Positions 1-64,000 of a stretch of 64,000 nucleotides of DNA are shown here, piece after piece. This stretch comes from Yersinia hibernica. Its GTDB lineage: Bacteria > Pseudomonadota > Gammaproteobacteria > Enterobacterales > Enterobacteriaceae. The number at the start of each line of letters is the position of its first letter. Positions within the stretch are counted from its first letter, which is position 1. The position numbers and the translations under genes are program-made. The stretch covers positions 4,216,001 to 4,280,000 of the forward strand of contig NZ_CP032487.1 in the NCBI RefSeq assembly GCF_004124235.1, given 5' to 3'. The notes beneath the pieces are model-generated. The model worked only from the letters and a program-made list of their open reading frames with translations, had not been told where the DNA came from and searched no databases.

Positions 1-14
1 TATCGCCGACAGTA

Positions 15-278
15 TTAAAAGCCGTTTAGTTTGCGATCCCGCTGCCACTCTTGTGGCGTATAGGCCTTAATGGATAAGGCATGAATACGGTTATCAGCAA
101 TATATTCCATCAAAGGTGCATATACCGCTTGCTGCTTTTTCACCCGGCTCATATCAGCAAATAACTCACCCACAGCAATCACCTGAAAGTGGCTGCCATC
201 ACCGGTAACATGCGCTTCTTGTAATGCCAATGCTTGCATCAGCACGTCTTTAATTTCGGAAGTATCCATAAGATTCAT
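15..278 (-). CDS. ibaG: BolA-family protein IbaG
   Basis: Small BolA/IbaG-like protein of up to 87 residues. The family partners with monothiol glutaredoxins in iron-sulfur cluster handling and is linked to acid stress in E. coli. Seen: the family core [15 protein letters not shown] and the C-terminal [14 protein letters not shown] with its conserved His, ending RDRKLNGF as in E. coli IbaG. The start is uncertain: ATG at 278 or the ATG four codons later. It follows the mla genes on the minus strand, and murA is expected just beyond the left edge of the window, as in E. coli. A terminator-like hairpin separates it from mlaB, so it may have its own promoter. Confidence 0.93.
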
Positions 279-406
279 TCTATTTTAGGGGGATTATAGC
301 CATCATACTTCAACTAGCAGCGGAGTTGACCGCATCTTGAAGCCTGTTGGCTATAGTAATCAGTTGAACATATTAGTGGAATACCGCTTTCTCTGAAACT
401 AAAGAA

Positions 407-439
407 AAGCCCCTGTTTTGCTATTGCACACAGGGGCTT
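407..439 (-). terminator. Rho-independent terminator after mlaB
   Basis: A perfect 9-bp stem (AAGCCCCTG / CAGGGGCTT) around a 15-nt loop. Read on the minus strand the stem runs into TTCTTT, so it points away from the mla operon and probably ends the mlaFEDCB transcript before ibaG. Confidence 0.7.
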
Positions 440-503
440 GAAAAATTTAGTTTTTTGCCGTGGAAGAAAACGGCACAACAGGGTGCCGACTCAATACCAC
501 TGA

Positions 504-815
504 CTACGCGCTGGCAACTTCCACCGGGATGACGTCGCGCAGATTGTACAGTTCAATCAAGGTGGACAACCGATCACTGACACCGGTAATAGTGAGTGAG
601 ACGCCCTGCTTGCTGCGCAGTTCACGAAAGTGAACCAGCAGTGCCAGGCCAGATGAATCAACGCGCTGTAATTGGCTGACATCAATGCACGTCTTATCTG
701 CCAATAATACCCCGCGCTGTTGCCACAGGGGTAACAGCGTTTCACGATCTAATTCACCTTGCAGTATCAGCGTTTCGCGCTGTGACTGCCAATGCAATTC
801 ATCTGCCATAATCAC
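504..815 (-). CDS. mlaB: MlaB, STAS-domain subunit of phospholipid transporter
   Basis: Cytoplasmic STAS-domain protein that binds the ATPase MlaF and is needed for assembly or activity of the MlaFEDB inner-membrane complex, which maintains outer-membrane lipid asymmetry. Seen: 103 residues, with the STAS core [19 protein letters not shown], where the loop after VD holds the Ser/Thr position of the family. Its start overlaps the mlaC stop in an ATGA arrangement, so translation is probably coupled. The start could also be the ATG two codons later. Confidence 0.93.
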
Positions 816-1438
816 TGCTTGTCTAAAGTTATCGGCTGTTTTGCGGCAATCAGCAACTGTTGGGTCAGGCCATCAACGCCCTTCTGACGTAAGATAGAAG
901 CCCACTCATTTTGCTTGGTGCTTATCATGCTAACCCCTTCGGCTATCATGTCATACGCTTGCCAGTGACCCGTTTGGCTGTTTTTGCGCCACTGGAAATC
1001 TAAACGTACCGGTGGGCGGCCATTAGGGTCGAGGATAGTCACACGAATGGCGATAATATTGGCATCACCCAGTGGCTGGTCTGGCGCTACGTCGTAAGTT
1101 TGACCATGATACAAAGCCAGCGCCTGACCATATGCCTGTTCCAAGTATTGGCTGAACGCATTGAAATATGCCTCGCGCTGCGCAGGTGTGGCGGCTTTGT
1201 AATAACTGCCTAACACCAAGGCACCGGCGTATTTAATCTGCACAAATGGCAATAACTCTTCACGTACGATAGTGCGCAAATAATCTGGATTCTGCTTAAT
1301 TTTGGCTTGTTCGGTTTTCAGGCGCGTAAATGTTCTTTGCGCCGCTTCATCCATTAAGCGGTATGGGTTGGTTTGGTCGACCGCATTTGCCAGTGGTGCC
1401 ACCACTAACAACGCGACCATAAGTAAACGTTTAAACAT
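812..1438 (-). CDS. mlaC: MlaC, periplasmic phospholipid-binding protein
   Basis: Periplasmic shuttle carrying phospholipid between the outer-membrane MlaA complex and the inner-membrane MlaFEDB complex. Seen: 208 residues; an N-terminal signal peptide ([19 protein letters not shown]) with a likely cut after ANA; the body carries the family sequence [14 protein letters not shown] and [13 protein letters not shown]. Length agrees with E. coli MlaC. It sits 12 bp after mlaD and overlaps mlaB, inside the mlaFEDCB operon. Confidence 0.95.
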
Positions 1439-1450
1439 TCAGATACCCTC

Positions 1451-1993
1451 TTAAGGATGTTGAGTTGCGGGCAAACTGCCATTGACTGCTGCTGGCTCAG
1501 CGGCGGGCGCATCAGAATTACCATTGCCGTCACTTTTGTACAAGAACTGGCCGATAAGATCTTCCAACACCAATGCAGATTTGGTGTCTTGAATCACGCC
1601 ACCATCTTTCAAAATACTGGTTCCCATGTCAGGGTCTTCAAAACCGACATTGAGCGCCAGGAACTGCTCACCCAACAAACCGGAAGTGCGTACTGCCAAG
1701 GAACTGGTGTCCGGGATATGGTTATAGCGCTGTTGAATATCTATCGCCACCCGTGGACTGTAGTTTTTGGTATCCAATGTGATATCAGCGATTCGCCCCA
1801 CCACCACCCCACCAATTTTGACCGGCGAATTATTTTTTAGGCCGCCAATATTGTCAAAATTTGCGTAAATCCGGTAAGTCGGCTGATTGCCGACAGATTT
1901 GATATCCGCCACTTTCAAGCAGAGGAATACCACTGCCAGAATCGCAATCAGTATAAACGCCCCTACCCAGACTTCATTTTTCTTCGTTTGCAT
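1451..1993 (-). CDS. mlaD: MlaD, MCE-domain membrane subunit
   Basis: Single-pass inner-membrane protein whose periplasmic MCE domain forms a hexameric ring channelling phospholipid to the MlaE permease. Seen: one N-terminal membrane segment (GAFILIAILAVVFLCLKVA), then the MCE signature region FDNIGGLKNNSPVKIGGVVV, LGEQFLALNVGFED, and a low-complexity Pro/Ala tail. I chose the internal ATG at 1993 (MQTKKNEVWVG) because it matches E. coli MlaD exactly. A start five codons earlier would overlap mlaE. Confidence 0.95.
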   Translation of the reverse strand: MQTKKNEVWVGAFILIAILAVVFLCLKVADIKSVGNQPTYRIYANFDNIGGLKNNSPVKIGGVVVGRIADITLDTKNYSPRVAIDIQQRYNHIPDTSSLAVRTSGLLGEQFLALNVGFEDPDMGTSILKDGGVIQDTKSALVLEDLIGQFLYKSDGNGNSDAPAAEPAAVNGSLPATQHP

Positions 1994-1997
1994 CGAC

Positions 1998-2780
1998 TCA
2001 GTTCCCAAACATCAGTGCTGTCAGCACAAAATCTAATCCCAATACCGCCAGTGACGAATGCACGACGGTACGGGTCGTTGCCCGGCTAATCCCCTCAGAT
2101 GTTGGGACCGCATCATAACCATTAAACAGCGCAATCCACGTCACGGTAATAGCAAATACCAGGCTCTTAATCAGGCAATTCAGTAAATCAGTGCGCCACT
2201 CAACGGCACTTTGCATGGCAGACCAGAAGAAACCGCTATCAATGCCTTTCCAGTCGACACCGACCACAGACCCACCCCAGATGCCGACAGCGACAAAAAT
2301 AGCGGTCAATAATGGCATACTGATAAGGCCGGCCCAGAAGCGGGGAGCAACCACCCGCCGAAGAGGGTCAATCGCCATCATTTCCAGACTGGAAATCTGT
2401 TCAGTGGCTTTCATCAAACCAATTTCTGCTGTCAGGGCAGAACCGGCACGGCCAGCAAAGAGTAACGCCGTGACCACTGGCCCTAACTCGCGCAGCAATG
2501 ATAAAGAAACCATCATCCCAAGACTGGCTTCCGCACTGTAGGTGGTGAGGATCAAAAAGCCCTGTAAACCCAAAACCATACCGATAAACAGACCGGAAAC
2601 CACGATAATCAGTAAGGATTGCACCCCAACGCTATACAGCTGTTTGACCAATAATGGCCACTGTTTTCGCGGTTCAGGCCGGCCAACCAGCGCATTAAAC
2701 AGCATTAAACCTGCGCGACCAAAGGATGCACAGACATTGATTCCCCTGCGACCCAAAGACGCTAACGCCCGTACTAACAT
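1998..2780 (-). CDS. mlaE: MlaE, phospholipid ABC transporter permease
   Basis: Integral inner-membrane permease of the Mla phospholipid transporter. Seen: 260 residues, several hydrophobic segments, and the family hallmark [20 protein letters not shown] followed by [22 protein letters not shown], nearly identical to E. coli MlaE over its whole length. It starts 10 bp after mlaF and ends 4 bp before the chosen mlaD start. Confidence 0.95.
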
Positions 2781-2790
2781 GAAGACTCCA

Positions 2791-3600
2791 TCACTTTGCG
2801 CCTAACAATTCAGTTTTATAATCCCCGGCCGGGAAACGGAAAGGCACCGGCCCGTCGGCAATACCATCGAGGAACTGGCGTACCCGCATATCATCGTTGG
2901 CTTGTAGTTGTTCAGGTGTTCCTTCAGCAATCACATGCTGATCAGCCACAATATAAGCATAGTCAGCGATACTCAGCACTTCTGGCACATCATGGGAGAC
3001 CACCACACAAGTGACACCCAATGCATGATTCAGCTCATCTATCAGTTTTACCAGTACGCCCATGGTGATAGGGTCCTGCCCGACAAAAGGTTCATCAAAC
3101 ATGATCAATTCGGGATCAAGGGCAATAGCCCGCGCCAGTGCTGCACGCCGTGCCATCCCCCCCGAAAGCTCGGCGGGCATTAAATTTGCCGCGCCACGCA
3201 ACCCCACGGCCTCTAACTTCATCATCACCGTGCTATGTAACAGCTCTTCTGGTAAATGGCTATGTTCACGTAATGGGAAAGCCACATTCTCAAATACAGT
3301 CAAATCGGTGAAAAGCGCGCCGGATTGAAACAACATGCTCATTTTCTTGCGCACATCATACAAACGCTGACGAGAAAGCGCCGGAATATTATCACCATCA
3401 AACCAAATTTCCCCGGCATCTGGCGCAAGTTGCCCGCCAATCAAACGCAGCAGAGTGGTTTTACCAATCCCTGAAGGCCCCATAATCGCAGTGACTTTGC
3501 CGCGCGGAACCGTCATGTTGATATCGGCGAATATTGGCCGCTCACCACGGGTAAAACTCATCCCGCGGATCTCTATCAAATTCGACGCCAGTTGGTTCAT
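2791..3600 (-). CDS. mlaF: MlaF, phospholipid ABC transporter ATPase
   Basis: ATPase of the Mla transporter. Seen: Walker [13 protein letters not shown] signature [11 protein letters not shown], Walker [14 protein letters not shown] and the H-loop VVSHDVPE, all intact; the C-terminal extension [17 protein letters not shown], used for MlaB contact and dimerisation in E. coli, is present. The ATG at 3600 is preferred over the one at 3606 because the AAGGGA ribosome site is about nine bases from 3600 and only three from 3606. First gene of the minus-strand mlaFEDCB operon, divergent from yrbG. Confidence 0.95.
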
Positions 3601-3894
3601 TATCATTCGTCCCTTAGGCCTTTTAGACTCATTTACCCACCAATGCTACAGCAAATAGCGGCAACGAGCGCAATTGGGCAGTATTCTGGCAACTTATTAA
3701 CACTTTTTCGTAGCCAAAGTTGCCATACGTTTTACTTTTCTGGCACTGACAGTCAAAATTAGGATGTCACCAAAAAGAGCGTAATGTGTTTTTAGTGATG
3801 TTTACCCGCGAGCTATCTGTTCTGTGCCGGCTATCAGTGACCGACAGCGAGTTTGTGCCAACGGATCGGGATTATACCTAATAAAGGACTCTGC

Positions 3895-4869
3895 ATGTTT
3901 CTGGCGATAACACTATTAATCATTGGTTTGGTGCTACTGGTGTACGGCGCCGATCGATTAGTTTATGGCGCTGCCGTGTTATCGCGTTCTTTCGGAATCC
4001 CGCCACTGATTATTGGGATGACGATTGTCGGCATTGGCACTTCGCTACCGGAACTCATTGTATCAGTCACGGCGGCATTGAATAACCAAACAGATATGGC
4101 GGTCGGGAATGTGCTGGGCTCTAACATTACCAATCTATTACTGATTGTTGGTGGTGCCGCCCTGATACGCCCCCTGACCGTGCGCTCAGAAATTTTACGC
4201 CGCGAATTACCCTTGATGTTGCTCGTGACCGTATTATGCGGCTTTTTGCTGGCAGATAACCATCTGAGCCGAGCGGATGGCGTTATTTTACTCTTGGCGG
4301 CGGCCGCTTTTATTATTCTGATGCTAAAAATTGCCCGCCTGGCTCACGCGCAAGGAAATGATATTCTTACCCGCGAGCAATTGGCAGAGTTACCGCAAGA
4401 CAGCAACAATACCGTCGCATTATTGTGGCTGGTGCTGGCATTTATTATTTTGCCGCTGTCAGCCAAAATGATTATCGACAATGCCACAGTCATTGCCAGA
4501 GTCGCAGGGGTCAGTGAACTGGTTATCGGGCTGACGGTCATCGCCATTGGCACCAGTTTACCTGAATTGGCCACATTCATCGCCGGGGCTTTAAAAGGTG
4601 AAGATGATATGGCGGTCGGTAATATTATCGGCTCAAACATTTTTAATATTGTTATTGTGTTAGGTGTCCCCGCATTGCTGTCCCCGGGGGATATCAACCC
4701 CGAGGCTTTCCAACGAGATTACTGGGTAATGCTCGGTGTCAGTATAATATTCACGGTGCTGTGTCTGGGGCGTAAACATCGAATCGGCCATATGGCGGGC
4801 GCTCTGTTATTATGTGGGTTTATCGCGTATCTCGCGGTGCTATTTTGGCTGCCCTTAACTGCGGCCTAA
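3895..4869 (+). CDS. yrbG: YrbG, Ca2+/Na+ (cation/H+) antiporter family protein
   Basis: Inner-membrane antiporter of the CaCA superfamily. Seen: about ten hydrophobic segments in two inverted halves, each with the alpha-repeat motifs (GIGTSLPELIVS with NVLGSNITN in the first half, AIGTSLPELATF with NIIGSNIFN in the second), which carry the ion-binding Glu residues. Physiological substrate is not settled in E. coli. The ATG at 3895 follows an AAAGGA ribosome site; an upstream in-frame start at 3853 has no such support. It lies 36 bp before kdsD and may be co-transcribed with the LPS genes. Confidence 0.92.
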   Translation: MFLAITLLIIGLVLLVYGADRLVYGAAVLSRSFGIPPLIIGMTIVGIGTSLPELIVSVTAALNNQTDMAVGNVLGSNITNLLLIVGGAALIRPLTVRSEILRRELPLMLLVTVLCGFLLADNHLSRADGVILLLAAAAFIILMLKIARLAHAQGNDILTREQLAELPQDSNNTVALLWLVLAFIILPLSAKMIIDNATVIARVAGVSELVIGLTVIAIGTSLPELATFIAGALKGEDDMAVGNIIGSNIFNIVIVLGVPALLSPGDINPEAFQRDYWVMLGVSIIFTVLCLGRKHRIGHMAGALLLCGFIAYLAVLFWLPLTAA

Positions 4870-4905
4870 CCCATGTTGCCTACCAACATTGAGCGGGAAC
4901 CAAGT

Positions 4906-5910
4906 ATGTTTTCTTCTGATTTACAGCCACATGTGGATTTACAACCCAGAGTTGATTTCCAGCAGGCCGGTAAACAAGTGCTACAAATTGAGCGCGATGG
5001 GCTGGCACAGCTCGACCAATATATTAATGACGATTTTACCAAAGCCTGTGAAGCCATATTTAACTGCCACGGCAAAGTTGTCATTATGGGAATGGGTAAA
5101 TCTGGCCATATTGGGTGCAAAATTGCCGCCACCTTTGCCAGCACCGGCACGCCGTCATTTTTTGTCCACCCCGGCGAGGCCAGCCATGGTGATCTGGGTA
5201 TGATCACACCGCAAGATATCGTGCTCGCCATCTCCAACTCAGGGGAATCTAACGAAATTCTTGCCTTGATCCCTGTTCTTAAGCGTCAGAAAATTCAGCT
5301 TATTTGTATGAGTAGCAACCCAGAAAGTACCATGGGCAAAGCGGCTGATATTCACTTGTGCATCAAAGTGCCGCAAGAAGCCTGTCCCCTGGGATTGGCC
5401 CCCACCACCAGCACCACCGCCACATTAGTGATGGGCGATGCCCTCGCCGTTGCCCTGCTACAGGCACGGGGCTTCACTCCGGAAGATTTTGCTCTTTCCC
5501 ATCCGGGCGGCGCACTGGGGCGCAAGTTATTGTTGCGAATAAGCGATATTATGCACACCGGTGCCGACATTCCTCACGTCAGCCCTGATGCCACATTACG
5601 CGATGCATTACTGGAGATTACTCGGAAAAATCTGGGTTTAACCGTAATCTGTGACGACTTAATGATGATTAAAGGTATCTTTACCGACGGTGACTTGCGC
5701 CGGGTATTCGATATGGGCATCGACTTGAATAACGCGAAAATCGCCGATGTGATGACCAGCGGCGGGATACGGGTTCGTCCAACCATGTTGGCGGTGGATG
5801 CCCTCAACCTAATGGAATCACGTCATATTACCGCGGTGTTAGTCGCCGATGGTGACCAATTGCTGGGTGTGGTACATATGCACGATATGCTGAGAGCTGG
5901 CGTGGTTTAA
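4906..5910 (+). CDS. kdsD: D-arabinose 5-phosphate isomerase KdsD
   Basis: Converts ribulose 5-phosphate to arabinose 5-phosphate, the first committed step to Kdo in lipopolysaccharide. Seen: N-terminal SIS domain with MGKSGHIG and ISNSGESNEI, the junction SHPGGALGRKLL, then two CBS repeats ending MHDMLRAGVV. The chosen start at 4906 (MFSSDLQ) gives 334 residues. A short N-terminal repeat (LQPHVDLQPRVDFQQ) makes the N terminus slightly longer than the 328 residues of E. coli KdsD. Followed after 13 bp by kdsC of the same pathway. Confidence 0.95.
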   Translation: MFSSDLQPHVDLQPRVDFQQAGKQVLQIERDGLAQLDQYINDDFTKACEAIFNCHGKVVIMGMGKSGHIGCKIAATFASTGTPSFFVHPGEASHGDLGMITPQDIVLAISNSGESNEILALIPVLKRQKIQLICMSSNPESTMGKAADIHLCIKVPQEACPLGLAPTTSTTATLVMGDALAVALLQARGFTPEDFALSHPGGALGRKLLLRISDIMHTGADIPHVSPDATLRDALLEITRKNLGLTVICDDLMMIKGIFTDGDLRRVFDMGIDLNNAKIADVMTSGGIRVRPTMLAVDALNLMESRHITAVLVADGDQLLGVVHMHDMLRAGVV

Positions 5911-5923
5911 TTAAGGGCAAAAT

Positions 5924-6487
5924 ATGAGCAATACCGTCTATCTGGATACATGTTATGGGCCCGTGGCTAGCAGCGTCATACAGCGGGCGGCCAATATTCG
6001 CTTAGTGATTTGTGATGTTGACGGCGTCATGTCTGATGGCCTGATTTACATGGGTAATCAAGGCGAAGAGCTGAAAGCTTTCAATGTGCGGGATGGCTAT
6101 GGTATCCGCTGCCTGATAACCTCTGGGATTGAAGTGGCTATTATTACCGGCCGCTGCGCCAAATTAATGGAAGACCGCGCCAACACCTTAGGCATTACCC
6201 ACCTTTATCAAGGGCAATCTGATAAGCTGCTCGCCTATAACGAGCTATTAGTCGCCTTAGAGTGCCAACCTGAGCAAGTGGCTTATATTGGTGATGACTT
6301 GATTGACTGGCCGGTGATGGCGCAAGTTGGCTTATCTGTCGCCGTGGCGGATGCCCACCCATTACTTATCCCCAAAGCGCACTATGTTACGCACATCAAT
6401 GGCGGGCGCGGTGCGGTACGCGAGCTATGTGATTTGATATTATTGGCCCAAGGTAAACTCGAGGGTGCCAAAGGATTGTCGATATGA
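5924..6487 (+). CDS. kdsC: Kdo 8-phosphate phosphatase KdsC
   Basis: HAD-superfamily phosphatase that removes phosphate from Kdo 8-phosphate to give Kdo. Seen: 187 residues; motif I VICDVDGVMSDG with both catalytic Asp residues, motif II ITGR, and motif IV GDDLIDWPVM. There is no cap domain, as expected for the tetrameric C0 HAD class. The stop overlaps the lptC start (ATGA), indicating translational coupling in the kdsD-kdsC-lptC-lptA-lptB run. Confidence 0.95.
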   Translation: MSNTVYLDTCYGPVASSVIQRAANIRLVICDVDGVMSDGLIYMGNQGEELKAFNVRDGYGIRCLITSGIEVAIITGRCAKLMEDRANTLGITHLYQGQSDKLLAYNELLVALECQPEQVAYIGDDLIDWPVMAQVGLSVAVADAHPLLIPKAHYVTHINGGRGAVRELCDLILLAQGKLEGAKGLSI

Positions 6488-7047
6488 GTAAAACAAGACT
6501 ATGGATAACAATATCCTTAGCACTGATTGCTTTAGCCTTGATTGGCTGGAATTTTTCCGGTTTTAATCAAAAGGATACACAAATTGTGGCCGATGATAAT
6601 GAACCCTCATCGCAAAGCCAACATACTGTGACGGTGGTTTTTAATCCGGTCGGGCAACTGAATTATAAACTGGTGGCGGAAGAGGTTCAGAACTTCAACA
6701 CACAAGAGCTGACCTGGTTTACCCGGCCGGTGATGACCATGTTTGATGAAAATGCGGTCGCCACTTGGACAGTACGTGCAGATCGCGCCAAGTTGACCGA
6801 TGATAAGATGCTTTATTTGTATGGTCACGTGGAGGTTGATAGCTTAACCCCAGACGCCCAGTTACAAAAAATTAAAACTGATAACGCCCAGGTTAATTTG
6901 ATCACTCAGGATGTATCCTCAGACGATGAAGTTACCCTCTTTGGTATTGGATTTACATCTAACGGCATGAAAATGCGTGGTAACTTGCGGGATAAAACCG
7001 CCGAGCTGATTGAAAAGGTTAAAACCTCTTATGAAATCCAAAAATAA
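6484..7047 (+). CDS. lptC: LptC, LPS export bitopic membrane protein
   Basis: Inner-membrane component of the Lpt bridge; accepts LPS from LptB2FG and passes it to LptA. Seen: 187 residues, one N-terminal membrane anchor (LWITISLALIALALIGW), then a periplasmic beta-jellyroll-type domain ending with the conserved region TLFGIGFTSNGMKMRGNLRD. Overlaps kdsC by 4 bp and lptA by 17 bp. Confidence 0.95.
   Translation: MSKTRLWITISLALIALALIGWNFSGFNQKDTQIVADDNEPSSQSQHTVTVVFNPVGQLNYKLVAEEVQNFNTQELTWFTRPVMTMFDENAVATWTVRADRAKLTDDKMLYLYGHVEVDSLTPDAQLQKIKTDNAQVNLITQDVSSDDEVTLFGIGFTSNGMKMRGNLRDKTAELIEKVKTSYEIQK
6980..7009 (+). promoter_or_regulatory. Possible sigma-E promoter for lptAB
   Basis: Inside the end of lptC, GTAACTT (6 of 7 to the sigma-E -35 GGAACTT) is followed 16 bp later by GAGCTGA, a loose -10. 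E. coli is known to have a sigma-E promoter at about this place driving lptAB. The -10 match is weak, so this is a positional inference. Confidence 0.35.
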
Positions 7048-7576
7048 AATTCGTCATTTTTTGCTTGCCAGCTCACTTTTAGCCGCAAGCCTGCCTGCAT
7101 TGGCTTTAACCGGCGATTCAGACCAACCCGTTCTGGTCGACTCGGTCAAACAAGCGTTAGATATGGCAGCGAATACCGTCACATTTACTGATAATGTGAT
7201 TATCAAGCAAGGCACCATTGAGATTAAGGCTGATAAAGTCGTGGTGACTCGTCCGGGCGGTGATCAAAACAAAATGGTCATCGAAGGTTTTGGTAATCCG
7301 GTGACTTTCTATCAGATGCAAGACAGCGGCAAACCGGTCAAAGGCCACGCGCAGAAACTGCGTTACGAGGTTGCTAATGACTTAGTCATATTGACCGGAA
7401 ACGCCTATCTGGAACAGCTTGATAGCAATATCAAAGGTGATCGCATCACTTATCTGGTGAAAAAACAGCAGATGGAAGCCTTTAGTAACAAAGGCAATCG
7501 CGTCACTACCGTGCTATTACCGTCCCAATTACAAGATAAAGGGCCAGCAGCGTCAGGCCAAAAGAAGAGTAAGTAA
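7031..7576 (+). CDS. lptA: LptA, periplasmic LPS bridge protein
   Basis: Periplasmic OstA-like protein that polymerises into the bridge carrying LPS to the outer membrane. Seen: the ATG at 7031 gives MKSKNKIRHFLLASSLLAAS, a signal peptide with a likely cut after PALA, then the OstA domain (TFTDNVIIKQGTIEIKADKV, KAHAQKLRYE-like strand region) and a Lys-rich tail. An in-frame start at 7010 would only extend into lptC and spoil the signal peptide. Overlaps lptC by 17 bp and precedes lptB by 6 bp. Confidence 0.94.
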   Translation: MKSKNKIRHFLLASSLLAASLPALALTGDSDQPVLVDSVKQALDMAANTVTFTDNVIIKQGTIEIKADKVVVTRPGGDQNKMVIEGFGNPVTFYQMQDSGKPVKGHAQKLRYEVANDLVILTGNAYLEQLDSNIKGDRITYLVKKQQMEAFSNKGNRVTTVLLPSQLQDKGPAASGQKKSK

Positions 7577-7582
7577 TCATTT

Positions 7583-8308
7583 ATGGCAACATTAATCGCA
7601 GAAAAACTGGCTAAGGCGTACAAAGGCCGTAAAGTGGTCGAAGACGTTAGCCTGACAGTCAAGTCCGGTGAGATTGTCGGCCTGCTTGGGCCGAATGGTG
7701 CAGGTAAAACCACCACTTTTTATATGGTCGTCGGCATTGTCCAGCGTGACGCCGGGCGTATTGTGATTGATGATGAAGATATCAGCCTCTTGCCACTGCA
7801 TGAACGCGCCCTGCGCGGGATTGGCTATTTACCCCAAGAAGCCTCCATCTTCCGCCGCCTGAGTGTCTTTAACAATCTGATGGCGGTGCTGGAAATCCGT
7901 AAAGATCTCTCATCCGAGCAACGCCAAGAGCGGGCCGATGAGTTAATGGAAGAGTTCCATATTACTCATTTACGTGACAGTCTAGGGCAATCACTTTCTG
8001 GTGGTGAACGCCGCCGGGTTGAAATTGCCCGTGCACTGGCCGCGAATCCTAAGTTTATTCTGCTGGATGAGCCCTTTGCCGGTGTTGACCCAATTTCAGT
8101 TATTGATATCAAAAAAATTATTGAGCATCTGCGCGACAGTGGTCTGGGTGTATTGATTACCGACCATAACGTCCGTGAGACACTAGACGTTTGTGAGCGG
8201 GCTTATATTGTAAGCCAAGGGCATTTAATCGCTCACGGCACACCACAGGAAATTTTGGCTGACGAACAAGTTAAACGTGTTTATCTGGGTGAAGAGTTCC
8301 GTCTCTAA
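7583..8308 (+). CDS. lptB: LptB, LPS export ABC transporter ATPase
   Basis: Cytoplasmic ATPase powering LPS extraction by LptB2FG. Seen: 241 residues; Walker [11 protein letters not shown]-loop [13 protein letters not shown], signature [11 protein letters not shown], Walker [15 protein letters not shown]-loop ITDHNVRE. Residue-level agreement with E. coli LptB is very high. It is the last gene of the kdsDC-lptCAB run, 53 bp before rpoN. Confidence 0.96.
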
Positions 8309-8361
8309 TCTTCACTCGACAGCCCGTTTCGTCATCCATTAAGGAAAATTGATAACGTATT

Positions 8362-9795
8362 ATGAAGCAAGGTTTGCAACTCAAGTTTAGCCAACAACTG
8401 GCCATGACTCCGCAGCTACAGCAGGCGATTCGCCTGTTGCAGCTTTCTACGCTAGAACTCCAGCAGGAGATTCAGTTAGCGCTGGAGAGCAACCCGCTGC
8501 TAGAGCAAACTGATCTTCATGAAGAGATAGAGGCCAAAAAAACGGTCGACAGTGAATCGCTCGACACTCGCGAAGCACTGGAACAAAAAGATATGCCGGA
8601 AGAGTTGCCGCTCGATGCCACCTGGGATGAAATTTACACCGCCGGTACGCCATCGGGCATGCGCAATGATTACAGTGACGATGAGCTGCCGGTCTATCAG
8701 GGGGAAACCACCCAAACACTGCAAGATTATCTGATGTGGCAAGTGGACTTAACACCCTTTTCCGAAACCGATGCCGCGATTGCGACCTCCATCGTCGATG
8801 CTGTTGATGAAACTGGCTATCTTACTGTGCCGCTAGAAGACATTCTGGAAAGCATGGGCGATGAAAACATCGCACTGGACGAAGTTGAAGCCGTACTCAA
8901 ACGAATTCAACACTTTGATCCTATTGGTGTTGCTGCTCGCAATTTGCGCGAATGTTTATTGGTGCAGCTGTCGCAATATGCTAAAGATACCCCCTATCTT
9001 GCCGAAGCACGTTTGGTTATTAGTGATTATCTGGATTTGCTAGGCAACCATGATTTCCGCACGATGATCCGTTTAAGTCGGCTAAAAGAAGATACACTTA
9101 AAGAAGCCATTGCTCTGATTCAGTCACTCGACCCACGCCCTGGTCAATCTATTAATATCGGGGAGTCTGAGTACGTCATTCCCGATGTTTTGGTTCGTAA
9201 AGACAAAGGGCACTGGACGGTCGAGCTGAATGCCGATAGCATTCCGCGCCTGAAAATTAATCAGCAATATGCAGCAATGGGAAACACTACCCGCAATGAT
9301 AGCGATGGGCAGTTTATCCGCAGTAATCTACAAGAAGCAAAATGGTTGATAAAAAGCCTTGAGAGCCGCAATGAAACGCTGCTGAAAGTGGCACGTTGCA
9401 TTGTCGAGCAGCAAGTGGCCTTTTTTGAGAATGGGCCTGAATTTATGAAACCCATGGTGCTGGCAGATATCGCCCAAGCCGTGGATATGCATGAATCGAC
9501 AATTTCCCGTGTGACCACGCAGAAATTCCTGCACAGTCCTCGGGGCATTTTCGAGCTGAAATATTTCTTCTCCAGTCACGTCAATACAGATAGCGGGGGT
9601 GAAGCTTCTTCTACTGCCATCCGTGCACTGGTGAAAAAATTGGTTGCGGCAGAAAACCCTGCCAAACCCCTTAGCGACAGTAAGCTGACCACACTATTAT
9701 GTGAACAAGGCATTATGGTGGCACGGCGTACCGTCGCGAAGTACCGAGAGTCGTTATCCATCCCGCCGTCAAATCAACGTAAACAGTTGGTTTGA
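8362..9795 (+). CDS. rpoN: RNA polymerase sigma-54 factor
   Basis: Alternative sigma factor recognising -24/-12 promoters and requiring AAA+ activators such as NtrC. Seen: 477 residues; Gln/Leu-rich region I ([20 protein letters not shown]), an acidic region II (about residues 50-110), core-binding region, helix-turn-helix, and the RpoN box [17 protein letters not shown] near the C terminus. Followed by hpf, ptsN, rapZ and ptsO in the usual order. A good sigma-54 promoter match lies about 5 kb downstream in this window, ahead of the Anbu operon. Confidence 0.97.
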
Positions 9796-9818
9796 CCTGA
9801 ACTGAGAAGGAAGACACT

Positions 9819-10106
9819 ATGCAGCTCAATATTACCGGACATCATGTCGAAATAACCGAAGCATTACGCGAGTTTGTAACCACTAAATTTGCCAAACTTG
9901 AGCAATACTTTGATCGAATTAACCAGGTGTATGTGGTTTTAAGTGTCGAAAAAGTAAAACAAATTGCAGAAGCGACGGTACATGTGAATGGGGGGGAGTT
10001 GCATGCAAGCTCAGAGCAGGAGGATATGTACGCCGCCATTGATATTTTGGTTGATAAACTGGCGCGCCAGTTGAACAAGCATAAAGATAAATTGAAGCAA
10101 CATTAA
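9819..10106 (+). CDS. hpf: Ribosome hibernation promoting factor (short form)
   Basis: Binds the 30S decoding region and promotes 100S ribosome dimers in stationary phase. Seen: 95 residues, the short gamma-proteobacterial form without the C-terminal dimerisation domain; family sequence MQLNITGHHVEITEALREFV at the N terminus and a basic C terminus (LARQLNKHKDKLKQH). Good AGAAGGAAG ribosome site just before the ATG. A perfect stem-loop follows the gene before ptsN. Confidence 0.95.
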   Translation: MQLNITGHHVEITEALREFVTTKFAKLEQYFDRINQVYVVLSVEKVKQIAEATVHVNGGELHASSEQEDMYAAIDILVDKLARQLNKHKDKLKQH

Positions 10107-10134
10107 CCGATAAAGGTTCTACACTCGCTACATA

Positions 10135-10170
10135 GCCTGATGCCAGCAGAATATTCCACTGGCATCAGGC
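10135..10170 (+). repeat. Perfect 12-bp inverted repeat between hpf and ptsN
   Basis: GCCTGATGCCAG and its exact complement CTGGCATCAGGC flank a 12-nt loop. No T-run follows, so it is not a classical terminator. In the rpoN-hpf-ptsN transcript it would form a stable intercistronic hairpin that could act in mRNA processing or 3' protection of hpf. Confidence 0.75.
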
Positions 10171-10198
10171 GTAAAACAGCGCTTAAGTGAAAAATGAG

Positions 10199-10681
10199 AT
10201 GACCAACGATCCAGCATTGCAACTAAGCTCGGTATTAAATATCGAGTGCACCAAAAGCTCCGTACATTGCTCAAGTAAAAAACGGGCTTTGGAAATTATC
10301 AGCGAGTTAGCTGCCAAACAGCTCAACCTGCCATCACAGATCGTTTTCGATGCTGTATTAACCCGCGAACGTATGGGCAGTACCGGTATTGGTAATGGTA
10401 TCGCGATACCGCATGGCAAGCTGGAAGAAGATACACTGCGCGCTGTCGGTGTATTCATTCGTCTGGAACAACCTATAGCTTTCGATGCTATTGATAACCA
10501 ACCGGTTGATCTATTATTTGCCTTGTTGGTTCCAGCAGATCAATGTAAAACTCACTTACACACTTTGTCTTTAGTGGCCAAGCGATTAGCTGATAAAACA
10601 GTGTGTCGCCGTTTACGGGCGGCGCAAAGTGATGAAGAGCTTTATCAAATCATGACTGAACTACCGCCAGAAACAGCATAA
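10199..10681 (+). CDS. ptsN: Nitrogen PTS EIIA component PtsN
   Basis: EIIA-Ntr, end acceptor of the PtsP-PtsO-PtsN phosphorelay; regulates K+ transport, nitrogen and envelope functions rather than carrying sugar. Seen: the phosphorylatable His in GIGNGIAIPHGKLEEDTLRA, nearly identical to E. coli. The ATG at 10199 (MTNDPALQ) matches the E. coli start; a GTG four codons upstream (10187) is an alternative giving 164 residues. Part of rpoN-hpf-ptsN-rapZ-ptsO. Confidence 0.94.
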   Translation: MTNDPALQLSSVLNIECTKSSVHCSSKKRALEIISELAAKQLNLPSQIVFDAVLTRERMGSTGIGNGIAIPHGKLEEDTLRAVGVFIRLEQPIAFDAIDNQPVDLLFALLVPADQCKTHLHTLSLVAKRLADKTVCRRLRAAQSDEELYQIMTELPPETA

Positions 10682-10869
10682 TCAGGCGAAACACCCTGCA
10701 CTTCAAAAACGCAGGATATTGGCCAAAGTAATTAGAGTCACGGGTAGGCAGCAAGCAAATGAGTTCCGATGCGCTTACTCAAGTAAATGATTCGGGTGAA
10801 AGAGCGCAGCTAACACCCCTGTGGCTTCAAGTACACAGGGCACATAAGATACCAAGGGGAGTCACTCAC

Positions 10870-11721
10870 ATGGTGCTGATGATTGTCAGCGGCCGTTCCG
10901 GTTCAGGGAAGTCTGTTGCTTTGCGCGCATTGGAAGATATGGGCTTTTATTGTGTCGATAACTTGCCCGTGGTTCTGTTGCCGCAGCTGGCGAGTACCCT
11001 GGCCGATAGAAATATCTCTGCCGCAGTGAGCATCGACGTGCGCAATATGCCGGAGTCTCCTGAGGTATTTGAACATGCCATGACCCAACTGCCTGAGAGC
11101 TTCTCACCGCAGTTGCTGTTTTTGGATGCAGACCGCAATACCCTGATTCGTCGCTACAGTGATACCCGTCGCCTGCATCCGCTGTCGACTAAAAATTTGT
11201 CCTTAGAAAGTGCTATCGACGAAGAAAGTGCCCTACTTGAGCCATTGCGCTCACGGGCTGACTTAATTATTGATACCTCGGAAATGTCAGTGCATGAGTT
11301 GGCTGAGATGCTACGTACCCGCCTGCTGGGTAAACGCGAGCGCGAGCTGACCATGGTGTTTGAGTCCTTCGGCTTTAAACATGGCATTCCTATTGATGCA
11401 GATTATGTCTTCGACGTGCGCTTCCTGCCAAACCCACACTGGGACCCGAAATTACGCCCAATGACAGGTTTGGATAAGCCGGTTATCTCTTTCCTTGATC
11501 GCCATACTGAAGTGCACAACTTTGTTTACCAGACTCGCAGCTATCTGGAACTGTGGTTGCCGATGCTGGAAACCAATAACCGCAGTTACCTGACGGTTGC
11601 TATCGGTTGTACCGGTGGTAAACACCGCTCAGTCTATGTTGCTGAACAATTGGCCGATTATTTCCGCGCTCGCGGCAAGAATGTCCAATCACGCCATCGT
11701 ACTCTGGAAAAGCGTAAATAA
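10870..11721 (+). CDS. rapZ: RNase adapter protein RapZ
   Basis: RNA-binding adapter that directs RNase E to the sRNA GlmZ and so tunes GlmS and amino-sugar synthesis. Seen: P-loop [11 protein letters not shown] at the N terminus, [14 protein letters not shown], and the conserved C-terminal domain [16 protein letters not shown]. The ATG at 10870 is preceded by AAGGGGAG and gives 283 residues, the family length. An upstream in-frame ATG at 10759 would add 37 residues absent from the family, so I rejected it. The stop directly abuts ptsO. Confidence 0.95.
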
Positions 11722-11994
11722 ATGACTGTCAAACAGACCGTTGAGATCAAAAACAAGTTGGGGATGCATGCCAGACCCGCCATGAAATTGTTCGAACTGG
11801 TTCAGAGTTTTGATGCAGAAGTGATGTTACGCAATGACAGCGGCACCGAAGCCGAAGCCAGCAGTGTAATTGCACTGCTGATGCTCGACTCCGCCAAAGG
11901 CCGTCAGATTGAGGTGGAGGCCACTGGGCCTGATGAGATTCAAGCATTGGCGGCAGTGATAGAATTGTTTAATTCGGGGTTTGATGAGGATTAA
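11722..11994 (+). CDS. ptsO: Nitrogen PTS phosphocarrier NPr
   Basis: HPr-like carrier passing phosphate from PtsP to PtsN. Seen: 90 residues; active-site His16 in [13 protein letters not shown] and the regulatory-Ser region ([17 protein letters not shown]). The ATG follows the rapZ stop with no gap, so translation is coupled. It ends the rpoN operon; the next 278 bp hold the pyrBI promoter region. Confidence 0.95.
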
Positions 11995-12222
11995 GGTGCT
12001 CACTGAACCTCAACCGAGTCGGGCCGCCCAAGCCCCGCTCACTCTCCCCTCCATCCTTGTCGGCAAAATTCCTGATTGCGCTCAAGACCAAAACCATAGT
12101 TTTAGGTTTTGATGTTAAAAACACATTTGAGCAGTCGAGCAACTCCCCCTAATTAAAGATACTGCAAATCAAAACACACTAAGTAATCGTTTGCTAATCA
12201 TAAAAAATGCGGCGTTTCCCTC

Positions 12223-12263
12223 TTGCAGAGAAATCCCACGCGAGTATAATTCGCCACAATTTG
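12223..12263 (+). promoter_or_regulatory. pyrLBI promoter with UTP-sensing start site
   Basis: -35 TTGCAG (12223-12228), 16-bp spacer, consensus -10 TATAAT (12245-12250), then CACAATTTG with the start expected at AATTTG (12258-12263). The E. coli pyrBI promoter has the same AATTTG start, where high UTP causes reiterative U addition and abortive initiation. The identical initially transcribed sequence suggests the same control here. Confidence 0.8.
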
Positions 12264-12272
12264 CCGGGAGAT

Positions 12273-12404
12273 ATGATGAAAAGTTGCTTGGATTTTGCCC
12301 AACATCGTCGTTTTGTTGAAAATGACCCGATTGATGGTCGACAAAATAGACTGCCAGCAGGCAGCCAGCTGCCATTCTTTCTCCCGTTGCTACACCGATC
12401 CTGA
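12273..12404 (+). CDS. pyrL: pyrBI leader peptide PyrL
   Basis: Leader peptide of 43 residues starting MMKSCLDFAQHRR and ending QLPFFLPLLHRS. Its stop codon lies immediately before the attenuator stem, and CCGGGAG precedes the double ATG. In E. coli, when UTP is low RNA polymerase pauses in the leader, the ribosome catches up and prevents terminator folding. The LPFFLPL stretch resembles the LPFFFPL part of E. coli PyrL; the rest differs, as usual for leaders. Confidence 0.8.
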   Translation: MMKSCLDFAQHRRFVENDPIDGRQNRLPAGSQLPFFLPLLHRS

Positions 12405-12433
12405 AAGGCCCCTCAATTGAGGGGCTTTTTTTT
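12405..12433 (+). terminator. pyrBI attenuator
   Basis: Perfect palindrome GCCCCTCAATTGAGGGGC (12408-12425) followed by eight T residues, directly after the pyrL stop and about 90 bp before pyrB. This is the UTP-controlled intrinsic terminator of the operon. Confidence 0.9.
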
Positions 12434-12524
12434 GTCTACTGATCGACGCCACATTCAACACCATGACAACTGATTAAAAATGAAGGTAGCCCGGGATCTC
12501 GGGTAACCACAGAGGAGAGAGCAC

Positions 12525-13460
12525 ATGGCCAACCCCTTGTATCACAAGCACATCATCTCAATTAATGACTTATGCCGCGAAGAGCTGGAACTGGTGCTGC
12601 GCACGGCCGCCAGTCTAAAAAGTCATCCGCAACCTGAGTTGTTAAAACACAAAGTGATCGCCAGCTGCTTTTTCGAAGCCTCCACCCGCACCCGTTTATC
12701 ATTTGAAACTTCCATTCACCGCCTCGGCGCATCCGTTGTCGGCTTCTCTGACAGCAGCAATACCTCTTTGGGCAAGAAAGGCGAAACATTGGCCGACACC
12801 ATGTCAGTCATCAGCACTTACGTCGATGCTATTGTCATGCGCCACCCGCAAGAAGGAGCCTCCCGTCTTGCCGCCCAGTTCTCGGGGAATGTGCCGGTGG
12901 TCAATGCCGGGGATGGGGCCAACCAACACCCCACTCAAACACTGCTCGATTTATTCACGATTCAGGAAACCCAAGGGCGGCTGGATAACATCAATATCGC
13001 CATGGTCGGTGACCTAAAATATGGCCGCACAGTGCACTCATTGACACAAGCGCTGGCTAAATTCAATGGCAACCGCTTCTTCTTTATCGCCCCGGATGCA
13101 CTGGCAATGCCAGCTTATCTCCTGGAAATGCTGGCAGAAAAAGGTATCGAATACAGCCTGCATGCCAGCATTGAAGAAGTGGTGCCAGAACTAGATATTC
13201 TCTATATGACCCGCGTACAAAAAGAGCGCCTTGACCCCTCTGAATACGCGAACGTCAAAGCGCAGTTTGTCCTACGCGCGGCTGATTTGAATGGCGCACG
13301 AGATAATCTCAAAGTGCTGCACCCACTGCCGCGTATTGATGAAATCACCACTGATGTTGATAAAACGCCTTATGCCTACTATTTCCAACAAGCGGGTAAT
13401 GGGATTTTTGCACGTCAGGCGCTGCTGGCACTGGTATTAAACGCAGAATTGGCTCTTTAA
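12525..13460 (+). CDS. pyrB: Aspartate carbamoyltransferase catalytic subunit
   Basis: Catalyses carbamoyl phosphate plus aspartate to carbamoyl aspartate, the committed step of pyrimidine synthesis. Seen: 311 residues; carbamoyl-phosphate loop [11 protein letters not shown], the 80s loop region [21 protein letters not shown], and [11 protein letters not shown]. Ribosome site GAGGAGAG before the ATG. Forms the c6r6 enzyme with PyrI encoded 11 bp downstream. Controlled by the pyrL attenuator. Confidence 0.97.
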
Positions 13461-13471
13461 GGGGATTGAAC

Positions 13472-13936
13472 ATGACTCAGGATTACAAACTACAGGTTGA
13501 AGCGATTAAATGCGGCACCGTGATTGACCATATTCCGGCGCAAATCGGTTTCAAATTGTTGTCGCTGTTCAAACTGACCGCGACTGACCAGCGCATTACC
13601 ATCGGGCTGAATTTACCATCTAAGCGCTCAGGCCGTAAAGACCTAATTAAAATAGAAAATACCTTCCTGACAGAGCAACAAGCCAACCAATTAGCGATGT
13701 ATGCACCGGATGCCACTGTCAACCGCATCGATAATTACGAAGTGGTGAAGAAGCTGACACTCAGCCTGCCAGAACAGATTGATGCTGTCCTCACCTGCCC
13801 AAATAGCAACTGTATCAGCCACAACGAGCCCGTCGACTCGAGCTTTAAAGTGAAGGCCATGCAGGGTGAAATCCACCTGAAATGCAAATATTGCGAGAAA
13901 GAGTTCGATCACCAAGTGGTGCTACAAGCGGATTAA
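13472..13936 (+). CDS. pyrI: Aspartate carbamoyltransferase regulatory subunit
   Basis: Allosteric subunit binding CTP/UTP (inhibition) and ATP (activation) of aspartate carbamoyltransferase. Seen: 154 residues; N-terminal nucleotide-binding domain and the C-terminal zinc site with four Cys in CPNSNC and CKYCEKEF. The ATG at 13472 follows AAGGGGATTG; a TTG two codons earlier is in frame but poorly placed for that site. Confidence 0.96.
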
Positions 13937-13955
13937 CACGACAAACTGGCTCATT

Positions 13956-14028
13956 CCCAACTCGGATGAATACGGCTGTCCGTAAATATTTACAGCCGCC
14001 GGCTATCAGCAAACTTCGTCCGAGTGGG
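13956..14028. repeat. Nested inverted repeat between pyrI and ridA
   Basis: An outer imperfect arm pair (CCCAACTCGGATGAA at 13956-13970 against TTCGTCCGAGTGGG at 14015-14028) encloses an inner perfect pair (CGGCTGT at 13973-13979, ACAGCCG at 13992-13998). The 73-bp unit would fold into one long hairpin. It looks like a small palindromic repeat element, but it is not ERIC and I do not recognise the family. It may also serve as the pyrBI 3' end. Confidence 0.55.
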
Positions 14029-14105
14029 TTGCCGTAATCGCCCTCATCTTTATAATGGTGGAGAGAATTCTTACCCCGACCATTACACGTAAACCAGGAG
14101 TCTAC

Positions 14106-14492
14106 ATGTCACGCATTATCAGCACAGAACTCGCCCCTGCCGCCATTGGCCCTTATGTCCAGGGTGTTGATCTGGGCAACATGATCATCACTTCCGGCCA
14201 GATCCCGGTTGATCCTAAAACGGGCTTGGTAGCCGATGACGTATCCGCTCAAGCGCGTCAATCACTGGAAAATGTGCAAGCTATCGTCGAAGCGGCTGGC
14301 CTGAAAGTTGCCGATATCGTGAAAACCACAGTATTTGTTAAAGATCTGAATGATTTCAGTGCTGTTAATGCCACTTACGAAGCATTCTTCGCAGAACATA
14401 ATGCCCCTTTCCCTGCGCGCTCATGTGTGGAAGTCGCCCGTCTGCCAAAAGATGTCAAAATCGAAATCGAAGCTATCGCAGTACGCCGTTAA
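14106..14492 (+). CDS. ridA: 2-iminobutanoate/2-iminopropanoate deaminase RidA
   Basis: Hydrolyses reactive enamine/imine intermediates released by PLP enzymes such as threonine dehydratase, protecting other PLP enzymes. Seen: 128 residues; GPYVQGVDLGNMIITSGQIP at the N terminus and ARSCVEVARLPKDVKIEIEA with the conserved substrate-binding Arg near the C terminus. The ATG at 14106 has CAGGAGTC before it; the longer in-frame start at 14055 is unlike the family. Follows pyrBI as in E. coli. Confidence 0.95.
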   Translation: MSRIISTELAPAAIGPYVQGVDLGNMIITSGQIPVDPKTGLVADDVSAQARQSLENVQAIVEAAGLKVADIVKTTVFVKDLNDFSAVNATYEAFFAEHNAPFPARSCVEVARLPKDVKIEIEAIAVRR

Positions 14493-14511
14493 TTCTGCTG
14501 TTGTTGCCTCT

Positions 14512-14538
14512 ACGGCTGGTGATGACCGGCCGTTTTTT
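14512..14538 (+). terminator. Rho-independent terminator after ridA
   Basis: A 9-bp stem (ACGGCTGGT / ACCGGCCGT, with one G-T pair) closes a four-base GATG loop and is followed by a T-run. Ends ridA transcription before the Anbu operon promoter region. Confidence 0.88.
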
Positions 14539-14646
14539 ATTGTTATCCCGCCAATTTCCCCTCTCTTTCTCCATGCGCCATTGCAGACCATCATCAGCCG
14601 GCCAAGGGAATTCTCTGCTCAGTCATAAAGCACCCTGCTCACTAAT

Positions 14647-14663
14647 TGCACCCAAATAGTGCT
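14647..14663. promoter_or_regulatory. NtrC-type dyad upstream of the Anbu operon
   Basis: TGCACCCAAATAGTGCT fits the 17-bp NtrC pattern TGCACC-N5-GGTGCA with a perfect left half and four of six positions in the right half. It lies about 75 bp upstream of the start expected from the sigma-54 promoter, closer than the classical glnA enhancers. Only one such site was found. Confidence 0.5.
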
Positions 14664-14703
14664 GAAATCGCTCTAATCCCCCTGATTTTGCCTGTTTGCA
14701 GAG

Positions 14704-14720
14704 CTGGCACAGTTTATGCG
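14704..14720 (+). promoter_or_regulatory. Sigma-54 promoter for the Anbu operon
   Basis: CTGGCACAGTTTATGCG has the invariant GG (14706-14707) and GC (14718-14719) exactly 10 bp apart and a full CTGGCAC -24 element; the -12 element is TATGC rather than TTGCA. A start near 14730 would leave a leader of about 30 bases to the ATG at 14759, with AGCGAGGTG as ribosome site. The rest of 14539-14758 shows nothing else clear apart from the NtrC-type dyad. Confidence 0.7.
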
Positions 14721-14758
14721 TTACCTCATACACAGCCTGTTCTGTTAGCGAGGTGATA

Positions 14759-16195
14759 ATGCTGAACATCGACCTTTCCGTATCCAGATTTTTCGATGAA
14801 ATGTTACTGGCTGAGGGGAAACACCGAGGCCATTACGACGCCTACTGGCAATGGTTACAAGCCGCAGATCAGCTGACCATCGCGCGTAAACGCGAGGAAG
14901 CTGCACTGCTGTTTCATCGAGTGGGCATTACCTTTAATGTGTATGGTGACGATGACGGCGCGGAGCGGTTAATTCCATTCGACAGTGTGCCGCGCATTAT
15001 TCCCGCCAGCGAATGGCAGATGCTTGACCGTGGCATCCGCCAACGTGTTCAGGCGCTAAATGCATTTCTGCATGATATTTACCACAATCAGCATATTCTC
15101 AAAGCTGGCATTATTCCGGCCGAGCAAGTGCTGGCTAATGACCAATATCAGCCCTGTATGCAAGGGGTGAATTTGCATCGAGACACCTACGCACACATTA
15201 TTGGTGTGGATATGGTGCGTAATAGTGATGGCCTTTATTACGTGCTGGAGGATAACTTGCGCACACCTTCCGGCGTCTCTTATATGCTGGAAAACCGCAA
15301 AATGATGATGCGGCTCTACCCGGAACTGTTTGCTGAACAGCGCATTGCACCGGTTGAGCGCTACCCTTCCCATCTGTTGCAAACACTGCGCGAGAGCACG
15401 CCAGTTAATGATCCTATCGTCGTGGTGCTCACTCCTGGCCGCTTTAACAGTGCTTATTTTGAGCACAGTTTCCTGGCTCAGCAGATGGGGGTCGAACTGG
15501 TCGAAAGTGCTGATCTGTTCGTCAAAGAAGGGGCGGTATTTATGCGCACCACCGCTGGCCCTTGCAAGATTGATGTTATCTATCGGCGAGTGGACGATGC
15601 ATTTCTCGACCCACTGGCTTTCCGCCCTGACTCCATGCTGGGGATCCCAGGGCTGCTGTCAGTCTATCGGGCGGGCGGAGTGGTATTAGCCAATGCTATA
15701 GGTACCGGCGTGGCAGATGATAAATCTATTTATCCCTATGTGCCGGAAATGATTCGTTTTTATCTCTCCGAAGATCCTATTTTGGCCAATGTTCCCACCT
15801 GGCAATGCCGCCAACCGGCTGAACTTTCTTATGTATTAGCCAATCTTGAGAAAATGGTGGTGAAAGAAGTTCATGGTGCTGGGGGCTATGGCATGTTAAT
15901 TGGCCCGGCGGCGACACAAGCTGAAATTGGCCAATTTCGCCAATTACTGCTGGCACGGCCGCAAAACTATATTGCGCAAGAAACTCTCGCGCTCTCCACC
16001 TGCCCGACATTTGTTAACAGTGGGCTAGCCCCACGCCACATTGATTTGCGCCCCTTTGCCTTATCTGGTGCAGAGATTCGCTTGGTTCCCGGCGGATTAA
16101 CTCGCGTGGCGCTGGGCGCAGGTTCGCTGGTGGTTAACTCCTCACAAGGCGGCGGAACCAAGGACACTTGGGTATTGGAGGATGATGCATGCTAA
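14759..16195 (+). CDS. Circularly permuted ATP-grasp protein (DUF404/DUF407)
   Basis: A 478-residue protein of the circularly permuted type 2 ATP-grasp family. ATP-grasp enzymes join a carboxylate to an amine or thiol; the substrate of this family is unknown. Seen: VGITFNVYGDDDGAERLIPF, DIYHNQHILKAGIIP, LEDNLRTPSGVSYMLENR, DVIYRRVDDAFLDPL, KEVHGAGGYGMLIGP (likely ATP-binding loop) and GGLTRVALGAGSLVVNSSQG. The ATG at 14759 is chosen over 14696 because it lies downstream of the sigma-54 promoter, has a ribosome site and begins the conserved MLNIDLSV. Overlaps the next gene by 7 bp. Known gene-neighbourhood partner of Anbu. Confidence 0.92.
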   Translation: MLNIDLSVSRFFDEMLLAEGKHRGHYDAYWQWLQAADQLTIARKREEAALLFHRVGITFNVYGDDDGAERLIPFDSVPRIIPASEWQMLDRGIRQRVQALNAFLHDIYHNQHILKAGIIPAEQVLANDQYQPCMQGVNLHRDTYAHIIGVDMVRNSDGLYYVLEDNLRTPSGVSYMLENRKMMMRLYPELFAEQRIAPVERYPSHLLQTLRESTPVNDPIVVVLTPGRFNSAYFEHSFLAQQMGVELVESADLFVKEGAVFMRTTAGPCKIDVIYRRVDDAFLDPLAFRPDSMLGIPGLLSVYRAGGVVLANAIGTGVADDKSIYPYVPEMIRFYLSEDPILANVPTWQCRQPAELSYVLANLEKMVVKEVHGAGGYGMLIGPAATQAEIGQFRQLLLARPQNYIAQETLALSTCPTFVNSGLAPRHIDLRPFALSGAEIRLVPGGLTRVALGAGSLVVNSSQGGGTKDTWVLEDDAC

Positions 16196-17115
16196 GCCGA
16201 ACAGCCAGTGAACTTTATTGGATGGCCCGCTACCTCGAGCGGGCAGAAAATATTACCCGGGTATTGGATGTCACTAACCGATTATCGATGATGCCCGGCA
16301 GCAGTCGCGTGAATTTTGATTTACTGGTGCCCCTTAGCTTGAGTAATACTCAGGCGCTGTTTGCTGAGCACTATCCGCAGGTTTCCATGACCCACCTGCT
16401 GAACTTTTTCGTGCTCGACAGCAACAATCCTAGCAGTATTTTCAGTTGCTTACAGATGGCGTGGAATAACGCCCATGCAGTACGCGGCAGTTTGTCGTCT
16501 GAAGTATGGGAAAGCATTAACGCCACTTGGATTGAGATGAAGCAGTTGCGCCGCCAGGGGATCAGTGCCGCGGGGATTGATGCATTTTTTGACTGGGTTA
16601 AGGAGCGCTCACACCTGTTCCGGGGGGCCGTGTATGGCACATTGCTGCGCAGCGATGCACTCTATTTTATTCGGCTGGGCACCTTGATTGAGCGCGCGGA
16701 CAGTACCGCCCGCCTGTTAGATGTCAAAAATCAATTATTGGATAGCGACGATGACCCGGTGCGCGAATATTACCGGATGGACACCCTGCTACGGGCCGTC
16801 AGCGCCCGCGAGGCTTACCACAGTTTATATAAGCAGCAACTGAGCCGCGAGGCGATTGCTGAGTTACTGATTTTACGCAATGAAATCCCCCGCTCGCTAT
16901 TGGCTTGCGTCAACGATATGGAACAGCAGTTGGCATTAATTGGCGGGGTTGCCAACCAGCCGCGGCGTTTGGTCAGTATTTTGCTGGCCGAGCTACGTTT
17001 TAGCAGCATCACGGATGTCATGGCCGATGGCCTGCACATCTATTTGATGGATTTTTTAGGCCAGATAAATGCTATATCTGACAGCATCCGTCAAACCTAT
17101 CTGGAGGTCCAATGA
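16189..17115 (+). CDS. Alpha-E domain protein (DUF403)
   Basis: A 308-residue largely alpha-helical protein of the alpha-E (DUF403) family, of unknown biochemical role and almost always encoded next to the permuted ATP-grasp protein. Seen: the N-terminal hallmark LSRTASELYWMARYLERAEN, and a second similar helix motif, YFIRLGTLIERADSTARLLD, in the middle, suggesting two related halves. Overlaps both neighbours (7 bp and 4 bp), which implies tightly coupled synthesis. No catalytic motif can be pointed to. Confidence 0.9.
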   Translation: MLSRTASELYWMARYLERAENITRVLDVTNRLSMMPGSSRVNFDLLVPLSLSNTQALFAEHYPQVSMTHLLNFFVLDSNNPSSIFSCLQMAWNNAHAVRGSLSSEVWESINATWIEMKQLRRQGISAAGIDAFFDWVKERSHLFRGAVYGTLLRSDALYFIRLGTLIERADSTARLLDVKNQLLDSDDDPVREYYRMDTLLRAVSAREAYHSLYKQQLSREAIAELLILRNEIPRSLLACVNDMEQQLALIGGVANQPRRLVSILLAELRFSSITDVMADGLHIYLMDFLGQINAISDSIRQTYLEVQ

Positions 17116-17933
17116 GACTGAATGTCGATCACAGCACCCACTATACTTATGCTCAATTGGTGCAGCACAGCACGCAGTATCTGCGCCTGACCCCGCAAGA
17201 TTCAGCCCATCAGCGGATTTTGTCTTGGCAATTAACTTTACCGGAAAATGCCATTTGCACCACTGATGCCTTTGGTAATGTGCTGCATGTGCTGACATTG
17301 GATAAGCCGCATCAGGCCATTACCATACAAGCTCAGGGGGTGGTCGAGATTGAAGATAATGTCGAAGATGACAGTGGCGACCACCTCTCGCCCCTGGTGT
17401 TTCTACGCCACAGCCCGCTAACCCAACCGGATGCCGCTATCCGCCAGTTTGCTTTAGGGTATTGTCAGGGGGCTACCAGCGCAGGTGCTCAGTTAGATTG
17501 TCTGACTCAAATGATGGGGGAGTTACTGGCTAAAATGCCCTACAGCCCTGGCACCACCACAGTACAAGACAGCGCTGCGCAAGCTTTCGCCGCCGAACAG
17601 GGGGTGTGTCAGGATCACACTCACGTCTTTCTCGCCTGTTGCCGCAGTTTAAATATTCCGGCGCGCTATGTTAGCGGCTATCTTTATACAGAATCCTCCA
17701 GTCATGTGGCGACCCATGCATGGGCAGAAGTGTGGCTGAATGGGCATTGGCAGAGTTTTGATGTCACTAATAATACCTGCAAGCCAAATCAGCATTTAAA
17801 ACTGGCCGTTGGTATAGATTATCTGGATGCCTGCCCGGTGCGCGGTATTCGCCGGGGCGGTGGTTATGAAGATATGCAAACCATTGCTGCTGTGCATATG
17901 TTAGCTAACCCGCGACAAGATATGTCGCAATAA
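17112..17933 (+). CDS. Transglutaminase-like cysteine protease
   Basis: A 273-residue bacterial transglutaminase-like protein with an N-terminal beta domain (about residues 1-130) and a papain-fold core. Seen: complete Cys-His-Asp triad at Cys166 (EQGVCQDHTHVF), His202 (ATHAWAEVWL) and Asp217 (SFDVTN). Members act as amidases, peptidases or acyl-transferases; the substrate is unknown. There is no signal peptide, so it is probably cytoplasmic with Anbu. Starts within the stop of the alpha-E gene (ATGA). Confidence 0.92.
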   Translation: MRLNVDHSTHYTYAQLVQHSTQYLRLTPQDSAHQRILSWQLTLPENAICTTDAFGNVLHVLTLDKPHQAITIQAQGVVEIEDNVEDDSGDHLSPLVFLRHSPLTQPDAAIRQFALGYCQGATSAGAQLDCLTQMMGELLAKMPYSPGTTTVQDSAAQAFAAEQGVCQDHTHVFLACCRSLNIPARYVSGYLYTESSSHVATHAWAEVWLNGHWQSFDVTNNTCKPNQHLKLAVGIDYLDACPVRGIRRGGGYEDMQTIAAVHMLANPRQDMSQ

Positions 17934-17978
17934 ACCTGCTGCTGACGGCTAATAACCTAATAGATAAGGGTATGTATT

Positions 17979-18713
17979 ATGACCTACTGTGTGGCCATGC
18001 GGCTGTCATCCGGGCTCGTGTTTGCTTCTGATTCCCGCACCAATGCCGGGGTGGATCATATTTCCACTTTCCGTAAATTGCATCTATTTCAGCAAGATGG
18101 CGAGCGAACGCTGGTGGTGCAAAGTGCGGGCAATCTTGCCACCACACAGAGCATTGTCAGTTTGCTACAACGCCGGTGTTTAGACGCCGAACAAACCAAC
18201 CTGATGAATGTGCATTCGATGTATGAAGCAGCCACGCTATTGGGTGAAACGGTGCGGGAGGTGATTAATCGGGACAGTGGTGCGCAGCAAAACAGCGGCG
18301 GAACTGATTTTAGCTGTAACCTATTATTGGGCGGCCAAATTAAAGGTGAAGAATTGCGGCTGTTTCATATCTATCCGCAAGGCAATTTTATTGAAGCCAC
18401 ACCAGACACGCCCTACTTCCAAATTGGTGAAAGCAAGTATGGTAAACCCATTATTGACCGCGTGTTGGGCTACCATACAACCTTGGATCAAGCCATGCAA
18501 TGTGCTTTGATTTCAATGGATTCAACCTTGCGCAGTAATTTGTCAGTCGGGTTGCCACTGGACGTGATTATCTATCCACGAGACAGTTTCAGCACCGCCC
18601 AGCAATACCGGATCACGGAAGATCACCCCTATTTTATGATGATCCGTAAAGGTTGGGGGGAAGGGTTGCTGAGTATTTTTTCTCAGTTACCGCCATTAAA
18701 ACTCGGCGAGTAA
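17979..18713 (+). CDS. Anbu, proteasome-like Ntn hydrolase
   Basis: A 244-residue homologue of the bacterial proteasome-like protein Anbu, related to HslV and 20S beta subunits. Seen: Thr directly after Met (MTYCVAMRLSSGLVFASDSR), giving the N-terminal nucleophile Thr1 after Met removal, with Asp17 and Lys32 placed like Asp17/Lys33 of proteasomes; also AGNLATTQSIV. No ATPase partner (HslU-like) is encoded nearby; structures of Anbu proteins show open ring or helical assemblies. The 45-bp gap to the transglutaminase gene contains no terminator, so it should share the sigma-54 transcript. Substrate and biological role are not established. Confidence 0.93.
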   Translation: MTYCVAMRLSSGLVFASDSRTNAGVDHISTFRKLHLFQQDGERTLVVQSAGNLATTQSIVSLLQRRCLDAEQTNLMNVHSMYEAATLLGETVREVINRDSGAQQNSGGTDFSCNLLLGGQIKGEELRLFHIYPQGNFIEATPDTPYFQIGESKYGKPIIDRVLGYHTTLDQAMQCALISMDSTLRSNLSVGLPLDVIIYPRDSFSTAQQYRITEDHPYFMMIRKGWGEGLLSIFSQLPPLKLGE

Positions 18714-18717
18714 TCAA

Positions 18718-18737
18718 GGGATGAAACAAATCATCCC
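18718..18737. terminator. Small hairpin between convergent Anbu operon and treC
   Basis: GGGATGA and TCATCCC form a perfect 7-bp stem around six bases in the 31-bp gap between the two convergent stops. No T-run, so termination strength is uncertain. Confidence 0.4.
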
Positions 18738-18744
18738 AGCAATA

Positions 18745-20406
18745 CTAATCCCTTAACCAATACACGCCCTCATAAGGCCGCAGTGTCATCTCCTGTGGCT
18801 GGAAGGTGCTTTCGCCATAGCTGCTCAGCAACAACTGCCAGTGACCATCTTGTGCAATATCTGCCGGCCGCCAGGGTTGCGGCTTATCACTTAGGTTGGC
18901 GACCACCAGCAATTGCTTACCTTGCCAGCTACGTAAATAACACCATAAATCAGCACGTTGCGGGCATAAGTCCTGATAGTCACCAAAGGTGAACACGTCA
19001 TGTTGCTTGCGCAGCGCTATCAGATATTGATAGGTATAAAACACCGAGTCGGCATCTGCCAATGCAGTTTCGACATTAATCTCATGATAATTATGGCAAG
19101 GTTCAATCCACGGCGTCCCTTGACTAAACCCGGCATTGTGGCTGCTATCCCATTGCATAGGGGTACGGCCATTATCTCGCGATTTAGTCGCCAGAATTGC
19201 CAATAACTCGTCACAATCACGCCCCTGCGCCCTCAATTCAGCAAACATATTCAGGCTTTCAACATCACGGTATTGATCTATAGAGCTGAAGTTTGGATTG
19301 GTCATGCCAATCTCTTCACCCTGATAAATATAAGGCGTGCCCTGCATCCCGTGCAGCACCAGCGCCAACATTTTGGCGGCAGGCAAACGCAGCGCGCTTT
19401 CATCACCAAAACGCGACACAATGCGCGGTTGGTCGTGATTGCACCAGAACAGCGCATTCCACGCGCGGTTGTGCATCCCTTGCTGCCATTGGTTAAAAAT
19501 CTTTTTTAACTCAACACTATCCGCCGGCATCAATGACCATTTTTCGCCATTAAGATAATCCACTTTCAAATGATGGAAATTAAAGGTCATTGACAACTCA
19601 TCCCCGGCTAATGCCGCATAGCGCTGACAATGCTCCAGGCGAGTGGAGGACATTTCACCGACTGTCATTAAGCCACGGGGTTGAAATACATCGCGGCTCA
19701 TTTCCTGTAAAAATTCGTGGATACGGGGGCCATCGGTATAGAAACGGCGGCCATCACCGTCAAAATCGTCAGGAAAGTCTTGCTGCTTAGACACCAGATT
19801 AATCACATCCAGACGCAAACCATCCACACCAATATCAGCCCAAAACTCGCACACTTTTTTGAGTTCATCGCGAACAGGTTGGTGCTCCCAGTTCAAATCG
19901 GCCTGCTCGGTGGCGAATAAATGCAGATAATACTGACCACTGGCGGCATGCCATTGCCAAGCATTGCCACCAAATTTAGAGCGCCAGTTATTGGGTAAAT
20001 TGTCGCCCTCTCCATCGCGCCAAATATAAAACTGGCGATAAGGGCTGTGGCGGTTCTGTGATGCTTTGAACCATTCATGTTCAGTAGATGTATGGTTGAA
20101 GACCATATCCATCACGATACGAATGCCCCGTTGGTGAGCTTGTGCGACCAGATGCTTGAAATCAGCCAAGGTGCCGTACGCCGGATCAATGGCGCAGTAA
20201 TCCGCGACGTCATAGCCGTTATCCACTTGCGGCGAGACATAAACCGGTGTCAACCAGATGGCATCAACCCCAAGCTTTTGCAGATAATCCAAGCGCTGCG
20301 TCACCCCCGCTAGGTCACCGTAGCCATTGCCAGTACTGTCCTGAAAACTTTTCGGGTAAATCTGATAAATGACGCCGTTTTGCCACCAAGGGATAGGATT
20401 ATTCAT
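18745..20406 (-). CDS. treC: Trehalose-6-phosphate hydrolase
   Basis: Cytoplasmic GH13 hydrolase cutting trehalose 6-phosphate to glucose and glucose 6-phosphate. Seen: 553 residues; VIYQIYPKSFQDSTGNGYGD, the catalytic Asp in DGLRLDVINL, Glu in TVGEMSS, and the third Asp in WCNHDQPR; ends with a beta-sandwich domain. Follows treB by 64 bp on the minus strand, as in E. coli. Confidence 0.96.
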   Translation of the reverse strand: MNNPIPWWQNGVIYQIYPKSFQDSTGNGYGDLAGVTQRLDYLQKLGVDAIWLTPVYVSPQVDNGYDVADYCAIDPAYGTLADFKHLVAQAHQRGIRIVMDMVFNHTSTEHEWFKASQNRHSPYRQFYIWRDGEGDNLPNNWRSKFGGNAWQWHAASGQYYLHLFATEQADLNWEHQPVRDELKKVCEFWADIGVDGLRLDVINLVSKQQDFPDDFDGDGRRFYTDGPRIHEFLQEMSRDVFQPRGLMTVGEMSSTRLEHCQRYAALAGDELSMTFNFHHLKVDYLNGEKWSLMPADSVELKKIFNQWQQGMHNRAWNALFWCNHDQPRIVSRFGDESALRLPAAKMLALVLHGMQGTPYIYQGEEIGMTNPNFSSIDQYRDVESLNMFAELRAQGRDCDELLAILATKSRDNGRTPMQWDSSHNAGFSQGTPWIEPCHNYHEINVETALADADSVFYTYQYLIALRKQHDVFTFGDYQDLCPQRADLWCYLRSWQGKQLLVVANLSDKPQPWRPADIAQDGHWQLLLSSYGESTFQPQEMTLRPYEGVYWLRD

Positions 20407-20470
20407 AGCAGACTCTTATTCATTGAGAAATTAACTCCGCCACAGCATCTCCTCCGGCGGATATCCGGAC

Positions 20471-21886
20471 TCAGACCGGCAATTCGCCGCGGCGGTCTTT
20501 GCGTTGATAAACCAAGATGGTCAATACCAGCGGCACGATAATCGCCACCAGCATGGCCAGTGCATAAATCGCCCAAAACTGGGGTTTGATGGACAAAATA
20601 CCCGGCAGACCACCGACTCCAATACCATTCGCCATCACCCCAGTTAGCCCGCAAATCAGGCCCGCCAGTGCAGAGCCAATCATGGCGCACAACATCGGGA
20701 AGCGGTATTTCAAGTTAATACCGTACATGGCCGGTTCCGTCACACCGAGATAGGCTGAAATCGCCGCGGGGACTGAGATCTCGCGCTCATTAATCTTACG
20801 GCTAATGATGATGATACCCAGCACCGCAGAGGCCTGCGCAATATTAGACAAAGCAATCAGCGGCCAAACCGGTGTGCCGCCCATGCTCTGAATCATCTGC
20901 ATATCAATGGCTAGTGTAGTTTGATGCACACCGGTTATGACTAACGGCGCATACAGGAAACCAAACAATGCCGCGCCAATAGGGGCGAAACTGCCGGTCA
21001 TCACCGCTTTTACCCCCCACGCCACGCCGTCACCAATCATGCGGCCAAATGGCCCAATCAAAGTATGCGCCAAGAAGACGGCCAACAGCAGGGAAACCAC
21101 CGGCACAACCACCAAATAGAGGTAAGCAGGAATAATTTTTTTCAGATTGGTTTCAATCCACCCCAGTGCTAACCCCGCCAGAATAGAGGGGATAACCTGC
21201 GCCTGATAACCCACTTTTTCAATGGTGAACCAACCGAAGTTCCATACCTCAGGAATTTGTTGCCCCAACAGATAGGAATTCATTAATTGCGGAGAAACCA
21301 GCGTAATCCCTAATACAATCCCCAATACTGGCGTGCCGCCCATTTTTTTGACGGTTGACCAACAGATAGCCACTGGCAAGTAGAAGAAGATGGCTTCGCC
21401 CAGTAACCAGAGGAAGTCGTAAATGGTCTTCCACGCCGGGTACATTTGCGCCAGCGTTTTGCCATCCGACATCGGAATATCGCCAATCACATTACGAAAA
21501 CCGAGGATCAAGCCCCCACTAATCAGCGCCGGTAACAGTGGAAAGAAGATCTCGGCAAAGTGAGAAATACCGCGCTCAAACCAGGTCATATTCTGCCGTG
21601 CGGCCAGTTTGGTTTGCTCTTTATCCACTTCATTCTGACCAATTTTGGCAATCAATGCTTTGTAGTAATCATCGACTTCCGGCCCGATAACCACTTGAAA
21701 TTGCCCGGCATTGGTAAAACAACCTTTGACCATCGACAGCTTTTCTAGCTCTTTGGCAAAGGCTTTCGACGGGTCATTTAACACAAAACGTAACCGAGTA
21801 ATGCAGTGGCTGACGGTGGCAATATTTTCTTTGCCTCCCACCAGTACGATCAATTGTTCGATATCTTGTTGTTTGACTTTGCTCAT
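20471..21886 (-). CDS. treB: PTS trehalose-specific EIIBC component
   Basis: Imports trehalose with phosphorylation to trehalose 6-phosphate; needs the cell's glucose-type EIIA because no EIIA domain is present. Seen: 471 residues; EIIB with phospho-Cys28 (SHCITRLRFVL), then an EIIC domain from about residue 105 with around ten membrane segments (PLLPALISGGLILGF, AISAYLGVTEPAMYGI). Length and order match E. coli TreB. Confidence 0.96.
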   Translation of the reverse strand: MSKVKQQDIEQLIVLVGGKENIATVSHCITRLRFVLNDPSKAFAKELEKLSMVKGCFTNAGQFQVVIGPEVDDYYKALIAKIGQNEVDKEQTKLAARQNMTWFERGISHFAEIFFPLLPALISGGLILGFRNVIGDIPMSDGKTLAQMYPAWKTIYDFLWLLGEAIFFYLPVAICWSTVKKMGGTPVLGIVLGITLVSPQLMNSYLLGQQIPEVWNFGWFTIEKVGYQAQVIPSILAGLALGWIETNLKKIIPAYLYLVVVPVVSLLLAVFLAHTLIGPFGRMIGDGVAWGVKAVMTGSFAPIGAALFGFLYAPLVITGVHQTTLAIDMQMIQSMGGTPVWPLIALSNIAQASAVLGIIIISRKINEREISVPAAISAYLGVTEPAMYGINLKYRFPMLCAMIGSALAGLICGLTGVMANGIGVGGLPGILSIKPQFWAIYALAMLVAIIVPLVLTILVYQRKDRRGELPV

Positions 21887-22202
21887 TTCAACATACCTTG
21901 CGTAAAGGTGGGGTAGGGTACTGAATTATAATGTTTTTTACAAAAATACGGCCATACTATCTTGCCCAAAAAAACAAATTAAAAATAATCGTCGGTGATA
22001 AAAAACAATATTTAATTAAATATTTAGCTATTTAAATGTTAGCTAGGTATTTATTTTTATGGAATGGGAACGTTCCCTATTTGAGTTCAAGATCACAAAT
22101 TGACAAATTTTTGTGCATTTATTCATCGGAAATCAGTCATTACCACAACGCCCTGCCACTCAACAGGAGGCGGCAGAGAGCATCACGATAGGGAAAATAG
22201 CA
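21887..22202. other. treB-treR intergenic region
   Basis: A 316-bp AT-rich stretch between treB and the end of treR. It holds the TreR-type operator (separate entry) and, close to treB, a minus-strand -10 TATAAT (plus coordinates 21925-21930) without a good -35. The sequence around 22088-22100 contains GATCACAAAT, a half CRP site at best. I see no gene. Confidence 0.5.
22066..22077. promoter_or_regulatory. TreR operator
   Basis: Perfect 12-bp palindrome GGGAACGTTCCC, the form of operator bound by the LacI-family repressor TreR in enteric bacteria. It lies about 180 bp upstream of treB and downstream of treR. Confidence 0.75.
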
Positions 22203-23150
22203 TCAAGCCAATTGACCGGGGATGATAATTTGTTGAATAGATTGGTGATTATTCAGTTGGTCAAGCAGTTGCTGTGCCGCTTGCACACCGGCACTGCCGT
22301 AACCCAGCTCCACTGATAGGCTATTAGGAAACAAGAAACTCAACAGCGGCGTATTGCCAATACCACAGACTTGGATATTTTGCTGTCCTTGCTGCTGCAA
22401 GTACTTACTTACCCCCATGGCGATGGTATCAGAGGCACAGACCAATGCTGAGGTATCCGGTTTTATCACTTGTGGTGCGAGCTGGAAGCCGCTTTGATAA
22501 CTCAATTCACCCAGCGCAACAGTCGCCGTCAAACCATATTGCTGGCAGTAATCGAGATAAGATTGATGACGACGCAAGCCGGTGGTGGCATCCGTAGGTT
22601 GCACGCCGATGTAGCTAATATGGCGATGCCCGGCCTGACGCAGTTTATCCATCAGCAACCGCACTGCGCCCTCGTCGTCATAACAAACCGAAGAAAAACC
22701 CGCATATTCGCGCGCCAATACCACCATTTTCTCCTGCCATAGCGAGAGTATTTCTGCGGTTAAGCCCGTGAAACCAAACAAAATTACGCCATCGACATGG
22801 CGCTGTTGTAATACCTGCAGATGCTCACTGACCAACTTGGGGTCAAACTGGCTCTCCATCAAAATCGGGTCGTAACCTTGCTGATAGAATAGCGGCAGCA
22901 TGGTGCGCACCGCCTGATTTTCAGACGGTGAATCCAAGCGTGAGACGATAATTCCCACCACTTTATCACTCTGCCCCCGCATGGCACGAGCTGACTTTGA
23001 CGGGGTAAAACCCTGTTGACGGATAACCGCCTCAACCCGCTCGCGAGTCAGTGGGCTGACACTGCCCTCGTTATTCAAAACCCGTGAAACGGTGGATTTT
23101 CCAACGCCACTCATGCGGGCAATGTCCTTAATGGTCAAACGGTTTTGCAT
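22203..23150 (-). CDS. treR: Trehalose operon repressor
   Basis: LacI-family repressor of treBC, induced by trehalose 6-phosphate in E. coli. Seen: 315 residues; N-terminal helix-turn-helix TIKDIARMSGVGKSTVSRVL and hinge, then a periplasmic-binding-protein-like effector domain (VVGIIVSRLDSPSENQAVRT). Same strand as treBC, 316 bp upstream, and divergent from mgtA, the E. coli gene order. Confidence 0.95.
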   Translation of the reverse strand: MQNRLTIKDIARMSGVGKSTVSRVLNNEGSVSPLTRERVEAVIRQQGFTPSKSARAMRGQSDKVVGIIVSRLDSPSENQAVRTMLPLFYQQGYDPILMESQFDPKLVSEHLQVLQQRHVDGVILFGFTGLTAEILSLWQEKMVVLAREYAGFSSVCYDDEGAVRLLMDKLRQAGHRHISYIGVQPTDATTGLRRHQSYLDYCQQYGLTATVALGELSYQSGFQLAPQVIKPDTSALVCASDTIAMGVSKYLQQQGQQNIQVCGIGNTPLLSFLFPNSLSVELGYGSAGVQAAQQLLDQLNNHQSIQQIIIPGQLA

Positions 23151-23357
23151 GGTTTACCTAATGTTTAGGTTTGAATACATATAATAAACTTATTATTTGT
23201 AGCTACCATATTATTGATATTTACCACCGCGGTGGGAAGACTAACATGCACGGAATCAGACTCAGCGCATGATATCCCCATGACTGGTAACACGTTATTA
23301 CCCTAACGGATAGGATAGCCGTCAGGGCGATTTTTGCCGTGGCAACAATAATAATAC

Positions 23358-23393
23358 GGTTTACTGTCTGTCTAGCTGTTTGAGTGCTATAGC
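23358..23393 (+). promoter_or_regulatory. PhoP box and mgtA promoter
   Basis: GGTTTA-CTGTC-TGTCTA (23358-23374) is a direct repeat of the PhoP hexamer with five-base spacing and one mismatch. Twelve bases further lies TATAGC (23388-23393) as a -10. Box at the -35 position and 12-base spacing match the PhoP-activated mgtA promoter of E. coli and Salmonella. Bases 23151-23357 show nothing else I can name. Confidence 0.7.
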
Positions 23394-23740
23394 TTCAAAC
23401 TCAAGCAAAACGTTTTTTCACTCACCGGAGGTTAATTACCCAGTGGACCCTGTTCCCTCGACCTGCACCCTTAGGGGTGTGCCGGTAAGGTAATCCCCCG
23501 TCTGACGTGGCTGCCTTATCGGATAATAACAATCTGAGAGGCAGTCACTGCGCACTTCCCCTGCGTTGGTTTCTGCTGATGATGTTTTTGCCCTTATTAC
23601 GGCAGGTTTGCCGTGGGCGCAACCTGAAAATCGTCTCATATCACCTCAAAAAATCGAGTTGCAAGCAGGCTGCCAATGCGCATGCAGCTTGAAATAGCAT
23701 GGGTGTGACGATTGCAGGGTATGACAGTAAGGTTTGAACC
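23394..23740 (+). other. Long mgtA 5' leader RNA
   Basis: About 340 bases from the predicted start to mgtA, the expected size class of the Mg2+-sensing mgtA leader. It contains the mgtL-like ORF (separate entry), a short stem inside that ORF (CACCC 23466-23470 with GGGTG), and a further 9-bp stem GTGGCTGCC (23507-23515) with GGCAGTCAC (23540-23548). Alternative folding of such stems controls readthrough in Salmonella; the details here are inference. Confidence 0.55.
23443..23493 (+). CDS. mgtL: MgtL-like leader peptide (GTG start)
   Basis: A 16-codon ORF in the mgtA leader reading MDPVPSTCTLRGVPVR if GTG is the start, preceded by a strong GGAGG 13 bases upstream. It begins with the same Met-acidic-Pro-x-Pro pattern as Salmonella and E. 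coli MgtL (MDPDP or MEPDP), where slow translation at the Pro codons under low Mg2+ or low proline favours mgtA expression. The rest of the peptide differs. Only three Pro codons are present, fewer than in Salmonella. Confidence 0.65.
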   Translation: MDPVPSTCTLRGVPVR

Positions 23741-26473
23741 ATGCAAGTTAAAAATTTCACTCGGCAATTGCTCAATGTATTGAGCCGTAGCCTGCCCCGC
23801 CGCCTAATCCGCCGGGAAAGCATGCTAGAAGGGCTTTCAGCCGGGAGTACGGCAAAAGATATCCCGGCGGATCTGACGCGCCAACGTTTGCAATGTGCCA
23901 ATGAAACGCCCCAGCAACTTTATCAACGTTTTCAAAGCCATCCCGAGGGACTGACAGAGCAGGAGGCTGAGGCCATTCGCCTCAACAGCGGCAGTAATCT
24001 GATTGAAAATCAGCAAGCTACCCCTTGGTGGATTCATCTTTGGCACTGTTATCGCAATCCCTTTAACTTGCTCTTGACCATTCTGGCACTGATTTCTTAT
24101 GCCACTGAAGACCTTACTGCGGCACTGGTGATTGGTGCCATGGTGCTGATTTCCACCCTGATGCATTTTATTCAGGAAGCCCGCTCAAACCGCGCGGCAG
24201 ATGCGCTGAAAGCCATGGTGAGCAACACCGCGACAGTGCTACGTAGTGATGCACATAGCGGCAAAAGTGAGCACCGCGAGCTGCCCATCGCCCAGTTGGT
24301 GCCCGGCGATATCATCAAGTTGTCTGCTGGCGATATGATCCCAGCGGATCTTCGTATTCTGGCGGCGAAAGACTTGTTTATCAGCCAAGCCGCACTGACC
24401 GGAGAATCACTACCGGTTGAGAAAGTGGCGCAATGCCGTGAATGTGATGAGCAGAATCCTTTAGAGCGCGATACGTTGTGTTTTATGGGCACCAATGTGG
24501 TGAGCGGTTCTGCGCTGGCAATCGTCATCGGCACCGGTAACCAAACCTATTTTGGCCTATTAGCTGAGCGCGTAACCCACCAAGATGAGCAACCCAATGC
24601 TTTCCAAAGTGGCATCAGCAAAGTCAGTTGGCTGCTGATCCGTTTTATGTTGGTTATGACGCCAATTGTGTTGCTTATCAATGGCTTTACCAAAGGTGAC
24701 TGGTGGGAAGCCGCGCTGTTCGCCCTCTCGGTGGCGGTGGGTTTAACCCCCGAAATGCTGCCGATGATCGTCACATCGACCTTGGCAAAAGGGGCGGTGA
24801 AGCTGTCAAAACAGAAAGTGATCGTCAAACGGCTGGATGCTATCCAGAACTTTGGCGCGATGGATGTTTTGTGCACCGATAAGACCGGCACCCTGACCCA
24901 AGATAAGATTGTGTTGGAGAGCCATACCGATGTGTTTGGGGCCAATTGTGAACGAGTGCTGCGCTATGCCTGGCTCAACAGTTACTATCAAACCGGGCTG
25001 AAAAATTTGCTGGATGTGGCGGTGCTGTCCTCCATGACCGAATCCGCCCTGGCCGAGTCTCAATCTGCCAACACACTGGCGGGTTACCACAAAATCGATG
25101 AAATTCCGTTTGATTTTGAGCGCCGCCGCATGTCAGTGGTGGTCAGTGATAAATCGGATTATCACGAACTCATCTGCAAAGGCGCATTGGAAGAGATGCT
25201 GTCTATTTGCCGCCATGTCCGCCAAGGGGATGAAGTCATCCCGATGACCGATACATTGCTGGCGCGCATTCGCCGCATTACCGATGAACAAAACCAGCAA
25301 GGGCTGCGAGTAGTTGCCGTCGCCACGCGGATTTTACCCGCATATCAACAAAACTATGCGGTTATCGACGAATATGACCTCATTCTTGAGGGCTATATCG
25401 CCTTCCTCGATCCACCCAAAGAGAGCACTGCACCTGCGCTGTTAGCATTGAAAAACAGCGGTGTGAGCGTCAAAATTCTTACTGGTGACAATGAGTTAGT
25501 CGCGCGAAAAGTTTGTAAAGATGTCGGGCTGTCTGTCGAGCAAGTGTTACGCGGCCATGATATTGAGCAGATGAGCGAGGCCGAACTGACGCAAGCCACC
25601 CGCACCACCACGGTGTTCGCCAAACTCACACCGATGCATAAAGAGCGCATTGTGCAAAATCTGCGCGATGCAGGCCATGTGGTTGGTTTTATGGGGGATG
25701 GTATTAATGATGCCCCAGCACTGCGGGCGGCTGACATCGGGATTTCAGTGGATTCCGCCGTCGATATTGCGAAAGAAGCCGCCGACATCATTTTGCTGGA
25801 AAAGAGCTTGATGGTTCTGGAACAAGGGGTCATAGAAGGCCGCCGAACTTTCGCCAACATGCTGAAATATATCAAAATGACCGCCAGTTCCAACTTTGGT
25901 AACGTTTTTAGTGTGCTTATTGCCAGTGCATTTTTACCTTTCTTGCCGATGCTGCCACTGCATTTGCTTATCCAAAACTTGATGTATGATATCTCGCAGA
26001 TTGCGATTCCGTTTGATAATGTCGACGAAGAGCAACTGGCTAAGCCGCAACGCTGGAACGCCGGTGATCTTGGGCGCTTTATGGTGTTCTTTGGGCCGAT
26101 AAGTTCAATCTTTGACGTGTTGACGTTCAGCCTGATGTGGTGGGTATTTAAAGCAAATACACCAGAAATGCAGACGTTATTTCAATCCGGCTGGTTCGTT
26201 GAAGGGCTGCTGTCCCAGACCTTGATTGTGCATATGATTCGCACCCGTAAGATTCCCTTTATTCAAAGCCGCGCCTCATGGCCGTTGTGTTTGATGACCT
26301 TGGCCGTCGTTGCCGTCGGTATTGGGCTGACCTTCTCGCCGCTGGCTGGGTTCCTGCAATTACAGGCGTTGCCACTGTCTTACTTCCCATGGCTGATTTT
26401 GATCCTCACCGGCTATATGGTGACGACCCAGTTAGTGAAAGGATGGTTTGTGCGCAGATATGGCTGGCAGTGA
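23741..26473 (+). CDS. mgtA: Magnesium-importing P-type ATPase MgtA
   Basis: P3B-type ATPase importing Mg2+ across the inner membrane. Seen: 910 residues; basic N-terminal tail, actuator motif LTGES, phosphorylated Asp380 in DKTGTLTQDK, nucleotide-binding KGALEEM, hinge GDGINDAPALRAAD, and about ten membrane segments. The N terminus is slightly longer than in E. coli MgtA (898). Regulation: PhoP box plus leader RNA upstream. Divergent from treR as in E. coli. Confidence 0.95.
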   Translation: MQVKNFTRQLLNVLSRSLPRRLIRRESMLEGLSAGSTAKDIPADLTRQRLQCANETPQQLYQRFQSHPEGLTEQEAEAIRLNSGSNLIENQQATPWWIHLWHCYRNPFNLLLTILALISYATEDLTAALVIGAMVLISTLMHFIQEARSNRAADALKAMVSNTATVLRSDAHSGKSEHRELPIAQLVPGDIIKLSAGDMIPADLRILAAKDLFISQAALTGESLPVEKVAQCRECDEQNPLERDTLCFMGTNVVSGSALAIVIGTGNQTYFGLLAERVTHQDEQPNAFQSGISKVSWLLIRFMLVMTPIVLLINGFTKGDWWEAALFALSVAVGLTPEMLPMIVTSTLAKGAVKLSKQKVIVKRLDAIQNFGAMDVLCTDKTGTLTQDKIVLESHTDVFGANCERVLRYAWLNSYYQTGLKNLLDVAVLSSMTESALAESQSANTLAGYHKIDEIPFDFERRRMSVVVSDKSDYHELICKGALEEMLSICRHVRQGDEVIPMTDTLLARIRRITDEQNQQGLRVVAVATRILPAYQQNYAVIDEYDLILEGYIAFLDPPKESTAPALLALKNSGVSVKILTGDNELVARKVCKDVGLSVEQVLRGHDIEQMSEAELTQATRTTTVFAKLTPMHKERIVQNLRDAGHVVGFMGDGINDAPALRAADIGISVDSAVDIAKEAADIILLEKSLMVLEQGVIEGRRTFANMLKYIKMTASSNFGNVFSVLIASAFLPFLPMLPLHLLIQNLMYDISQIAIPFDNVDEEQLAKPQRWNAGDLGRFMVFFGPISSIFDVLTFSLMWWVFKANTPEMQTLFQSGWFVEGLLSQTLIVHMIRTRKIPFIQSRASWPLCLMTLAVVAVGIGLTFSPLAGFLQLQALPLSYFPWLILILTGYMVTTQLVKGWFVRRYGWQ

Positions 26474-26598
26474 TTGGTTTTGACTTCAACTTGAGCAGGA
26501 GACTCAGTCGCTATAAGTTCAGTAGCCGGCTGACCCTCCTTCTTGGTTGAGGTGCTGCAGAGGCGATAAGTTGAGCACTAAGTGATTATCAACCGAAG

Positions 26599-28527
26599 CT
26601 AAATGCGACTCAAACAATCCATCGCTATCATTTTGAAACTATCAAAATGCTGGCTACTCAATAAGCGGCTCATGGAGCGCTCGCGCACGAAGGTGACGAA
26701 CAAATCGTAAATGGCCATCGCCTCTTCATAGTCCGTTTTACTGATAGCCAGCAAGAAAATAACATGCGCGACCTCCCCCTCCCCCCAAGCAATACCTTGG
26801 GGGGCGAGCAGGGTGACCACCACGGTTTTCTTCGCTAATAAGCCCAGTGAATGTGGCAAGGCAATCCCCTCGCCCAACATGGTGGAGACGATGGCTTCCC
26901 GCTCCACAACCGAGGGGTAGAAATCCGCATCGACAAAACCCTCTTCTTCCAACTGGCCACAGACTTTCTTGAACAACTGTGCTTGCGTCATGGGCTGGTC
27001 GATAATCATAAAATGTTGGCTATCAAAGAATTTTTCCAACATGTAAGGGCGGGTGCGGTCAACTAACACCAGCTTGCCCAGCTGCTCTAGCTGATATTCG
27101 GTCGGGAAGGGTGACATCACCACCACCGGCTTGTTCTTTTCTGCCAGCCGTGAATTAGAAATAATAAAATCTTCGTCGATATGGTCGAGATTTTCGTAAT
27201 CACGCAGGGAAATCGTCTGTGTCATCACAATTTGCGGGTACTTACGCGCGATCTGCGCCTGAATCATGCGCGTGGTTGAGTTGCCGGTATCACACACCAA
27301 CATCACTTGAGGATGGCGCTGGTAACCAATATGGTAATGGCGCTCTAGGCCCACCCCAATGTGCAACACCAGATAGCCAATTTCATTCTCACTGAGACTG
27401 TAAGGGGTATATTTCCCCCAACTGGAAACCGCTGCCAATGTCACATCATAGGCCATTGGGTAATGCTGTTTAATGTTGGATAACAGTGGGTTAGGAATAG
27501 TAATCTGATACTTCACCCGGGTTATCATGGTCTTGATATGGGTGAGTAAATCAAGCCGCAGCTGCTTATCGCCCTGCAAATTATAGTTATAGTGGGTATT
27601 GATATAAGAGAGAATATAATCCACCAATGTCTCTTCGTCATCGGCGTTAATTTCACTCGGGCGACTGGTGCTAGGCTGGCTGGCCTGTACCCGGCGGGCA
27701 GCAATATTCACCCGCAAGTAAGCTTCTTCTGCGGCAGAAATATCCTTACCGGATAATAGCTTAAGTTCATTTGCCAAACGGCCAGAGGCCAATTTAACTG
27801 CCTCGTCGACATCTTCTGCATCAAAATCGGATAGCGGGTAACCGTCTGTGATGCGCTTTATCGCCACCGCGCAGTAAAAAATCAGGTATTGCTCGCCCTC
27901 ATCGGTTAACCGCACCGCGTATTGGGCAAGCAACTCATGCAGTAATCCGCTCAGTTCCGGCATGGTCTGGATACTGAGAAACTCATTTTTTAATAATGGG
28001 TTATCGGCATCTTGCAGTTGTAACTGAAACAGTAAATCCGTCAGACAGGTGCGAATGGCTAATTCCGCACCGAATAATTTCATGCCATAGCGGGGCTTGG
28101 TTTCAATGGTTAGATGGTAGCGGTTTAGCCTTTCTCTCACCTCGGCCATATCATTTTGCAATGTGCCACGGCTGACAAACCATTCATCAGCTAAATCTTC
28201 TAGCTTCAATGAAAAAGCGGAGGTCAAAAAGCGGATTAACAGATAGTGAACCCGCTCATTGGCTGTCCGTGGCGTCAGGTGCATCTTACGATTTTGCTGC
28301 TGTAGGGTACGAAAGCGGTCAGCATCCTCCACCATCAGCCGATACCCAAAACCCCGGTTATGCACAAAGTGCGCACCATAATGCTCAAGAATCTCATTCA
28401 ACGCCGTGATGTCAGCCCGGACTGTACGTGTTGAGACCGCAAAACGTTTCGCCAACTCCTCCTGAGGTAGCGTTTCCGATTGCAGCGCATCGAACATATA
28501 GGCCAGACGTTGATAGGGGAATCTCAC
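26599..28527 (-). CDS. PRD-containing transcriptional regulator with EIIB- and EIIA-like domains
   Basis: A 642-residue MtlR/BglG-like regulator. Seen, in order: N-terminal HTH (EELAKRFAVSTRTVRADI, about 20-45), a second Mga-type HTH (about 105-135), PRD1 with His197 (second usual His replaced, FYCAVAIKRI), PRD2 with His330 and His389, an EIIB-like domain with Cys412 (LVCDTGNSTT), and a C-terminal EIIA-2 domain with His559 (GIALPHSLGL). Such proteins are switched by PTS phosphorylation. It is the last gene of the minus-strand amino-sugar-acid cluster, 72 bp after the lactonase gene, and probably controls it. The inducer is unknown. Confidence 0.88.
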   Translation of the reverse strand: MRFPYQRLAYMFDALQSETLPQEELAKRFAVSTRTVRADITALNEILEHYGAHFVHNRGFGYRLMVEDADRFRTLQQQNRKMHLTPRTANERVHYLLIRFLTSAFSLKLEDLADEWFVSRGTLQNDMAEVRERLNRYHLTIETKPRYGMKLFGAELAIRTCLTDLLFQLQLQDADNPLLKNEFLSIQTMPELSGLLHELLAQYAVRLTDEGEQYLIFYCAVAIKRITDGYPLSDFDAEDVDEAVKLASGRLANELKLLSGKDISAAEEAYLRVNIAARRVQASQPSTSRPSEINADDEETLVDYILSYINTHYNYNLQGDKQLRLDLLTHIKTMITRVKYQITIPNPLLSNIKQHYPMAYDVTLAAVSSWGKYTPYSLSENEIGYLVLHIGVGLERHYHIGYQRHPQVMLVCDTGNSTTRMIQAQIARKYPQIVMTQTISLRDYENLDHIDEDFIISNSRLAEKNKPVVVMSPFPTEYQLEQLGKLVLVDRTRPYMLEKFFDSQHFMIIDQPMTQAQLFKKVCGQLEEEGFVDADFYPSVVEREAIVSTMLGEGIALPHSLGLLAKKTVVVTLLAPQGIAWGEGEVAHVIFLLAISKTDYEEAMAIYDLFVTFVRERSMSRLLSSQHFDSFKMIAMDCLSRI

Positions 28528-28559
28528 TGCTCCACTCCGTTATTCAGAATCTTAAGCGT

Positions 28560-28585
28560 CCCCCTGCCAACATAGCCGCAGGGGG
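28560..28585 (-). terminator. GC-rich hairpin between lactonase and regulator genes
   Basis: CCCCCTGC and GCAGGGGG form an 8-bp perfect stem with a 10-base loop just after the lactonase stop. No clear U-run on the minus strand, so it may reduce rather than stop transcription into the regulator gene. Confidence 0.45.
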
Positions 28586-28599
28586 CGCGTTATCTCACA

Positions 28600-29841
28600 T
28601 TATTTTTTCTGTGCGGCCGGCACAAATACCATTTGCGAGGGGCTGCCCACGGCGGTATAGCCAGGTACAAAGGTCAATTTGCCACTTTGTGGCGAGACTT
28701 TAAAGCGCGTTATGTTATCGCTACGTTGATTCATGGCGTACAAATAGTGCCCGGTGGGGTCGAGAACCAACGTGCGCGGATAATCACCACGGGTCCACAC
28801 ATCTTCTATCAGCTTAAATTCACCATCAGCCGTCACGGCAAACAGGCCAATACTGTTATGCAGGCGGTTTGCGACATACAAGAATTTGCCATCTTGCGAG
28901 AGTGTCAGGCCCGCTGCAAAGTTGGTACCACGATAGTCACTGGGCAATGATGATACAGTATGTAACTGTTTCAATGTGCCTTTTTCCGGATCTAACTGAT
29001 AGCTGGTCAGGGTTGATGCTTCTTCATTAATCAAAAATAACGTTTTGCCGTTAGGATGGAAGACAAAATGGCGCGGGCCAGCCCCCGCCGACGAGGCGCT
29101 GATAAATGGCGGAGAGTTAGGTATCAACTTGCCATTATCTGCCTCAAAGTGGTATTGATAAATTCTGTCCAGCCCCAAATCGGTGGAGAACACAAACTTG
29201 CCATTCGGTGAACTGGCGACCATATGAGCATGGGGGCCATTGTGGTCACTGATGGCAAAGCTCCCCTCTACCGCAGCCGCGGGTTTCGCGGCCCCCGCCG
29301 GGCCTTCATCTTGCTGTACGTCACTGGCATCAGAAAGTTTGCCACTGCTTTGTCGCGGGAAAACAGCCACTGAACCACTGATATAGTTGGCGACCAGCAA
29401 ATGGCTGCCCGACGGGGTTAAGGAGAGATACACCGGCCCTGCCCCCTGAGAATCAACCTGATTAATCAACGTCAAGCTGCCATCAGCCGGATTAATGCTG
29501 TAAGCGGCAATAGCACCGTGTTTGCCGCCATTATAGTCCGCGACTTCACTGGCGACATATAAGGTCTTGCCTTGATTATCCACCACCAACTGCGCCGGAT
29601 TAGCCAGTGAACTGACCAGCGTTTTCTCCGTCAATTCACCGGTTTTAGCATCAACCACTAGCCGGTAAACTCCTTCACCATTCGGGAGATAGGTTCCGAC
29701 GTAAGCAAATGATTTATTGGCAGTCTGCTCGGCGTGGGCCAGCGGATTAAACAGGGCGACCGTCGCCAAAGCGATTCCCGCTGACAGATTTTTTAAGCCA
29801 GTCAGACCGGTTAAATCAGATTCTGTTGAGCTGTTATGCAT
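28600..29841 (-). CDS. Exported lactonase-family beta-propeller protein
   Basis: A 413-residue member of the 6-phosphogluconolactonase (YbhE/carboxy-cis,cis-muconate cyclase-like) seven-bladed propeller family. Seen: AYVGTYLPNGEGVYRLVVD, HMVASSPNGKFVFSTDLGLD with RIYQYHFE, GPRHFVFHPNGKTLFLINE, and YPRTLVLDPTGHYLYAMNQ. Unlike cytoplasmic Pgl, it has an N-terminal hydrophobic segment (AGIALATVALFNPLAHA, about 21-37) with a likely signal cleavage after AHA, so it is probably periplasmic. It follows the DgaF-like aldolase gene after a 127-bp gap. Opening of an aldonolactone before uptake is a reasonable inference, not shown. Confidence 0.85.
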   Translation of the reverse strand: MHNSSTESDLTGLTGLKNLSAGIALATVALFNPLAHAEQTANKSFAYVGTYLPNGEGVYRLVVDAKTGELTEKTLVSSLANPAQLVVDNQGKTLYVASEVADYNGGKHGAIAAYSINPADGSLTLINQVDSQGAGPVYLSLTPSGSHLLVANYISGSVAVFPRQSSGKLSDASDVQQDEGPAGAAKPAAAVEGSFAISDHNGPHAHMVASSPNGKFVFSTDLGLDRIYQYHFEADNGKLIPNSPPFISASSAGAGPRHFVFHPNGKTLFLINEEASTLTSYQLDPEKGTLKQLHTVSSLPSDYRGTNFAAGLTLSQDGKFLYVANRLHNSIGLFAVTADGEFKLIEDVWTRGDYPRTLVLDPTGHYLYAMNQRSDNITRFKVSPQSGKLTFVPGYTAVGSPSQMVFVPAAQKK

Positions 29842-29901
29842 ATGGGTCCTTACTCATAGTGAACGATTATTGAATGGTATGGGTCTATTCAACTTCACCA
29901 T

Positions 29902-29925
29902 CAGAGCACCCAGCGGGGCGCTCTG
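29902..29925. repeat. Stem-loop between dgaF-like and lactonase genes
   Basis: CAGAGC and GCTCTG pair, extended inward by CCC/GGG past one mismatch, around AGCG. Sits in the 127-bp gap; no T-run on either strand. May be an intercistronic processing or weak termination structure. Confidence 0.4.
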
Positions 29926-29968
29926 GACACTGGCGGCCTATCAAGTTTTATGCTAATAAATCAGAAAG

Positions 29969-30709
29969 TTACGGCACGATTTTTTTGACGATATTCAATA
30001 AGGTTTGCACGTCTTGTGGCCGGGTATTGCCCGTTTTGCTATCAATGATTGAGCTATAGATATGTGGAATAACTTTCGTGACGCCAGCATCCAACGCGAT
30101 TTGCACAATAGCTTCGAAATTATCCAGATCAATACCGCCAGTTGGCTCCAGCCAGAAACCGGTCGCCGCGCAAGCCTCGGCCACGAAACGGTATTCATCA
30201 ATGGAATCCAACCCATTCATCGGGAAGAATTTCACCGAACTGCCGCCCATATCTTTCAGCATGGCAATGGCGGTTGTGATCGGAACAATGGCGTCTTTTT
30301 GTTGTGAACTCAGGGGGCCGGTAGAAATTTTCACATAGCCCACTTTACCAGTGGGGGAAATCAGGCCGTTGACCACCGTCTCATGCTGGCCCAGCAAGGC
30401 ACGGCTGGTGCCAACACCGGTGAAAACCTGATTCACATGTTGCGGCTGTACTTGCTGTGAAATCTGGCTGACCATCGCCGACTGCTTGGGATCACCGGCA
30501 CCCAGCCCAACCGACAAAGCATTGTCAATCAGGGCAGCATACTCACACATGTCTTTGACGGCGCTGTCGACATCCGGGTAATTCTTCGATAACACCCCCA
30601 CCAGCACATGGCCTTCAGCGGCCTGATAAATCTCGCGCGCATTGTCTTTAGAACCCGCCAGCACATTCAAACACACGCGGTCACGGTAATAATTTGGGGT
30701 CAATTTCAT
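29969..30709 (-). CDS. dgaF: DgaF-like 2-dehydro-3-deoxy-6-phosphogluconate aldolase
   Basis: A 246-residue KDGP aldolase of the DgaF family, which in Salmonella D-glucosaminate catabolism splits 2-keto-3-deoxy-6-phosphogluconate to pyruvate and glyceraldehyde 3-phosphate. Seen: FTGVGTSRALLGQHE, Lys160 in GSSVKFFPMNGL (likely Schiff-base Lys) and the phosphate-binding EPTGGIDLDNF. Begins 3 bp after the dgaE-like stop, so the two enzymes are co-translated. Family assignment is firm; the in vivo substrate rests on context. Confidence 0.85.
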   Translation of the reverse strand: MKLTPNYYRDRVCLNVLAGSKDNAREIYQAAEGHVLVGVLSKNYPDVDSAVKDMCEYAALIDNALSVGLGAGDPKQSAMVSQISQQVQPQHVNQVFTGVGTSRALLGQHETVVNGLISPTGKVGYVKISTGPLSSQQKDAIVPITTAIAMLKDMGGSSVKFFPMNGLDSIDEYRFVAEACAATGFWLEPTGGIDLDNFEAIVQIALDAGVTKVIPHIYSSIIDSKTGNTRPQDVQTLLNIVKKIVP

Positions 30710-30712
30710 CGG

Positions 30713-31825
30713 TCAGGCTCCCTTAACCAAGCGGTTAATGCAGGTGTAAATTGTCTCAAGTTGCGATGGCGTCACACTGCGCACGTCCACCTCAATCTTG
30801 CCCTCGTTAGCTTTGTAAGCACGGAAGTAAATGGCAATATCACCATTTTTGAGTGCATCGACCAAATCTAGGGCCGAGCGGCCAATTTTGGCCTCGTCAA
30901 AACTGATTTCAGTGCGGGCAATATCACGCCCCGCCGCATCCCACACCACTTTGGCTGAGACGCCGTCAATAGTATTTAACTGGCTGATGAAAGGAGCCAT
31001 TTTCTCCACCATCTGCTGGCCCGTCTCTTTCTCCAGTGTCATGTAGCTTTCAATCGCGCGGGTCAGTCCAAGAATGCCCTCCTTGCCGACTTTCATCGCC
31101 CGGCCAATGCCATTGGCTTGCAATTTCACCCAATCCACATAGGTTTTCTTGCCTAATACCAAGCCGCTGGTCGGCCCTTCAATGGCTTTGGCCCCACTGT
31201 AAATCACCAAATCCGCGCCCATGTGGTAGTAACACTGCAAATCTTCTTCTGCAGCGGCATCGACAATTAATGGCAACTGATGTTGACGCGCAATCACCAC
31301 GGCTTGTTCCACCGATAAAATGCTTTTTTGCACACAATGATGGGATTTTATATACAAGATCGCCGCAGTATTGGGTGTGATGGCCGCCTCCAGCTGTTCT
31401 GGTAGGCACTCATTGGCATAACCCGCTTCCACCACTTTACCGCCGCCTAATGTCACCATGGTATCCACCGGCGCACCAAAGTTAACATTGTGGCCTTTGG
31501 CCATAACAATTTCATGGGGCACGGTGCGCGGTGCGGCATGCAGGTTAACCAGTAAGTTAGCATTGTCTTTGACAATCACCGCCGCGACGGACTGGGCAAT
31601 CCCGGCAGAGGCGCAAGACACCACCACCGCACTTTCCACATTCAGTAAGTTCGCAATATAAGCGCCAGTTTGATTCACCAGATCTTTCATCACAAAGTAA
31701 TGATTCAGCCCCAACTCCACGGCCTCAACCACATCTTGCCGTGGCGTCGAAACCCCCAGCATCGTCATGCGGCCGGAAGCATTAATGACATGCTTTAACT
31801 GGTATTTTTCATAGACTGAAGACAT
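30713..31825 (-). CDS. dgaE: DgaE-like PLP-dependent ammonia-lyase (SelA-related)
   Basis: A 370-residue SelA-related PLP enzyme. DgaE of Salmonella converts D-glucosaminate 6-phosphate to 2-keto-3-deoxy-6-phosphogluconate and ammonia. Seen: INASGRMTMLGVSTP, AVVVSCASAGIAQSV, Asp189 in LIVDAAAEEDL and the probable PLP Lys213 in YSGAKAIEGPTSG. The start overlaps the end of the amidohydrolase gene by 17 bp. It works naturally with the DgaF-like aldolase next to it. Confidence 0.85.
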   Translation of the reverse strand: MSSVYEKYQLKHVINASGRMTMLGVSTPRQDVVEAVELGLNHYFVMKDLVNQTGAYIANLLNVESAVVVSCASAGIAQSVAAVIVKDNANLLVNLHAAPRTVPHEIVMAKGHNVNFGAPVDTMVTLGGGKVVEAGYANECLPEQLEAAITPNTAAILYIKSHHCVQKSILSVEQAVVIARQHQLPLIVDAAAEEDLQCYYHMGADLVIYSGAKAIEGPTSGLVLGKKTYVDWVKLQANGIGRAMKVGKEGILGLTRAIESYMTLEKETGQQMVEKMAPFISQLNTIDGVSAKVVWDAAGRDIARTEISFDEAKIGRSALDLVDALKNGDIAIYFRAYKANEGKIEVDVRSVTPSQLETIYTCINRLVKGA

Positions 31826-32978
31826 CTTTTAACTTCCCCTCGTCAGTTAATACTAAGTCACCGGCAACAACCGCCGCCAGTGGCACCAGGAACTTGTCAC
31901 CGGCAACCGATTTACCTTCTGAATCACTGAACACCTTAGGCTGCTGTTGCAACTCAAAAATGGTCAAATCTGCATCATAGCCCGCATCCAGCCGCCCTTT
32001 ATCCGTCAGGCGCAGAGCCTGTGCGGCATTTTCAGTCACACAGCGAATGACTTGTTCAAGACTCAGCCCGAGGGTGAAAAATTTGGACATCACCGTCGCC
32101 AGGCTATGTACTGGCCCATTTAGGCGGTTGCGACAATAAATGTCGGAGCTGATGGTGTGCGGGTAAATACCTTGCTTGATGGCAAGCTCGGCCACATCGA
32201 AACTGAAACTGGCACTGCCGTGGCCCACATCTAATAATACGCCGCGCTTTAATGCCCGCTGGATAGATTCACGTAATGCGCCGGCGGGGGTCAAAATTCG
32301 ATTTGGTTTGCCGTTATAGCAGTGAGTAATAATGTCACCTTGGGTCAGTAAGTCGGCAATTTCATCCAAGTCGGGGGGGTTATTGCCGATATGCACCATC
32401 AGTGGCAACTGATTGTTTTCTTGCTGAATTTCTTTGGCGCGCACCAATGGTTTGATACCGTTTTTACCCACTACACTGCTGCTCATTCGGGCTTTAATGC
32501 CGAGAATAAAACCGGGATTGCGGGCAATGGCTTGGCTGACACTTTGCTTATCAATCTGCGCCATATCCGCTAATTCGTTTTGCGTCACAATGCCTGTTTT
32601 CGCAATATTCAGGAAAGCATAAACATGGGTTTTGGCCGCACGGGTTAAGCGGTAAAAATCGTCGATATCATTGGCCCCGGTGCTGCCCGCGTCCACCACG
32701 GTGGTGACGCCGCTGGCAACACCGACTAAATCGGCTTCATCATGATAAATAGGTGATGCGGGGTAACAATGCACGTGAGAATCAATCCAGCCGGCACTGA
32801 GGTAGAATTTCCCAGCCAGATCCAACACTTTTTTCGCGGAATTAATCGGATATTTGGCCTGATTGTGTTTATCTTCAGAAATAACCGCGCTGACGGCGAC
32901 TATTTTTCCGTCATTAATCGCAACATCAACCTGTCGGCCGTCAACTAATAATGCCCCAGTGATAATAAAGTCATACAT
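31809..32978 (-). CDS. Amidohydrolase/deacetylase metallohydrolase
   Basis: A 389-residue amidohydrolase-superfamily enzyme. Seen: metal-binding His68-x-His70 in DSHVHCYP, MVHIGNNPPDLDEI and IITHCYNGK with further His ligands, and the catalytic Asp in TISSDIYCRNR. A Lys in ILGIKARMSSSVV may be the carbamylated metal bridge. I chose the ATG at 32978 (MYDFIITGALLVDG), with AGGAAGG before it; the 50-residue upstream extension runs through the intergenic hairpin into the previous gene. In this cluster it most plausibly removes an acyl group from an N-acyl amino-sugar acid. Substrate not established. Confidence 0.85.
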   Translation of the reverse strand: MYDFIITGALLVDGRQVDVAINDGKIVAVSAVISEDKHNQAKYPINSAKKVLDLAGKFYLSAGWIDSHVHCYPASPIYHDEADLVGVASGVTTVVDAGSTGANDIDDFYRLTRAAKTHVYAFLNIAKTGIVTQNELADMAQIDKQSVSQAIARNPGFILGIKARMSSSVVGKNGIKPLVRAKEIQQENNQLPLMVHIGNNPPDLDEIADLLTQGDIITHCYNGKPNRILTPAGALRESIQRALKRGVLLDVGHGSASFSFDVAELAIKQGIYPHTISSDIYCRNRLNGPVHSLATVMSKFFTLGLSLEQVIRCVTENAAQALRLTDKGRLDAGYDADLTIFELQQQPKVFSDSEGKSVAGDKFLVPLAAVVAGDLVLTDEGKLKDVFSL

Positions 32979-33007
32979 TATATTATACCTTCCTGACTCA
33001 ATGCCGC

Positions 33008-33047
33008 CACGAGGTAAATATTCAAATAACTGGATATTTACCTCGTG
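33008..33047. repeat. Perfect 14-bp hairpin between transporter and enzyme genes
   Basis: CACGAGGTAAATAT and its exact complement ATATTTACCTCGTG flank 12 bases, directly after the DUF4310 stop and 30 bases before the amidohydrolase start. No T-run on the minus strand, so it is likely an intercistronic RNA structure that could set different mRNA levels for transporter and enzyme halves. Confidence 0.75.
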
Positions 33048-33049
33048 TA

Positions 33050-33706
33050 TTAGGAAATGGCGACTGGGAAAATAGATCCTAAAATCATAGCGCCCAGAAT
33101 TGCACCACCGGTAATAGGTTTGTTCCACAGATAAAACAGCAATGCACCGGCTAAAGAACCAATGCCAATCGGAATGGATGCGGTAATGGCAGACAAGATA
33201 ATCAATGGCCCTAAGAAACGACCAGACGAATTACCAGCCCCCATCATGACATCAGCCCCATAAGTTGAATTACTCTGGTTAATCGTAAATTTACGCGCCA
33301 AAATAATCAGATAGCCAATCGCCAGACCAATAATCAACCCTGTCACTAACGAAGCGGTGAAATTAGCAACCGGGAAAACAAATCCGGCCCCCAATAATAA
33401 TGCCGGCACCCCCAAACCCACACCAGTTTGAATCGCCCCGCCAATATCCAAAATACCGACCAGTGAACCTTCAATAATTCGGGCGAATAAGAAGCTGGCA
33501 CCAAATGCCGCCACTGCACCATAAACTCCCGTGTCCATCCCCGCACGTAGCATTGAAACAAATGCCACTTCGTTAAATGCGCCGATACCATATAAATAAT
33601 ACATATGAGTACCTGCAAATACACCGGAGGATAATAACCCGACAAAGATCGGAAATGACCAGTCGGCATACCAGAAATTATTCTTGGTTTGTTCATCCAT
33701 CATCAA
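33050..33706 (-). CDS. DUF4310 family membrane protein
   Basis: A 218-residue integral membrane protein of the DUF4310 family, of unknown function. About six hydrophobic segments are visible, near residues 18-37, 58-80, 85-110, 113-137, 160-190 and 194-218, with a Gly-rich region ILDIGGAIQTGVGLGVP. The start has three ATG codons in a row. It lies 14 bp after DUF4311. Size and pairing recall the two-membrane-protein (C plus D) layout of mannose-type PTS transporters, but I see no sequence motif proving that relation. Confidence 0.82.
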   Translation of the reverse strand: MMMDEQTKNNFWYADWSFPIFVGLLSSGVFAGTHMYYLYGIGAFNEVAFVSMLRAGMDTGVYGAVAAFGASFLFARIIEGSLVGILDIGGAIQTGVGLGVPALLLGAGFVFPVANFTASLVTGLIIGLAIGYLIILARKFTINQSNSTYGADVMMGAGNSSGRFLGPLIILSAITASIPIGIGSLAGALLFYLWNKPITGGAILGAMILGSIFPVAIS

Positions 33707-33720
33707 GCTCCTCTCGCTGT

Positions 33721-34497
33721 TTATTTTCCGCTTAATGCATTATGAATAGCATTGAGCCACACTGGTGCATTCAGACTGAATGATTCCAGGAATTTCAGAT
33801 CGAAACCGCGGAAGAAACCACTGAGAACAAATAATAGAACAATTACTGTCATCATGATTTTAGTGACTTTATTCCAGCCGCTTTCCTCGACGCCTTTGCC
33901 AATTAAAATACCTAAAACTAGGCCTGGCACCGCGTTACCCATAATTAACTGCGCTAAGCCACCGAAAATAGTGGCCCAGAAACCAGAACGACGCCCGGCA
34001 TCAATTGCCGCTAACCAGAAAATAACTGGCATCACGGTGTTAACCAGAATATTCGCCGCAGGTACCAACACTTTAATCGCTGTCACCTGTAATGCAGCTG
34101 GCACCGCCGATGCTGTAGTATTTAAGAAACTGACAACAATAACCCCGATAATTCCGCAGGCAATGGCCATCTTTTTCGGGTTATGCATGGTTTCTGCCAC
34201 ATTGCGATTTTTAATCATCAATGCTGCAGCCCCCCAGTTAGGAATAATACGATGGTCGACATCTTGAGTAAAAGCACCTGCCGCCACTGAAGAAGCCCAG
34301 GCGTTGAAGAAAAACCCTAACCCAAAGGAGAAATGCGAAGCCGGATCACCCTCACACGAGTTCAACTCGCCCAAGGTACGAAACGCCCCCATTCCTTGTA
34401 TGGTCGGGGCGTGGAACATCCGGGCGGCCCCAACACCTACCCCCACGCCGACCAGTCCGCCGATAATAATCGACTTAAAAAGAATGATTAGAAACAT
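33721..34497 (-). CDS. DUF4311 family membrane protein
   Basis: A 258-residue membrane protein of the DUF4311 family, unknown function. Seen: an N-terminal Gly/Val-rich segment (IIIGGLVGVGVGVGAARMF), then a charged His-containing loop (DPASHFSFGLGFFFNAWASS, DVDHRIIPNWGAAAL, about 50-100), and several further membrane segments (ACGIIGVIVVSFLN, PVIFWLAAIDAGRR, MMTVIVLLFVLSGFF). The conserved-looking loop with two His and an Asp is a candidate substrate or phosphate site. Fourteen bp after DUF4312. Confidence 0.82.
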   Translation of the reverse strand: MFLIILFKSIIIGGLVGVGVGVGAARMFHAPTIQGMGAFRTLGELNSCEGDPASHFSFGLGFFFNAWASSVAAGAFTQDVDHRIIPNWGAAALMIKNRNVAETMHNPKKMAIACGIIGVIVVSFLNTTASAVPAALQVTAIKVLVPAANILVNTVMPVIFWLAAIDAGRRSGFWATIFGGLAQLIMGNAVPGLVLGILIGKGVEESGWNKVTKIMMTVIVLLFVLSGFFRGFDLKFLESFSLNAPVWLNAIHNALSGK

Positions 34498-34510
34498 CAG
34501 TATATCCTTT

Positions 34511-34807
34511 TCATTTAGATATGAAGACGACCTTATCTGTATTAATGATTGTCACACTCACGGTAATATCTAATTCAACGCTGTACGTTTTTCTTTCTCG
34601 CGGTAGGAAAAAGAATAAAAACTTTTCATTTTTTACTGATAATTCTGCTTTTAATACTTTTACGTCTTGTGGTTCGATTCTCAGTAAAATATTTTGTGTC
34701 GATTTCAACACGGTATTCTGAACATTACCGAGCGCATTAGCGAAAGCTTTACTTTGGGTATCGCCTTTACCTTTTACTTGCACCTGAGTGGTATATTGCT
34801 CTTTCAT
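34511..34807 (-). CDS. DUF4312 family small protein
   Basis: A 98-residue soluble protein of the DUF4312 family, function unknown. It contains no His and no Cys, so it cannot be a conventional phospho-carrier. Predicted alternating beta-strands (FLFFFLPRERKTYSVELDIT) suggest a small alpha/beta fold. Its start abuts the SFCGS stop with a shared base (34807), implying coupled synthesis. Confidence 0.82.
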   Translation of the reverse strand: MKEQYTTQVQVKGKGDTQSKAFANALGNVQNTVLKSTQNILLRIEPQDVKVLKAELSVKNEKFLFFFLPRERKTYSVELDITVSVTIINTDKVVFISK

Positions 34808-35172
34808 TACGGTTGACCATATTTCTTGATATAGGCTTCTACTAACTTCTGCCCTAGCTCTTCTTTATCCATAAATCCGAAGCCTAATACCTTGCAGCCT
34901 TCATTTATTGCCGTCACACCTTCCTCCACTGAACGCATGCCGTATTTTGCTTTGTAACCATATTTATTTTGCGCAGTAATAGCACCGGCACCACCACTGC
35001 CACAGAATGAAATACCGAAATCTGCTTGTTCGCTATTCATCACATCACCCAGTTTCATATCGGCAGCCACTCCGGGAATAACCACCACGCGGCCACCTGC
35101 TAATTCAACACCTTGACCTACTTTCTGGCCTTTTCCTAAACGGTCGCCAATCACTACGGTAATTTGAGTCAT
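34807..35172 (-). CDS. SFCGS family glycine-rich protein
   Basis: A 121-residue protein named for its SFCGS motif: Cys57 in FGISFCGSGGAGAITAQNKY. No His residues; a second Cys at 93 (EGCKVLGFGFMDKEE). A Cys within a Gly-rich turn after a hydrophobic strand resembles EIIB active sites in outline, but the surrounding sequence is not a known EIIB family. Alpha/beta fold expected. Function unknown; always-together cluster partner of DUF4310/4311/4312. Follows the PRD gene by 23 bp. Confidence 0.82.
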   Translation of the reverse strand: MTQITVVIGDRLGKGQKVGQGVELAGGRVVVIPGVAADMKLGDVMNSEQADFGISFCGSGGAGAITAQNKYGYKAKYGMRSVEEGVTAINEGCKVLGFGFMDKEELGQKLVEAYIKKYGQP

Positions 35173-35195
35173 AGTCTCTTCTCCAGAACAGTATT

Positions 35196-35540
35196 TTATG
35201 GGTTATTATCTTTCGCGACTTCAAAATGCACCGACAACAGATATGCTTCTTCAATGGGTAAATTGGCAAATTTATTGACCACTTGCTGAGCCATTTGCAT
35301 CGAATGTGCTGAAATCTCATCAAATAATGATTTATCCACTTCGGGTAATGGCTCGCCGGTTATTGCGCGCAGCACCATAGCCCGAATATGTGATGTCAAC
35401 ATTTGCTGTTGAACAGCATTGGTGAAAATATTTTCGGCATTTAACATCGCGGTAATTTCAGCTAATACCCGCTCAGTGATGATAATTGCCTCTTCCATTC
35501 CAGGGTTCTCGGCTGCATTCAATGCGGCTACATCATTCAC
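35196..35540 (-). CDS. Stand-alone PRD protein
   Basis: A 114-residue protein made of a single PTS-regulation-domain-like unit. Seen: His51 (TSHIRAMVLRAITGE) and His105 (EEAYLLSVHFEVAK), at the positions of the two phosphorylatable PRD histidines. It has no DNA- or RNA-binding domain. The start is GTG at 35540, supported by AGAGG about 10 bases upstream; the first ATG is 14 codons later. First gene of the minus-strand cluster. Likely a phosphorylation-dependent sensor or a phosphate carrier for the adjacent transporter; that role is inference. Confidence 0.82.
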   Translation of the reverse strand: MNDVAALNAAENPGMEEAIIITERVLAEITAMLNAENIFTNAVQQQMLTSHIRAMVLRAITGEPLPEVDKSLFDEISAHSMQMAQQVVNKFANLPIEEAYLLSVHFEVAKDNNP

Positions 35541-35949
35541 GCTGGCAATCCTCTATTCCTTGCTGCTAACACTCTCTGACTGCAAAGATAAGTTCAGTTA
35601 TTTATCCGTCATCCCTTGCCTCTGCGCTATAACATCACCCTACCTGCAAGCGGAATGGGTGTGTAGCGGCATTTTTTCCAGTTCAAAGTGGAAATGTAAT
35701 GGGCTGGGGGGATCACTTTCGCAAAATAGGCATGTTAGATAGCTAACTTAATCATTAACAACAAAATAACTTTTATATAAATGCACCGTGAAAGCCTGCG
35801 GTGGAAAAAAGTTCGTGATCCGGATCTCTTTCCTTTCTTGTCGGAAGAGCCTAATATCAGATTAATATTAAGCTATTTTCTAACACCCCCTCTCCTATGG
35901 CGTGGGGGTGTTGTTTTTATGTTTTGCTGAAATTGAATTGGAGAGTGGT
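35541..35949. other. Divergent regulatory region, PRD operon / rnk
   Basis: A 409-bp gene-free region between the divergent PRD cluster and rnk. Candidate elements: a CRP-like site CGTGATCCGGATCTCT (35814-35829) centred on the palindrome GATCCGGATC; a minus-strand extended -10 TGTTATAGC (plus 35626-35634); a small inverted repeat GTTAGATAGCTAAC near 35734-35747; and the rnk leader terminator (separate entry). None of the promoters is strong by eye. I see no credible ORF. Confidence 0.45.
35882..35917 (+). terminator. rnk leader terminator (putative attenuator)
   Basis: AACACCCCC and GGGGGTGTT form a 9-bp stem with a 13-base loop, followed by GTTTTT, ending 33 bases before the rnk ATG and pointing into rnk. 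A terminator inside the leader of the gene it precedes indicates attenuation. A rnk leader with a premature terminator is a known predicted RNA element of gamma-proteobacteria. Confidence 0.75.
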
Positions 35950-36360
35950 ATGACCAAGCCAACCATCACGATTAACGAGCTGGATGCTGAACGTTTGGAT
36001 GCGTTACTGGCGCAACCGGCTTTTGCTGGTTCTGTGGTCGCAACAGCGCTCAACGAAGAACTGGATCGTGCAGAAATTCTGCCCCCGAATGCTATCCCGG
36101 CAGATGTGGTGACCATGAATAGCCGCGTGCGTTTTCGTGACCTGAATAGCCAGGAAGAACATATTCGCACCTTGGTTTATCCGGCATCACTGAAAGACAG
36201 TAACGAGCAACTATCAGTGATGGCACCTTTAGGTGCTGCATTGTTGGGGTTGCATGTTAATGACGAAATTAGTTGGAAATTGCCGGGTGGGGATGAAGCC
36301 CGCATTACCGTGCTGGAATTGCTTTACCAGCCGGAAGCTGCCGGTGAGTATCACCGCTAG
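35950..36360 (+). CDS. rnk: Nucleoside diphosphate kinase regulator Rnk
   Basis: A 136-residue GreA/GreB-like protein that binds RNA polymerase but lacks the long coiled coil needed for transcript cleavage. Seen: [20 protein letters not shown] at the N terminus and the FKBP-like C-terminal domain ([20 protein letters not shown]). The ATG at 35950 has GGAGAG upstream. Another in-frame ATG at 35902 lies inside the leader terminator and is unlikely. Confidence 0.93.
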
Positions 36361-36376
36361 TTATTCCTCAAAGCCT

Positions 36377-36409
36377 TTGGCGTTACAGCTAGCAGTGCTG
36401 TAACGCCAA
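36377..36409. terminator. Bidirectional hairpin between rnk and cybC
   Basis: TTGGCGTTACAGC and GCTGTAACGCCAA form a perfect 13-bp stem around a 7-base loop in the 64-bp gap between convergent stops. No long T-run, but it is well placed to terminate both genes. Confidence 0.65.
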
Positions 36410-36424
36410 GTGCGAGGGGTGCGA

Positions 36425-36811
36425 TTAGCGGTATTTTTTGTGGTAAGTATCGCGAGTCGGTTTAAAGTCTTGTGCGGCCTTTTTAGCGTCATCTAACTTG
36501 CCCTGATCAGCTAATGCCAGCGCGCCATCAATTTGCCCAATTAATAAATCCAAACCGTGGCGGAAGTCTTTAACTTCGGGGCTATCTGCAGCTTTGTCTT
36601 TTAACTTGGTGGGGATCCCTCGCTGTGCATCCTGTGCCGCCACCCGCATCGCCTGTAAACCTTGTTTGATAACATCGGTTGAGTCAGCTTTCAGCACTTT
36701 GCCGTAATTCTCCGCGATAGTATCCATGTTATCGGCCACACTGGCCGCCATTGCTAGACTGCTGGCACTGAGTAATGCCGCCGCGATTAATGCCATGATT
36801 GTCTTGCCCAT
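36425..36811 (-). CDS. cybC: Cytochrome b562
   Basis: Periplasmic four-helix-bundle haem protein of unknown physiological role. Seen: 128 residues; signal peptide ending MAA, mature ASVADNMDTIAENYGKVL with the haem ligand Met7, the conserved SPEVKDFRHGLDLLIGQID, and the second ligand His near the C terminus (RDTYHKKYR). Both ligands are present, so haem binding should be intact. A Fur-box-like sequence lies just upstream. Confidence 0.93.
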   Translation of the reverse strand: MGKTIMALIAAALLSASSLAMAASVADNMDTIAENYGKVLKADSTDVIKQGLQAMRVAAQDAQRGIPTKLKDKAADSPEVKDFRHGLDLLIGQIDGALALADQGKLDDAKKAAQDFKPTRDTYHKKYR

Positions 36812-36836
36812 TTGCGTTCCTTATAATTATTGTTTA

Positions 36837-36855
36837 GTTAATGATTATCGTTGAT
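36837..36855. promoter_or_regulatory. Fur-box-like site upstream of cybC
   Basis: GTTAATGATTATCGTTGAT reads on the minus strand as ATCAACGATAATCATTAAC, 14 of 19 matches to the Fur consensus GATAATGATAATCATTATC, with the central GATAATCATTA perfect. It sits 26-44 bp upstream of the cybC ATG, overlapping the expected -35 area. Confidence 0.5.
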
Positions 36856-36948
36856 ACATTGCTCCTACTTAACATAGGCAATAGAAAACCAAACTGACAA
36901 TAATTTTTTGTCATCGGCTGAAAAATGGGCGTGGGTGGGATTTTGGCC

Positions 36949-36976
36949 AAAAAAAAGCTGGCAATAGATGCCAGCC
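36949..36976 (-). terminator. Rho-independent terminator after pmbA
   Basis: On the minus strand GCTGGC and GCCAGC form a 6-bp stem (7-base loop) followed by eight T residues, 22 bp after the pmbA stop. A canonical terminator that separates pmbA from cybC. Confidence 0.88.
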
Positions 36977-36998
36977 TTAGTTCCACAGCAACACCCTA

Positions 36999-38339
36999 TT
37001 ATTCGCCAGCAATCTTCATGGCAGGTAATAAAATAGAGCCGCACTGAATGTTACTGCGGGTTTCGATATCGCTGCCGATACTGACGATATTGCGCAGCAT
37101 ATCTTGCAAGTTACCGGCGATAGTTATCTCACTGACCGGATATTGAATTTCACCGTTTTCAACCCAGAAACCGGCGGCACCCCGGGAATAATCCCCAGTC
37201 ACCGTGCTAACCCCTTGGCCCATCAATTCGGTCACCACCAGGCCTTTATCCAGCTGCTTGAGCATGCCGGCAAAATCCTGGCCCTGGCCGGCAATGCGCC
37301 AGTTATGAATGCCACCCGCATGCCCGGTGCTTTGTAGCCCCAATTTACGGGCAGAATAGCTGGTCAGCAGATAGGTTTGCAGCACCCCATCCTTGACGAT
37401 TTCGCGTTGCAATGTGCGCACGCCTTCACTGTCAAATGGCGTCGAAGCAAGGCCGCGCAATAAATGCGGATGTTCTTCGATAGTCAGCCACTCGGGTAAA
37501 ATCTGCTTGCCAAGGTGGTCGAGCAAGAAAGTGGATTTACGGTAAATATTGCCACCGCTGATAGCAGAAACCAAATGACCAAACAGACCGGTAGCGACTT
37601 CTGCGGCAAACAGCACCGGCGACTGCATAGTGGGCAGCTTACGGGGTGACAAACGCGATAAAGTACGGCGGGCACACTCTGCACCGACCCATTCAGGGCT
37701 GGCTAAATCTTCCATTCGGCGGCCAATGGTATAGGCGTAATCCCGCTCCATATCGCCACCGTGTTCAGCAATCACACTGCTGGAAAGGGAATGGCGGCTT
37801 GAACAGTAGCTTTGCAACATACCGTGGCTATTGCCGAAAACTTTGATGCCATAATGGCTGTTAAAGCTGCCGCCCTCGGTATTGGTAATACGTTTATCTG
37901 CTTGTAATGCTGCTTGTTCTGCACGTGCCGCCAGCAAGATTCCCTGCTCAGCATCCAAATCACTCGGATGGAACAAATCTAAATCTGGCGCATCAAAGGC
38001 CAGCAAAGATTTTTCAGCCGGGCCTGCATAAGGGTCTGGTGAAGTATAACGGGCGATATCCAGTGCCGCCTGTACCGTACGGGCGACGGCATCTGGGTTT
38101 AAGTCGGTGGTGGACGCGCTGCCTTTACGCTGCTGGTGATAGACCGTGATCCCCAGCGCACCATCACTGTTGAATTCCACGTTTTCCACTTCACCAAAGC
38201 GAGTGCTAACACTGATTCCGGTGGTTTTGCTGACGGCAACTTCGGCCGCATCAGAACCCGCGCGGGCCAATTCCAACGCCTGTGCGACAGCGTGTTCCAG
38301 CGTGTTACGCTGTTGTGCAACTTGAGTGACTACTTTCAT
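36999..38339 (-). CDS. pmbA: Metalloprotease subunit TldE (PmbA)
   Basis: Partner of TldD in a heterodimeric metalloprotease that processes microcin B17 and degrades CcdA-type unfolded peptides; also called TldE. Seen: 446 residues from the ATG at 38339 ([20 protein letters not shown]); [18 protein letters not shown] and [17 protein letters not shown] near the C terminus. It lacks the HExxxH zinc motif, as expected for TldE. Upstream in-frame codons to 38471 run through the divergent promoter region and were not used. TldD lies about 7.5 kb away. Confidence 0.94.
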
Positions 38340-38507
38340 CAGTCTGCCATAATTAATGAGATAATCGTTCAGGAAAGTGTCGTAATACGACGACTTACAC
38401 GGATAAAATAGAGGATTCCATAGTTCTGAGTCTATCAGAGATCTTTGTACAATTTCGCAGAAAGCCCACAACCTGCTACGATTAGCCTCTTTTTAAGGAA
38501 TTTGACC

Positions 38508-39056
38508 ATGAACAAACAGCCCGAAGACTGGCTAGATGAAGTCCCAGAAGATAAAAACGACGATGACGATGAAATTATCTGGGTCAGTAAAAGTGAAATT
38601 AAACGTGATGCCGAAGCGCTAAAAGATCTCGGCTCCGAGCTGGTTGAGCTGGGTAAAAATGCGCTGGATAAAATCCCGTTGGATGAAGATCTGCTGGCAG
38701 CCATTGAATTGGCACAGAAAATCAAGAAAGAGGGCCGACGCCGCCAACTTCAGCTCATCGGTAAAATGCTGCGTAGCCGTGATGTCGAGCCAATCCAGAC
38801 CGCATTGGATAAGCTGAAGAATCGCCATAACCAGCAAGTCTCGCTGTTCCATAAACTGGAAACGCTGCGTGACCGTTTAGTTGCCGAGGGTGATGATGCA
38901 ATCCCTACTGTGTTGGAATTGTATCCGGATGCCGATCGCCAGCAACTGCGTAGCTTGGTGCGCAATGCCCAGAAAGAGCAAGCCGCGAATAAACCGCCGA
39001 AGTCATATCGTCAGATCTTCCAGTATCTGCGTGAATTGGCAGAAAAACAGCCGTAA
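38508..39056 (+). CDS. darP: Ribosome-associated protein DarP (YjgA)
   Basis: Dual-action ribosomal assembly factor associated with late 50S precursors. Seen: 182 residues; acidic N terminus ([20 protein letters not shown]), then long charged helices ([35 protein letters not shown]). The ATG at 38508 follows TTAAGGAA. Divergent from pmbA across 168 bp, the E. coli arrangement. Confidence 0.94.
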
Positions 39057-39065
39057 TCGGGCGGG

Positions 39066-39082
39066 GCCGGGTCAGACCCGGC
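39066..39082. terminator. Short hairpin between darP and barstar gene
   Basis: GCCGGGT-CAG-ACCCGGC, a perfect 7-bp GC-rich stem in the 49-bp gap between convergent genes. No T-run; termination role tentative. Confidence 0.4.
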
Positions 39083-39105
39083 TCCCGACGCCATAACATT
39101 TTCCA

Positions 39106-39372
39106 TCAGGCGATATTAAAGCGCAGGCTGCCTGCCAGCTCCTCTTCCGCCTCTTCGAACAATAAAACTATTGCCCCAAAACGGCGTTTCCGGCGGTGAT
39201 TGAAATGAATAAATTCAATCTCTACCGGTAAAGCTATCTCGCCGGTGACCACATCCCACAGCGCATCCAGATTGGCACCAAAGCCTTCACTCAGCGCAAA
39301 CTGTTGGGAGAATGCGCGATAAAAAGCTGGAAGATCAGGTATATGGTCAAAATCGAATACCACTTTTACCAT
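39106..39372 (-). CDS. Barstar-family ribonuclease inhibitor
   Basis: An 88-residue barstar homologue, the length of classical barstar. Seen: FGANLDALWDVVTG with Asn34, Asp36, Trp39 and Asp40 in the helix that plugs the barnase active site (compare YGENLDALWD of barstar). Encoded 4 bp after the barnase-like gene and so presumably its antidote, protecting the cytoplasm before export. E. coli has a barstar-like gene (yhcO) at this locus. Confidence 0.88.
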   Translation of the reverse strand: MVKVVFDFDHIPDLPAFYRAFSQQFALSEGFGANLDALWDVVTGEIALPVEIEFIHFNHRRKRRFGAIVLLFEEAEEELAGSLRFNIA

Positions 39373-39376
39373 CTTT

Positions 39377-39850
39377 TCACTCCATCCGAATGAAATGCTT
39401 GTAGTGATCCTGAGTCAGATAAATCAGGCCGTCATTGGAGTAAAGCAGCCGATCAGTGCCACGATGCCCACAGCGATAATTCACATCAGCTTCACGCCAG
39501 TTGCGGCCTTTAGCTTCAGGCAGTTGGCGCTCACGGTTAGAAAACCTGTCACCACCAATCGCTTTGCCTGGCAGCACCTGGCACAAATTACCTTCTTTTG
39601 GGTTCCAGCCCTTTTCACGTGCCTGCTGTTTGGTGATATAAAAATCCGGCAGGCGGTGATGGTCTTGCAAATATTTTACCACCTGCGGGTGTTGAGTTAA
39701 TTGCTCGATAGACGCAGGAGCCGATAACCGTTGGCGCTCTATGTCTGGCGCTTGGCCGATAGCACGCGCAGTGACATTATCAATACTTTGCCACGTTGCC
39801 ACGATCAGCAGTAATACCGCGCCCAGAATGGCTATAAGTCGCTTATGCAT
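39377..39850 (-). CDS. Barnase-family exported ribonuclease
   Basis: A 157-residue guanyl-specific ribonuclease of the barnase family. Seen: an N-terminal hydrophobic segment (LIAILGAVLLLIVATW, about 5-20) acting as signal peptide or membrane anchor; the catalytic domain from about residue 48 has LPDFYITKQQAREKGW, GNLCQVLPGKAIGGDRFSNR, NWREADVNYRCGHRGTDRLL and TQDHYKHF. All active-site residues are kept with barnase spacing: Lys74, Glu120, Arg130, Arg134, His149 (barnase 27, 73, 83, 87, 102). Followed by its barstar. Exported nuclease with immunity; purpose (nutrition, defence, competition) unknown. Confidence 0.9.
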   Translation of the reverse strand: MHKRLIAILGAVLLLIVATWQSIDNVTARAIGQAPDIERQRLSAPASIEQLTQHPQVVKYLQDHHRLPDFYITKQQAREKGWNPKEGNLCQVLPGKAIGGDRFSNRERQLPEAKGRNWREADVNYRCGHRGTDRLLYSNDGLIYLTQDHYKHFIRME

Positions 39851-39886
39851 GGTTCTCCTTAACCCTTAGGCTGCTACTCATTTAAT

Positions 39887-41368
39887 TTATAAATTGCCCA
39901 GATGCAGAGTTTTAACTTCCATAAACTCATCCAGCCCCAGCACAGAGCCCTCCCGGCCAAGACCGGATTCTTTCACGCCACCGAAAGGGGCTAATTCAGT
40001 CGACACCGAGCTTTCGTTCACGCCAATCATACCGCTTTCCAGTGCGTCTGAAACCCGGAATACTCGCTGCAAGTTCTGAGTATAAAAGTAAGCCGCTAAT
40101 CCAAATGGGGTGTTATTCGCGCGCTTAATAACTTCGGCTTCTGTATTGAAACGAAAACAGGCCGCCAGAGGGCCAAATGTCTCTTCAGAAGCCACTTTCA
40201 TTTGCTCTGTCGCATCAGCAATGACCGTGGGCTGGAAGAAATTCCCACCCAGTTCATGGCGGTTGCCACCGGCTAATAATCGCCCGCCTTTCTCAAGCGC
40301 ATCTTTCACATGGTCTTCAACTTTCTCCAACCCTGCCAGGTTAATCAGTGGCCCCATATTGACGTCTTTATCCATGCCGTTGCCAACTTTTAGTTTCTTA
40401 ACTTCAGCAGCCAACCGATTAACAAACTCATCATAGACACCATCTTGGATATAAAAACGGTTAACACAGACACACACTTGCCCAGCATTGCGGAATTTAC
40501 AGGCCATGGCCCCTGCAATGGCGGCATCTAAATCAGCATCGTCAAACACGATATACGGCGCATTCCCCCCCAATTCCATGGAAATTTTCTTCATGGTCGC
40601 GGCGGCATTGCGCATTAACGTTTTGCCCACTTCAGTCGAACCGGTGAAGGAAATTTTACGCACTTCAGGGCTGTCCATGATGGCATCGCTGATAGCATGG
40701 GTGTCACCGGCGACGCCATTAAGCACGCCCGCCGGCACCCCCGCTTGCTCGGCCAATGCCAGCAAAGCAAAGGCGGAAAGCGGTGTGTTGTTAGCCGGTT
40801 TAATCAGCCCGGTACAGCCCGCCGCCAGCGCTGGCCCCAGCTTACGGGTCAACATCGCCAGTGGGAAATTCCACGGCGTGATCGCCGCCACCACACCGAC
40901 CGGCTCACGGGTGGCCAGAATGCGCGCGCCTTCTTTGGCCGGTGGAATGATTTCACCATTGGCACGCTTAGCCTGCTCACTAAACCATTGAATAAAGCTG
41001 GCGGCATAGGCCACCTCGCCCAATGCTTCTTTCAATGGTTTACCTTGCTCAGAAACCATTATCTCCGCCAATGATTGCTGGTGTTCCATTATCAGCAAAT
41101 ACCAGCGCTGTAGAATCTCTGCGCGCTGTTTCGCTGGCGTTTTGCGCCAAGCGGGAAAAGCCTCGCTGGCGGCTTTAATGGCGGCTTCTGTTTCCGCTTT
41201 ACCGGATTTCGCCACTTTCGCGACCAATGCACCAGTGGCGGGGTTGCGAACCTCGAAAGTGCTCTGCGCCTGATGCCAGGAACCGCCGACAAAATAGCCA
41301 ATATGGTAAACACCGTCGCTCTGTTGTTGAGATTGTAATGGATCGCGTAATGAGTTTTGTGCTGACAC
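39887..41368 (-). CDS. gabD: NAD(P)+-dependent succinate-semialdehyde dehydrogenase
   Basis: Aldehyde dehydrogenase of 493 residues, closest by eye to E. coli GabD, which oxidises succinate semialdehyde to succinate in GABA breakdown. Seen: AITPWNFPLAMLTRKLGPAL, SFTGSTEVGKTLM (NAD(P) loop), the general-base Glu in SMELGGNAPYIVFDDADLD and the catalytic Cys in RNAGQVCVCVNRFY, with a second Cys two residues on as in E. coli GabD. There is no gabT or gabP beside it, so another semialdehyde (for example glutarate semialdehyde) remains possible. Confidence 0.82.
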   Translation of the reverse strand: MSAQNSLRDPLQSQQQSDGVYHIGYFVGGSWHQAQSTFEVRNPATGALVAKVAKSGKAETEAAIKAASEAFPAWRKTPAKQRAEILQRWYLLIMEHQQSLAEIMVSEQGKPLKEALGEVAYAASFIQWFSEQAKRANGEIIPPAKEGARILATREPVGVVAAITPWNFPLAMLTRKLGPALAAGCTGLIKPANNTPLSAFALLALAEQAGVPAGVLNGVAGDTHAISDAIMDSPEVRKISFTGSTEVGKTLMRNAAATMKKISMELGGNAPYIVFDDADLDAAIAGAMACKFRNAGQVCVCVNRFYIQDGVYDEFVNRLAAEVKKLKVGNGMDKDVNMGPLINLAGLEKVEDHVKDALEKGGRLLAGGNRHELGGNFFQPTVIADATEQMKVASEETFGPLAACFRFNTEAEVIKRANNTPFGLAAYFYTQNLQRVFRVSDALESGMIGVNESSVSTELAPFGGVKESGLGREGSVLGLDEFMEVKTLHLGNL

Positions 41369-41488
41369 GGGTCGACCTCCTGCGGGGAATGATGCCCCCC
41401 ATCAATGGGAGGCTAGGAAGGATAATTCCAGATTCAGTATAGCCCTTGGAAAAGCGATGGGAACAACTTAGCGCCCTTCAGCCCGCGA

Positions 41489-43453
41489 TTATATCAGCGC
41501 ACTCTGATAACGGTGCAGCATGTCAGCCAACCGTTTTACTGGGCGAGTAACTGAATCAGGTGACTGATAATCAATCAATTTTTGCTGATATTGCGCTAAT
41601 TCCTGCAACAGTCGGGCGAAGTAATAGCGCCGCTTCTGGGAATTCTTTGCATTAATGACTCTATCCGCCGTGTAACGAATTTGCTTATGGAAAGCACTCA
41701 ATTCAGCATTGACCGGAATTTCCGTTTTATTGAGCCGCTGATGGGCGATTATCAAGCTTAAGGCCAGCCGATACTTATCAATATCACCGGGGAACATCAT
41801 TAAAAGCTGATTAAGCTGTTGATATAAAGCAGGTAAATGATTTTCATTACGCCGCGCTTTATTGGTGGTCAGGGCAGACACCGCACTGTAAACAAAGCGG
41901 TTTAGTAAAGTTCTGCCCGTTCGGTCTTTGGCATTATCACGGATCAACAGCAGCACAATCAGGGAAACAAAACAGCCGACAATTTGGCCCAATGCGCTGT
42001 CGAGGAACAAGCTGACATTAAATTGCATCGGATTACTCAATACCATGATGTTGATGGTACTGGCCAATGTCCCCAGAGATCCCAGCCGCCGCTTTTGTAC
42101 TTCAATACCAATAATAAACGCCAACAATCCCAAACTGATACACAGCAGTAACATGCTCTGCTGCGTGGCCGGAATGATAAACAGAAAGTACAGCGCCCCA
42201 ATGGGCAGGGCCATAACCACCCCTAGCAAGAAGTCTATTGCCACCATCCGCGGATTAGGGGTGCGCATCGCCAACGACGTCACCACCGCAATCATCACCA
42301 TACACCCCGCCCCTGATGTCCAGCCAGTCCACAACCAAAACAGGCCGCCGATTGCCGTCGCAATACCGGTGCGTAGGCCGTTAATCATGGCGTGGTGACC
42401 CTCAGCGGAGACATGTTTCACCGGCACAACACCGGCGAGAATATCTTCTTCGACCCGGCTGATGCTGCTGTTGGTGTGGATCCCTTTTGCCAGTAATAAA
42501 TATCGTGTTGCCGCCCCGACCCAACTGCTGATGGTATGGGGAATGGTTTCACTGTGGCTGGCACCAATGAATTGGCGCAACTTTTTCATGCGCTGATGGA
42601 TGTCAGCCGGCGTGTGCGCCGGTTTGCTCAGCATGGCTTTCAGTTCAGCGCTTAAAATATCGGGGTGGTTCGCCAGTAGCAGGTAGGTTTCACACGCCTG
42701 AGTGATCAGTGTTAATGACTCGGTGTGCAGCACCTGCAAACGCCGATTGCAGCGCTGCCAGCGGGAAGATTCCATCATCAGATAGCTGCGCATCCCATTG
42801 AGTGCAGTGGTATTTTTAACTAAATCATTCCAGGCTCGGTCAATATCGGCCTTTTCCGCAGGGCGAATGCACAGCTGCAGAAGTTGGTATTGATCCACCA
42901 GCACTTTGTCCACTAGGCGATCAATATCTTGTTTAATTGATCGCGGTGAAAACAGCAGGTCAGCCAGCACTGCACAGACAATCCCCAACACAATCTCACT
43001 GCAGCGCTCTACGGCAAACTGGGGGGTTAACAGGGGGGTTTCGCCGGTCGTCACAATGATGATAAGCGCGGTATAACCCGCTAGACCAAAAGCATAAGAG
43101 TTTTCCACTCGTACCAATGATGAGATCCAGGTACACACCCCGGCCCACAAGCAGCACAACATCAGCGTCAAAACCGGCGCTCTAATCGTCAGAACAATAA
43201 TCAACAAGCCGCCAATACAGCCGATAAATGTTCCGATAATGCGCAGCCAGCCCCGATGACGAATCGCCCCAGAGAAAGGTTCGCCGCCCGCTGCAAAAGC
43301 CGGGCCAGCAGCCACAATCGCGGCGGTCAATACTGACCAACGCGGCGTTTCTAATTGCAAATGAAAGCCCAGAAACAGCGCAGCGACAATGGCAAAACTG
43401 AGCTTAAAAGCAAAGCGCAGACGGATAAAGGTCGGGCTGGTCATGTTAGCCAA
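41489..43453 (-). CDS. aaeB: AaeB, p-hydroxybenzoic acid efflux pump subunit
   Basis: Inner-membrane FUSC-family efflux protein exporting aromatic carboxylic acids with AaeA. Seen: 654 residues; two clusters of membrane segments (about 10-160 and 350-500) separated by soluble helical regions, with the paired motifs [20 protein letters not shown] and [20 protein letters not shown]. Overlaps the aaeA stop by 8 bp. The E. coli order aaeXAB, divergent from aaeR, is kept. Confidence 0.94.
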
Positions 43454-44381
43454 ACTCGCGCAGACGATGCATCAATTTCACAATCGGCGATGCTTGATTA
43501 GGGTCACGATCATTTGATCCCGTAATCACGACTGTTGCGGTAGTGCCCGCTGGATAGGGATGTTGCTGATCTTCACGGTCTAGGCGGATCTTCACCGGCA
43601 CCCGCTGCGCCAACCGCACCCATTCCAGATTATTATCAATCGTCGCCAACCCTTTGCTGTCGACACTGCTGCTGCTATTGGTGATGCCGGCGGAGATGCT
43701 ATCGACCGTGCCATGCAGGATGCGGTTGCTGCCAAGCGGCGTAATTTCGGCCCGATGCCCTGGTTTCACCCCGTCCAATTTCGTTTCTTCCAGATAGGCT
43801 AAAATATAGAAAGTCTCTTTTTTCACCAAGGCCACCGCCGTCGCACCGCGGTTAATAAATTCGCCAGCATGGACATTCAGGTTAGTTACCCAGCCCTCAG
43901 CAGGGGCGCGCACCGTGGTTCGCTCCAGGTCAAGTTTGGCTAAATCACGTACCGCAACAGCTTTCGCCAGTTGATGACGGACAGTTTGCAGCACATTGCT
44001 GGATTGGTCGATTTCCTCTTGTGACAGTGCCTGAACCCCTAAGCGCTGGCGTCGACCGGATTCGCGTTGTTTCTCGCCGGCCAGTGTCTGGTAATAAGCC
44101 ACGTCAGCTTCTGCTTCTGCCAGTGCTTGCTGATAGCGCGGCTGGTCAATCACAAACAGGATTTGGCCTTTCTGCACCAGCTGATTATCTTTAACGGGTA
44201 CATCTGTGATTAAGCCGCTGACATCTGGTGCGATCGCCACCACATCCGCAGTAAATTTTGCATCACGAGTCCACGGCGATTCCGTATAGAATGCCCAGAC
44301 CTTGAAAATGGCGATCACCGCCAGTAAAACCAGCAGCAAGGTGATGCCGATGCGGATTATTTTTAAAGAAAAAGTGCTCAC
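43446..44381 (-). CDS. aaeA: AaeA, efflux pump membrane fusion protein
   Basis: Periplasmic adaptor (HlyD/EmrA type) of the AaeAB pump. Seen: 311 residues; N-terminal membrane anchor ([20 protein letters not shown]), lipoyl half-motifs [20 protein letters not shown] and [19 protein letters not shown] around a coiled-coil hairpin (about 85-150), then a beta-barrel domain. Seven bp after aaeX. Confidence 0.94.
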
Positions 44382-44388
44382 GGCGACC

Positions 44389-44592
44389 TCAGGAAAAAAG
44401 ACGGGATATTAAATAAAAAAGACAACCATACAGCGCGGTATTAAAGAGGGCCGGATGCCAGACAAACTCATAAATACCCGTGGGTTGCAGCACACGACGC
44501 AGGGCAAAAAAAAGTGCCAGCGAGAGTAGCAGTTCAACAAATATCGGTGGGAAAGATAGGCCAAATATCACCATCACCGGCAGCAAACTCAT
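44389..44592 (-). CDS. aaeX: AaeX, small membrane protein
   Basis: A 67-residue inner-membrane protein with two hydrophobic segments ([20 protein letters not shown] and [17 protein letters not shown]). First gene of aaeXAB; function unknown though co-induced with the pump by aromatic acids in E. coli. Length and sequence match E. coli AaeX. Confidence 0.92.
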
Positions 44593-44922
44593 TCTTTCAA
44601 TCCTTTCTGTTATAGGGTGTTGGTGAGTACGCCCGGCTGAATAATCTCTCGTTCAGTTGAAACACATCCAACCGCAGCAACCATGGCTAAAAGCACCAGC
44701 CATAAGACTGACTTATAGGTTAAACTTGATTGTTCAGTATGACTGCGCTTGCCATGAGATGAGATAACACTTCGGCTACGTGGCTTTCAAGCTGCGGATT
44801 GTTCTACCGACAGCAGTATATTAGCCTGCTTACTATCAAGTTATCTACAATGTGTGATCTAAATCACTTTTAAGCCAGAGTTAACAATCAATATGGCGTT
44901 ACCCATCCATGTAGAGTGAACA
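44593..44922. other. aaeX-aaeR divergent control region with CRP site
   Basis: A 330-bp region between the divergent aaeXAB operon and aaeR. The clearest element is a CRP site at 44853-44868, TGTGATCTAAATCACT (9 of 10 core positions), 55 bp before aaeR. LysR-type regulators such as AaeR normally bind here too, but I could not pick a single convincing T-N11-A box. No gene seen. Confidence 0.65.
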
Positions 44923-45834
44923 ATGGAAAGATTAAAACGCATGTCAGTCTTTGCCAAAGTGGTCGAATGCGGCTCCTTTACCGGAGCTGCACGCCAGCTG
45001 GCCATGAGTGTCTCGTCAATCAGCCAAACAGTGTCAAAACTGGAAACAGAGCTCAATGTTAAGCTGCTTAACCGCAGTACCCGGCGCATCGGTTTGACGG
45101 AGGCGGGCCGGATTTATTATCAGGGTTGTCGGCGGATGTTGCAGGAAGTGCAGGAAGTGCATGAGCAACTGTATGCCTTTAACAATACCCCGACCGGCAC
45201 ATTGCGCATCGGCTGCTCATCAACAATGGCACAAAATGTGCTGGCGACAATGACGGCCGAGATGTTGAAAGAATATCCAGGGCTCTCCGTCAATCTGGTG
45301 ACCGGAATACCCGCGCCAGACTTGATTGCCGATGGTTTAGACGTGGTGATTCGCGTCGGGGCTTTACAGGATTCGGGGCTATTTTCCCGCCGCCTCGGCT
45401 CCATGCCAATGGTGGTCTGTGCCACTAAACGCTATCTGGCGCAGCACGGGACCCCCGAAAAACCGAGCGATATGATTAATTTTTCGTGGCTGGAATACAG
45501 TGTCAGACCAGACAGTAATTTTGAGCTAATTGCGCCAGAGGGTATCACGACACAAATTTCGCCGCAGGGCCGTTTCGTCACCAACGATTCACAAACAATG
45601 ATTCAGTGGTTAAAAGCCGGGGCAGGGATTGCTTATGTGCCGTTGATGTGGGTCATTGAGGAAATTAAACGCGGTGAGATAGAAATTTTATTCAAACGTT
45701 ACCATTCAGACCCACGACCTATCTATGCGCTCTATACCGAAAAAGATAAAATGCCGCTGAAAGTCCAGGTTTGCATTGATTATCTAATGGCCTACTTCAA
45801 ACGCATTGCCGAGATTTATCAGGGTTATCGCTAA
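44923..45834 (+). CDS. aaeR: AaeR, LysR-family activator of aaeXAB
   Basis: LysR-type regulator responding to aromatic carboxylic acids. Seen: 303 residues; N-terminal winged HTH (CGSFTGAARQLAMSVSSISQ, RRIGLTEAGRIYYQGC), then the periplasmic-binding-like effector domain (TLRIGCSSTMAQNVLATMTA). Divergent from its target operon. Followed by a strong hairpin before convergent tldD. Confidence 0.93.
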   Translation: MERLKRMSVFAKVVECGSFTGAARQLAMSVSSISQTVSKLETELNVKLLNRSTRRIGLTEAGRIYYQGCRRMLQEVQEVHEQLYAFNNTPTGTLRIGCSSTMAQNVLATMTAEMLKEYPGLSVNLVTGIPAPDLIADGLDVVIRVGALQDSGLFSRRLGSMPMVVCATKRYLAQHGTPEKPSDMINFSWLEYSVRPDSNFELIAPEGITTQISPQGRFVTNDSQTMIQWLKAGAGIAYVPLMWVIEEIKRGEIEILFKRYHSDPRPIYALYTEKDKMPLKVQVCIDYLMAYFKRIAEIYQGYR

Positions 45835-45838
45835 ATAA

Positions 45839-45873
45839 TTCGGTGCTCCGTGGGGATAAAACTGAGCACCGAA
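45839..45873. terminator. Bidirectional hairpin between aaeR and tldD
   Basis: TTCGGTGCTC and GAGCACCGAA form a perfect 10-bp stem around 15 bases in the 51-bp gap between convergent genes. No T-run, but placement fits a shared terminator. Confidence 0.6.
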
Positions 45874-45885
45874 TGCCGTTGACTC

Positions 45886-47331
45886 TTATGCCGTCCCACC
45901 CACTGTCAGGTTATCCAACTTCAGCGTTGGCTGGCCGACCCCTACTGGCAAGCTTTGTCCTTCTTTACCGCAGACACCAACACCTTTATCCAGCGCCAAA
46001 TCGTTACCGACCATCGAAATCTGCTGCATAGCTTCAATACCCGAGCCTATCAAAGTAGCGCCTTTCACCGCACTGGTGATTTTGCCTTTTTCGATTAAAT
46101 ACGCCTCAGAGGTGGAGAAAACAAACTTGCCGGAGGTGATATCCACCTGACCGCCACCAAAATTAGGCGCATACAGGCCATATTCCACACTGGCGATAAT
46201 CTCTTCCGGCGTAGATTTACCCGCCAGCATATAGGTATTGGTCATGCGCGGCATTGGCAGATGCGCATAGGATTCACGACGGCCATTACCGGTCGGCGCA
46301 ACACCCATTAGCCGCGCATTCAGTTTATCCTGCATATAACCTTTCAAAATACCGTTTTCAATCAGCACGTTATATTGACCGGGAACCCCTTCATCGTCGA
46401 TGGCAAGCGAGCCGCGGCGACCTTGCATCGTGCCATCGTCCACCACGGTACACAGCTCTGAAGCCACCAATTTACCCATTTGCCCGCTGAATACGGAGCT
46501 ACCACGGCGGTTGAAATCCCCTTCCAGCCCATGACCAACAGCTTCGTGCAGCAACACCCCCGGCCAGCCGGCACCTAACACTACCGGCATAGCACCTGCC
46601 GGGGCGGCAATCGCAGAGAGATTGACCAGAGCCATTCTGACCGCTTCATTAGCAAAATTATCAGCGCGCACTTCGCCATCAACGGTTTCCAGGAAATAGT
46701 CATAGCCGAAACGGCCGCCGCCGCCACTGGCCCCGCGTTCGCGTTTGCCATTCTCTTCAACCAATACGCTGACTGACAGGCGCACCAGCGGGCGCACATC
46801 TGCCGCCAGTGTCCCGTCGGTGGCCGCAACCAAGATTTGCTCATATACGCCCGTCAGACTGGCGCTCACTTCCTGCACCCGTTTGTCGGCAGCACGAGCG
46901 ACTTTATCGACCCGGTGCAACAAGGCGATTTTGTCTTCCCGCGACAGACTTTGTAGCGGGTCAAGCAGCGGATACAGCGCCTGATGGGAAACCTCCCCCA
47001 AGGTATGCACTTTGCCGTTGCCACTATCACGCACGATGCTGCGCGCAGCATGAGCGCTTTGCTGTAAAGCATTCAGGGTGATTTGGTCGGCATAGGCAAA
47101 TCCGGTCTTTTCACCGCTAACCGCGCGCACACCAACACCCTGATCAATATTGTAAGAGCCATCTTTGATGATGCTGTCTTCCAACACCCAGGCCTCATGA
47201 TAGCTGGACTGGAAATACAGGTCAGCATAATCGAGGCGGCGTTCAGCCAACTGCCCCAATACTGAGAACAAGTTCTGATGGTTCAGCTTGTTAGCAGCGA
47301 GTAACTGCTCACTGACAAACGAGAGGCTCAT
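45886..47331 (-). CDS. tldD: Metalloprotease TldD
   Basis: Catalytic zinc subunit of the TldD/TldE protease. Seen: the HExxxH motif in [17 protein letters not shown], the conserved [12 protein letters not shown] context, [15 protein letters not shown], and the C terminus [17 protein letters not shown]. The ATG at 47331 ([20 protein letters not shown]) matches the E. coli start and gives 481 residues; an ATG three codons upstream is possible. Twelve bp after the nitrilase gene, in the rng-yhdP-nitrilase-tldD run. Confidence 0.96.
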
Positions 47332-47343
47332 AGTTTTCACTCT

Positions 47344-48186
47344 TTATTTAGATGATAGCGGCACCAGCGACGACACAAAGCGATTGTGCTGTAATACCGG
47401 CATCTGGTTACGAATAGTTTTCAAACCTGCGGTTTCAATTTTGACTTTTAAGGCAGCAACCGCGTCTGGATTTTGCCCGATGACTTTACCCCATGCATCG
47501 ACCGCCATGCTGTGGCCCCATGTCCGGCGGGTCGCGCCATGACGCCCAACCTGTGCGGCGGCCAGTATCACACACTGGTTTTCAATCGCCCGGGCGCGCA
47601 ATAAAATCTCCCAGTGAGCTTCACCGGTGACTTTGGTAAAGGCCGAAGGCACTGAAATAATCTCTGCTCCCTGCGCCCGTAAAGCTTGGAACAAACCGGG
47701 GAAACGTAAATCGTAGCAAATCGTCATGCCAAGGCGACCCACTGGCGTATCAACCACCGTCAATTGCTGGCCCGCCTGATAAGTATCAGACTCACGGTAA
47801 TGACTATGAAGGTCGTTTATATCCACATCAAACATATGGATTTTATCATAGCGAGCTTTCAGTTCGCCCTGGTCGTCAAACAGCAAGCTACTGGTGGTGA
47901 TAAGATCCGGTGACTCGCGGCTTATCATCGGCATTGAACCCACTTGAATCCACACACCATATTTACGGGCCATTTCACGGACTTCTTGCTGCAATGGCCC
48001 GTCATTATGCTGTTCGGCATGGTGGCGATATGAGGCGGCATTAGCAAAGAGCAATGCATTTTCCGGCGTCATAACCAGTTGAATGCCTGAGTTTAACTGT
48101 TTGATCTGCTGCTCAATTTGAGCCAGATTGTCACGGATATTTTCACCGCTGCATAACTGCAATAATGCAACATTGGCATTTTTCAT
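47344..48186 (-). CDS. Nitrilase-superfamily amidohydrolase
   Basis: A 280-residue carbon-nitrogen hydrolase. Seen: the Glu-Lys-Cys triad at Glu42 (VMTPENALLF), Lys115 (RYDKIHMFDVDI) and Cys157 (MTICYDLRFPGLF). The HMFDVDI motif and length fit the Nit1/YbeM-type deaminated-glutathione amidase branch; substrate not proven. Overlaps yhdP by 4 bp (ATGA) and precedes tldD by 12 bp. E. coli lacks this gene between yhdP and tldD, while pseudomonads have it, so the arrangement looks ancestral. Confidence 0.88.
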   Translation of the reverse strand: MKNANVALLQLCSGENIRDNLAQIEQQIKQLNSGIQLVMTPENALLFANAASYRHHAEQHNDGPLQQEVREMARKYGVWIQVGSMPMISRESPDLITTSSLLFDDQGELKARYDKIHMFDVDINDLHSHYRESDTYQAGQQLTVVDTPVGRLGMTICYDLRFPGLFQALRAQGAEIISVPSAFTKVTGEAHWEILLRARAIENQCVILAAAQVGRHGATRRTWGHSMAVDAWGKVIGQNPDAVAALKVKIETAGLKTIRNQMPVLQHNRFVSSLVPLSSK

Positions 48187-51100
48187 GGCGCCTTACTCTC
48201 CTTTAGCTGGCGTAATACTTCATGGATGGCCGGTTGATCCAAACTACCGGTAATCTGATAGCGAATCAGCGAAACCTTGCTCCATAACGGCCCTAAAATT
48301 TTCGAAGCAGCGAACACCGCCGCCCCAACCACCGGGTTAATGGCAAAGGCAGTGGCGACACCGACAGTGGCAGAAATCTCTGGGGTAATGACCGCTTCCA
48401 TGGCTATCTGGCGTTTGACTAAATCAACATTTCCGCTCATGGCAATATCTGCCGCCAGCCCATCAACCACTAAATCATCAGTATGCATCACGCCATTGTT
48501 AATCTTGGCATTGCCCCGAATAGAATCAAACGCGAAGTCACGGCTAAACGTATCACTAAAATCGAGCTGGAGCTTACGTAATAGTGCGTCAAAACTCACC
48601 AATCGCAATAGCTGCCCTGCGCGCCCGCCGCCAAGATCAGTCAGTAACCCTCTGCCCAATCTACTCTTTAACGTGCCATTTAGGGTATTAATCTGCGGTT
48701 GCCACGGCACGCCACGCCAATTTAGCTCGGCATTGATATCAAACGAAGCATCTTTAACCGGCGTTGTCAGACCAAAGAACGAGAGAGTTTCATCGATTTT
48801 TGGCCCACTCAGCGCAACATTCAGGGACGTTTTATCGCCTGAACTGTCTTGCTGCCACTGCCCACTGATTTTCGCGCGCCCGTTACCCGCCTCGATAAGC
48901 CCATTGGTCAGCGCCAGAATGTGGCCTTTCGGGGTCAAATCTGCATTAATCCGCCCGATGCTCTGCCCTAGAATCCAACACTCTTTGCAGCGCAATTGCA
49001 CTGCGGGCCAGTTATGGAATGTGACCTTGCTGGGGCTTTGTGGCTCCTGCAATGCCGCCTGTGCTAGTGGATCTTTGGCCTCACTCCCCGCCCATTGCGG
49101 GTTGTAATAAAGATAATTGATATCGGCATGCCACGGCCCACTTTCTGCCATAAGCAGGCTGCCATCCACTTCCTGGCCTTTTGCCGTGACTTTCGTACCC
49201 GCAGGTAATGGGTCAACCTGCAAGGTCAGCCCATGCCAGGCTTGCCCCCCCATCAAGAGTTGAGGGGTCTGTAATGTCAGCCGTTTAGGCAAAATGACAT
49301 TAGACGGCCCCCCCTTGATTGTGGGTTGAGCTGATGAAGCAAAAGGCGCGCTCACTGCCGCAAACTCGGGTGCCAGTAAATCCAGCCAGCGCTCGCCGTC
49401 AAGGTTAGGTAAATTGAGTACCAAACCTTTATCATCTGGCAGCGGTGGCGTTTTTTTACTGCCGGTCTGCCAGATAGCGCGGGCCAACTCGACCTGCTGT
49501 TTTTGCATTAACCATTGGCTATTAAAAGCATTGTGACTGCCCGCACTGCCAGACAAGGTAAAGCTCTCCAGCCCACCGGCCGCCTGTACCTGTAATGATA
49601 ATGGCTGGCCACTTGATTTATCTAGCGGTGGAGGTAAGTGACTGCTCACTTTCTTAAGGTCAGCCGAGACATCAACTTGGTAATCTGGCTTACCGTTTTT
49701 AGGCAATTGCACGGCAACTTTACCTTGCCAGTTGGCGCTGCCACTCAGTAATTTTGCCACATCATTAGGCACCCCCGGTAATTTGGCGGGCAACCAGTCG
49801 CCGTGCAGCCCAACATTGACTAAAAAGTTCTTAGGTTGCTCTTCGGTAGTAAAATCAACCGATAACGGCTGCCCGAACCAATTGGCTGATAAAGTATCAC
49901 TCTCGAGATTGCCATCATTGAAACGGAACTTACCGCTGATATTCTCCAGTTGGCTTTGCAGCGGCTTAACCAACAGGCTGTTATTCTGCAACGTCACTTC
50001 ACCATTAGCATGTGTAATGCGGCCTTCTGCCAATGGGATATCGAGATGTAAGCGCCCACTAACATTACCGCCCACCTGCAATTCTTCCAGTGTCTGGGCC
50101 ACCGAGTCATTGAGTGGTGTATCAGTAAAATAGTCATGAACTGCGCGCCCTTCACCGGCAACTTCAGCTTCCACGTACAGTTTTTCTTTCAGATAATCCG
50201 GGATGATGGCGCTGATATTGCGGCCGGTAACCTTGCCCAGCATGGCATGAGGCGCATTCATCCACAGGCCCTCATTGAGGAAATCGAGGTCGATGGCTAA
50301 GTTTTCTAGTGCAGGCCAATCTGGCTGGAATGCAAAGGTCGCGTTACGCAGCGGCACATAAACCTGGAATTGGCCTTCTTTATGTTTATAAGGAAAATCA
50401 TGGGGATTGCCGTTGTAAATCAGCGTGGCATTATCCACCTGCCCACCCTGTAACGCCGCGGTCAGATAATCAGCCAGTTTCTCGCCCATCAATGGGATTG
50501 GGAAGTAGCGCCAGGCGTCAGTTGCATCATACAGGCGGATACCGCTCAAAATCTTAAGCCACGGCTGGCCTTGGTCAGGCTGCATATAGCGGAAACTGCC
50601 ATTGGCCCACAATGATTTAGCCCGGACATCCAGTTGGTCGCTCCATAGCTCCCACCCTGTATCATTAACTTGCCAGTTCACTATGCCGCTGGCCTGGCTG
50701 ACTTCTAATGGGGCGCGGAACATATCGCCATAAGGCAAAGTGCTGTTTTTGAGGTTGATATCCAGCCGACCATGCTCGGCAGTCCCACTCAGCACGCCAG
50801 CAAAATTATTCACCCCTGGGAGCAAATCCCAATGCTGCCAACTGATATCGTGCCATTTGGCCTGAAAACGGGTTCTTTGCGGTTGGCTGATGGGAATATC
50901 CAATGCCAAAGCATCGACAATCCCTTGCGGGCGTAAATCAGCCCAGCGCTTCATCAATTCAGGGGTAAACAGTGACAAAGTGGGCAGTAGCGGCCCCACC
51001 CGCTCTAGCTGAATATTTGTGGCGCGAATTCGTAACTCTTGAGACTGGTCTGGGCCAATAAATTGGGTATTCTCTGGTAACCACAGTGCGGATAAATGCC

Positions 51101-52040
51101 CTTTGGGCCAAGGTTGACCATCCGTTTTAAGACGCAATTGCGGCGCATCAATTTGCCAGCCATTCCCTTGACGGCGGCCTTCCAGCACAAAATTATCCAC
51201 CGCTAACTGATGGGATTGCTGGCCCACCGTCCAATTAGCTTGCCCTTGGCTGAGCAAGACATTGCCGCTGTAGATTTCGCCACTGTTGATAGTGAGCCAA
51301 GCCGCCAGACTGAACTCTGCACTGTCCAGGCCGGTATTGTGGTGCAGCCAACGGCTAATCCAAGGTTTCAAATCAATATTATCGGCCTGCATATAAACCG
51401 TGCCATTGCTTAAAATTCCTTGATTATCATGCAGATCCATCCGCACCATCAGCACGCCATGTTGGCCATTAATGGTCGAGAGGCTGATTTGCCCTTCAGC
51501 ACGATGCCGGCTCACCGAGTTAAGCCAAGTCAGTTGTGGAATCTCTAATTCGGCACGTGGGCCTGATGGGGTAAGGAAAGAAATACGGCTGTTGCGCAGA
51601 TCAAAGTGATCTAACTGGCGCAAGAAGATATCTGTGATGGTGCTGGCTTCAAAACTGTTGCCATTATTCTGCTGTCTATCCAGTGTGGTGTGGAGATCCA
51701 GCTGCAACTGATAGAAAGTCATATCGCGCAGTTGCCAACGCCAATGTAGCAATGACTGCCATACATCCAATGCCAAGGTCACCCGCTGCACCTGCCAGTC
51801 GGCTTTCGGCAATTTAGCGCTAATATCGCGCAACTCCAATGTTGGGCCAAAAGTTTCCCATGTCCCTTGCATAAACCCCACTTCCAGTGGGATACCGCTG
51901 ATGGACTGAACCTTGGCCACGATTTGCGCACGATAGTCGTTGATGTGAGGCAGCATCATGCGTAGCCCACTAACCAACAGTGCCACCACAACAATCATTG
52001 TGGCGCCTGTCGCAAATATTATCTTGGGCAGTCGCCTCAC
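48183..52040 (-). CDS. yhdP: YhdP, AsmA-like phospholipid transport protein
   Basis: A 1285-residue bridge-like AsmA-family protein; with TamB and YdbH it moves phospholipid to the outer membrane in E. coli. Seen: N-terminal membrane anchor (IIFATGATMIVVVALLVSGL), a very long beta-rich periplasmic body, and the C-terminal AsmA-like block (ISATVGVATAFAINPVVGAA, KVSLIRYQITGSLDQPAIHE). Near the C terminus lies a Cys pair in LRCKECWILGQ. Full length, close to the 1266 residues of E. coli YhdP. Between rng and the nitrilase gene. Confidence 0.95.
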   Translation of the reverse strand: MRRLPKIIFATGATMIVVVALLVSGLRMMLPHINDYRAQIVAKVQSISGIPLEVGFMQGTWETFGPTLELRDISAKLPKADWQVQRVTLALDVWQSLLHWRWQLRDMTFYQLQLDLHTTLDRQQNNGNSFEASTITDIFLRQLDHFDLRNSRISFLTPSGPRAELEIPQLTWLNSVSRHRAEGQISLSTINGQHGVLMVRMDLHDNQGILSNGTVYMQADNIDLKPWISRWLHHNTGLDSAEFSLAAWLTINSGEIYSGNVLLSQGQANWTVGQQSHQLAVDNFVLEGRRQGNGWQIDAPQLRLKTDGQPWPKGHLSALWLPENTQFIGPDQSQELRIRATNIQLERVGPLLPTLSLFTPELMKRWADLRPQGIVDALALDIPISQPQRTRFQAKWHDISWQHWDLLPGVNNFAGVLSGTAEHGRLDINLKNSTLPYGDMFRAPLEVSQASGIVNWQVNDTGWELWSDQLDVRAKSLWANGSFRYMQPDQGQPWLKILSGIRLYDATDAWRYFPIPLMGEKLADYLTAALQGGQVDNATLIYNGNPHDFPYKHKEGQFQVYVPLRNATFAFQPDWPALENLAIDLDFLNEGLWMNAPHAMLGKVTGRNISAIIPDYLKEKLYVEAEVAGEGRAVHDYFTDTPLNDSVAQTLEELQVGGNVSGRLHLDIPLAEGRITHANGEVTLQNNSLLVKPLQSQLENISGKFRFNDGNLESDTLSANWFGQPLSVDFTTEEQPKNFLVNVGLHGDWLPAKLPGVPNDVAKLLSGSANWQGKVAVQLPKNGKPDYQVDVSADLKKVSSHLPPPLDKSSGQPLSLQVQAAGGLESFTLSGSAGSHNAFNSQWLMQKQQVELARAIWQTGSKKTPPLPDDKGLVLNLPNLDGERWLDLLAPEFAAVSAPFASSAQPTIKGGPSNVILPKRLTLQTPQLLMGGQAWHGLTLQVDPLPAGTKVTAKGQEVDGSLLMAESGPWHADINYLYYNPQWAGSEAKDPLAQAALQEPQSPSKVTFHNWPAVQLRCKECWILGQSIGRINADLTPKGHILALTNGLIEAGNGRAKISGQWQQDSSGDKTSLNVALSGPKIDETLSFFGLTTPVKDASFDINAELNWRGVPWQPQINTLNGTLKSRLGRGLLTDLGGGRAGQLLRLVSFDALLRKLQLDFSDTFSRDFAFDSIRGNAKINNGVMHTDDLVVDGLAADIAMSGNVDLVKRQIAMEAVITPEISATVGVATAFAINPVVGAAVFAASKILGPLWSKVSLIRYQITGSLDQPAIHEVLRQLKESKAP

Positions 52041-52078
52041 ACTTCTCTCCTTGCCATCCCTGTAAGGCCGGGAGGCAC

Positions 52079-53548
52079 TTACATCATCACCACATCAAAT
52101 TGCTCTTGGTTATACAGTGGCTCAATCTGCACTCGCACTTGCTTGCCGACAAAAATTTCCACTTCAGCCAGTGCATGAGATTCTTCGCCTTTTAGCGCTT
52201 CCCCCACGGCCGGAGAAGCATAAACCAAGAAGCGGTCAGAATCATAAGCATGGTGAACACGGACAATCTCACGCAAGATTTCATAGCATACGGTTTCTAC
52301 CGATTTGACCGTGCCACGGCCACGGCAGGTCGGGCAGTCATTACACAGCACGTGTTCAATGCTCTCCCGCGTGCGCTTGCGCGTCATTTCTACTAAGCCT
52401 AGTTGAGAGAAACCGTTAATACTGGTTTTTACTCGATCTTTACTCAGAGCCTGTTCCAATGAATGCAAGACACGCCGACGATGTTCTTCATTACTCATAT
52501 CAATGAAATCAATAATGATAATCCCACCCAGATTGCGCATCCGCAGTTGACGGGCGATAGCTTGGGTAGCTTCAATATTGGTATTAAAGATAGTCTCGTC
52601 AAGATTACGATGCCCGACAAACGCACCGGTATTGATATCCACGGTGGTCATGGCTTCGGTCTGATCAATAATCAGGTAACCACCTGATTTTAACTCAACT
52701 TTGCGCTCTAATGATCGCTGGATTTCATTTTCGACATCATAGAGATCAAAAATGGGTTGCTTGCCAGCATATAACTCCAGTTTTTCGGTCATTTCTGGAA
52801 TATATTCACGGGTAAACTCCACCAGCAAATCATAAGTCAATTTAGAGTCGACACGGATTTTATCCAACGCCGCTCCGGCAAAATCACGGAGCACCCGCTG
52901 TGCCAGGGCCATTTCACCGTACAGTTTATATTTGGTGATATTGCGTTTTTTGCGCTCTTGAACTTTCGTCCACAACCGTTTGAGAAACGCGGCATCAGCG
53001 GCCAATTCCTCTTCACCAATCCCTTCGGCGGCGGTGCGGATAATAAAACCGCCTTGCTCATCGCAATACTCCGCCACAGTTTTTTTCAAGCGCTCGCGCT
53101 CAGTTTCGCTTTCAATACGCTGGGAAACACCCACATGGGCGGCACCTGGCATTAACACCAGATAGCGGGAAGGCAGGGTGATATCGGTGGTCAGACGTGC
53201 GCCTTTTGTGCCGAGCGGATCTTTCACCACTTGCACCATTAAATCCTGGCCCTGGCGCACCAGTTCCGCGATATCGCGCACATTGAAGTTTTTCTGCTCA
53301 TCCCCGGCCACGCATTCGGTGTGGGGCATGATATCGGAAGCATGAAGGAAAGCGGCCTTCTCCAGGCCAATATCAACAAAAGCCGCCTGCATACCCGGCA
53401 GAACCCGGCTAACACGCCCTTTGTAGATATTACCGACGATTCCTCTTTTTGCTTCACGTTCGATATGAATTTCTTGCAGGATGCCACCATCAATGTAGGC
53501 AACCCGCGTTTCAGACGGTGTGATATTGACCAGTAATTCAGCTGTCAT
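52079..53548 (-). CDS. rng: Ribonuclease G
   Basis: Endoribonuclease of the RNase E/G family; matures the 5' end of 16S rRNA. Seen: 489 residues; S1-like domain ([20 protein letters not shown]), catalytic Asp residues in [13 protein letters not shown] and [11 protein letters not shown], and the zinc-link [11 protein letters not shown]. Lacks the long C-terminal tail of RNase E. Its start overlaps the end of maf by 11 bp. Confidence 0.96.
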
Positions 53549-54131
53549 GTATTCCTCTCACATTACGTAGCGCAATGAAATTACTCAGTAATTCATGGGT
53601 TTCAACCAACGGCAGCCCCACCACGGCATGATAACTGCCGCTGATGGTTCTGACGAAACAACCACCTCTCCCCTGAATACCGTAAGCGCCCGCTTTGTCC
53701 ATGGGTTCACCGGTAGCAATATAGTCACTGATTTCTAACTGGGATAACACGCGAAATGTCACATCTGTCACCACCATGGCAGATAATATATCTTGTTGGT
53801 CAGCAATCGACACCGCCGTCATCACTTGGTGCTGTTGCCCGGACAATGCACGTAAAATTTGCTGCGCATCCGCTTTATCTCGTGGTTTTTCTAAGACTTG
53901 CCCATTTAACACCACAATAGTATCGGCCCCTAAGACCGGCAAATCTTGTGGTGCGACCATCACCCCTGCCCGTGCTTTATCCTGTGCTAAACGCCGGACA
54001 TATTCTTGTGCACTTTCCTCAGGTTTACGCTGCTCTTCAACCTCTGTTTTCAGTACCTCAAAAGGGACATCAAGCAGGGTCAGTAATTCACGGCGACGCG
54101 GAGAACCAGAGGCGAGGTACAGGGCTGTCAT
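53538..54131 (-). CDS. yhdE: Maf-family nucleoside triphosphate pyrophosphatase YhdE
   Basis: House-cleaning dTTP/UTP pyrophosphatase. Seen: 197 residues; N-terminal [20 protein letters not shown], the conserved [20 protein letters not shown] and [19 protein letters not shown], where the active-site Asp/Glu/Lys set is present. Lies between mreD and rng as in E. coli. Confidence 0.94.
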
Positions 54132-54144
54132 GAGTCTTAAATCC

Positions 54145-54633
54145 TTATTGCACCGTAAATTGACGGCGAATTTTACGCATTAACAAAAATAGCCAAGGCC
54201 ATAGAATGCCGTTGACCACACTACTCCAGAATACTTCGGGGCGGAATGAGACATTACTGACTAAAAACTCAGACCAGAACACCACGACATCCATCGTCAG
54301 CGATAACAACATCACAATCAGTGCCTGCTGCCACAGTGCCATATTGCGAAATAGCTGAAACTTAAACGCCACCAGATAAGCGATGATACTGAGCGCCAGC
54401 GCCCGCACCCCGAGAGTCGACCCCAAAATAAGGTCCATAATCAGCCCGAGAATAAAACCAGTCCCCACATTGACCCGGTGCGGTAATGCCATTACCCAAT
54501 AAATGAGGACCAATGCCAGCCATGAGGGCCGGAACATATAAATTTGCTCGGGCCACGGCATAATTTGCAGCACCATAGCAATCAGAAAGGATAACCAGAT
54601 AACCCAACGGCCATTGCTGCTGTAGCGGTTCAT
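54145..54633 (-). CDS. mreD: Rod shape-determining protein MreD
   Basis: Integral membrane component of the elongasome. Seen: 162 residues with about five membrane segments ([52 protein letters not shown]). Overlaps mreC by 4 bp, the standard mreBCD arrangement. Confidence 0.95.
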
Positions 54634-55616
54634 GGTGATACTCCCGGAGCAGTCACTGCGGTTGGTGCCGTGGTTGCGGGTGGTGCCGGTGGGCCCATGG
54701 CATCGGCAGAGGGTAATACTTGCGACATCATCGGAGCCAAACGTTCATTTGCGACGCGGCGAACTTCATCAGGCGGCAATGGAATATCGCCGTTGCGATC
54801 TGCCCCCCACAATAACAATAAGTAACGCAAACGCTGTAAATCCGCGGTCGGACGAGCTTGAATCACCGTATAAGCGCGTTGGTTATCCACTTTGACCGAC
54901 GAAACCACTCCGACCGGATAACCTTCAGGGAAACGCCCCCCCAAACCGGATGTCACTAATACATCACCGACACGAATATCCGTATTACTAGGCAAATGCT
55001 CTAATAATAAGTCATCGGTGCAACCGCTACCGGCGGCAATCACTCGAATATCATTTCGCAAAACCTGAATAGGAAGAGCGTGGGAAGTATCACAAATCAA
55101 TAATACGCGGCTGGTTAATTGACTTACCGCAACAACTTGGCCTACGACCCCCCGATCACTGATAACCGGCTGGCCTTCGTACACCCCATTGTTAGAACCT
55201 TTGTCGATAACCACTTGATCACTATAGGGATCTGTCCCGCTGGACATGACCTGCGTCACCATTTTTTGTTCATCTTGACGCAGTGGAGAACCGAGCAATT
55301 CACGTAAGCGGTTATTTTCCTGCTTAAATTGCCCCAGCAACTGCAAATCAGTGTTTTTCAGCAATAGCTCTTGGCGCAACGCACGATTTTCCAGCTCCAA
55401 CTGTTGATGGGTAGCCAGAGTTTCAGAAACGTTATCGAGAACTTTACGTGGCCCATTGGCCAGAAAATAGAAAGGGCTAACGGCGGTGTCCATATAGGTA
55501 CGTATTTTAACAAATGTACCTAATCGGCTATCCGCTATCACCAAAATAATGGCTGCAAGAACGGCAAAGAACAACCGCAGTTGCAGGGATGGACCCCGGC
55601 TAAAAATCGGCTTCAT
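54630..55616 (-). CDS. mreC: Rod shape-determining protein MreC
   Basis: Bitopic periplasmic scaffold of the elongasome, activating PBP2/RodA. Seen: 328 residues; one N-terminal membrane helix ([20 protein letters not shown]), a coiled-coil region (about 65-110, [20 protein letters not shown]), two beta domains ([20 protein letters not shown]), and a Pro/Ala/Thr-rich tail. Ninety-eight bp after mreB. Confidence 0.95.
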
Positions 55617-55714
55617 AAATTATGCGTATTCCTCGACGACAAAAAAAGAAACACTTGACCTGATGCGTAAGAATACGGTTATCCGATCAAGGCCTCTTCT
55701 TTTGTTTTGGCTGA

Positions 55715-57092
<1,378 letters not shown>

Positions 57093-59012
57093 TTAATACG
57101 AATATTTTTTCTTTCCAGGGCTTAAAAGCGTCGGCGGAGCAAAAAAATTGCCCTGTCCACCGTAAACACCTTTCTCCTTCAGAGTTTGCCACTCTTCACG
57201 GGTCAGCACTTCTGCGGCAAAAACTTTCGCATGCGTTCCCGCACAAGCACCGGTTAGACTCTCGACAAACAGCTGATTCTCATAACGTAAATTAATGCTT
57301 CTTACTAATCCTGGATGAAGTTTAATCATTTCCACCCGGAGAGACTTAATATATGACGTACTGACAACCGTCAACCCAGCCTGTGACACCATGACCTTGC
57401 AACCGACACCCAGTAACAAACGCATCATCGGACGGATTTGGCTGATATATTGACACACATCTGCCTCTGCAAGTTCAAAGATAATTCGCTCTCTATCCGA
57501 TTTTCTGCATTGCAACAACGTATCCCGCAGCCAGCGCTGGAAAGGACGTTGTAATAATGAATCAACGCTGATAGAAAATGCCAGAGTTTCGTCCGGCCAT
57601 AAAGCTAATAAAGGAATTATCCGATCAATTTTTTGGCGGTCATAACGCTCACCCAAACCGAATAACTGCACCAGTGGCGTAAATTCAGCGGCCCGCAATT
57701 CTTGCTCGCCATCATATATGCGACTAATAATTTCACGGTGGTGAATTTTGCCGTCAACTGTAACAACCGGTTTCTGGTAAAGCCGTGGGCCACCGTTAAG
57801 CAATGTTTGTTCCAGCAAAGTGCGCCATTTGACGCTACCACGCCCTTTTTCTGCGACTTGGGTGTCGTAAACATACCAACCATTTCCCCCATACATCGCG
57901 GCATTTTTGGTCGCTTGTCCAGCATTATCCATTATTTGTTCTGCTGAATCGCCATTGCGATACGCCACAATGCCAATATGCATCAGTGATTCTCGGTCAA
58001 TAACATGGGGTTCGGGCAATGACCCAACTGCATGCACTAGCTGTGCAGCCATGACATCAGCATCTTTAAGCGTTTTATGAGGGAGTAAAATCGCAATATC
58101 ACTGTGATGATAACGGGCCAGCAATGCAGAGGGGTGACGCGTGACAAAAGTAGAAAGCAGATTAATCAGCGAATGCATCAGTTCTTGCACCTGCTGGTGA
58201 TCATCCGTTTCAATTAAACTGTCAAAATCCGGTAACTGCACCATCATCACCACCCCGTGGGCACCCGATTCTTCCATTTGAGTCGTCAGTTGGTTATCAA
58301 AAAAATGGCGGTTACTGAATCCTGTTTTGGCATCCTGTGCGGCAAAAGTGCGAATTAAAGTATCAACGCGATTGCGCTCTTCCCTAGCTTCTATCAGCTC
58401 TGCCAATAAATGATCAATGGCGCGGCTGGCGCAAGGAGGCCATTCGTGGCCGTCGTTATTCATGGCGTACTCACGTTCACCACTAAGAATACGCTTGGCT
58501 CGCCGTTCCAATTTTTCCTGACCTGCGGTCTGTTCACGTAACCAGCGGAAACTTAACAGGAGTGTCAACGCGATAATTATCACTGCCAGCGATAAAATAG
58601 CGGCGGCATAAAGAGAGCGAGCATAGCTGCTTAAGGGGTCAATATAAGTGAAATGCATTGAAGCCCCGGGCTGGTGCACCATAGGGACGACCAAGCTGCG
58701 GTAACGACTTTGACCGTTCCAAGGGGCATAAATAGCAGGCAATTTTAGTTGATATAACGTGCTGTCTTTATTCTGGATGCTCACTTCCAAAACACCCAGC
58801 GTCCGCATCATTATGGGCAACCATTCGCGTTCTTTATCAGCAGGATACACCAGCAATGATTGATCATAAGCTGTGACAATACTCTGGAGGCGGTGCTCCA
58901 TTTTTTTCTGACACAAATAAAAAAAACTTGCCGTGCTACCCAGTAGCACTAAACACATCGCCAATACGACCAGCAGAGTCATAAATACAGAAAGTTTGGT
59001 TGTAAATCGCAT
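57093..59012 (-). CDS. csrD: CsrD, RNase E specificity factor (degenerate GGDEF-EAL)
   Basis: Membrane protein required for RNase E degradation of the CsrB/CsrC regulatory RNAs. Seen: 639 residues; two N-terminal membrane segments (about 8-32 and 135-155) around a periplasmic loop, a GGDEF-like domain whose signature is degenerate (RYHHSDIAIL, near residue 300), and an EAL-like domain with REIISRIYDG in place of the EAL motif. It should therefore neither make nor break c-di-GMP. Directly upstream of mreB, as in E. coli. Confidence 0.93.
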   Translation of the reverse strand: MRFTTKLSVFMTLLVVLAMCLVLLGSTASFFYLCQKKMEHRLQSIVTAYDQSLLVYPADKEREWLPIMMRTLGVLEVSIQNKDSTLYQLKLPAIYAPWNGQSRYRSLVVPMVHQPGASMHFTYIDPLSSYARSLYAAAILSLAVIIIALTLLLSFRWLREQTAGQEKLERRAKRILSGEREYAMNNDGHEWPPCASRAIDHLLAELIEAREERNRVDTLIRTFAAQDAKTGFSNRHFFDNQLTTQMEESGAHGVVMMVQLPDFDSLIETDDHQQVQELMHSLINLLSTFVTRHPSALLARYHHSDIAILLPHKTLKDADVMAAQLVHAVGSLPEPHVIDRESLMHIGIVAYRNGDSAEQIMDNAGQATKNAAMYGGNGWYVYDTQVAEKGRGSVKWRTLLEQTLLNGGPRLYQKPVVTVDGKIHHREIISRIYDGEQELRAAEFTPLVQLFGLGERYDRQKIDRIIPLLALWPDETLAFSISVDSLLQRPFQRWLRDTLLQCRKSDRERIIFELAEADVCQYISQIRPMMRLLLGVGCKVMVSQAGLTVVSTSYIKSLRVEMIKLHPGLVRSINLRYENQLFVESLTGACAGTHAKVFAAEVLTREEWQTLKEKGVYGGQGNFFAPPTLLSPGKKKYSY

Positions 59013-59298
59013 CCCTTAACCTTGCGAAGCGCAATTCAGTGAAAAAAATACCTCAGTTCCTTCGAGGAAAAACACTATATGACAAAATGCCGTCATAACG
59101 CTGATTTTTTACGTCATAATGCGACTAAAACACAATAACTCAGCCTTTTTCCCAGAACTTCTGGTTAATCCTCTTTTAAGGATAGTCACGGACGAAATCA
59201 ACAGCCTGATTTTTGTTCTTGATCAGGCCAGAAGGTTGATGTTGTCGCTATATTGGCTCACTCTTAACTCATACTTCCTTTGAATCTTGGAGTGCCAC

Positions 59299-60276
59299 AT
59301 GCGAGCGCTTGTTCTTGAGCAAACTGAAGGCCGTACTACCGCAGAAGTGCGCGAAATATCCCCTTCACAGTTGCCTGCCGGTAATGTCACGGTTGATATC
59401 AATTGGTCTAGCTTGAATTATAAAGATGCACTGGCTATCACGGGCAAAGGGAAGATTATCCGTGAATTTCCGATGGTTCCTGGCATTGATTTTGCTGGCA
59501 CCGTCCACAGTAGTGAAGATCCGCGTTTTCATGTTGGCCAATCGGTCTTGTTGACTGGCTGGGGAGTCGGCGAAAACCATTGGGGCGGTTTGGCGGAACA
59601 AGCTCGCGTTAATGGCGACTGGCTGGTGCCCATGCCTGAAGGGTTGGAGCCTCGCAAGGCGATGATCATTGGAACTGCAGGTTTCACTGCAATGTTGTGC
59701 GTCATGGCATTAGAAGAGGGTGGAGTGACACCTGAAAGCGGTGAAGTGGTGGTCACTGGCGCGAGCGGCGGTGTGGGCAGCACGGCGATTGCTTTACTTG
59801 CTGCACTGGGTTACCAAATCGCCGCTATTTCTGGCCGTGACAGTAACAGCGACTACCTGAAGAGCCTCGGTGCCCAACGCGTGCTTTCGCGCAATGACTA
59901 TCTTGATGCTTCACGCCCATTGGAGAAACAATTGTGGGCAGGAGCCATTGATACAGTTGGCGATAAATTGCTGGCAAAAGTGCTGGCACAAATGAGTTAC
60001 AACGGCACGGTTGCAGCTTGTGGTTTAGCGGGGGGCTATTCGCTTCCTACCACCGTCATGCCATTTATTCTGCGCAATGTCCGTTTGCAAGGGGTAGATT
60101 CGGTGATGACGCCGCAACAGCGCCGCCGGCAAGCTTGGCAAAGGCTACAGAAAATTTTGCCCGAAAGTTTCTATCAGCAAGCATCACAATCCATCACGCT
60201 CGCCGATACGCCGACCATCGCGGCGCGCCTGCTGGCAAATGAAATCACGGGTAGAACCTTGGTGAAAATCCGCTGA
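59299..60276 (+). CDS. acuI: Acrylyl-CoA reductase AcuI (YhdH)
   Basis: NADPH-dependent acrylyl-CoA reductase of the medium-chain dehydrogenase/quinone oxidoreductase class; removes toxic acrylyl-CoA. Seen: 325 residues; WSSLNYKDALAITGKGKI, FPMVPGIDFAGTV, nucleotide-binding VVTGASGGVGSTAIALLAAL and GAIDTVGDKLLAKVLAQM. The ATG at 59299 (MRALVLEQTEG) aligns with E. coli YhdH; a start four codons upstream is possible. Adjacent to csrD in E. coli too. Confidence 0.94.
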   Translation: MRALVLEQTEGRTTAEVREISPSQLPAGNVTVDINWSSLNYKDALAITGKGKIIREFPMVPGIDFAGTVHSSEDPRFHVGQSVLLTGWGVGENHWGGLAEQARVNGDWLVPMPEGLEPRKAMIIGTAGFTAMLCVMALEEGGVTPESGEVVVTGASGGVGSTAIALLAALGYQIAAISGRDSNSDYLKSLGAQRVLSRNDYLDASRPLEKQLWAGAIDTVGDKLLAKVLAQMSYNGTVAACGLAGGYSLPTTVMPFILRNVRLQGVDSVMTPQQRRRQAWQRLQKILPESFYQQASQSITLADTPTIAARLLANEITGRTLVKIR

Positions 60277-60285
60277 TTTAGCTCC

Positions 60286-60310
60286 GCCGGGGGCAATCAT
60301 GCTCCCCGGC
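60286..60310 (+). terminator. Hairpin terminator after acuI
   Basis: GCCGGGG and CCCCGGC, extended by GCA/TGC with one bulged base, form a 10-bp GC-rich stem starting 9 bp after the acuI stop. The following bases are only weakly T-rich. Confidence 0.6.
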
Positions 60311-60433
60311 TTATCATTCGTATTGTAATGATTTTCAAATTTCCCGCCGCTCCTCTAGCACTTATCCATATAAGCCGCCATGATTAACATCAATTGGGTT
60401 GATATATTCTCCCCTGCTTGACGGAGCTATTTT

Positions 60434-61468
60434 ATGCGCAACTTTTTCTCCCATTCCCTGCATCATGCGGCCATTTCACGCAAACTGACCGAAGCGGATG
60501 TCACCCCTGAGAGCATTTTTTATCAGCGCCGTAAGGTGTTACAAGCGCTGGGGATCACCGCTGCCACACTGGCGTTGCCGACATCTGCACAGGCTGACTT
60601 ACTGGCATGGTTTAAAGGGAATGATCGCCCTAAAGCCCCTGCGGGCAAACCGCTGGATTTCACTAAATCAGCAGCTTACCACCCTGATTTGGCGCTAACA
60701 CCCGAAGATAAAGTCACCGGCTACAATAATTTCTATGAATTCGGATTGGATAAAGCGGACCCCGCAGCCAACGCCGGCACACTGAAAACCGAAAGTTGGC
60801 AGATAAAAATCGACGGCGATGTCGCCAAACCAATGACACTCGATATTGATGACCTGATGAAACGCTTTCCGCTGGAAGAGCGCATTTACCGCATGCGCTG
60901 CGTGGAAGCCTGGTCAATGGTTGTGCCGTGGATTGGCTTTGAATTGGGTAAATTGCTCAAACTGGTAGAACCCACCAGCAATGCGCGTTACGTCGCGTTC
61001 CAGACACTTTACGCACCGGATCAGATGCCCGGCCAAGAGGATCGCTTCATTGGCGGCGGCCTGAAATACCCTTACGTCGAGGGATTACGGCTGGATGAGG
61101 CAATGCACCCCTTGGCCTTCATGACATTAGGGGTTTATGGTAAAGCCCTGCCCCCCCAGAATGGTGCGCCACTGCGCCTCATCACCCCGTGGAAATATGG
61201 CTTTAAAGGTATAAAGTCCATCGTTCACATTCGCCTGACCCATGACCAGCCACCGACAACTTGGAATCTGAGCGCACCCAATGAGTATGGTTTTTATGCC
61301 AACGTGAACCCTCATGTTGACCATCCGCGCTGGTCGCAAGCAACCGAGCGCTTTATTGGCTCCGGCGGGATCCTAGATGTGCAGCGCCAGCCGACGCTAT
61401 TGTTTAATGGCTATGCTGACCAAGTTGCTTCACTCTATCGTGGTTTGGATCTGCGGGAGAATTTCTGA
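60434..61468 (+). CDS. msrP: Methionine sulfoxide reductase catalytic subunit MsrP
   Basis: Periplasmic molybdoenzyme (formerly YedY) that repairs oxidised Met in envelope proteins. Seen: 344 residues; a twin-arginine signal ([20 protein letters not shown], cut after AQA), the Mo-ligand Cys156 in [14 protein letters not shown], and [20 protein letters not shown]. Nearly identical to E. coli MsrP after the signal. One base of overlap with msrQ (TGATG). Confidence 0.96.
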
Positions 61469-62067
61469 TGCGGCTCAGTTTACGACAAATTAAGTGGCTA
61501 AAAGTCGCTATTTGGCTGGCAGCCGCACTGCCTTTCCTATGGCTGATTTTATCCGTGGACCAAGGCTGGCTCAGTGCTGATCCTGCTAAAGATATTCAAC
61601 ACTTTACCGGCCGCATGACCCTTAAATTGTTATTGGCGACACTGCTGGTCACGCCACTGGCACGCTATGGCAAGCAACCGCTGTTGATCCGCTGTCGCCG
61701 GCTGTTAGGTTTATGGTGTTTTGCCTGGGGAACACTACATTTGGTCAGCTACTCGGTATTGGAACTGGGGCTGAGTAATATTGGCTTACTGGGGCGTGAG
61801 CTGGTCACCCGCCCTTACCTGACGCTGGGCATAATAAGTTGGCTATTGCTCCTGTCACTGGCCGTGACATCCACCTTATGGGCCCAACGAAAAATGGGAG
61901 CCAACTGGCAAAAATTGCATAATCTGGTGTATATTGTCGCCATTCTTGCGCCGATTCATTATCTTTGGTCGGTGAAAACCCTATCACCACTACCGATTCT
62001 TTATGCCGTAGCGGCAGCAATATTATTAGCGCTACGTTATAAAAAATTTCGACAATGGTGCCGTTAA
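61468..62067 (+). CDS. msrQ: MsrQ, haem-binding membrane subunit
   Basis: Inner-membrane b-type haem protein passing quinol electrons to MsrP. Seen: 199 residues, about six hydrophobic segments, with His residues in [32 protein letters not shown] and [19 protein letters not shown] as haem-ligand candidates. Translationally coupled to msrP. Confidence 0.94.
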
Positions 62068-62275
62068 AAATCTGAGTTTTTCATCAACCATCATTTTTTT
62101 CTATTGAATATCTTCGCTGATAAGACCAGTATTTAGCTGCTAATTGCTACGATATCATTATAATGCCCGACCTTAATGCTGATCGCAGTATCAAATTCGT
62201 CGTAAAAAGGTGACAAATCGGTGACATCAGGTTATTTTTTACGATGATGTACTAATTGCCGGAGATACCAGCACA

Positions 62276-62728
62276 ATGTCGGATAAGTTTCACATTTTGC
62301 TTCTGAATGGCCCTAACTTGAATCTGCTTGGAACGCGTGAACCCGAAAAGTACGGTTACACGACATTGACGGAGATTGTCAGTCAATTAGAGACTCAAGC
62401 TCAGGTCATGGATGTGGCGCTATCCCACTTGCAATCAAATGCAGAGCATGTGCTGATCGATAGAATTCACCAGGCACAGGGTAAGACCGATTTTATCCTG
62501 ATCAATCCGGCAGCGTTTACACATACCAGTGTTGCACTGCGCGATGCGCTGTTAGGTGTGCAGATCCCGTTTATCGAGATCCATTTATCTAACGTGCATG
62601 CCCGGGAGCCCTTCCGTCATCATTCATATCTCTCTGATATCGCGGTTGGCGTAATCTGTGGACTTGGCGCAGATGGCTACAACTTTGCTTTACAGGCAGC
62701 GGTAAATCGCTTGTCACAACCCAACTAG
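62276..62728 (+). CDS. aroQ: Type II 3-dehydroquinate dehydratase
   Basis: Third step of the shikimate pathway, dehydroquinate to dehydroshikimate. Seen: 150 residues; catalytic Arg/Tyr region [34 protein letters not shown] and [17 protein letters not shown] with the catalytic His. In the upstream 208 bp there is a TATAAT (62159-62164) with no good -35. Followed by an ERIC element and accB. Confidence 0.95.
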
Positions 62729-62849
62729 ACCCGAAATAATTCGAGTGGTGGGAAGGCGGCAACTGAGTAAATCCCCGTGAGCTTACATAAGTAAGTGATT
62801 GGGGTGAACGAAGGCAGCCAACACACATACCACTCGCAGCATGATGGGT
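62729..62849. repeat. ERIC element (enterobacterial repetitive intergenic consensus)
   Basis: About 121 bp with imperfect terminal inverted arms (ACCCGAAATAATTCGAGTGG against CCACTCGCAGCATGATGGGT) and the ERIC core GAGCTTACATAAGTAAGTGA followed by TTGGGGTGAACG. This is the sequence family used for ERIC typing primers. It starts at the base after the aroQ stop and ends 36 bp before accB, so any aroQ-accB transcript carries it as a long hairpin. Confidence 0.92.
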
Positions 62850-62885
62850 ATAATTGCAACACAAAAAGAGTACGGAATCACACTC

Positions 62886-63350
62886 ATGGATATTCGTAAG
62901 ATTAAGAAACTGATCGAACTGGTTGAAGAGTCCGGCATTTCAGAGCTGGAAATCTCAGAAGGCGAAGAGTCAGTACGTATCAGTCGTGCTCCCGCCGCAC
63001 CAAACTACCCAATGATGCAACAGCCGTATGCTTTCGCAGCACCACAGCAACAACCAGCTCTGGCAGCTGCTGTCGCTCCAGCACCAGCTGAAGCTGCTGC
63101 ACCGGCGGCTATCAGTGGTCATATCGTGCGCTCCCCAATGGTCGGTACTTTCTACCGCACCCCGAGCCCGGATGCCAAATCCTTCATTGAAGTAGGTCAG
63201 AAAGTTTCTGCTGGTGACACTCTTTGCATCGTTGAAGCGATGAAAATGATGAACCAAATCGAAGCAGATAAATCCGGTACTGTAAAAGCCATTCTGGTTG
63301 AAAATGGTCAACCGGTTGAATTCGACGAGCCTCTTGTCGTCATCGAGTAA
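62886..63350 (+). CDS. accB: Biotin carboxyl carrier protein of acetyl-CoA carboxylase
   Basis: BCCP, carrier of the biotin that moves carboxyl groups in malonyl-CoA synthesis. Seen: 154 residues; [20 protein letters not shown], an Ala/Pro-rich linker (about 50-77), the thumb [11 protein letters not shown] and the biotinylated Lys120 in [12 protein letters not shown]. The ATG at 62886 is the family start; a longer frame from 62841 begins inside the ERIC element. accC follows after 11 bp. Confidence 0.96.
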
Positions 63351-63361
63351 CGAGGCGTTCC

Positions 63362-64000
63362 ATGCTTGATAAAATCGTAATCGCTAACCGTGGTGAGATT
63401 GCGCTGCGTATCCTGCGAGCTTGTAAAGAGCTGGGGATTAAAACTGTCGCAGTTCACTCTGTTGCGGATCGTGATCTTAAACACGTGTTACTGGCTGACG
63501 AGACTGTCTGTATTGGTCCCGCGCCGTCTGTCAAAAGCTATCTGAACATCCCAGCAATTATTTCTGCTGCTGAGATCACCGGCGCGGTGGCTATTCACCC
63601 CGGCTATGGTTTCCTGTCTGAAAATGCTGATTTTGCCGAACAGGTAGAACGTTCTGGTTTCATCTTTATCGGCCCTCGCGCCGAAACCATTCGCCTGATG
63701 GGCGACAAAGTTTCAGCGATAAATGCCATGAAGAAAGCCGGTGTACCTTGCGTTCCTGGCTCTGATGGCCCACTGGATGACGATACTGCCAAGAACAAAG
63801 CCTTTGCCAAACGAATCGGTTACCCGGTCATTATCAAGGCATCAGGCGGTGGTGGTGGTCGTGGTATGCGTGTGGTACGTCACGATAAAGATCTTGAGCA
63901 ATCCATTAACATGACTCGTGCGGAAGCAAAAGCGGCTTTCAATAACGACATGGTTTACATGGAGAAATACCTGGAAAATCCACGCCATATCGAAATTCAG
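63362..64000 (+). CDS. accC: Biotin carboxylase subunit of acetyl-CoA carboxylase (3' truncated by window)
   Basis: ATP-grasp biotin carboxylase. The first 213 codons are present and the frame runs off the window edge, so this is partial by position only. Seen: [38 protein letters not shown] and the ATP-grasp glycine loop [15 protein letters not shown]. Eleven bp after accB, the universal accBC pair. Confidence 0.96.

What the first reader, a model, noticed from the sequence alone, without database searches (positions are those of the whole stretch)
26599..35540. Ten-gene cluster with an unrecognised transporter (DUF4310, DUF4311, DUF4312, SFCGS, PRD) tied to amino-sugar-acid enzymes
Seen: five adjacent genes of unknown function (two membrane, three small soluble) run directly into a deacetylase-type amidohydrolase, a DgaE-like ammonia-lyase and a DgaF-like KDGP aldolase, then an exported lactonase and a PTS-type regulator. 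Known: in Salmonella the dgaE/dgaF enzymes work with a mannose-type PTS for D-glucosaminate. Inference: here the DUF set replaces that PTS and imports, perhaps with phosphorylation, an N-acylated 2-amino-2-deoxy-aldonate that is deacylated, deaminated and split to pyruvate and glyceraldehyde 3-phosphate. No kinase gene is present, so phosphorylation at uptake or by an outside kinase is required.
Basis: partly seen in the sequence, partly recalled or inferred. Interest (0 to 1): 0.88.

Follow-up and report, generated by a model that had tools for sequence, protein, structure and literature searches.

The report
Probable new phosphorylating sugar-acid importer
A set of five uncharacterised bacterial genes, including two membrane proteins, takes the place that a known sugar-importing system holds in sister gene clusters, and probably brings in and phosphorylates an acetylated amino-sugar acid that three neighbouring enzymes then break down for carbon and nitrogen.

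Summary
In detail: ten same-strand genes at 26599-35540 encode PRD, SFCGS, DUF4312, DUF4311, DUF4310, an EF_0837-type deacetylase, a DgaE-type ammonia-lyase, a DgaF-type aldolase, a lactonase and a PRD/EIIA regulator. Nine form one conserved unit (78 of 80 loci; two are cut by contig ends). Of 198 family genomes, 95 match both DUF4311 and KDGP aldolase; two match only one, weakly. Eighteen second aldolase copies all sit with a mannose-type PTS, without deacetylase or PfkB-kinase hit. Where the trio has a symporter or a MupG route, a sugar kinase is present. DgaE keeps the arginines docked near the 6-phosphate in its characterised relative, 80 of 80. Two Bartonella plasmids carry the cluster with their own HPr-EI fusion. 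So the DUF set most likely is a PTS-dependent importer of an N-acetylated 2-aminoaldonate. Not shown: transport, phosphorylation, substrate, fold (structure jobs failed). Against: E. faecalis has both DUF set and kinase; no homology to known PTS membrane proteins was found; chitin LPMO genes do not co-occur significantly.

The parts
35196..35540 (-). EF_0829-type PRD-only protein (114 aa), two invariant histidines H51 and H105 (candidate phospho-acceptors)
   Evidence: TIGR03582 met; H51 and H105 in 79 of 79 distinct sequences; the Bartonella copy, not in that set, also has both
34807..35172 (-). SFCGS protein (121 aa), invariant C57; candidate EIIB-like or RpiB-like small soluble part
   Evidence: TIGR03577 and PF14272 met; C57 in 66 of 66 distinct sequences; sub-threshold resemblance to LacAB_RpiB and DUF2620
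34511..34807 (-). DUF4312 protein (98 aa), soluble, role unknown
   Evidence: TIGR03578 and PF14189 met; no hydrophobic segment
33721..34497 (-). DUF4311 membrane protein (258 aa), candidate permease subunit
   Evidence: TIGR03580, PF14188; hydrophobic segments; median 90% identity over 82 loci
33050..33706 (-). DUF4310 membrane protein (218 aa), candidate permease subunit; ATG at about 33703 after a GAGGAG
   Evidence: TIGR03579, PF14187; hydrophobic segments; median 90% identity over 80 loci; start region read
31809..32978 (-). EF_0837-type metallohydrolase, probable N-deacetylase; H69, H71, K163, H197, H220, D280 invariant (numbering of the translation, which begins one residue before the M)
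   Evidence: TIGR03583, NF006689 met; residues in 81 of 81; solved relatives 8wzy, 2ics, 2ogj
30713..31825 (-). DgaE-type PLP ammonia-lyase; K213, H163 and phosphate-site R304, R335, R349
   Evidence: TIGR01437 met, NF047797 not met; residues; solved relative 7lc0/7lce
29969..30709 (-). DgaF-type 2-dehydro-3-deoxy-phosphogluconate aldolase
   Evidence: NF047796 and TIGR03581 met; solved relative 3lm7; K160 in 79 of 80
28600..29841 (-). seven-bladed lactonase with signal-peptide-like N-terminus (accessory, not core)
   Evidence: PF10282; in 30 of 80 loci; N-terminus read by eye, no signal-peptide program was run
26599..28527 (-). regulator: HTH, Mga, PRD and EIIA domains, and an EIIB-like stretch read by eye; H330, H389, H559 invariant, C412 mostly
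   Evidence: Pfam; H330, H389, H559 in 78 of 78, C412 in 73 of 78

Best explanation
The cluster takes up and degrades an N-acylated 2-amino-2-deoxy-aldonate, most likely N-acetyl-D-glucosaminate. PRD, SFCGS, DUF4312, DUF4311 and DUF4310 together form an importer that depends on the PEP phosphotransferase system and hands the substrate over as its 6-phosphate. The deacetylase removes the acetyl group, DgaE removes ammonia to give 2-keto-3-deoxy-phosphogluconate (KDPG), and DgaF splits that to pyruvate and glyceraldehyde 3-phosphate. The lactonase, where present, opens the aldonolactone outside the cytoplasm. Inferred phosphate route: PEP to EI to HPr, to histidines of the PRD protein and/or the EIIA domain of the regulator, to C57 of SFCGS, to the substrate held by DUF4310/4311. 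Shown: gene content, conservation, context swaps, conserved residues. Inferred: transport, phosphorylation, substrate and every step of the relay.
For: Context swap in one set of 198 genomes: 95 match DUF4311 and KDGP aldolase together; one more matches only DUF4311 (27-bit partial match) and one only the aldolase (below cut-off); 18 of 18 extra aldolase copies sit with mannose-type EIIA-B-C-D and DgaE, with no deacetylase and no PfkB kinase hit in 15 kb; 78 of 80 DUF-type loci have deacetylase, DgaE, DgaF and regulator, 0 of 80 a hit to three PfkB kinases. Kinase present where a gluconate:H+ symporter (Priestia) or EIIC plus MupG (C. difficile, Niallia) sits with the trio. L. paracasei: mannose PTS, DgaE, DgaF, no kinase in the (incomplete) gene table. 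DgaE arginines placed at the phosphate in DGL by manual docking (PMC9529869, passages) are R304, R335, R349 here: 80 of 80 DUF-type, 19 of 19 mannose-PTS, 4 of 4 kinase-bearing; R349 is Cys in 5 of 6 distant homologues with no aldolase hit in the 9-15 kb held. DgaF meets the KDPG aldolase model. Bartonella HY406/HY761 plasmids: same cluster followed by an HPr-EI fusion; 0 of 385 genomes of a class in the same phylum but outside the window's class (taken to be Alphaproteobacteria) have DUF4311. Invariant His of PRD and regulator, Cys of SFCGS.
Against: E. faecalis has DUF set and a PfkB kinase in one cluster, though with an added EIIC and MupG. No detectable relation of DUF4311/4310 to mannose EIIC/EIID or YhfT or to any solved structure. 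No recognised EIIA or EIIB among the five proteins. The kinase test used three PfkB queries in about 20 kb; unlinked kinases and other kinase families were not searched. The two Bartonella plasmids are near-identical in this part, so one event; the HPr-EI could serve only the regulator. The phosphate site in DGL rests on manual docking. One distant homologue without a linked aldolase hit keeps all four arginines (L177).
Confidence: 0.55

Rival explanations
1. The DUF set is an ordinary (non-phosphorylating) importer of the same N-acylated amino-sugar acid; an unlinked sugar kinase phosphorylates the substrate inside the cell, and PRD, SFCGS and the HPr-EI serve regulation only.
For: A PRD/EIIA regulator would be expected to need HPr phosphate in any case (recalled), which alone could explain the Bartonella HPr-EI. 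E. faecalis keeps a kinase beside the DUF set. No EIIA/EIIB/EIIC domain in the five proteins.
Against: PfkB kinase hits in 0 of 80 DUF-type loci while symporter- and MupG-type contexts carry one. DgaE keeps the phosphate-site arginines, so a KDG kinase acting after DgaE would not fit.
Confidence: 0.27
2. DUF4310/4311 are not a transporter but a membrane sensor or scaffold that tells the PRD proteins about substrate; import is by an unlinked permease.
For: PRD proteins are regulatory elsewhere (recalled). Fold unknown. No transporter-family match above cut-off.
Against: Dedicated transporter genes fill this position in parallel clusters; the membrane pair is the most conserved part (median 90% identity), and no other transporter is in the 9-gene core.
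Confidence: 0.1
3. Pathway logic as proposed, but the substrate is another 2-acylamino-aldonate or an acylated 2-hydroxy acid (for example another hexosaminate epimer, or a disaccharide acid), not N-acetyl-D-glucosaminate.
For: Relatives of EF_0837 (COG3964) were reported to cleave acetyl esters of (R)-2-hydroxy acids (recalled; one search found no held paper on it, only one that mentions cog3964, seen as a listing). DgaE misses the DGL model. MupG and an EIIC in Bacillota point to a glycoside entry route. No significant link to LPMO genes: 22 of 37 LPMO genomes against 74 of 161 others, p = 0.15.
Against: DgaF meets the KDPG model; DgaE catalytic and phosphate residues equal those of the mannose-PTS DgaE group; a gluconate-family symporter with the same trio suggests an aldonate.
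Confidence: 0.28

Closest known systems
Salmonella dgaABCDEF (D-glucosaminate, mannose-family PTS)
   Same: Same ammonia-lyase and aldolase families; 18 clusters of this type, without PfkB kinase hit, were found in the 198 genomes of the window's family.
   Different: Importer is EIIA-B-C-D of the mannose family; no deacetylase. Here DUF set plus deacetylase, and a PRD/EIIA regulator. Pathway facts from PMC9529869 (passages); the original 2013 paper is not held.
ong pathway for GlcNAc1A (Pseudoalteromonas)
   Same: Deacetylation, deamination and KDPG as end point of an oxidised chitin monomer (PMC9537276, passages).
   Different: OngB is D-aminoacylase-like, OngC then KdgK act on unphosphorylated intermediates, importer is an SSS symporter.
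EF_0829-EF_0839 / AHA_3910-3917 hypothetical equivalogs (NCBIfam)
   Same: The cluster is this set.
   Different: Six of the seven models carry only a descriptive or hypothetical name, none a substrate; E. faecalis adds EIIC, MupG and kinase.
E. coli yhfSTU-php-yhfWXYZ operon
   Same: PRD-only protein (YhfY), small Cys protein (YhfU), membrane protein (YhfT), a phosphotriesterase-family hydrolase and PLP-type enzymes; PRD-YhfY profile match P 2.7e-4, probability 42%.
   Different: YhfT shows no detectable homology to DUF4311/4310; SFCGS-YhfU only weak (P 0.0025, probability 11.8%); YhfY lacks the second His.
Priestia trio with gluconate:H+ symporter and PfkB kinase
   Same: Deacetylase, DgaE, DgaF.
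   Different: Symporter plus kinase in place of the DUF set.

Membership tests
EF_0829-EF_0839 / AHA_3910-3917 set | seven NCBIfam models over curated cut-offs, in one cluster | tested here: met
PTS permease (enzyme II) | recognisable EIIA, EIIB and EIIC domains | tested here: not met
   none in the five DUF-set proteins; EIIA only in the regulator
PTS permease (enzyme II) | membrane part related to a known EIIC/EIID | tested here: inconclusive
   hhalign against mannose EIIC/EIID, P 0.03-0.78 over short stretches; profiles are shallow; other EIIC families only through Pfam
PTS permease (enzyme II) | EI/HPr-dependent phosphorylation of the substrate | not testable with these tools
   only indirect: HPr-EI beside the cluster in Bartonella
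dga D-glucosaminate pathway | DgaE of the DGL equivalog | tested here: not met
   NF047797 363.9 against 600; broader TIGR01437 met
dga D-glucosaminate pathway | DgaF KDPG aldolase | tested here: met
   NF047796
dga D-glucosaminate pathway | mannose-family EIIABCD | tested here: not met
   no such domain in the ten proteins; in the 80 DUF-type loci one hit to a mannose EIIB query and none to EIIA, EIIC, EIID
ong GlcNAc1A pathway | linked KdgK kinase and SSS symporter | tested here: not met
   gene content
ong GlcNAc1A pathway | D-aminoacylase-like OngB | tested here: inconclusive
   window enzyme is EF_0837 family; no direct alignment with OngB was made
yhf-type system | YhfT-family membrane protein | tested here: not met
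   hhalign E 0.18-0.39; absence of signal, not proof of difference
yhf-type system | PRD-only protein | tested here: met
   (P 2.7e-4, probability 42%); both score just below the Pfam PRD cut-off

The most novel reading that the evidence does not exclude
The DUF set is a new class of PTS permease: a two-part membrane carrier (DUF4310/4311) unrelated to known EIIC, with a PRD domain turned from gene control to phosphocarrier (EIIA role) and an RpiB-like Cys protein (SFCGS) in the EIIB role; the E. coli yhf operon would be a second branch of the same class, built on another membrane protein.
Probability: 0.27. Interest if true: 0.88.

Novelty: new variant of a known kind. Interest (0 to 1): 0.72.

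Why it matters
The cluster is in 95 of 198 sampled genomes of the window's family, with relatives named Klebsiella, Salmonella, Serratia, Pantoea, Erwinia, Enterococcus and lactobacilli, yet no paper in the held library names DUF4310, DUF4311 or DUF4312. If it is a PTS permease, it adds a class to a system thought well catalogued and gives a phosphorylated route for an amino-sugar acid. It would also offer a candidate for an open point in PMC11653859 (passages): Aeromonas rivuli and A. bestiarum have LPMOs but only distant or no matches to OngB and OngC; a DUF4310 protein named Aeromonas rivuli exists.

Tried and rejected
A fused DUF4311-DUF4310 row set (A3) misaligned and was dropped.

E. coli control ringing for PF14188 was first taken as YhfT; the similar weak matches in two relatives lie in a DjlA-like protein (name recalled), so I dropped it. 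The E. coli match itself was not looked at.

LPMO link: window genome has two LPMO_10 matches, but over 198 genomes 22 of 37 LPMO genomes against 74 of 161 others have DUF4311, p = 0.15; without G1145, a 27-bit partial match, 22 of 37 against 73 of 161, p = 0.15. Not supported as a general source.

SFCGS as mannose EIIB (DRLGKGQ against DRLIHGQ): P 0.053, the phospho-His position (recalled) is Lys; a lead only. DUF2232 resemblance of DUF4311: 71 of 85 members, best E 0.00036, the window's own match below cut-off and members not independent. SFCGS profile against PDB: one chance-level match to a nitrogenase, RpiB not among them, although the single sequence listed an RpiB at E 0.24. DUF4312 against PDB: chance level. 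Viral contigs: none. E. coli genomes by DNA: none. Papers: searches gave nothing on the function of the DUF proteins beyond what is cited.
Full report
1. What is there. The ten genes are real, on one strand, and tightly packed. DUF4312 and SFCGS overlap by one base, and deacetylase and DgaE by 17 bases. All seven NCBIfam models of the EF_0829...EF_0839 / AHA_3910...AHA_3917 set that came up are met; DgaE meets the broad TIGR01437 but misses the narrower DGL model NF047797, and DgaF meets NF047796. The regulator has HTH, Mga, PRD and EIIA_2 domains by Pfam, plus an EIIB-like stretch that I read by eye. No paper in the held library names DUF4310, DUF4311 or DUF4312; a search with SFCGS, TIGR03577, TIGR03580 and locus tags listed nine papers, two on EF2975 and seven by title unrelated. 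[quoted passage not shown]

2. How conserved. In the window's genus 22 of 24 other genomes have DUF4311. In 198 genomes drawn from its family, 96 match PF14188, of which one (G1145) is a weak partial match; 96 match PF07071, of which one (G1195) is below the cut-off; the other 95 are the same genomes in both lists (sets compared). In at least three of the 95 (G1068, G1150, G1196) one or both genes are matched in pieces, so probably broken. In a phylum draw it is 7 of 299 (the window's own genome included), all in the same family; in a class draw 1 of 369, the window itself; in a draw centred on G066, outside the window's class and taken by me to be Alphaproteobacteria, 0 of 385. A scan of one genome for each of 84,980 species gave 494 stretches with a relative, of which only the best 80, all Enterobacterales, were kept. 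Of those 80, 78 hold the nine core genes; L066 and L123 end at contig ends. The lactonase is in 30 of 80. Proteins named Enterococcus, Carnobacterium, Companilactobacillus, Lactiplantibacillus and Parageobacillus show a patchy spread in Bacillota. Median identities to the window: DUF4311 90, DUF4310 90, SFCGS 82, DgaF 77, DgaE 76, regulator 70, lactonase 70, DUF4312 68, deacetylase 67, PRD 62. So the membrane pair and SFCGS are kept more strictly than the enzymes.

3. The context swap. The same ammonia-lyase and aldolase occur with different importers. (a) Eighteen second aldolase copies in the 198 genomes were fetched: 18 of 18 have mannose-type EIIA, B, C, D and DgaE, none a deacetylase hit or a hit to three PfkB kinases. 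L. paracasei is alike in its gene table, which is incomplete. (b) DUF-type: 78 of 80 with deacetylase, 0 of 80 with a hit to those kinases; no kinase is listed in the Klebsiella and Bartonella clusters. (c) Priestia: trio, sugar kinase, gluconate:H+ symporter. (d) C. difficile and Niallia: EIIC, MupG, trio, kinase. (e) E. faecalis: DUF set, EIIC, MupG, deacetylase, DgaE and kinase together, the one case against a clean rule. A listing in PMC9019972 (passage) has an EIIC, a DUF871 protein and a DgaE with neighbouring locus tags in L. plantarum, which looks like (d). Reading: a kinase is linked where the importer does not phosphorylate the sugar acid; the DUF set falls in the phosphorylating class. 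The non-DUF contexts in Bacillota are few (four records), so the rule rests mainly on (a) and (b). The deacetylase goes with the DUF set and not with the mannose PTS, so the DUF set should carry the N-acylated form.

4. The enzymes. Deacetylase: H69, H71, K163, H197, H220 and D280 in 81 of 81; that these are the metal ligands of amidohydrolases is recalled. DgaE: PMC9529869 (passages) places the 6-phosphate, by manual docking, near Arg301, 332 and 346 of DGL, with His163 as proton donor. Mapping through the mannose-PTS DgaE rows (numbering shifted by one in most of them) gives R304, R335 and R349 here. They are R in 80 of 80 DUF-type, 19 of 19 mannose-PTS, 3 of 3 kinase-type and the E. faecalis row. 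In six distant homologues (36-38% identity), with no KDGP aldolase hit in the 9-15 kb held, R349 is Cys and R300 Asn in 5 of 6; the sixth keeps all. This points to a 6-phosphorylated substrate for DgaE, hence phosphorylation before DgaE, not after it as in the ong route (PMC9537276, passages). The paper gives the catalytic lysine as Lys217 while the rows here have it at 212-213; I take this as a numbering matter and did not resolve it.

5. PTS dependence. Two Bartonella plasmids (near-identical here, so one event) carry PRD to regulator and, 64 bases on, an HPr-EI fusion (HPr, PEP-utilisers N, mobile and C domains). In the stretches shown (14.2 and 21.6 kb) no EIIA, B or C other than the regulator's is listed. 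The HPr-EI could feed the importer, the regulator or both. Conserved phospho-candidates: PRD H51 and H105 79 of 79, SFCGS C57 66 of 66, regulator H330, H389, H559 78 of 78, C412 73 of 78. The best other match to this HPr-EI, about 55% identical, in Caballeronia grimmiae, lies beside a glucose EIIBC, so it is a sugar-type PTS part.

6. What could not be shown. Neither membrane protein could be modelled. Profiles find no solved relative, and hhalign shows nothing against YhfT or mannose EIIC/EIID; the profiles printed were very shallow (effective number about 1.4), so this is absence of signal. SFCGS weakly resembles RpiB families and DUF2620/YhfU, and YhfU itself lists RpiB, all below cut-off; a profile search of SFCGS against PDB did not list RpiB. 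The PRD protein and YhfY do match, modestly. The E. coli yhf operon, a copy of whose YhfT is also in the window genome, is therefore a parallel arrangement, not a shown relative of the membrane part.

7. Substrate. The chain deacetylase, ammonia-lyase, KDPG aldolase fits N-acetyl-D-glucosaminate 6-phosphate; the exported lactonase would fit the lactone that C1 oxidation gives (inference). LPMO genes are in the window genome but do not track the cluster (22 of 37 against 74 of 161, p = 0.15), and two same-genus genomes with the cluster (G016, G019) have no match. A supply from other organisms, from the gut or from plants remains open. In E. faecalis the promoter of ef_0839 or its twin ef_2975 came out of a urine in-vivo-expression screen (PMC2912369, passages).

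8. Verdict. I rate a PTS-dependent importer of an N-acylated 2-aminoaldonate at 0.55, and the stronger claim of a new permease class with PRD and SFCGS as phosphocarriers at 0.27.

Noticed in passing
window 26599-38336; L046-L125: The cluster lies beside cybC and pmbA; of 83 loci searched (80 genome loci plus L040, L041, L043), 75 have pmbA and 66 cybC in the stretch held, so the site looks old.
   Followed up: partly
L040:18570-19325: In this E. faecalis record the KDGP aldolase frame is broken by stops.
   Followed up: no
L179:9789-10343: Aeromonas caviae KAM479 seems to have an internal deletion: the DUF4310 match stops at residue 43 and the next match is inside DgaF.
   Followed up: no
G000:C1:3446386-3447654 (L139): The window genome also holds a yhfT-type gene with a YhfU gene beside it.
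   Followed up: partly
198-genome sample: The second, mannose-PTS type aldolase cluster was found only in genomes that also have DUF4311 (18 of 18).
   Followed up: no
window 18745-23150: A trehalose-type EIIBC, a hydrolase and a LacI-type regulator lie upstream of the MgtA-like gene (names from recall).
   Followed up: no
L153:8482-12854: Caballeronia grimmiae has a long ptsP (HPr-EI type) directly beside a glucose EIIBC.
   Followed up: no
G1222:C38 and C39: One family genome has a second, partial DUF4311 match (307.9 bits) on another contig.
   Followed up: no
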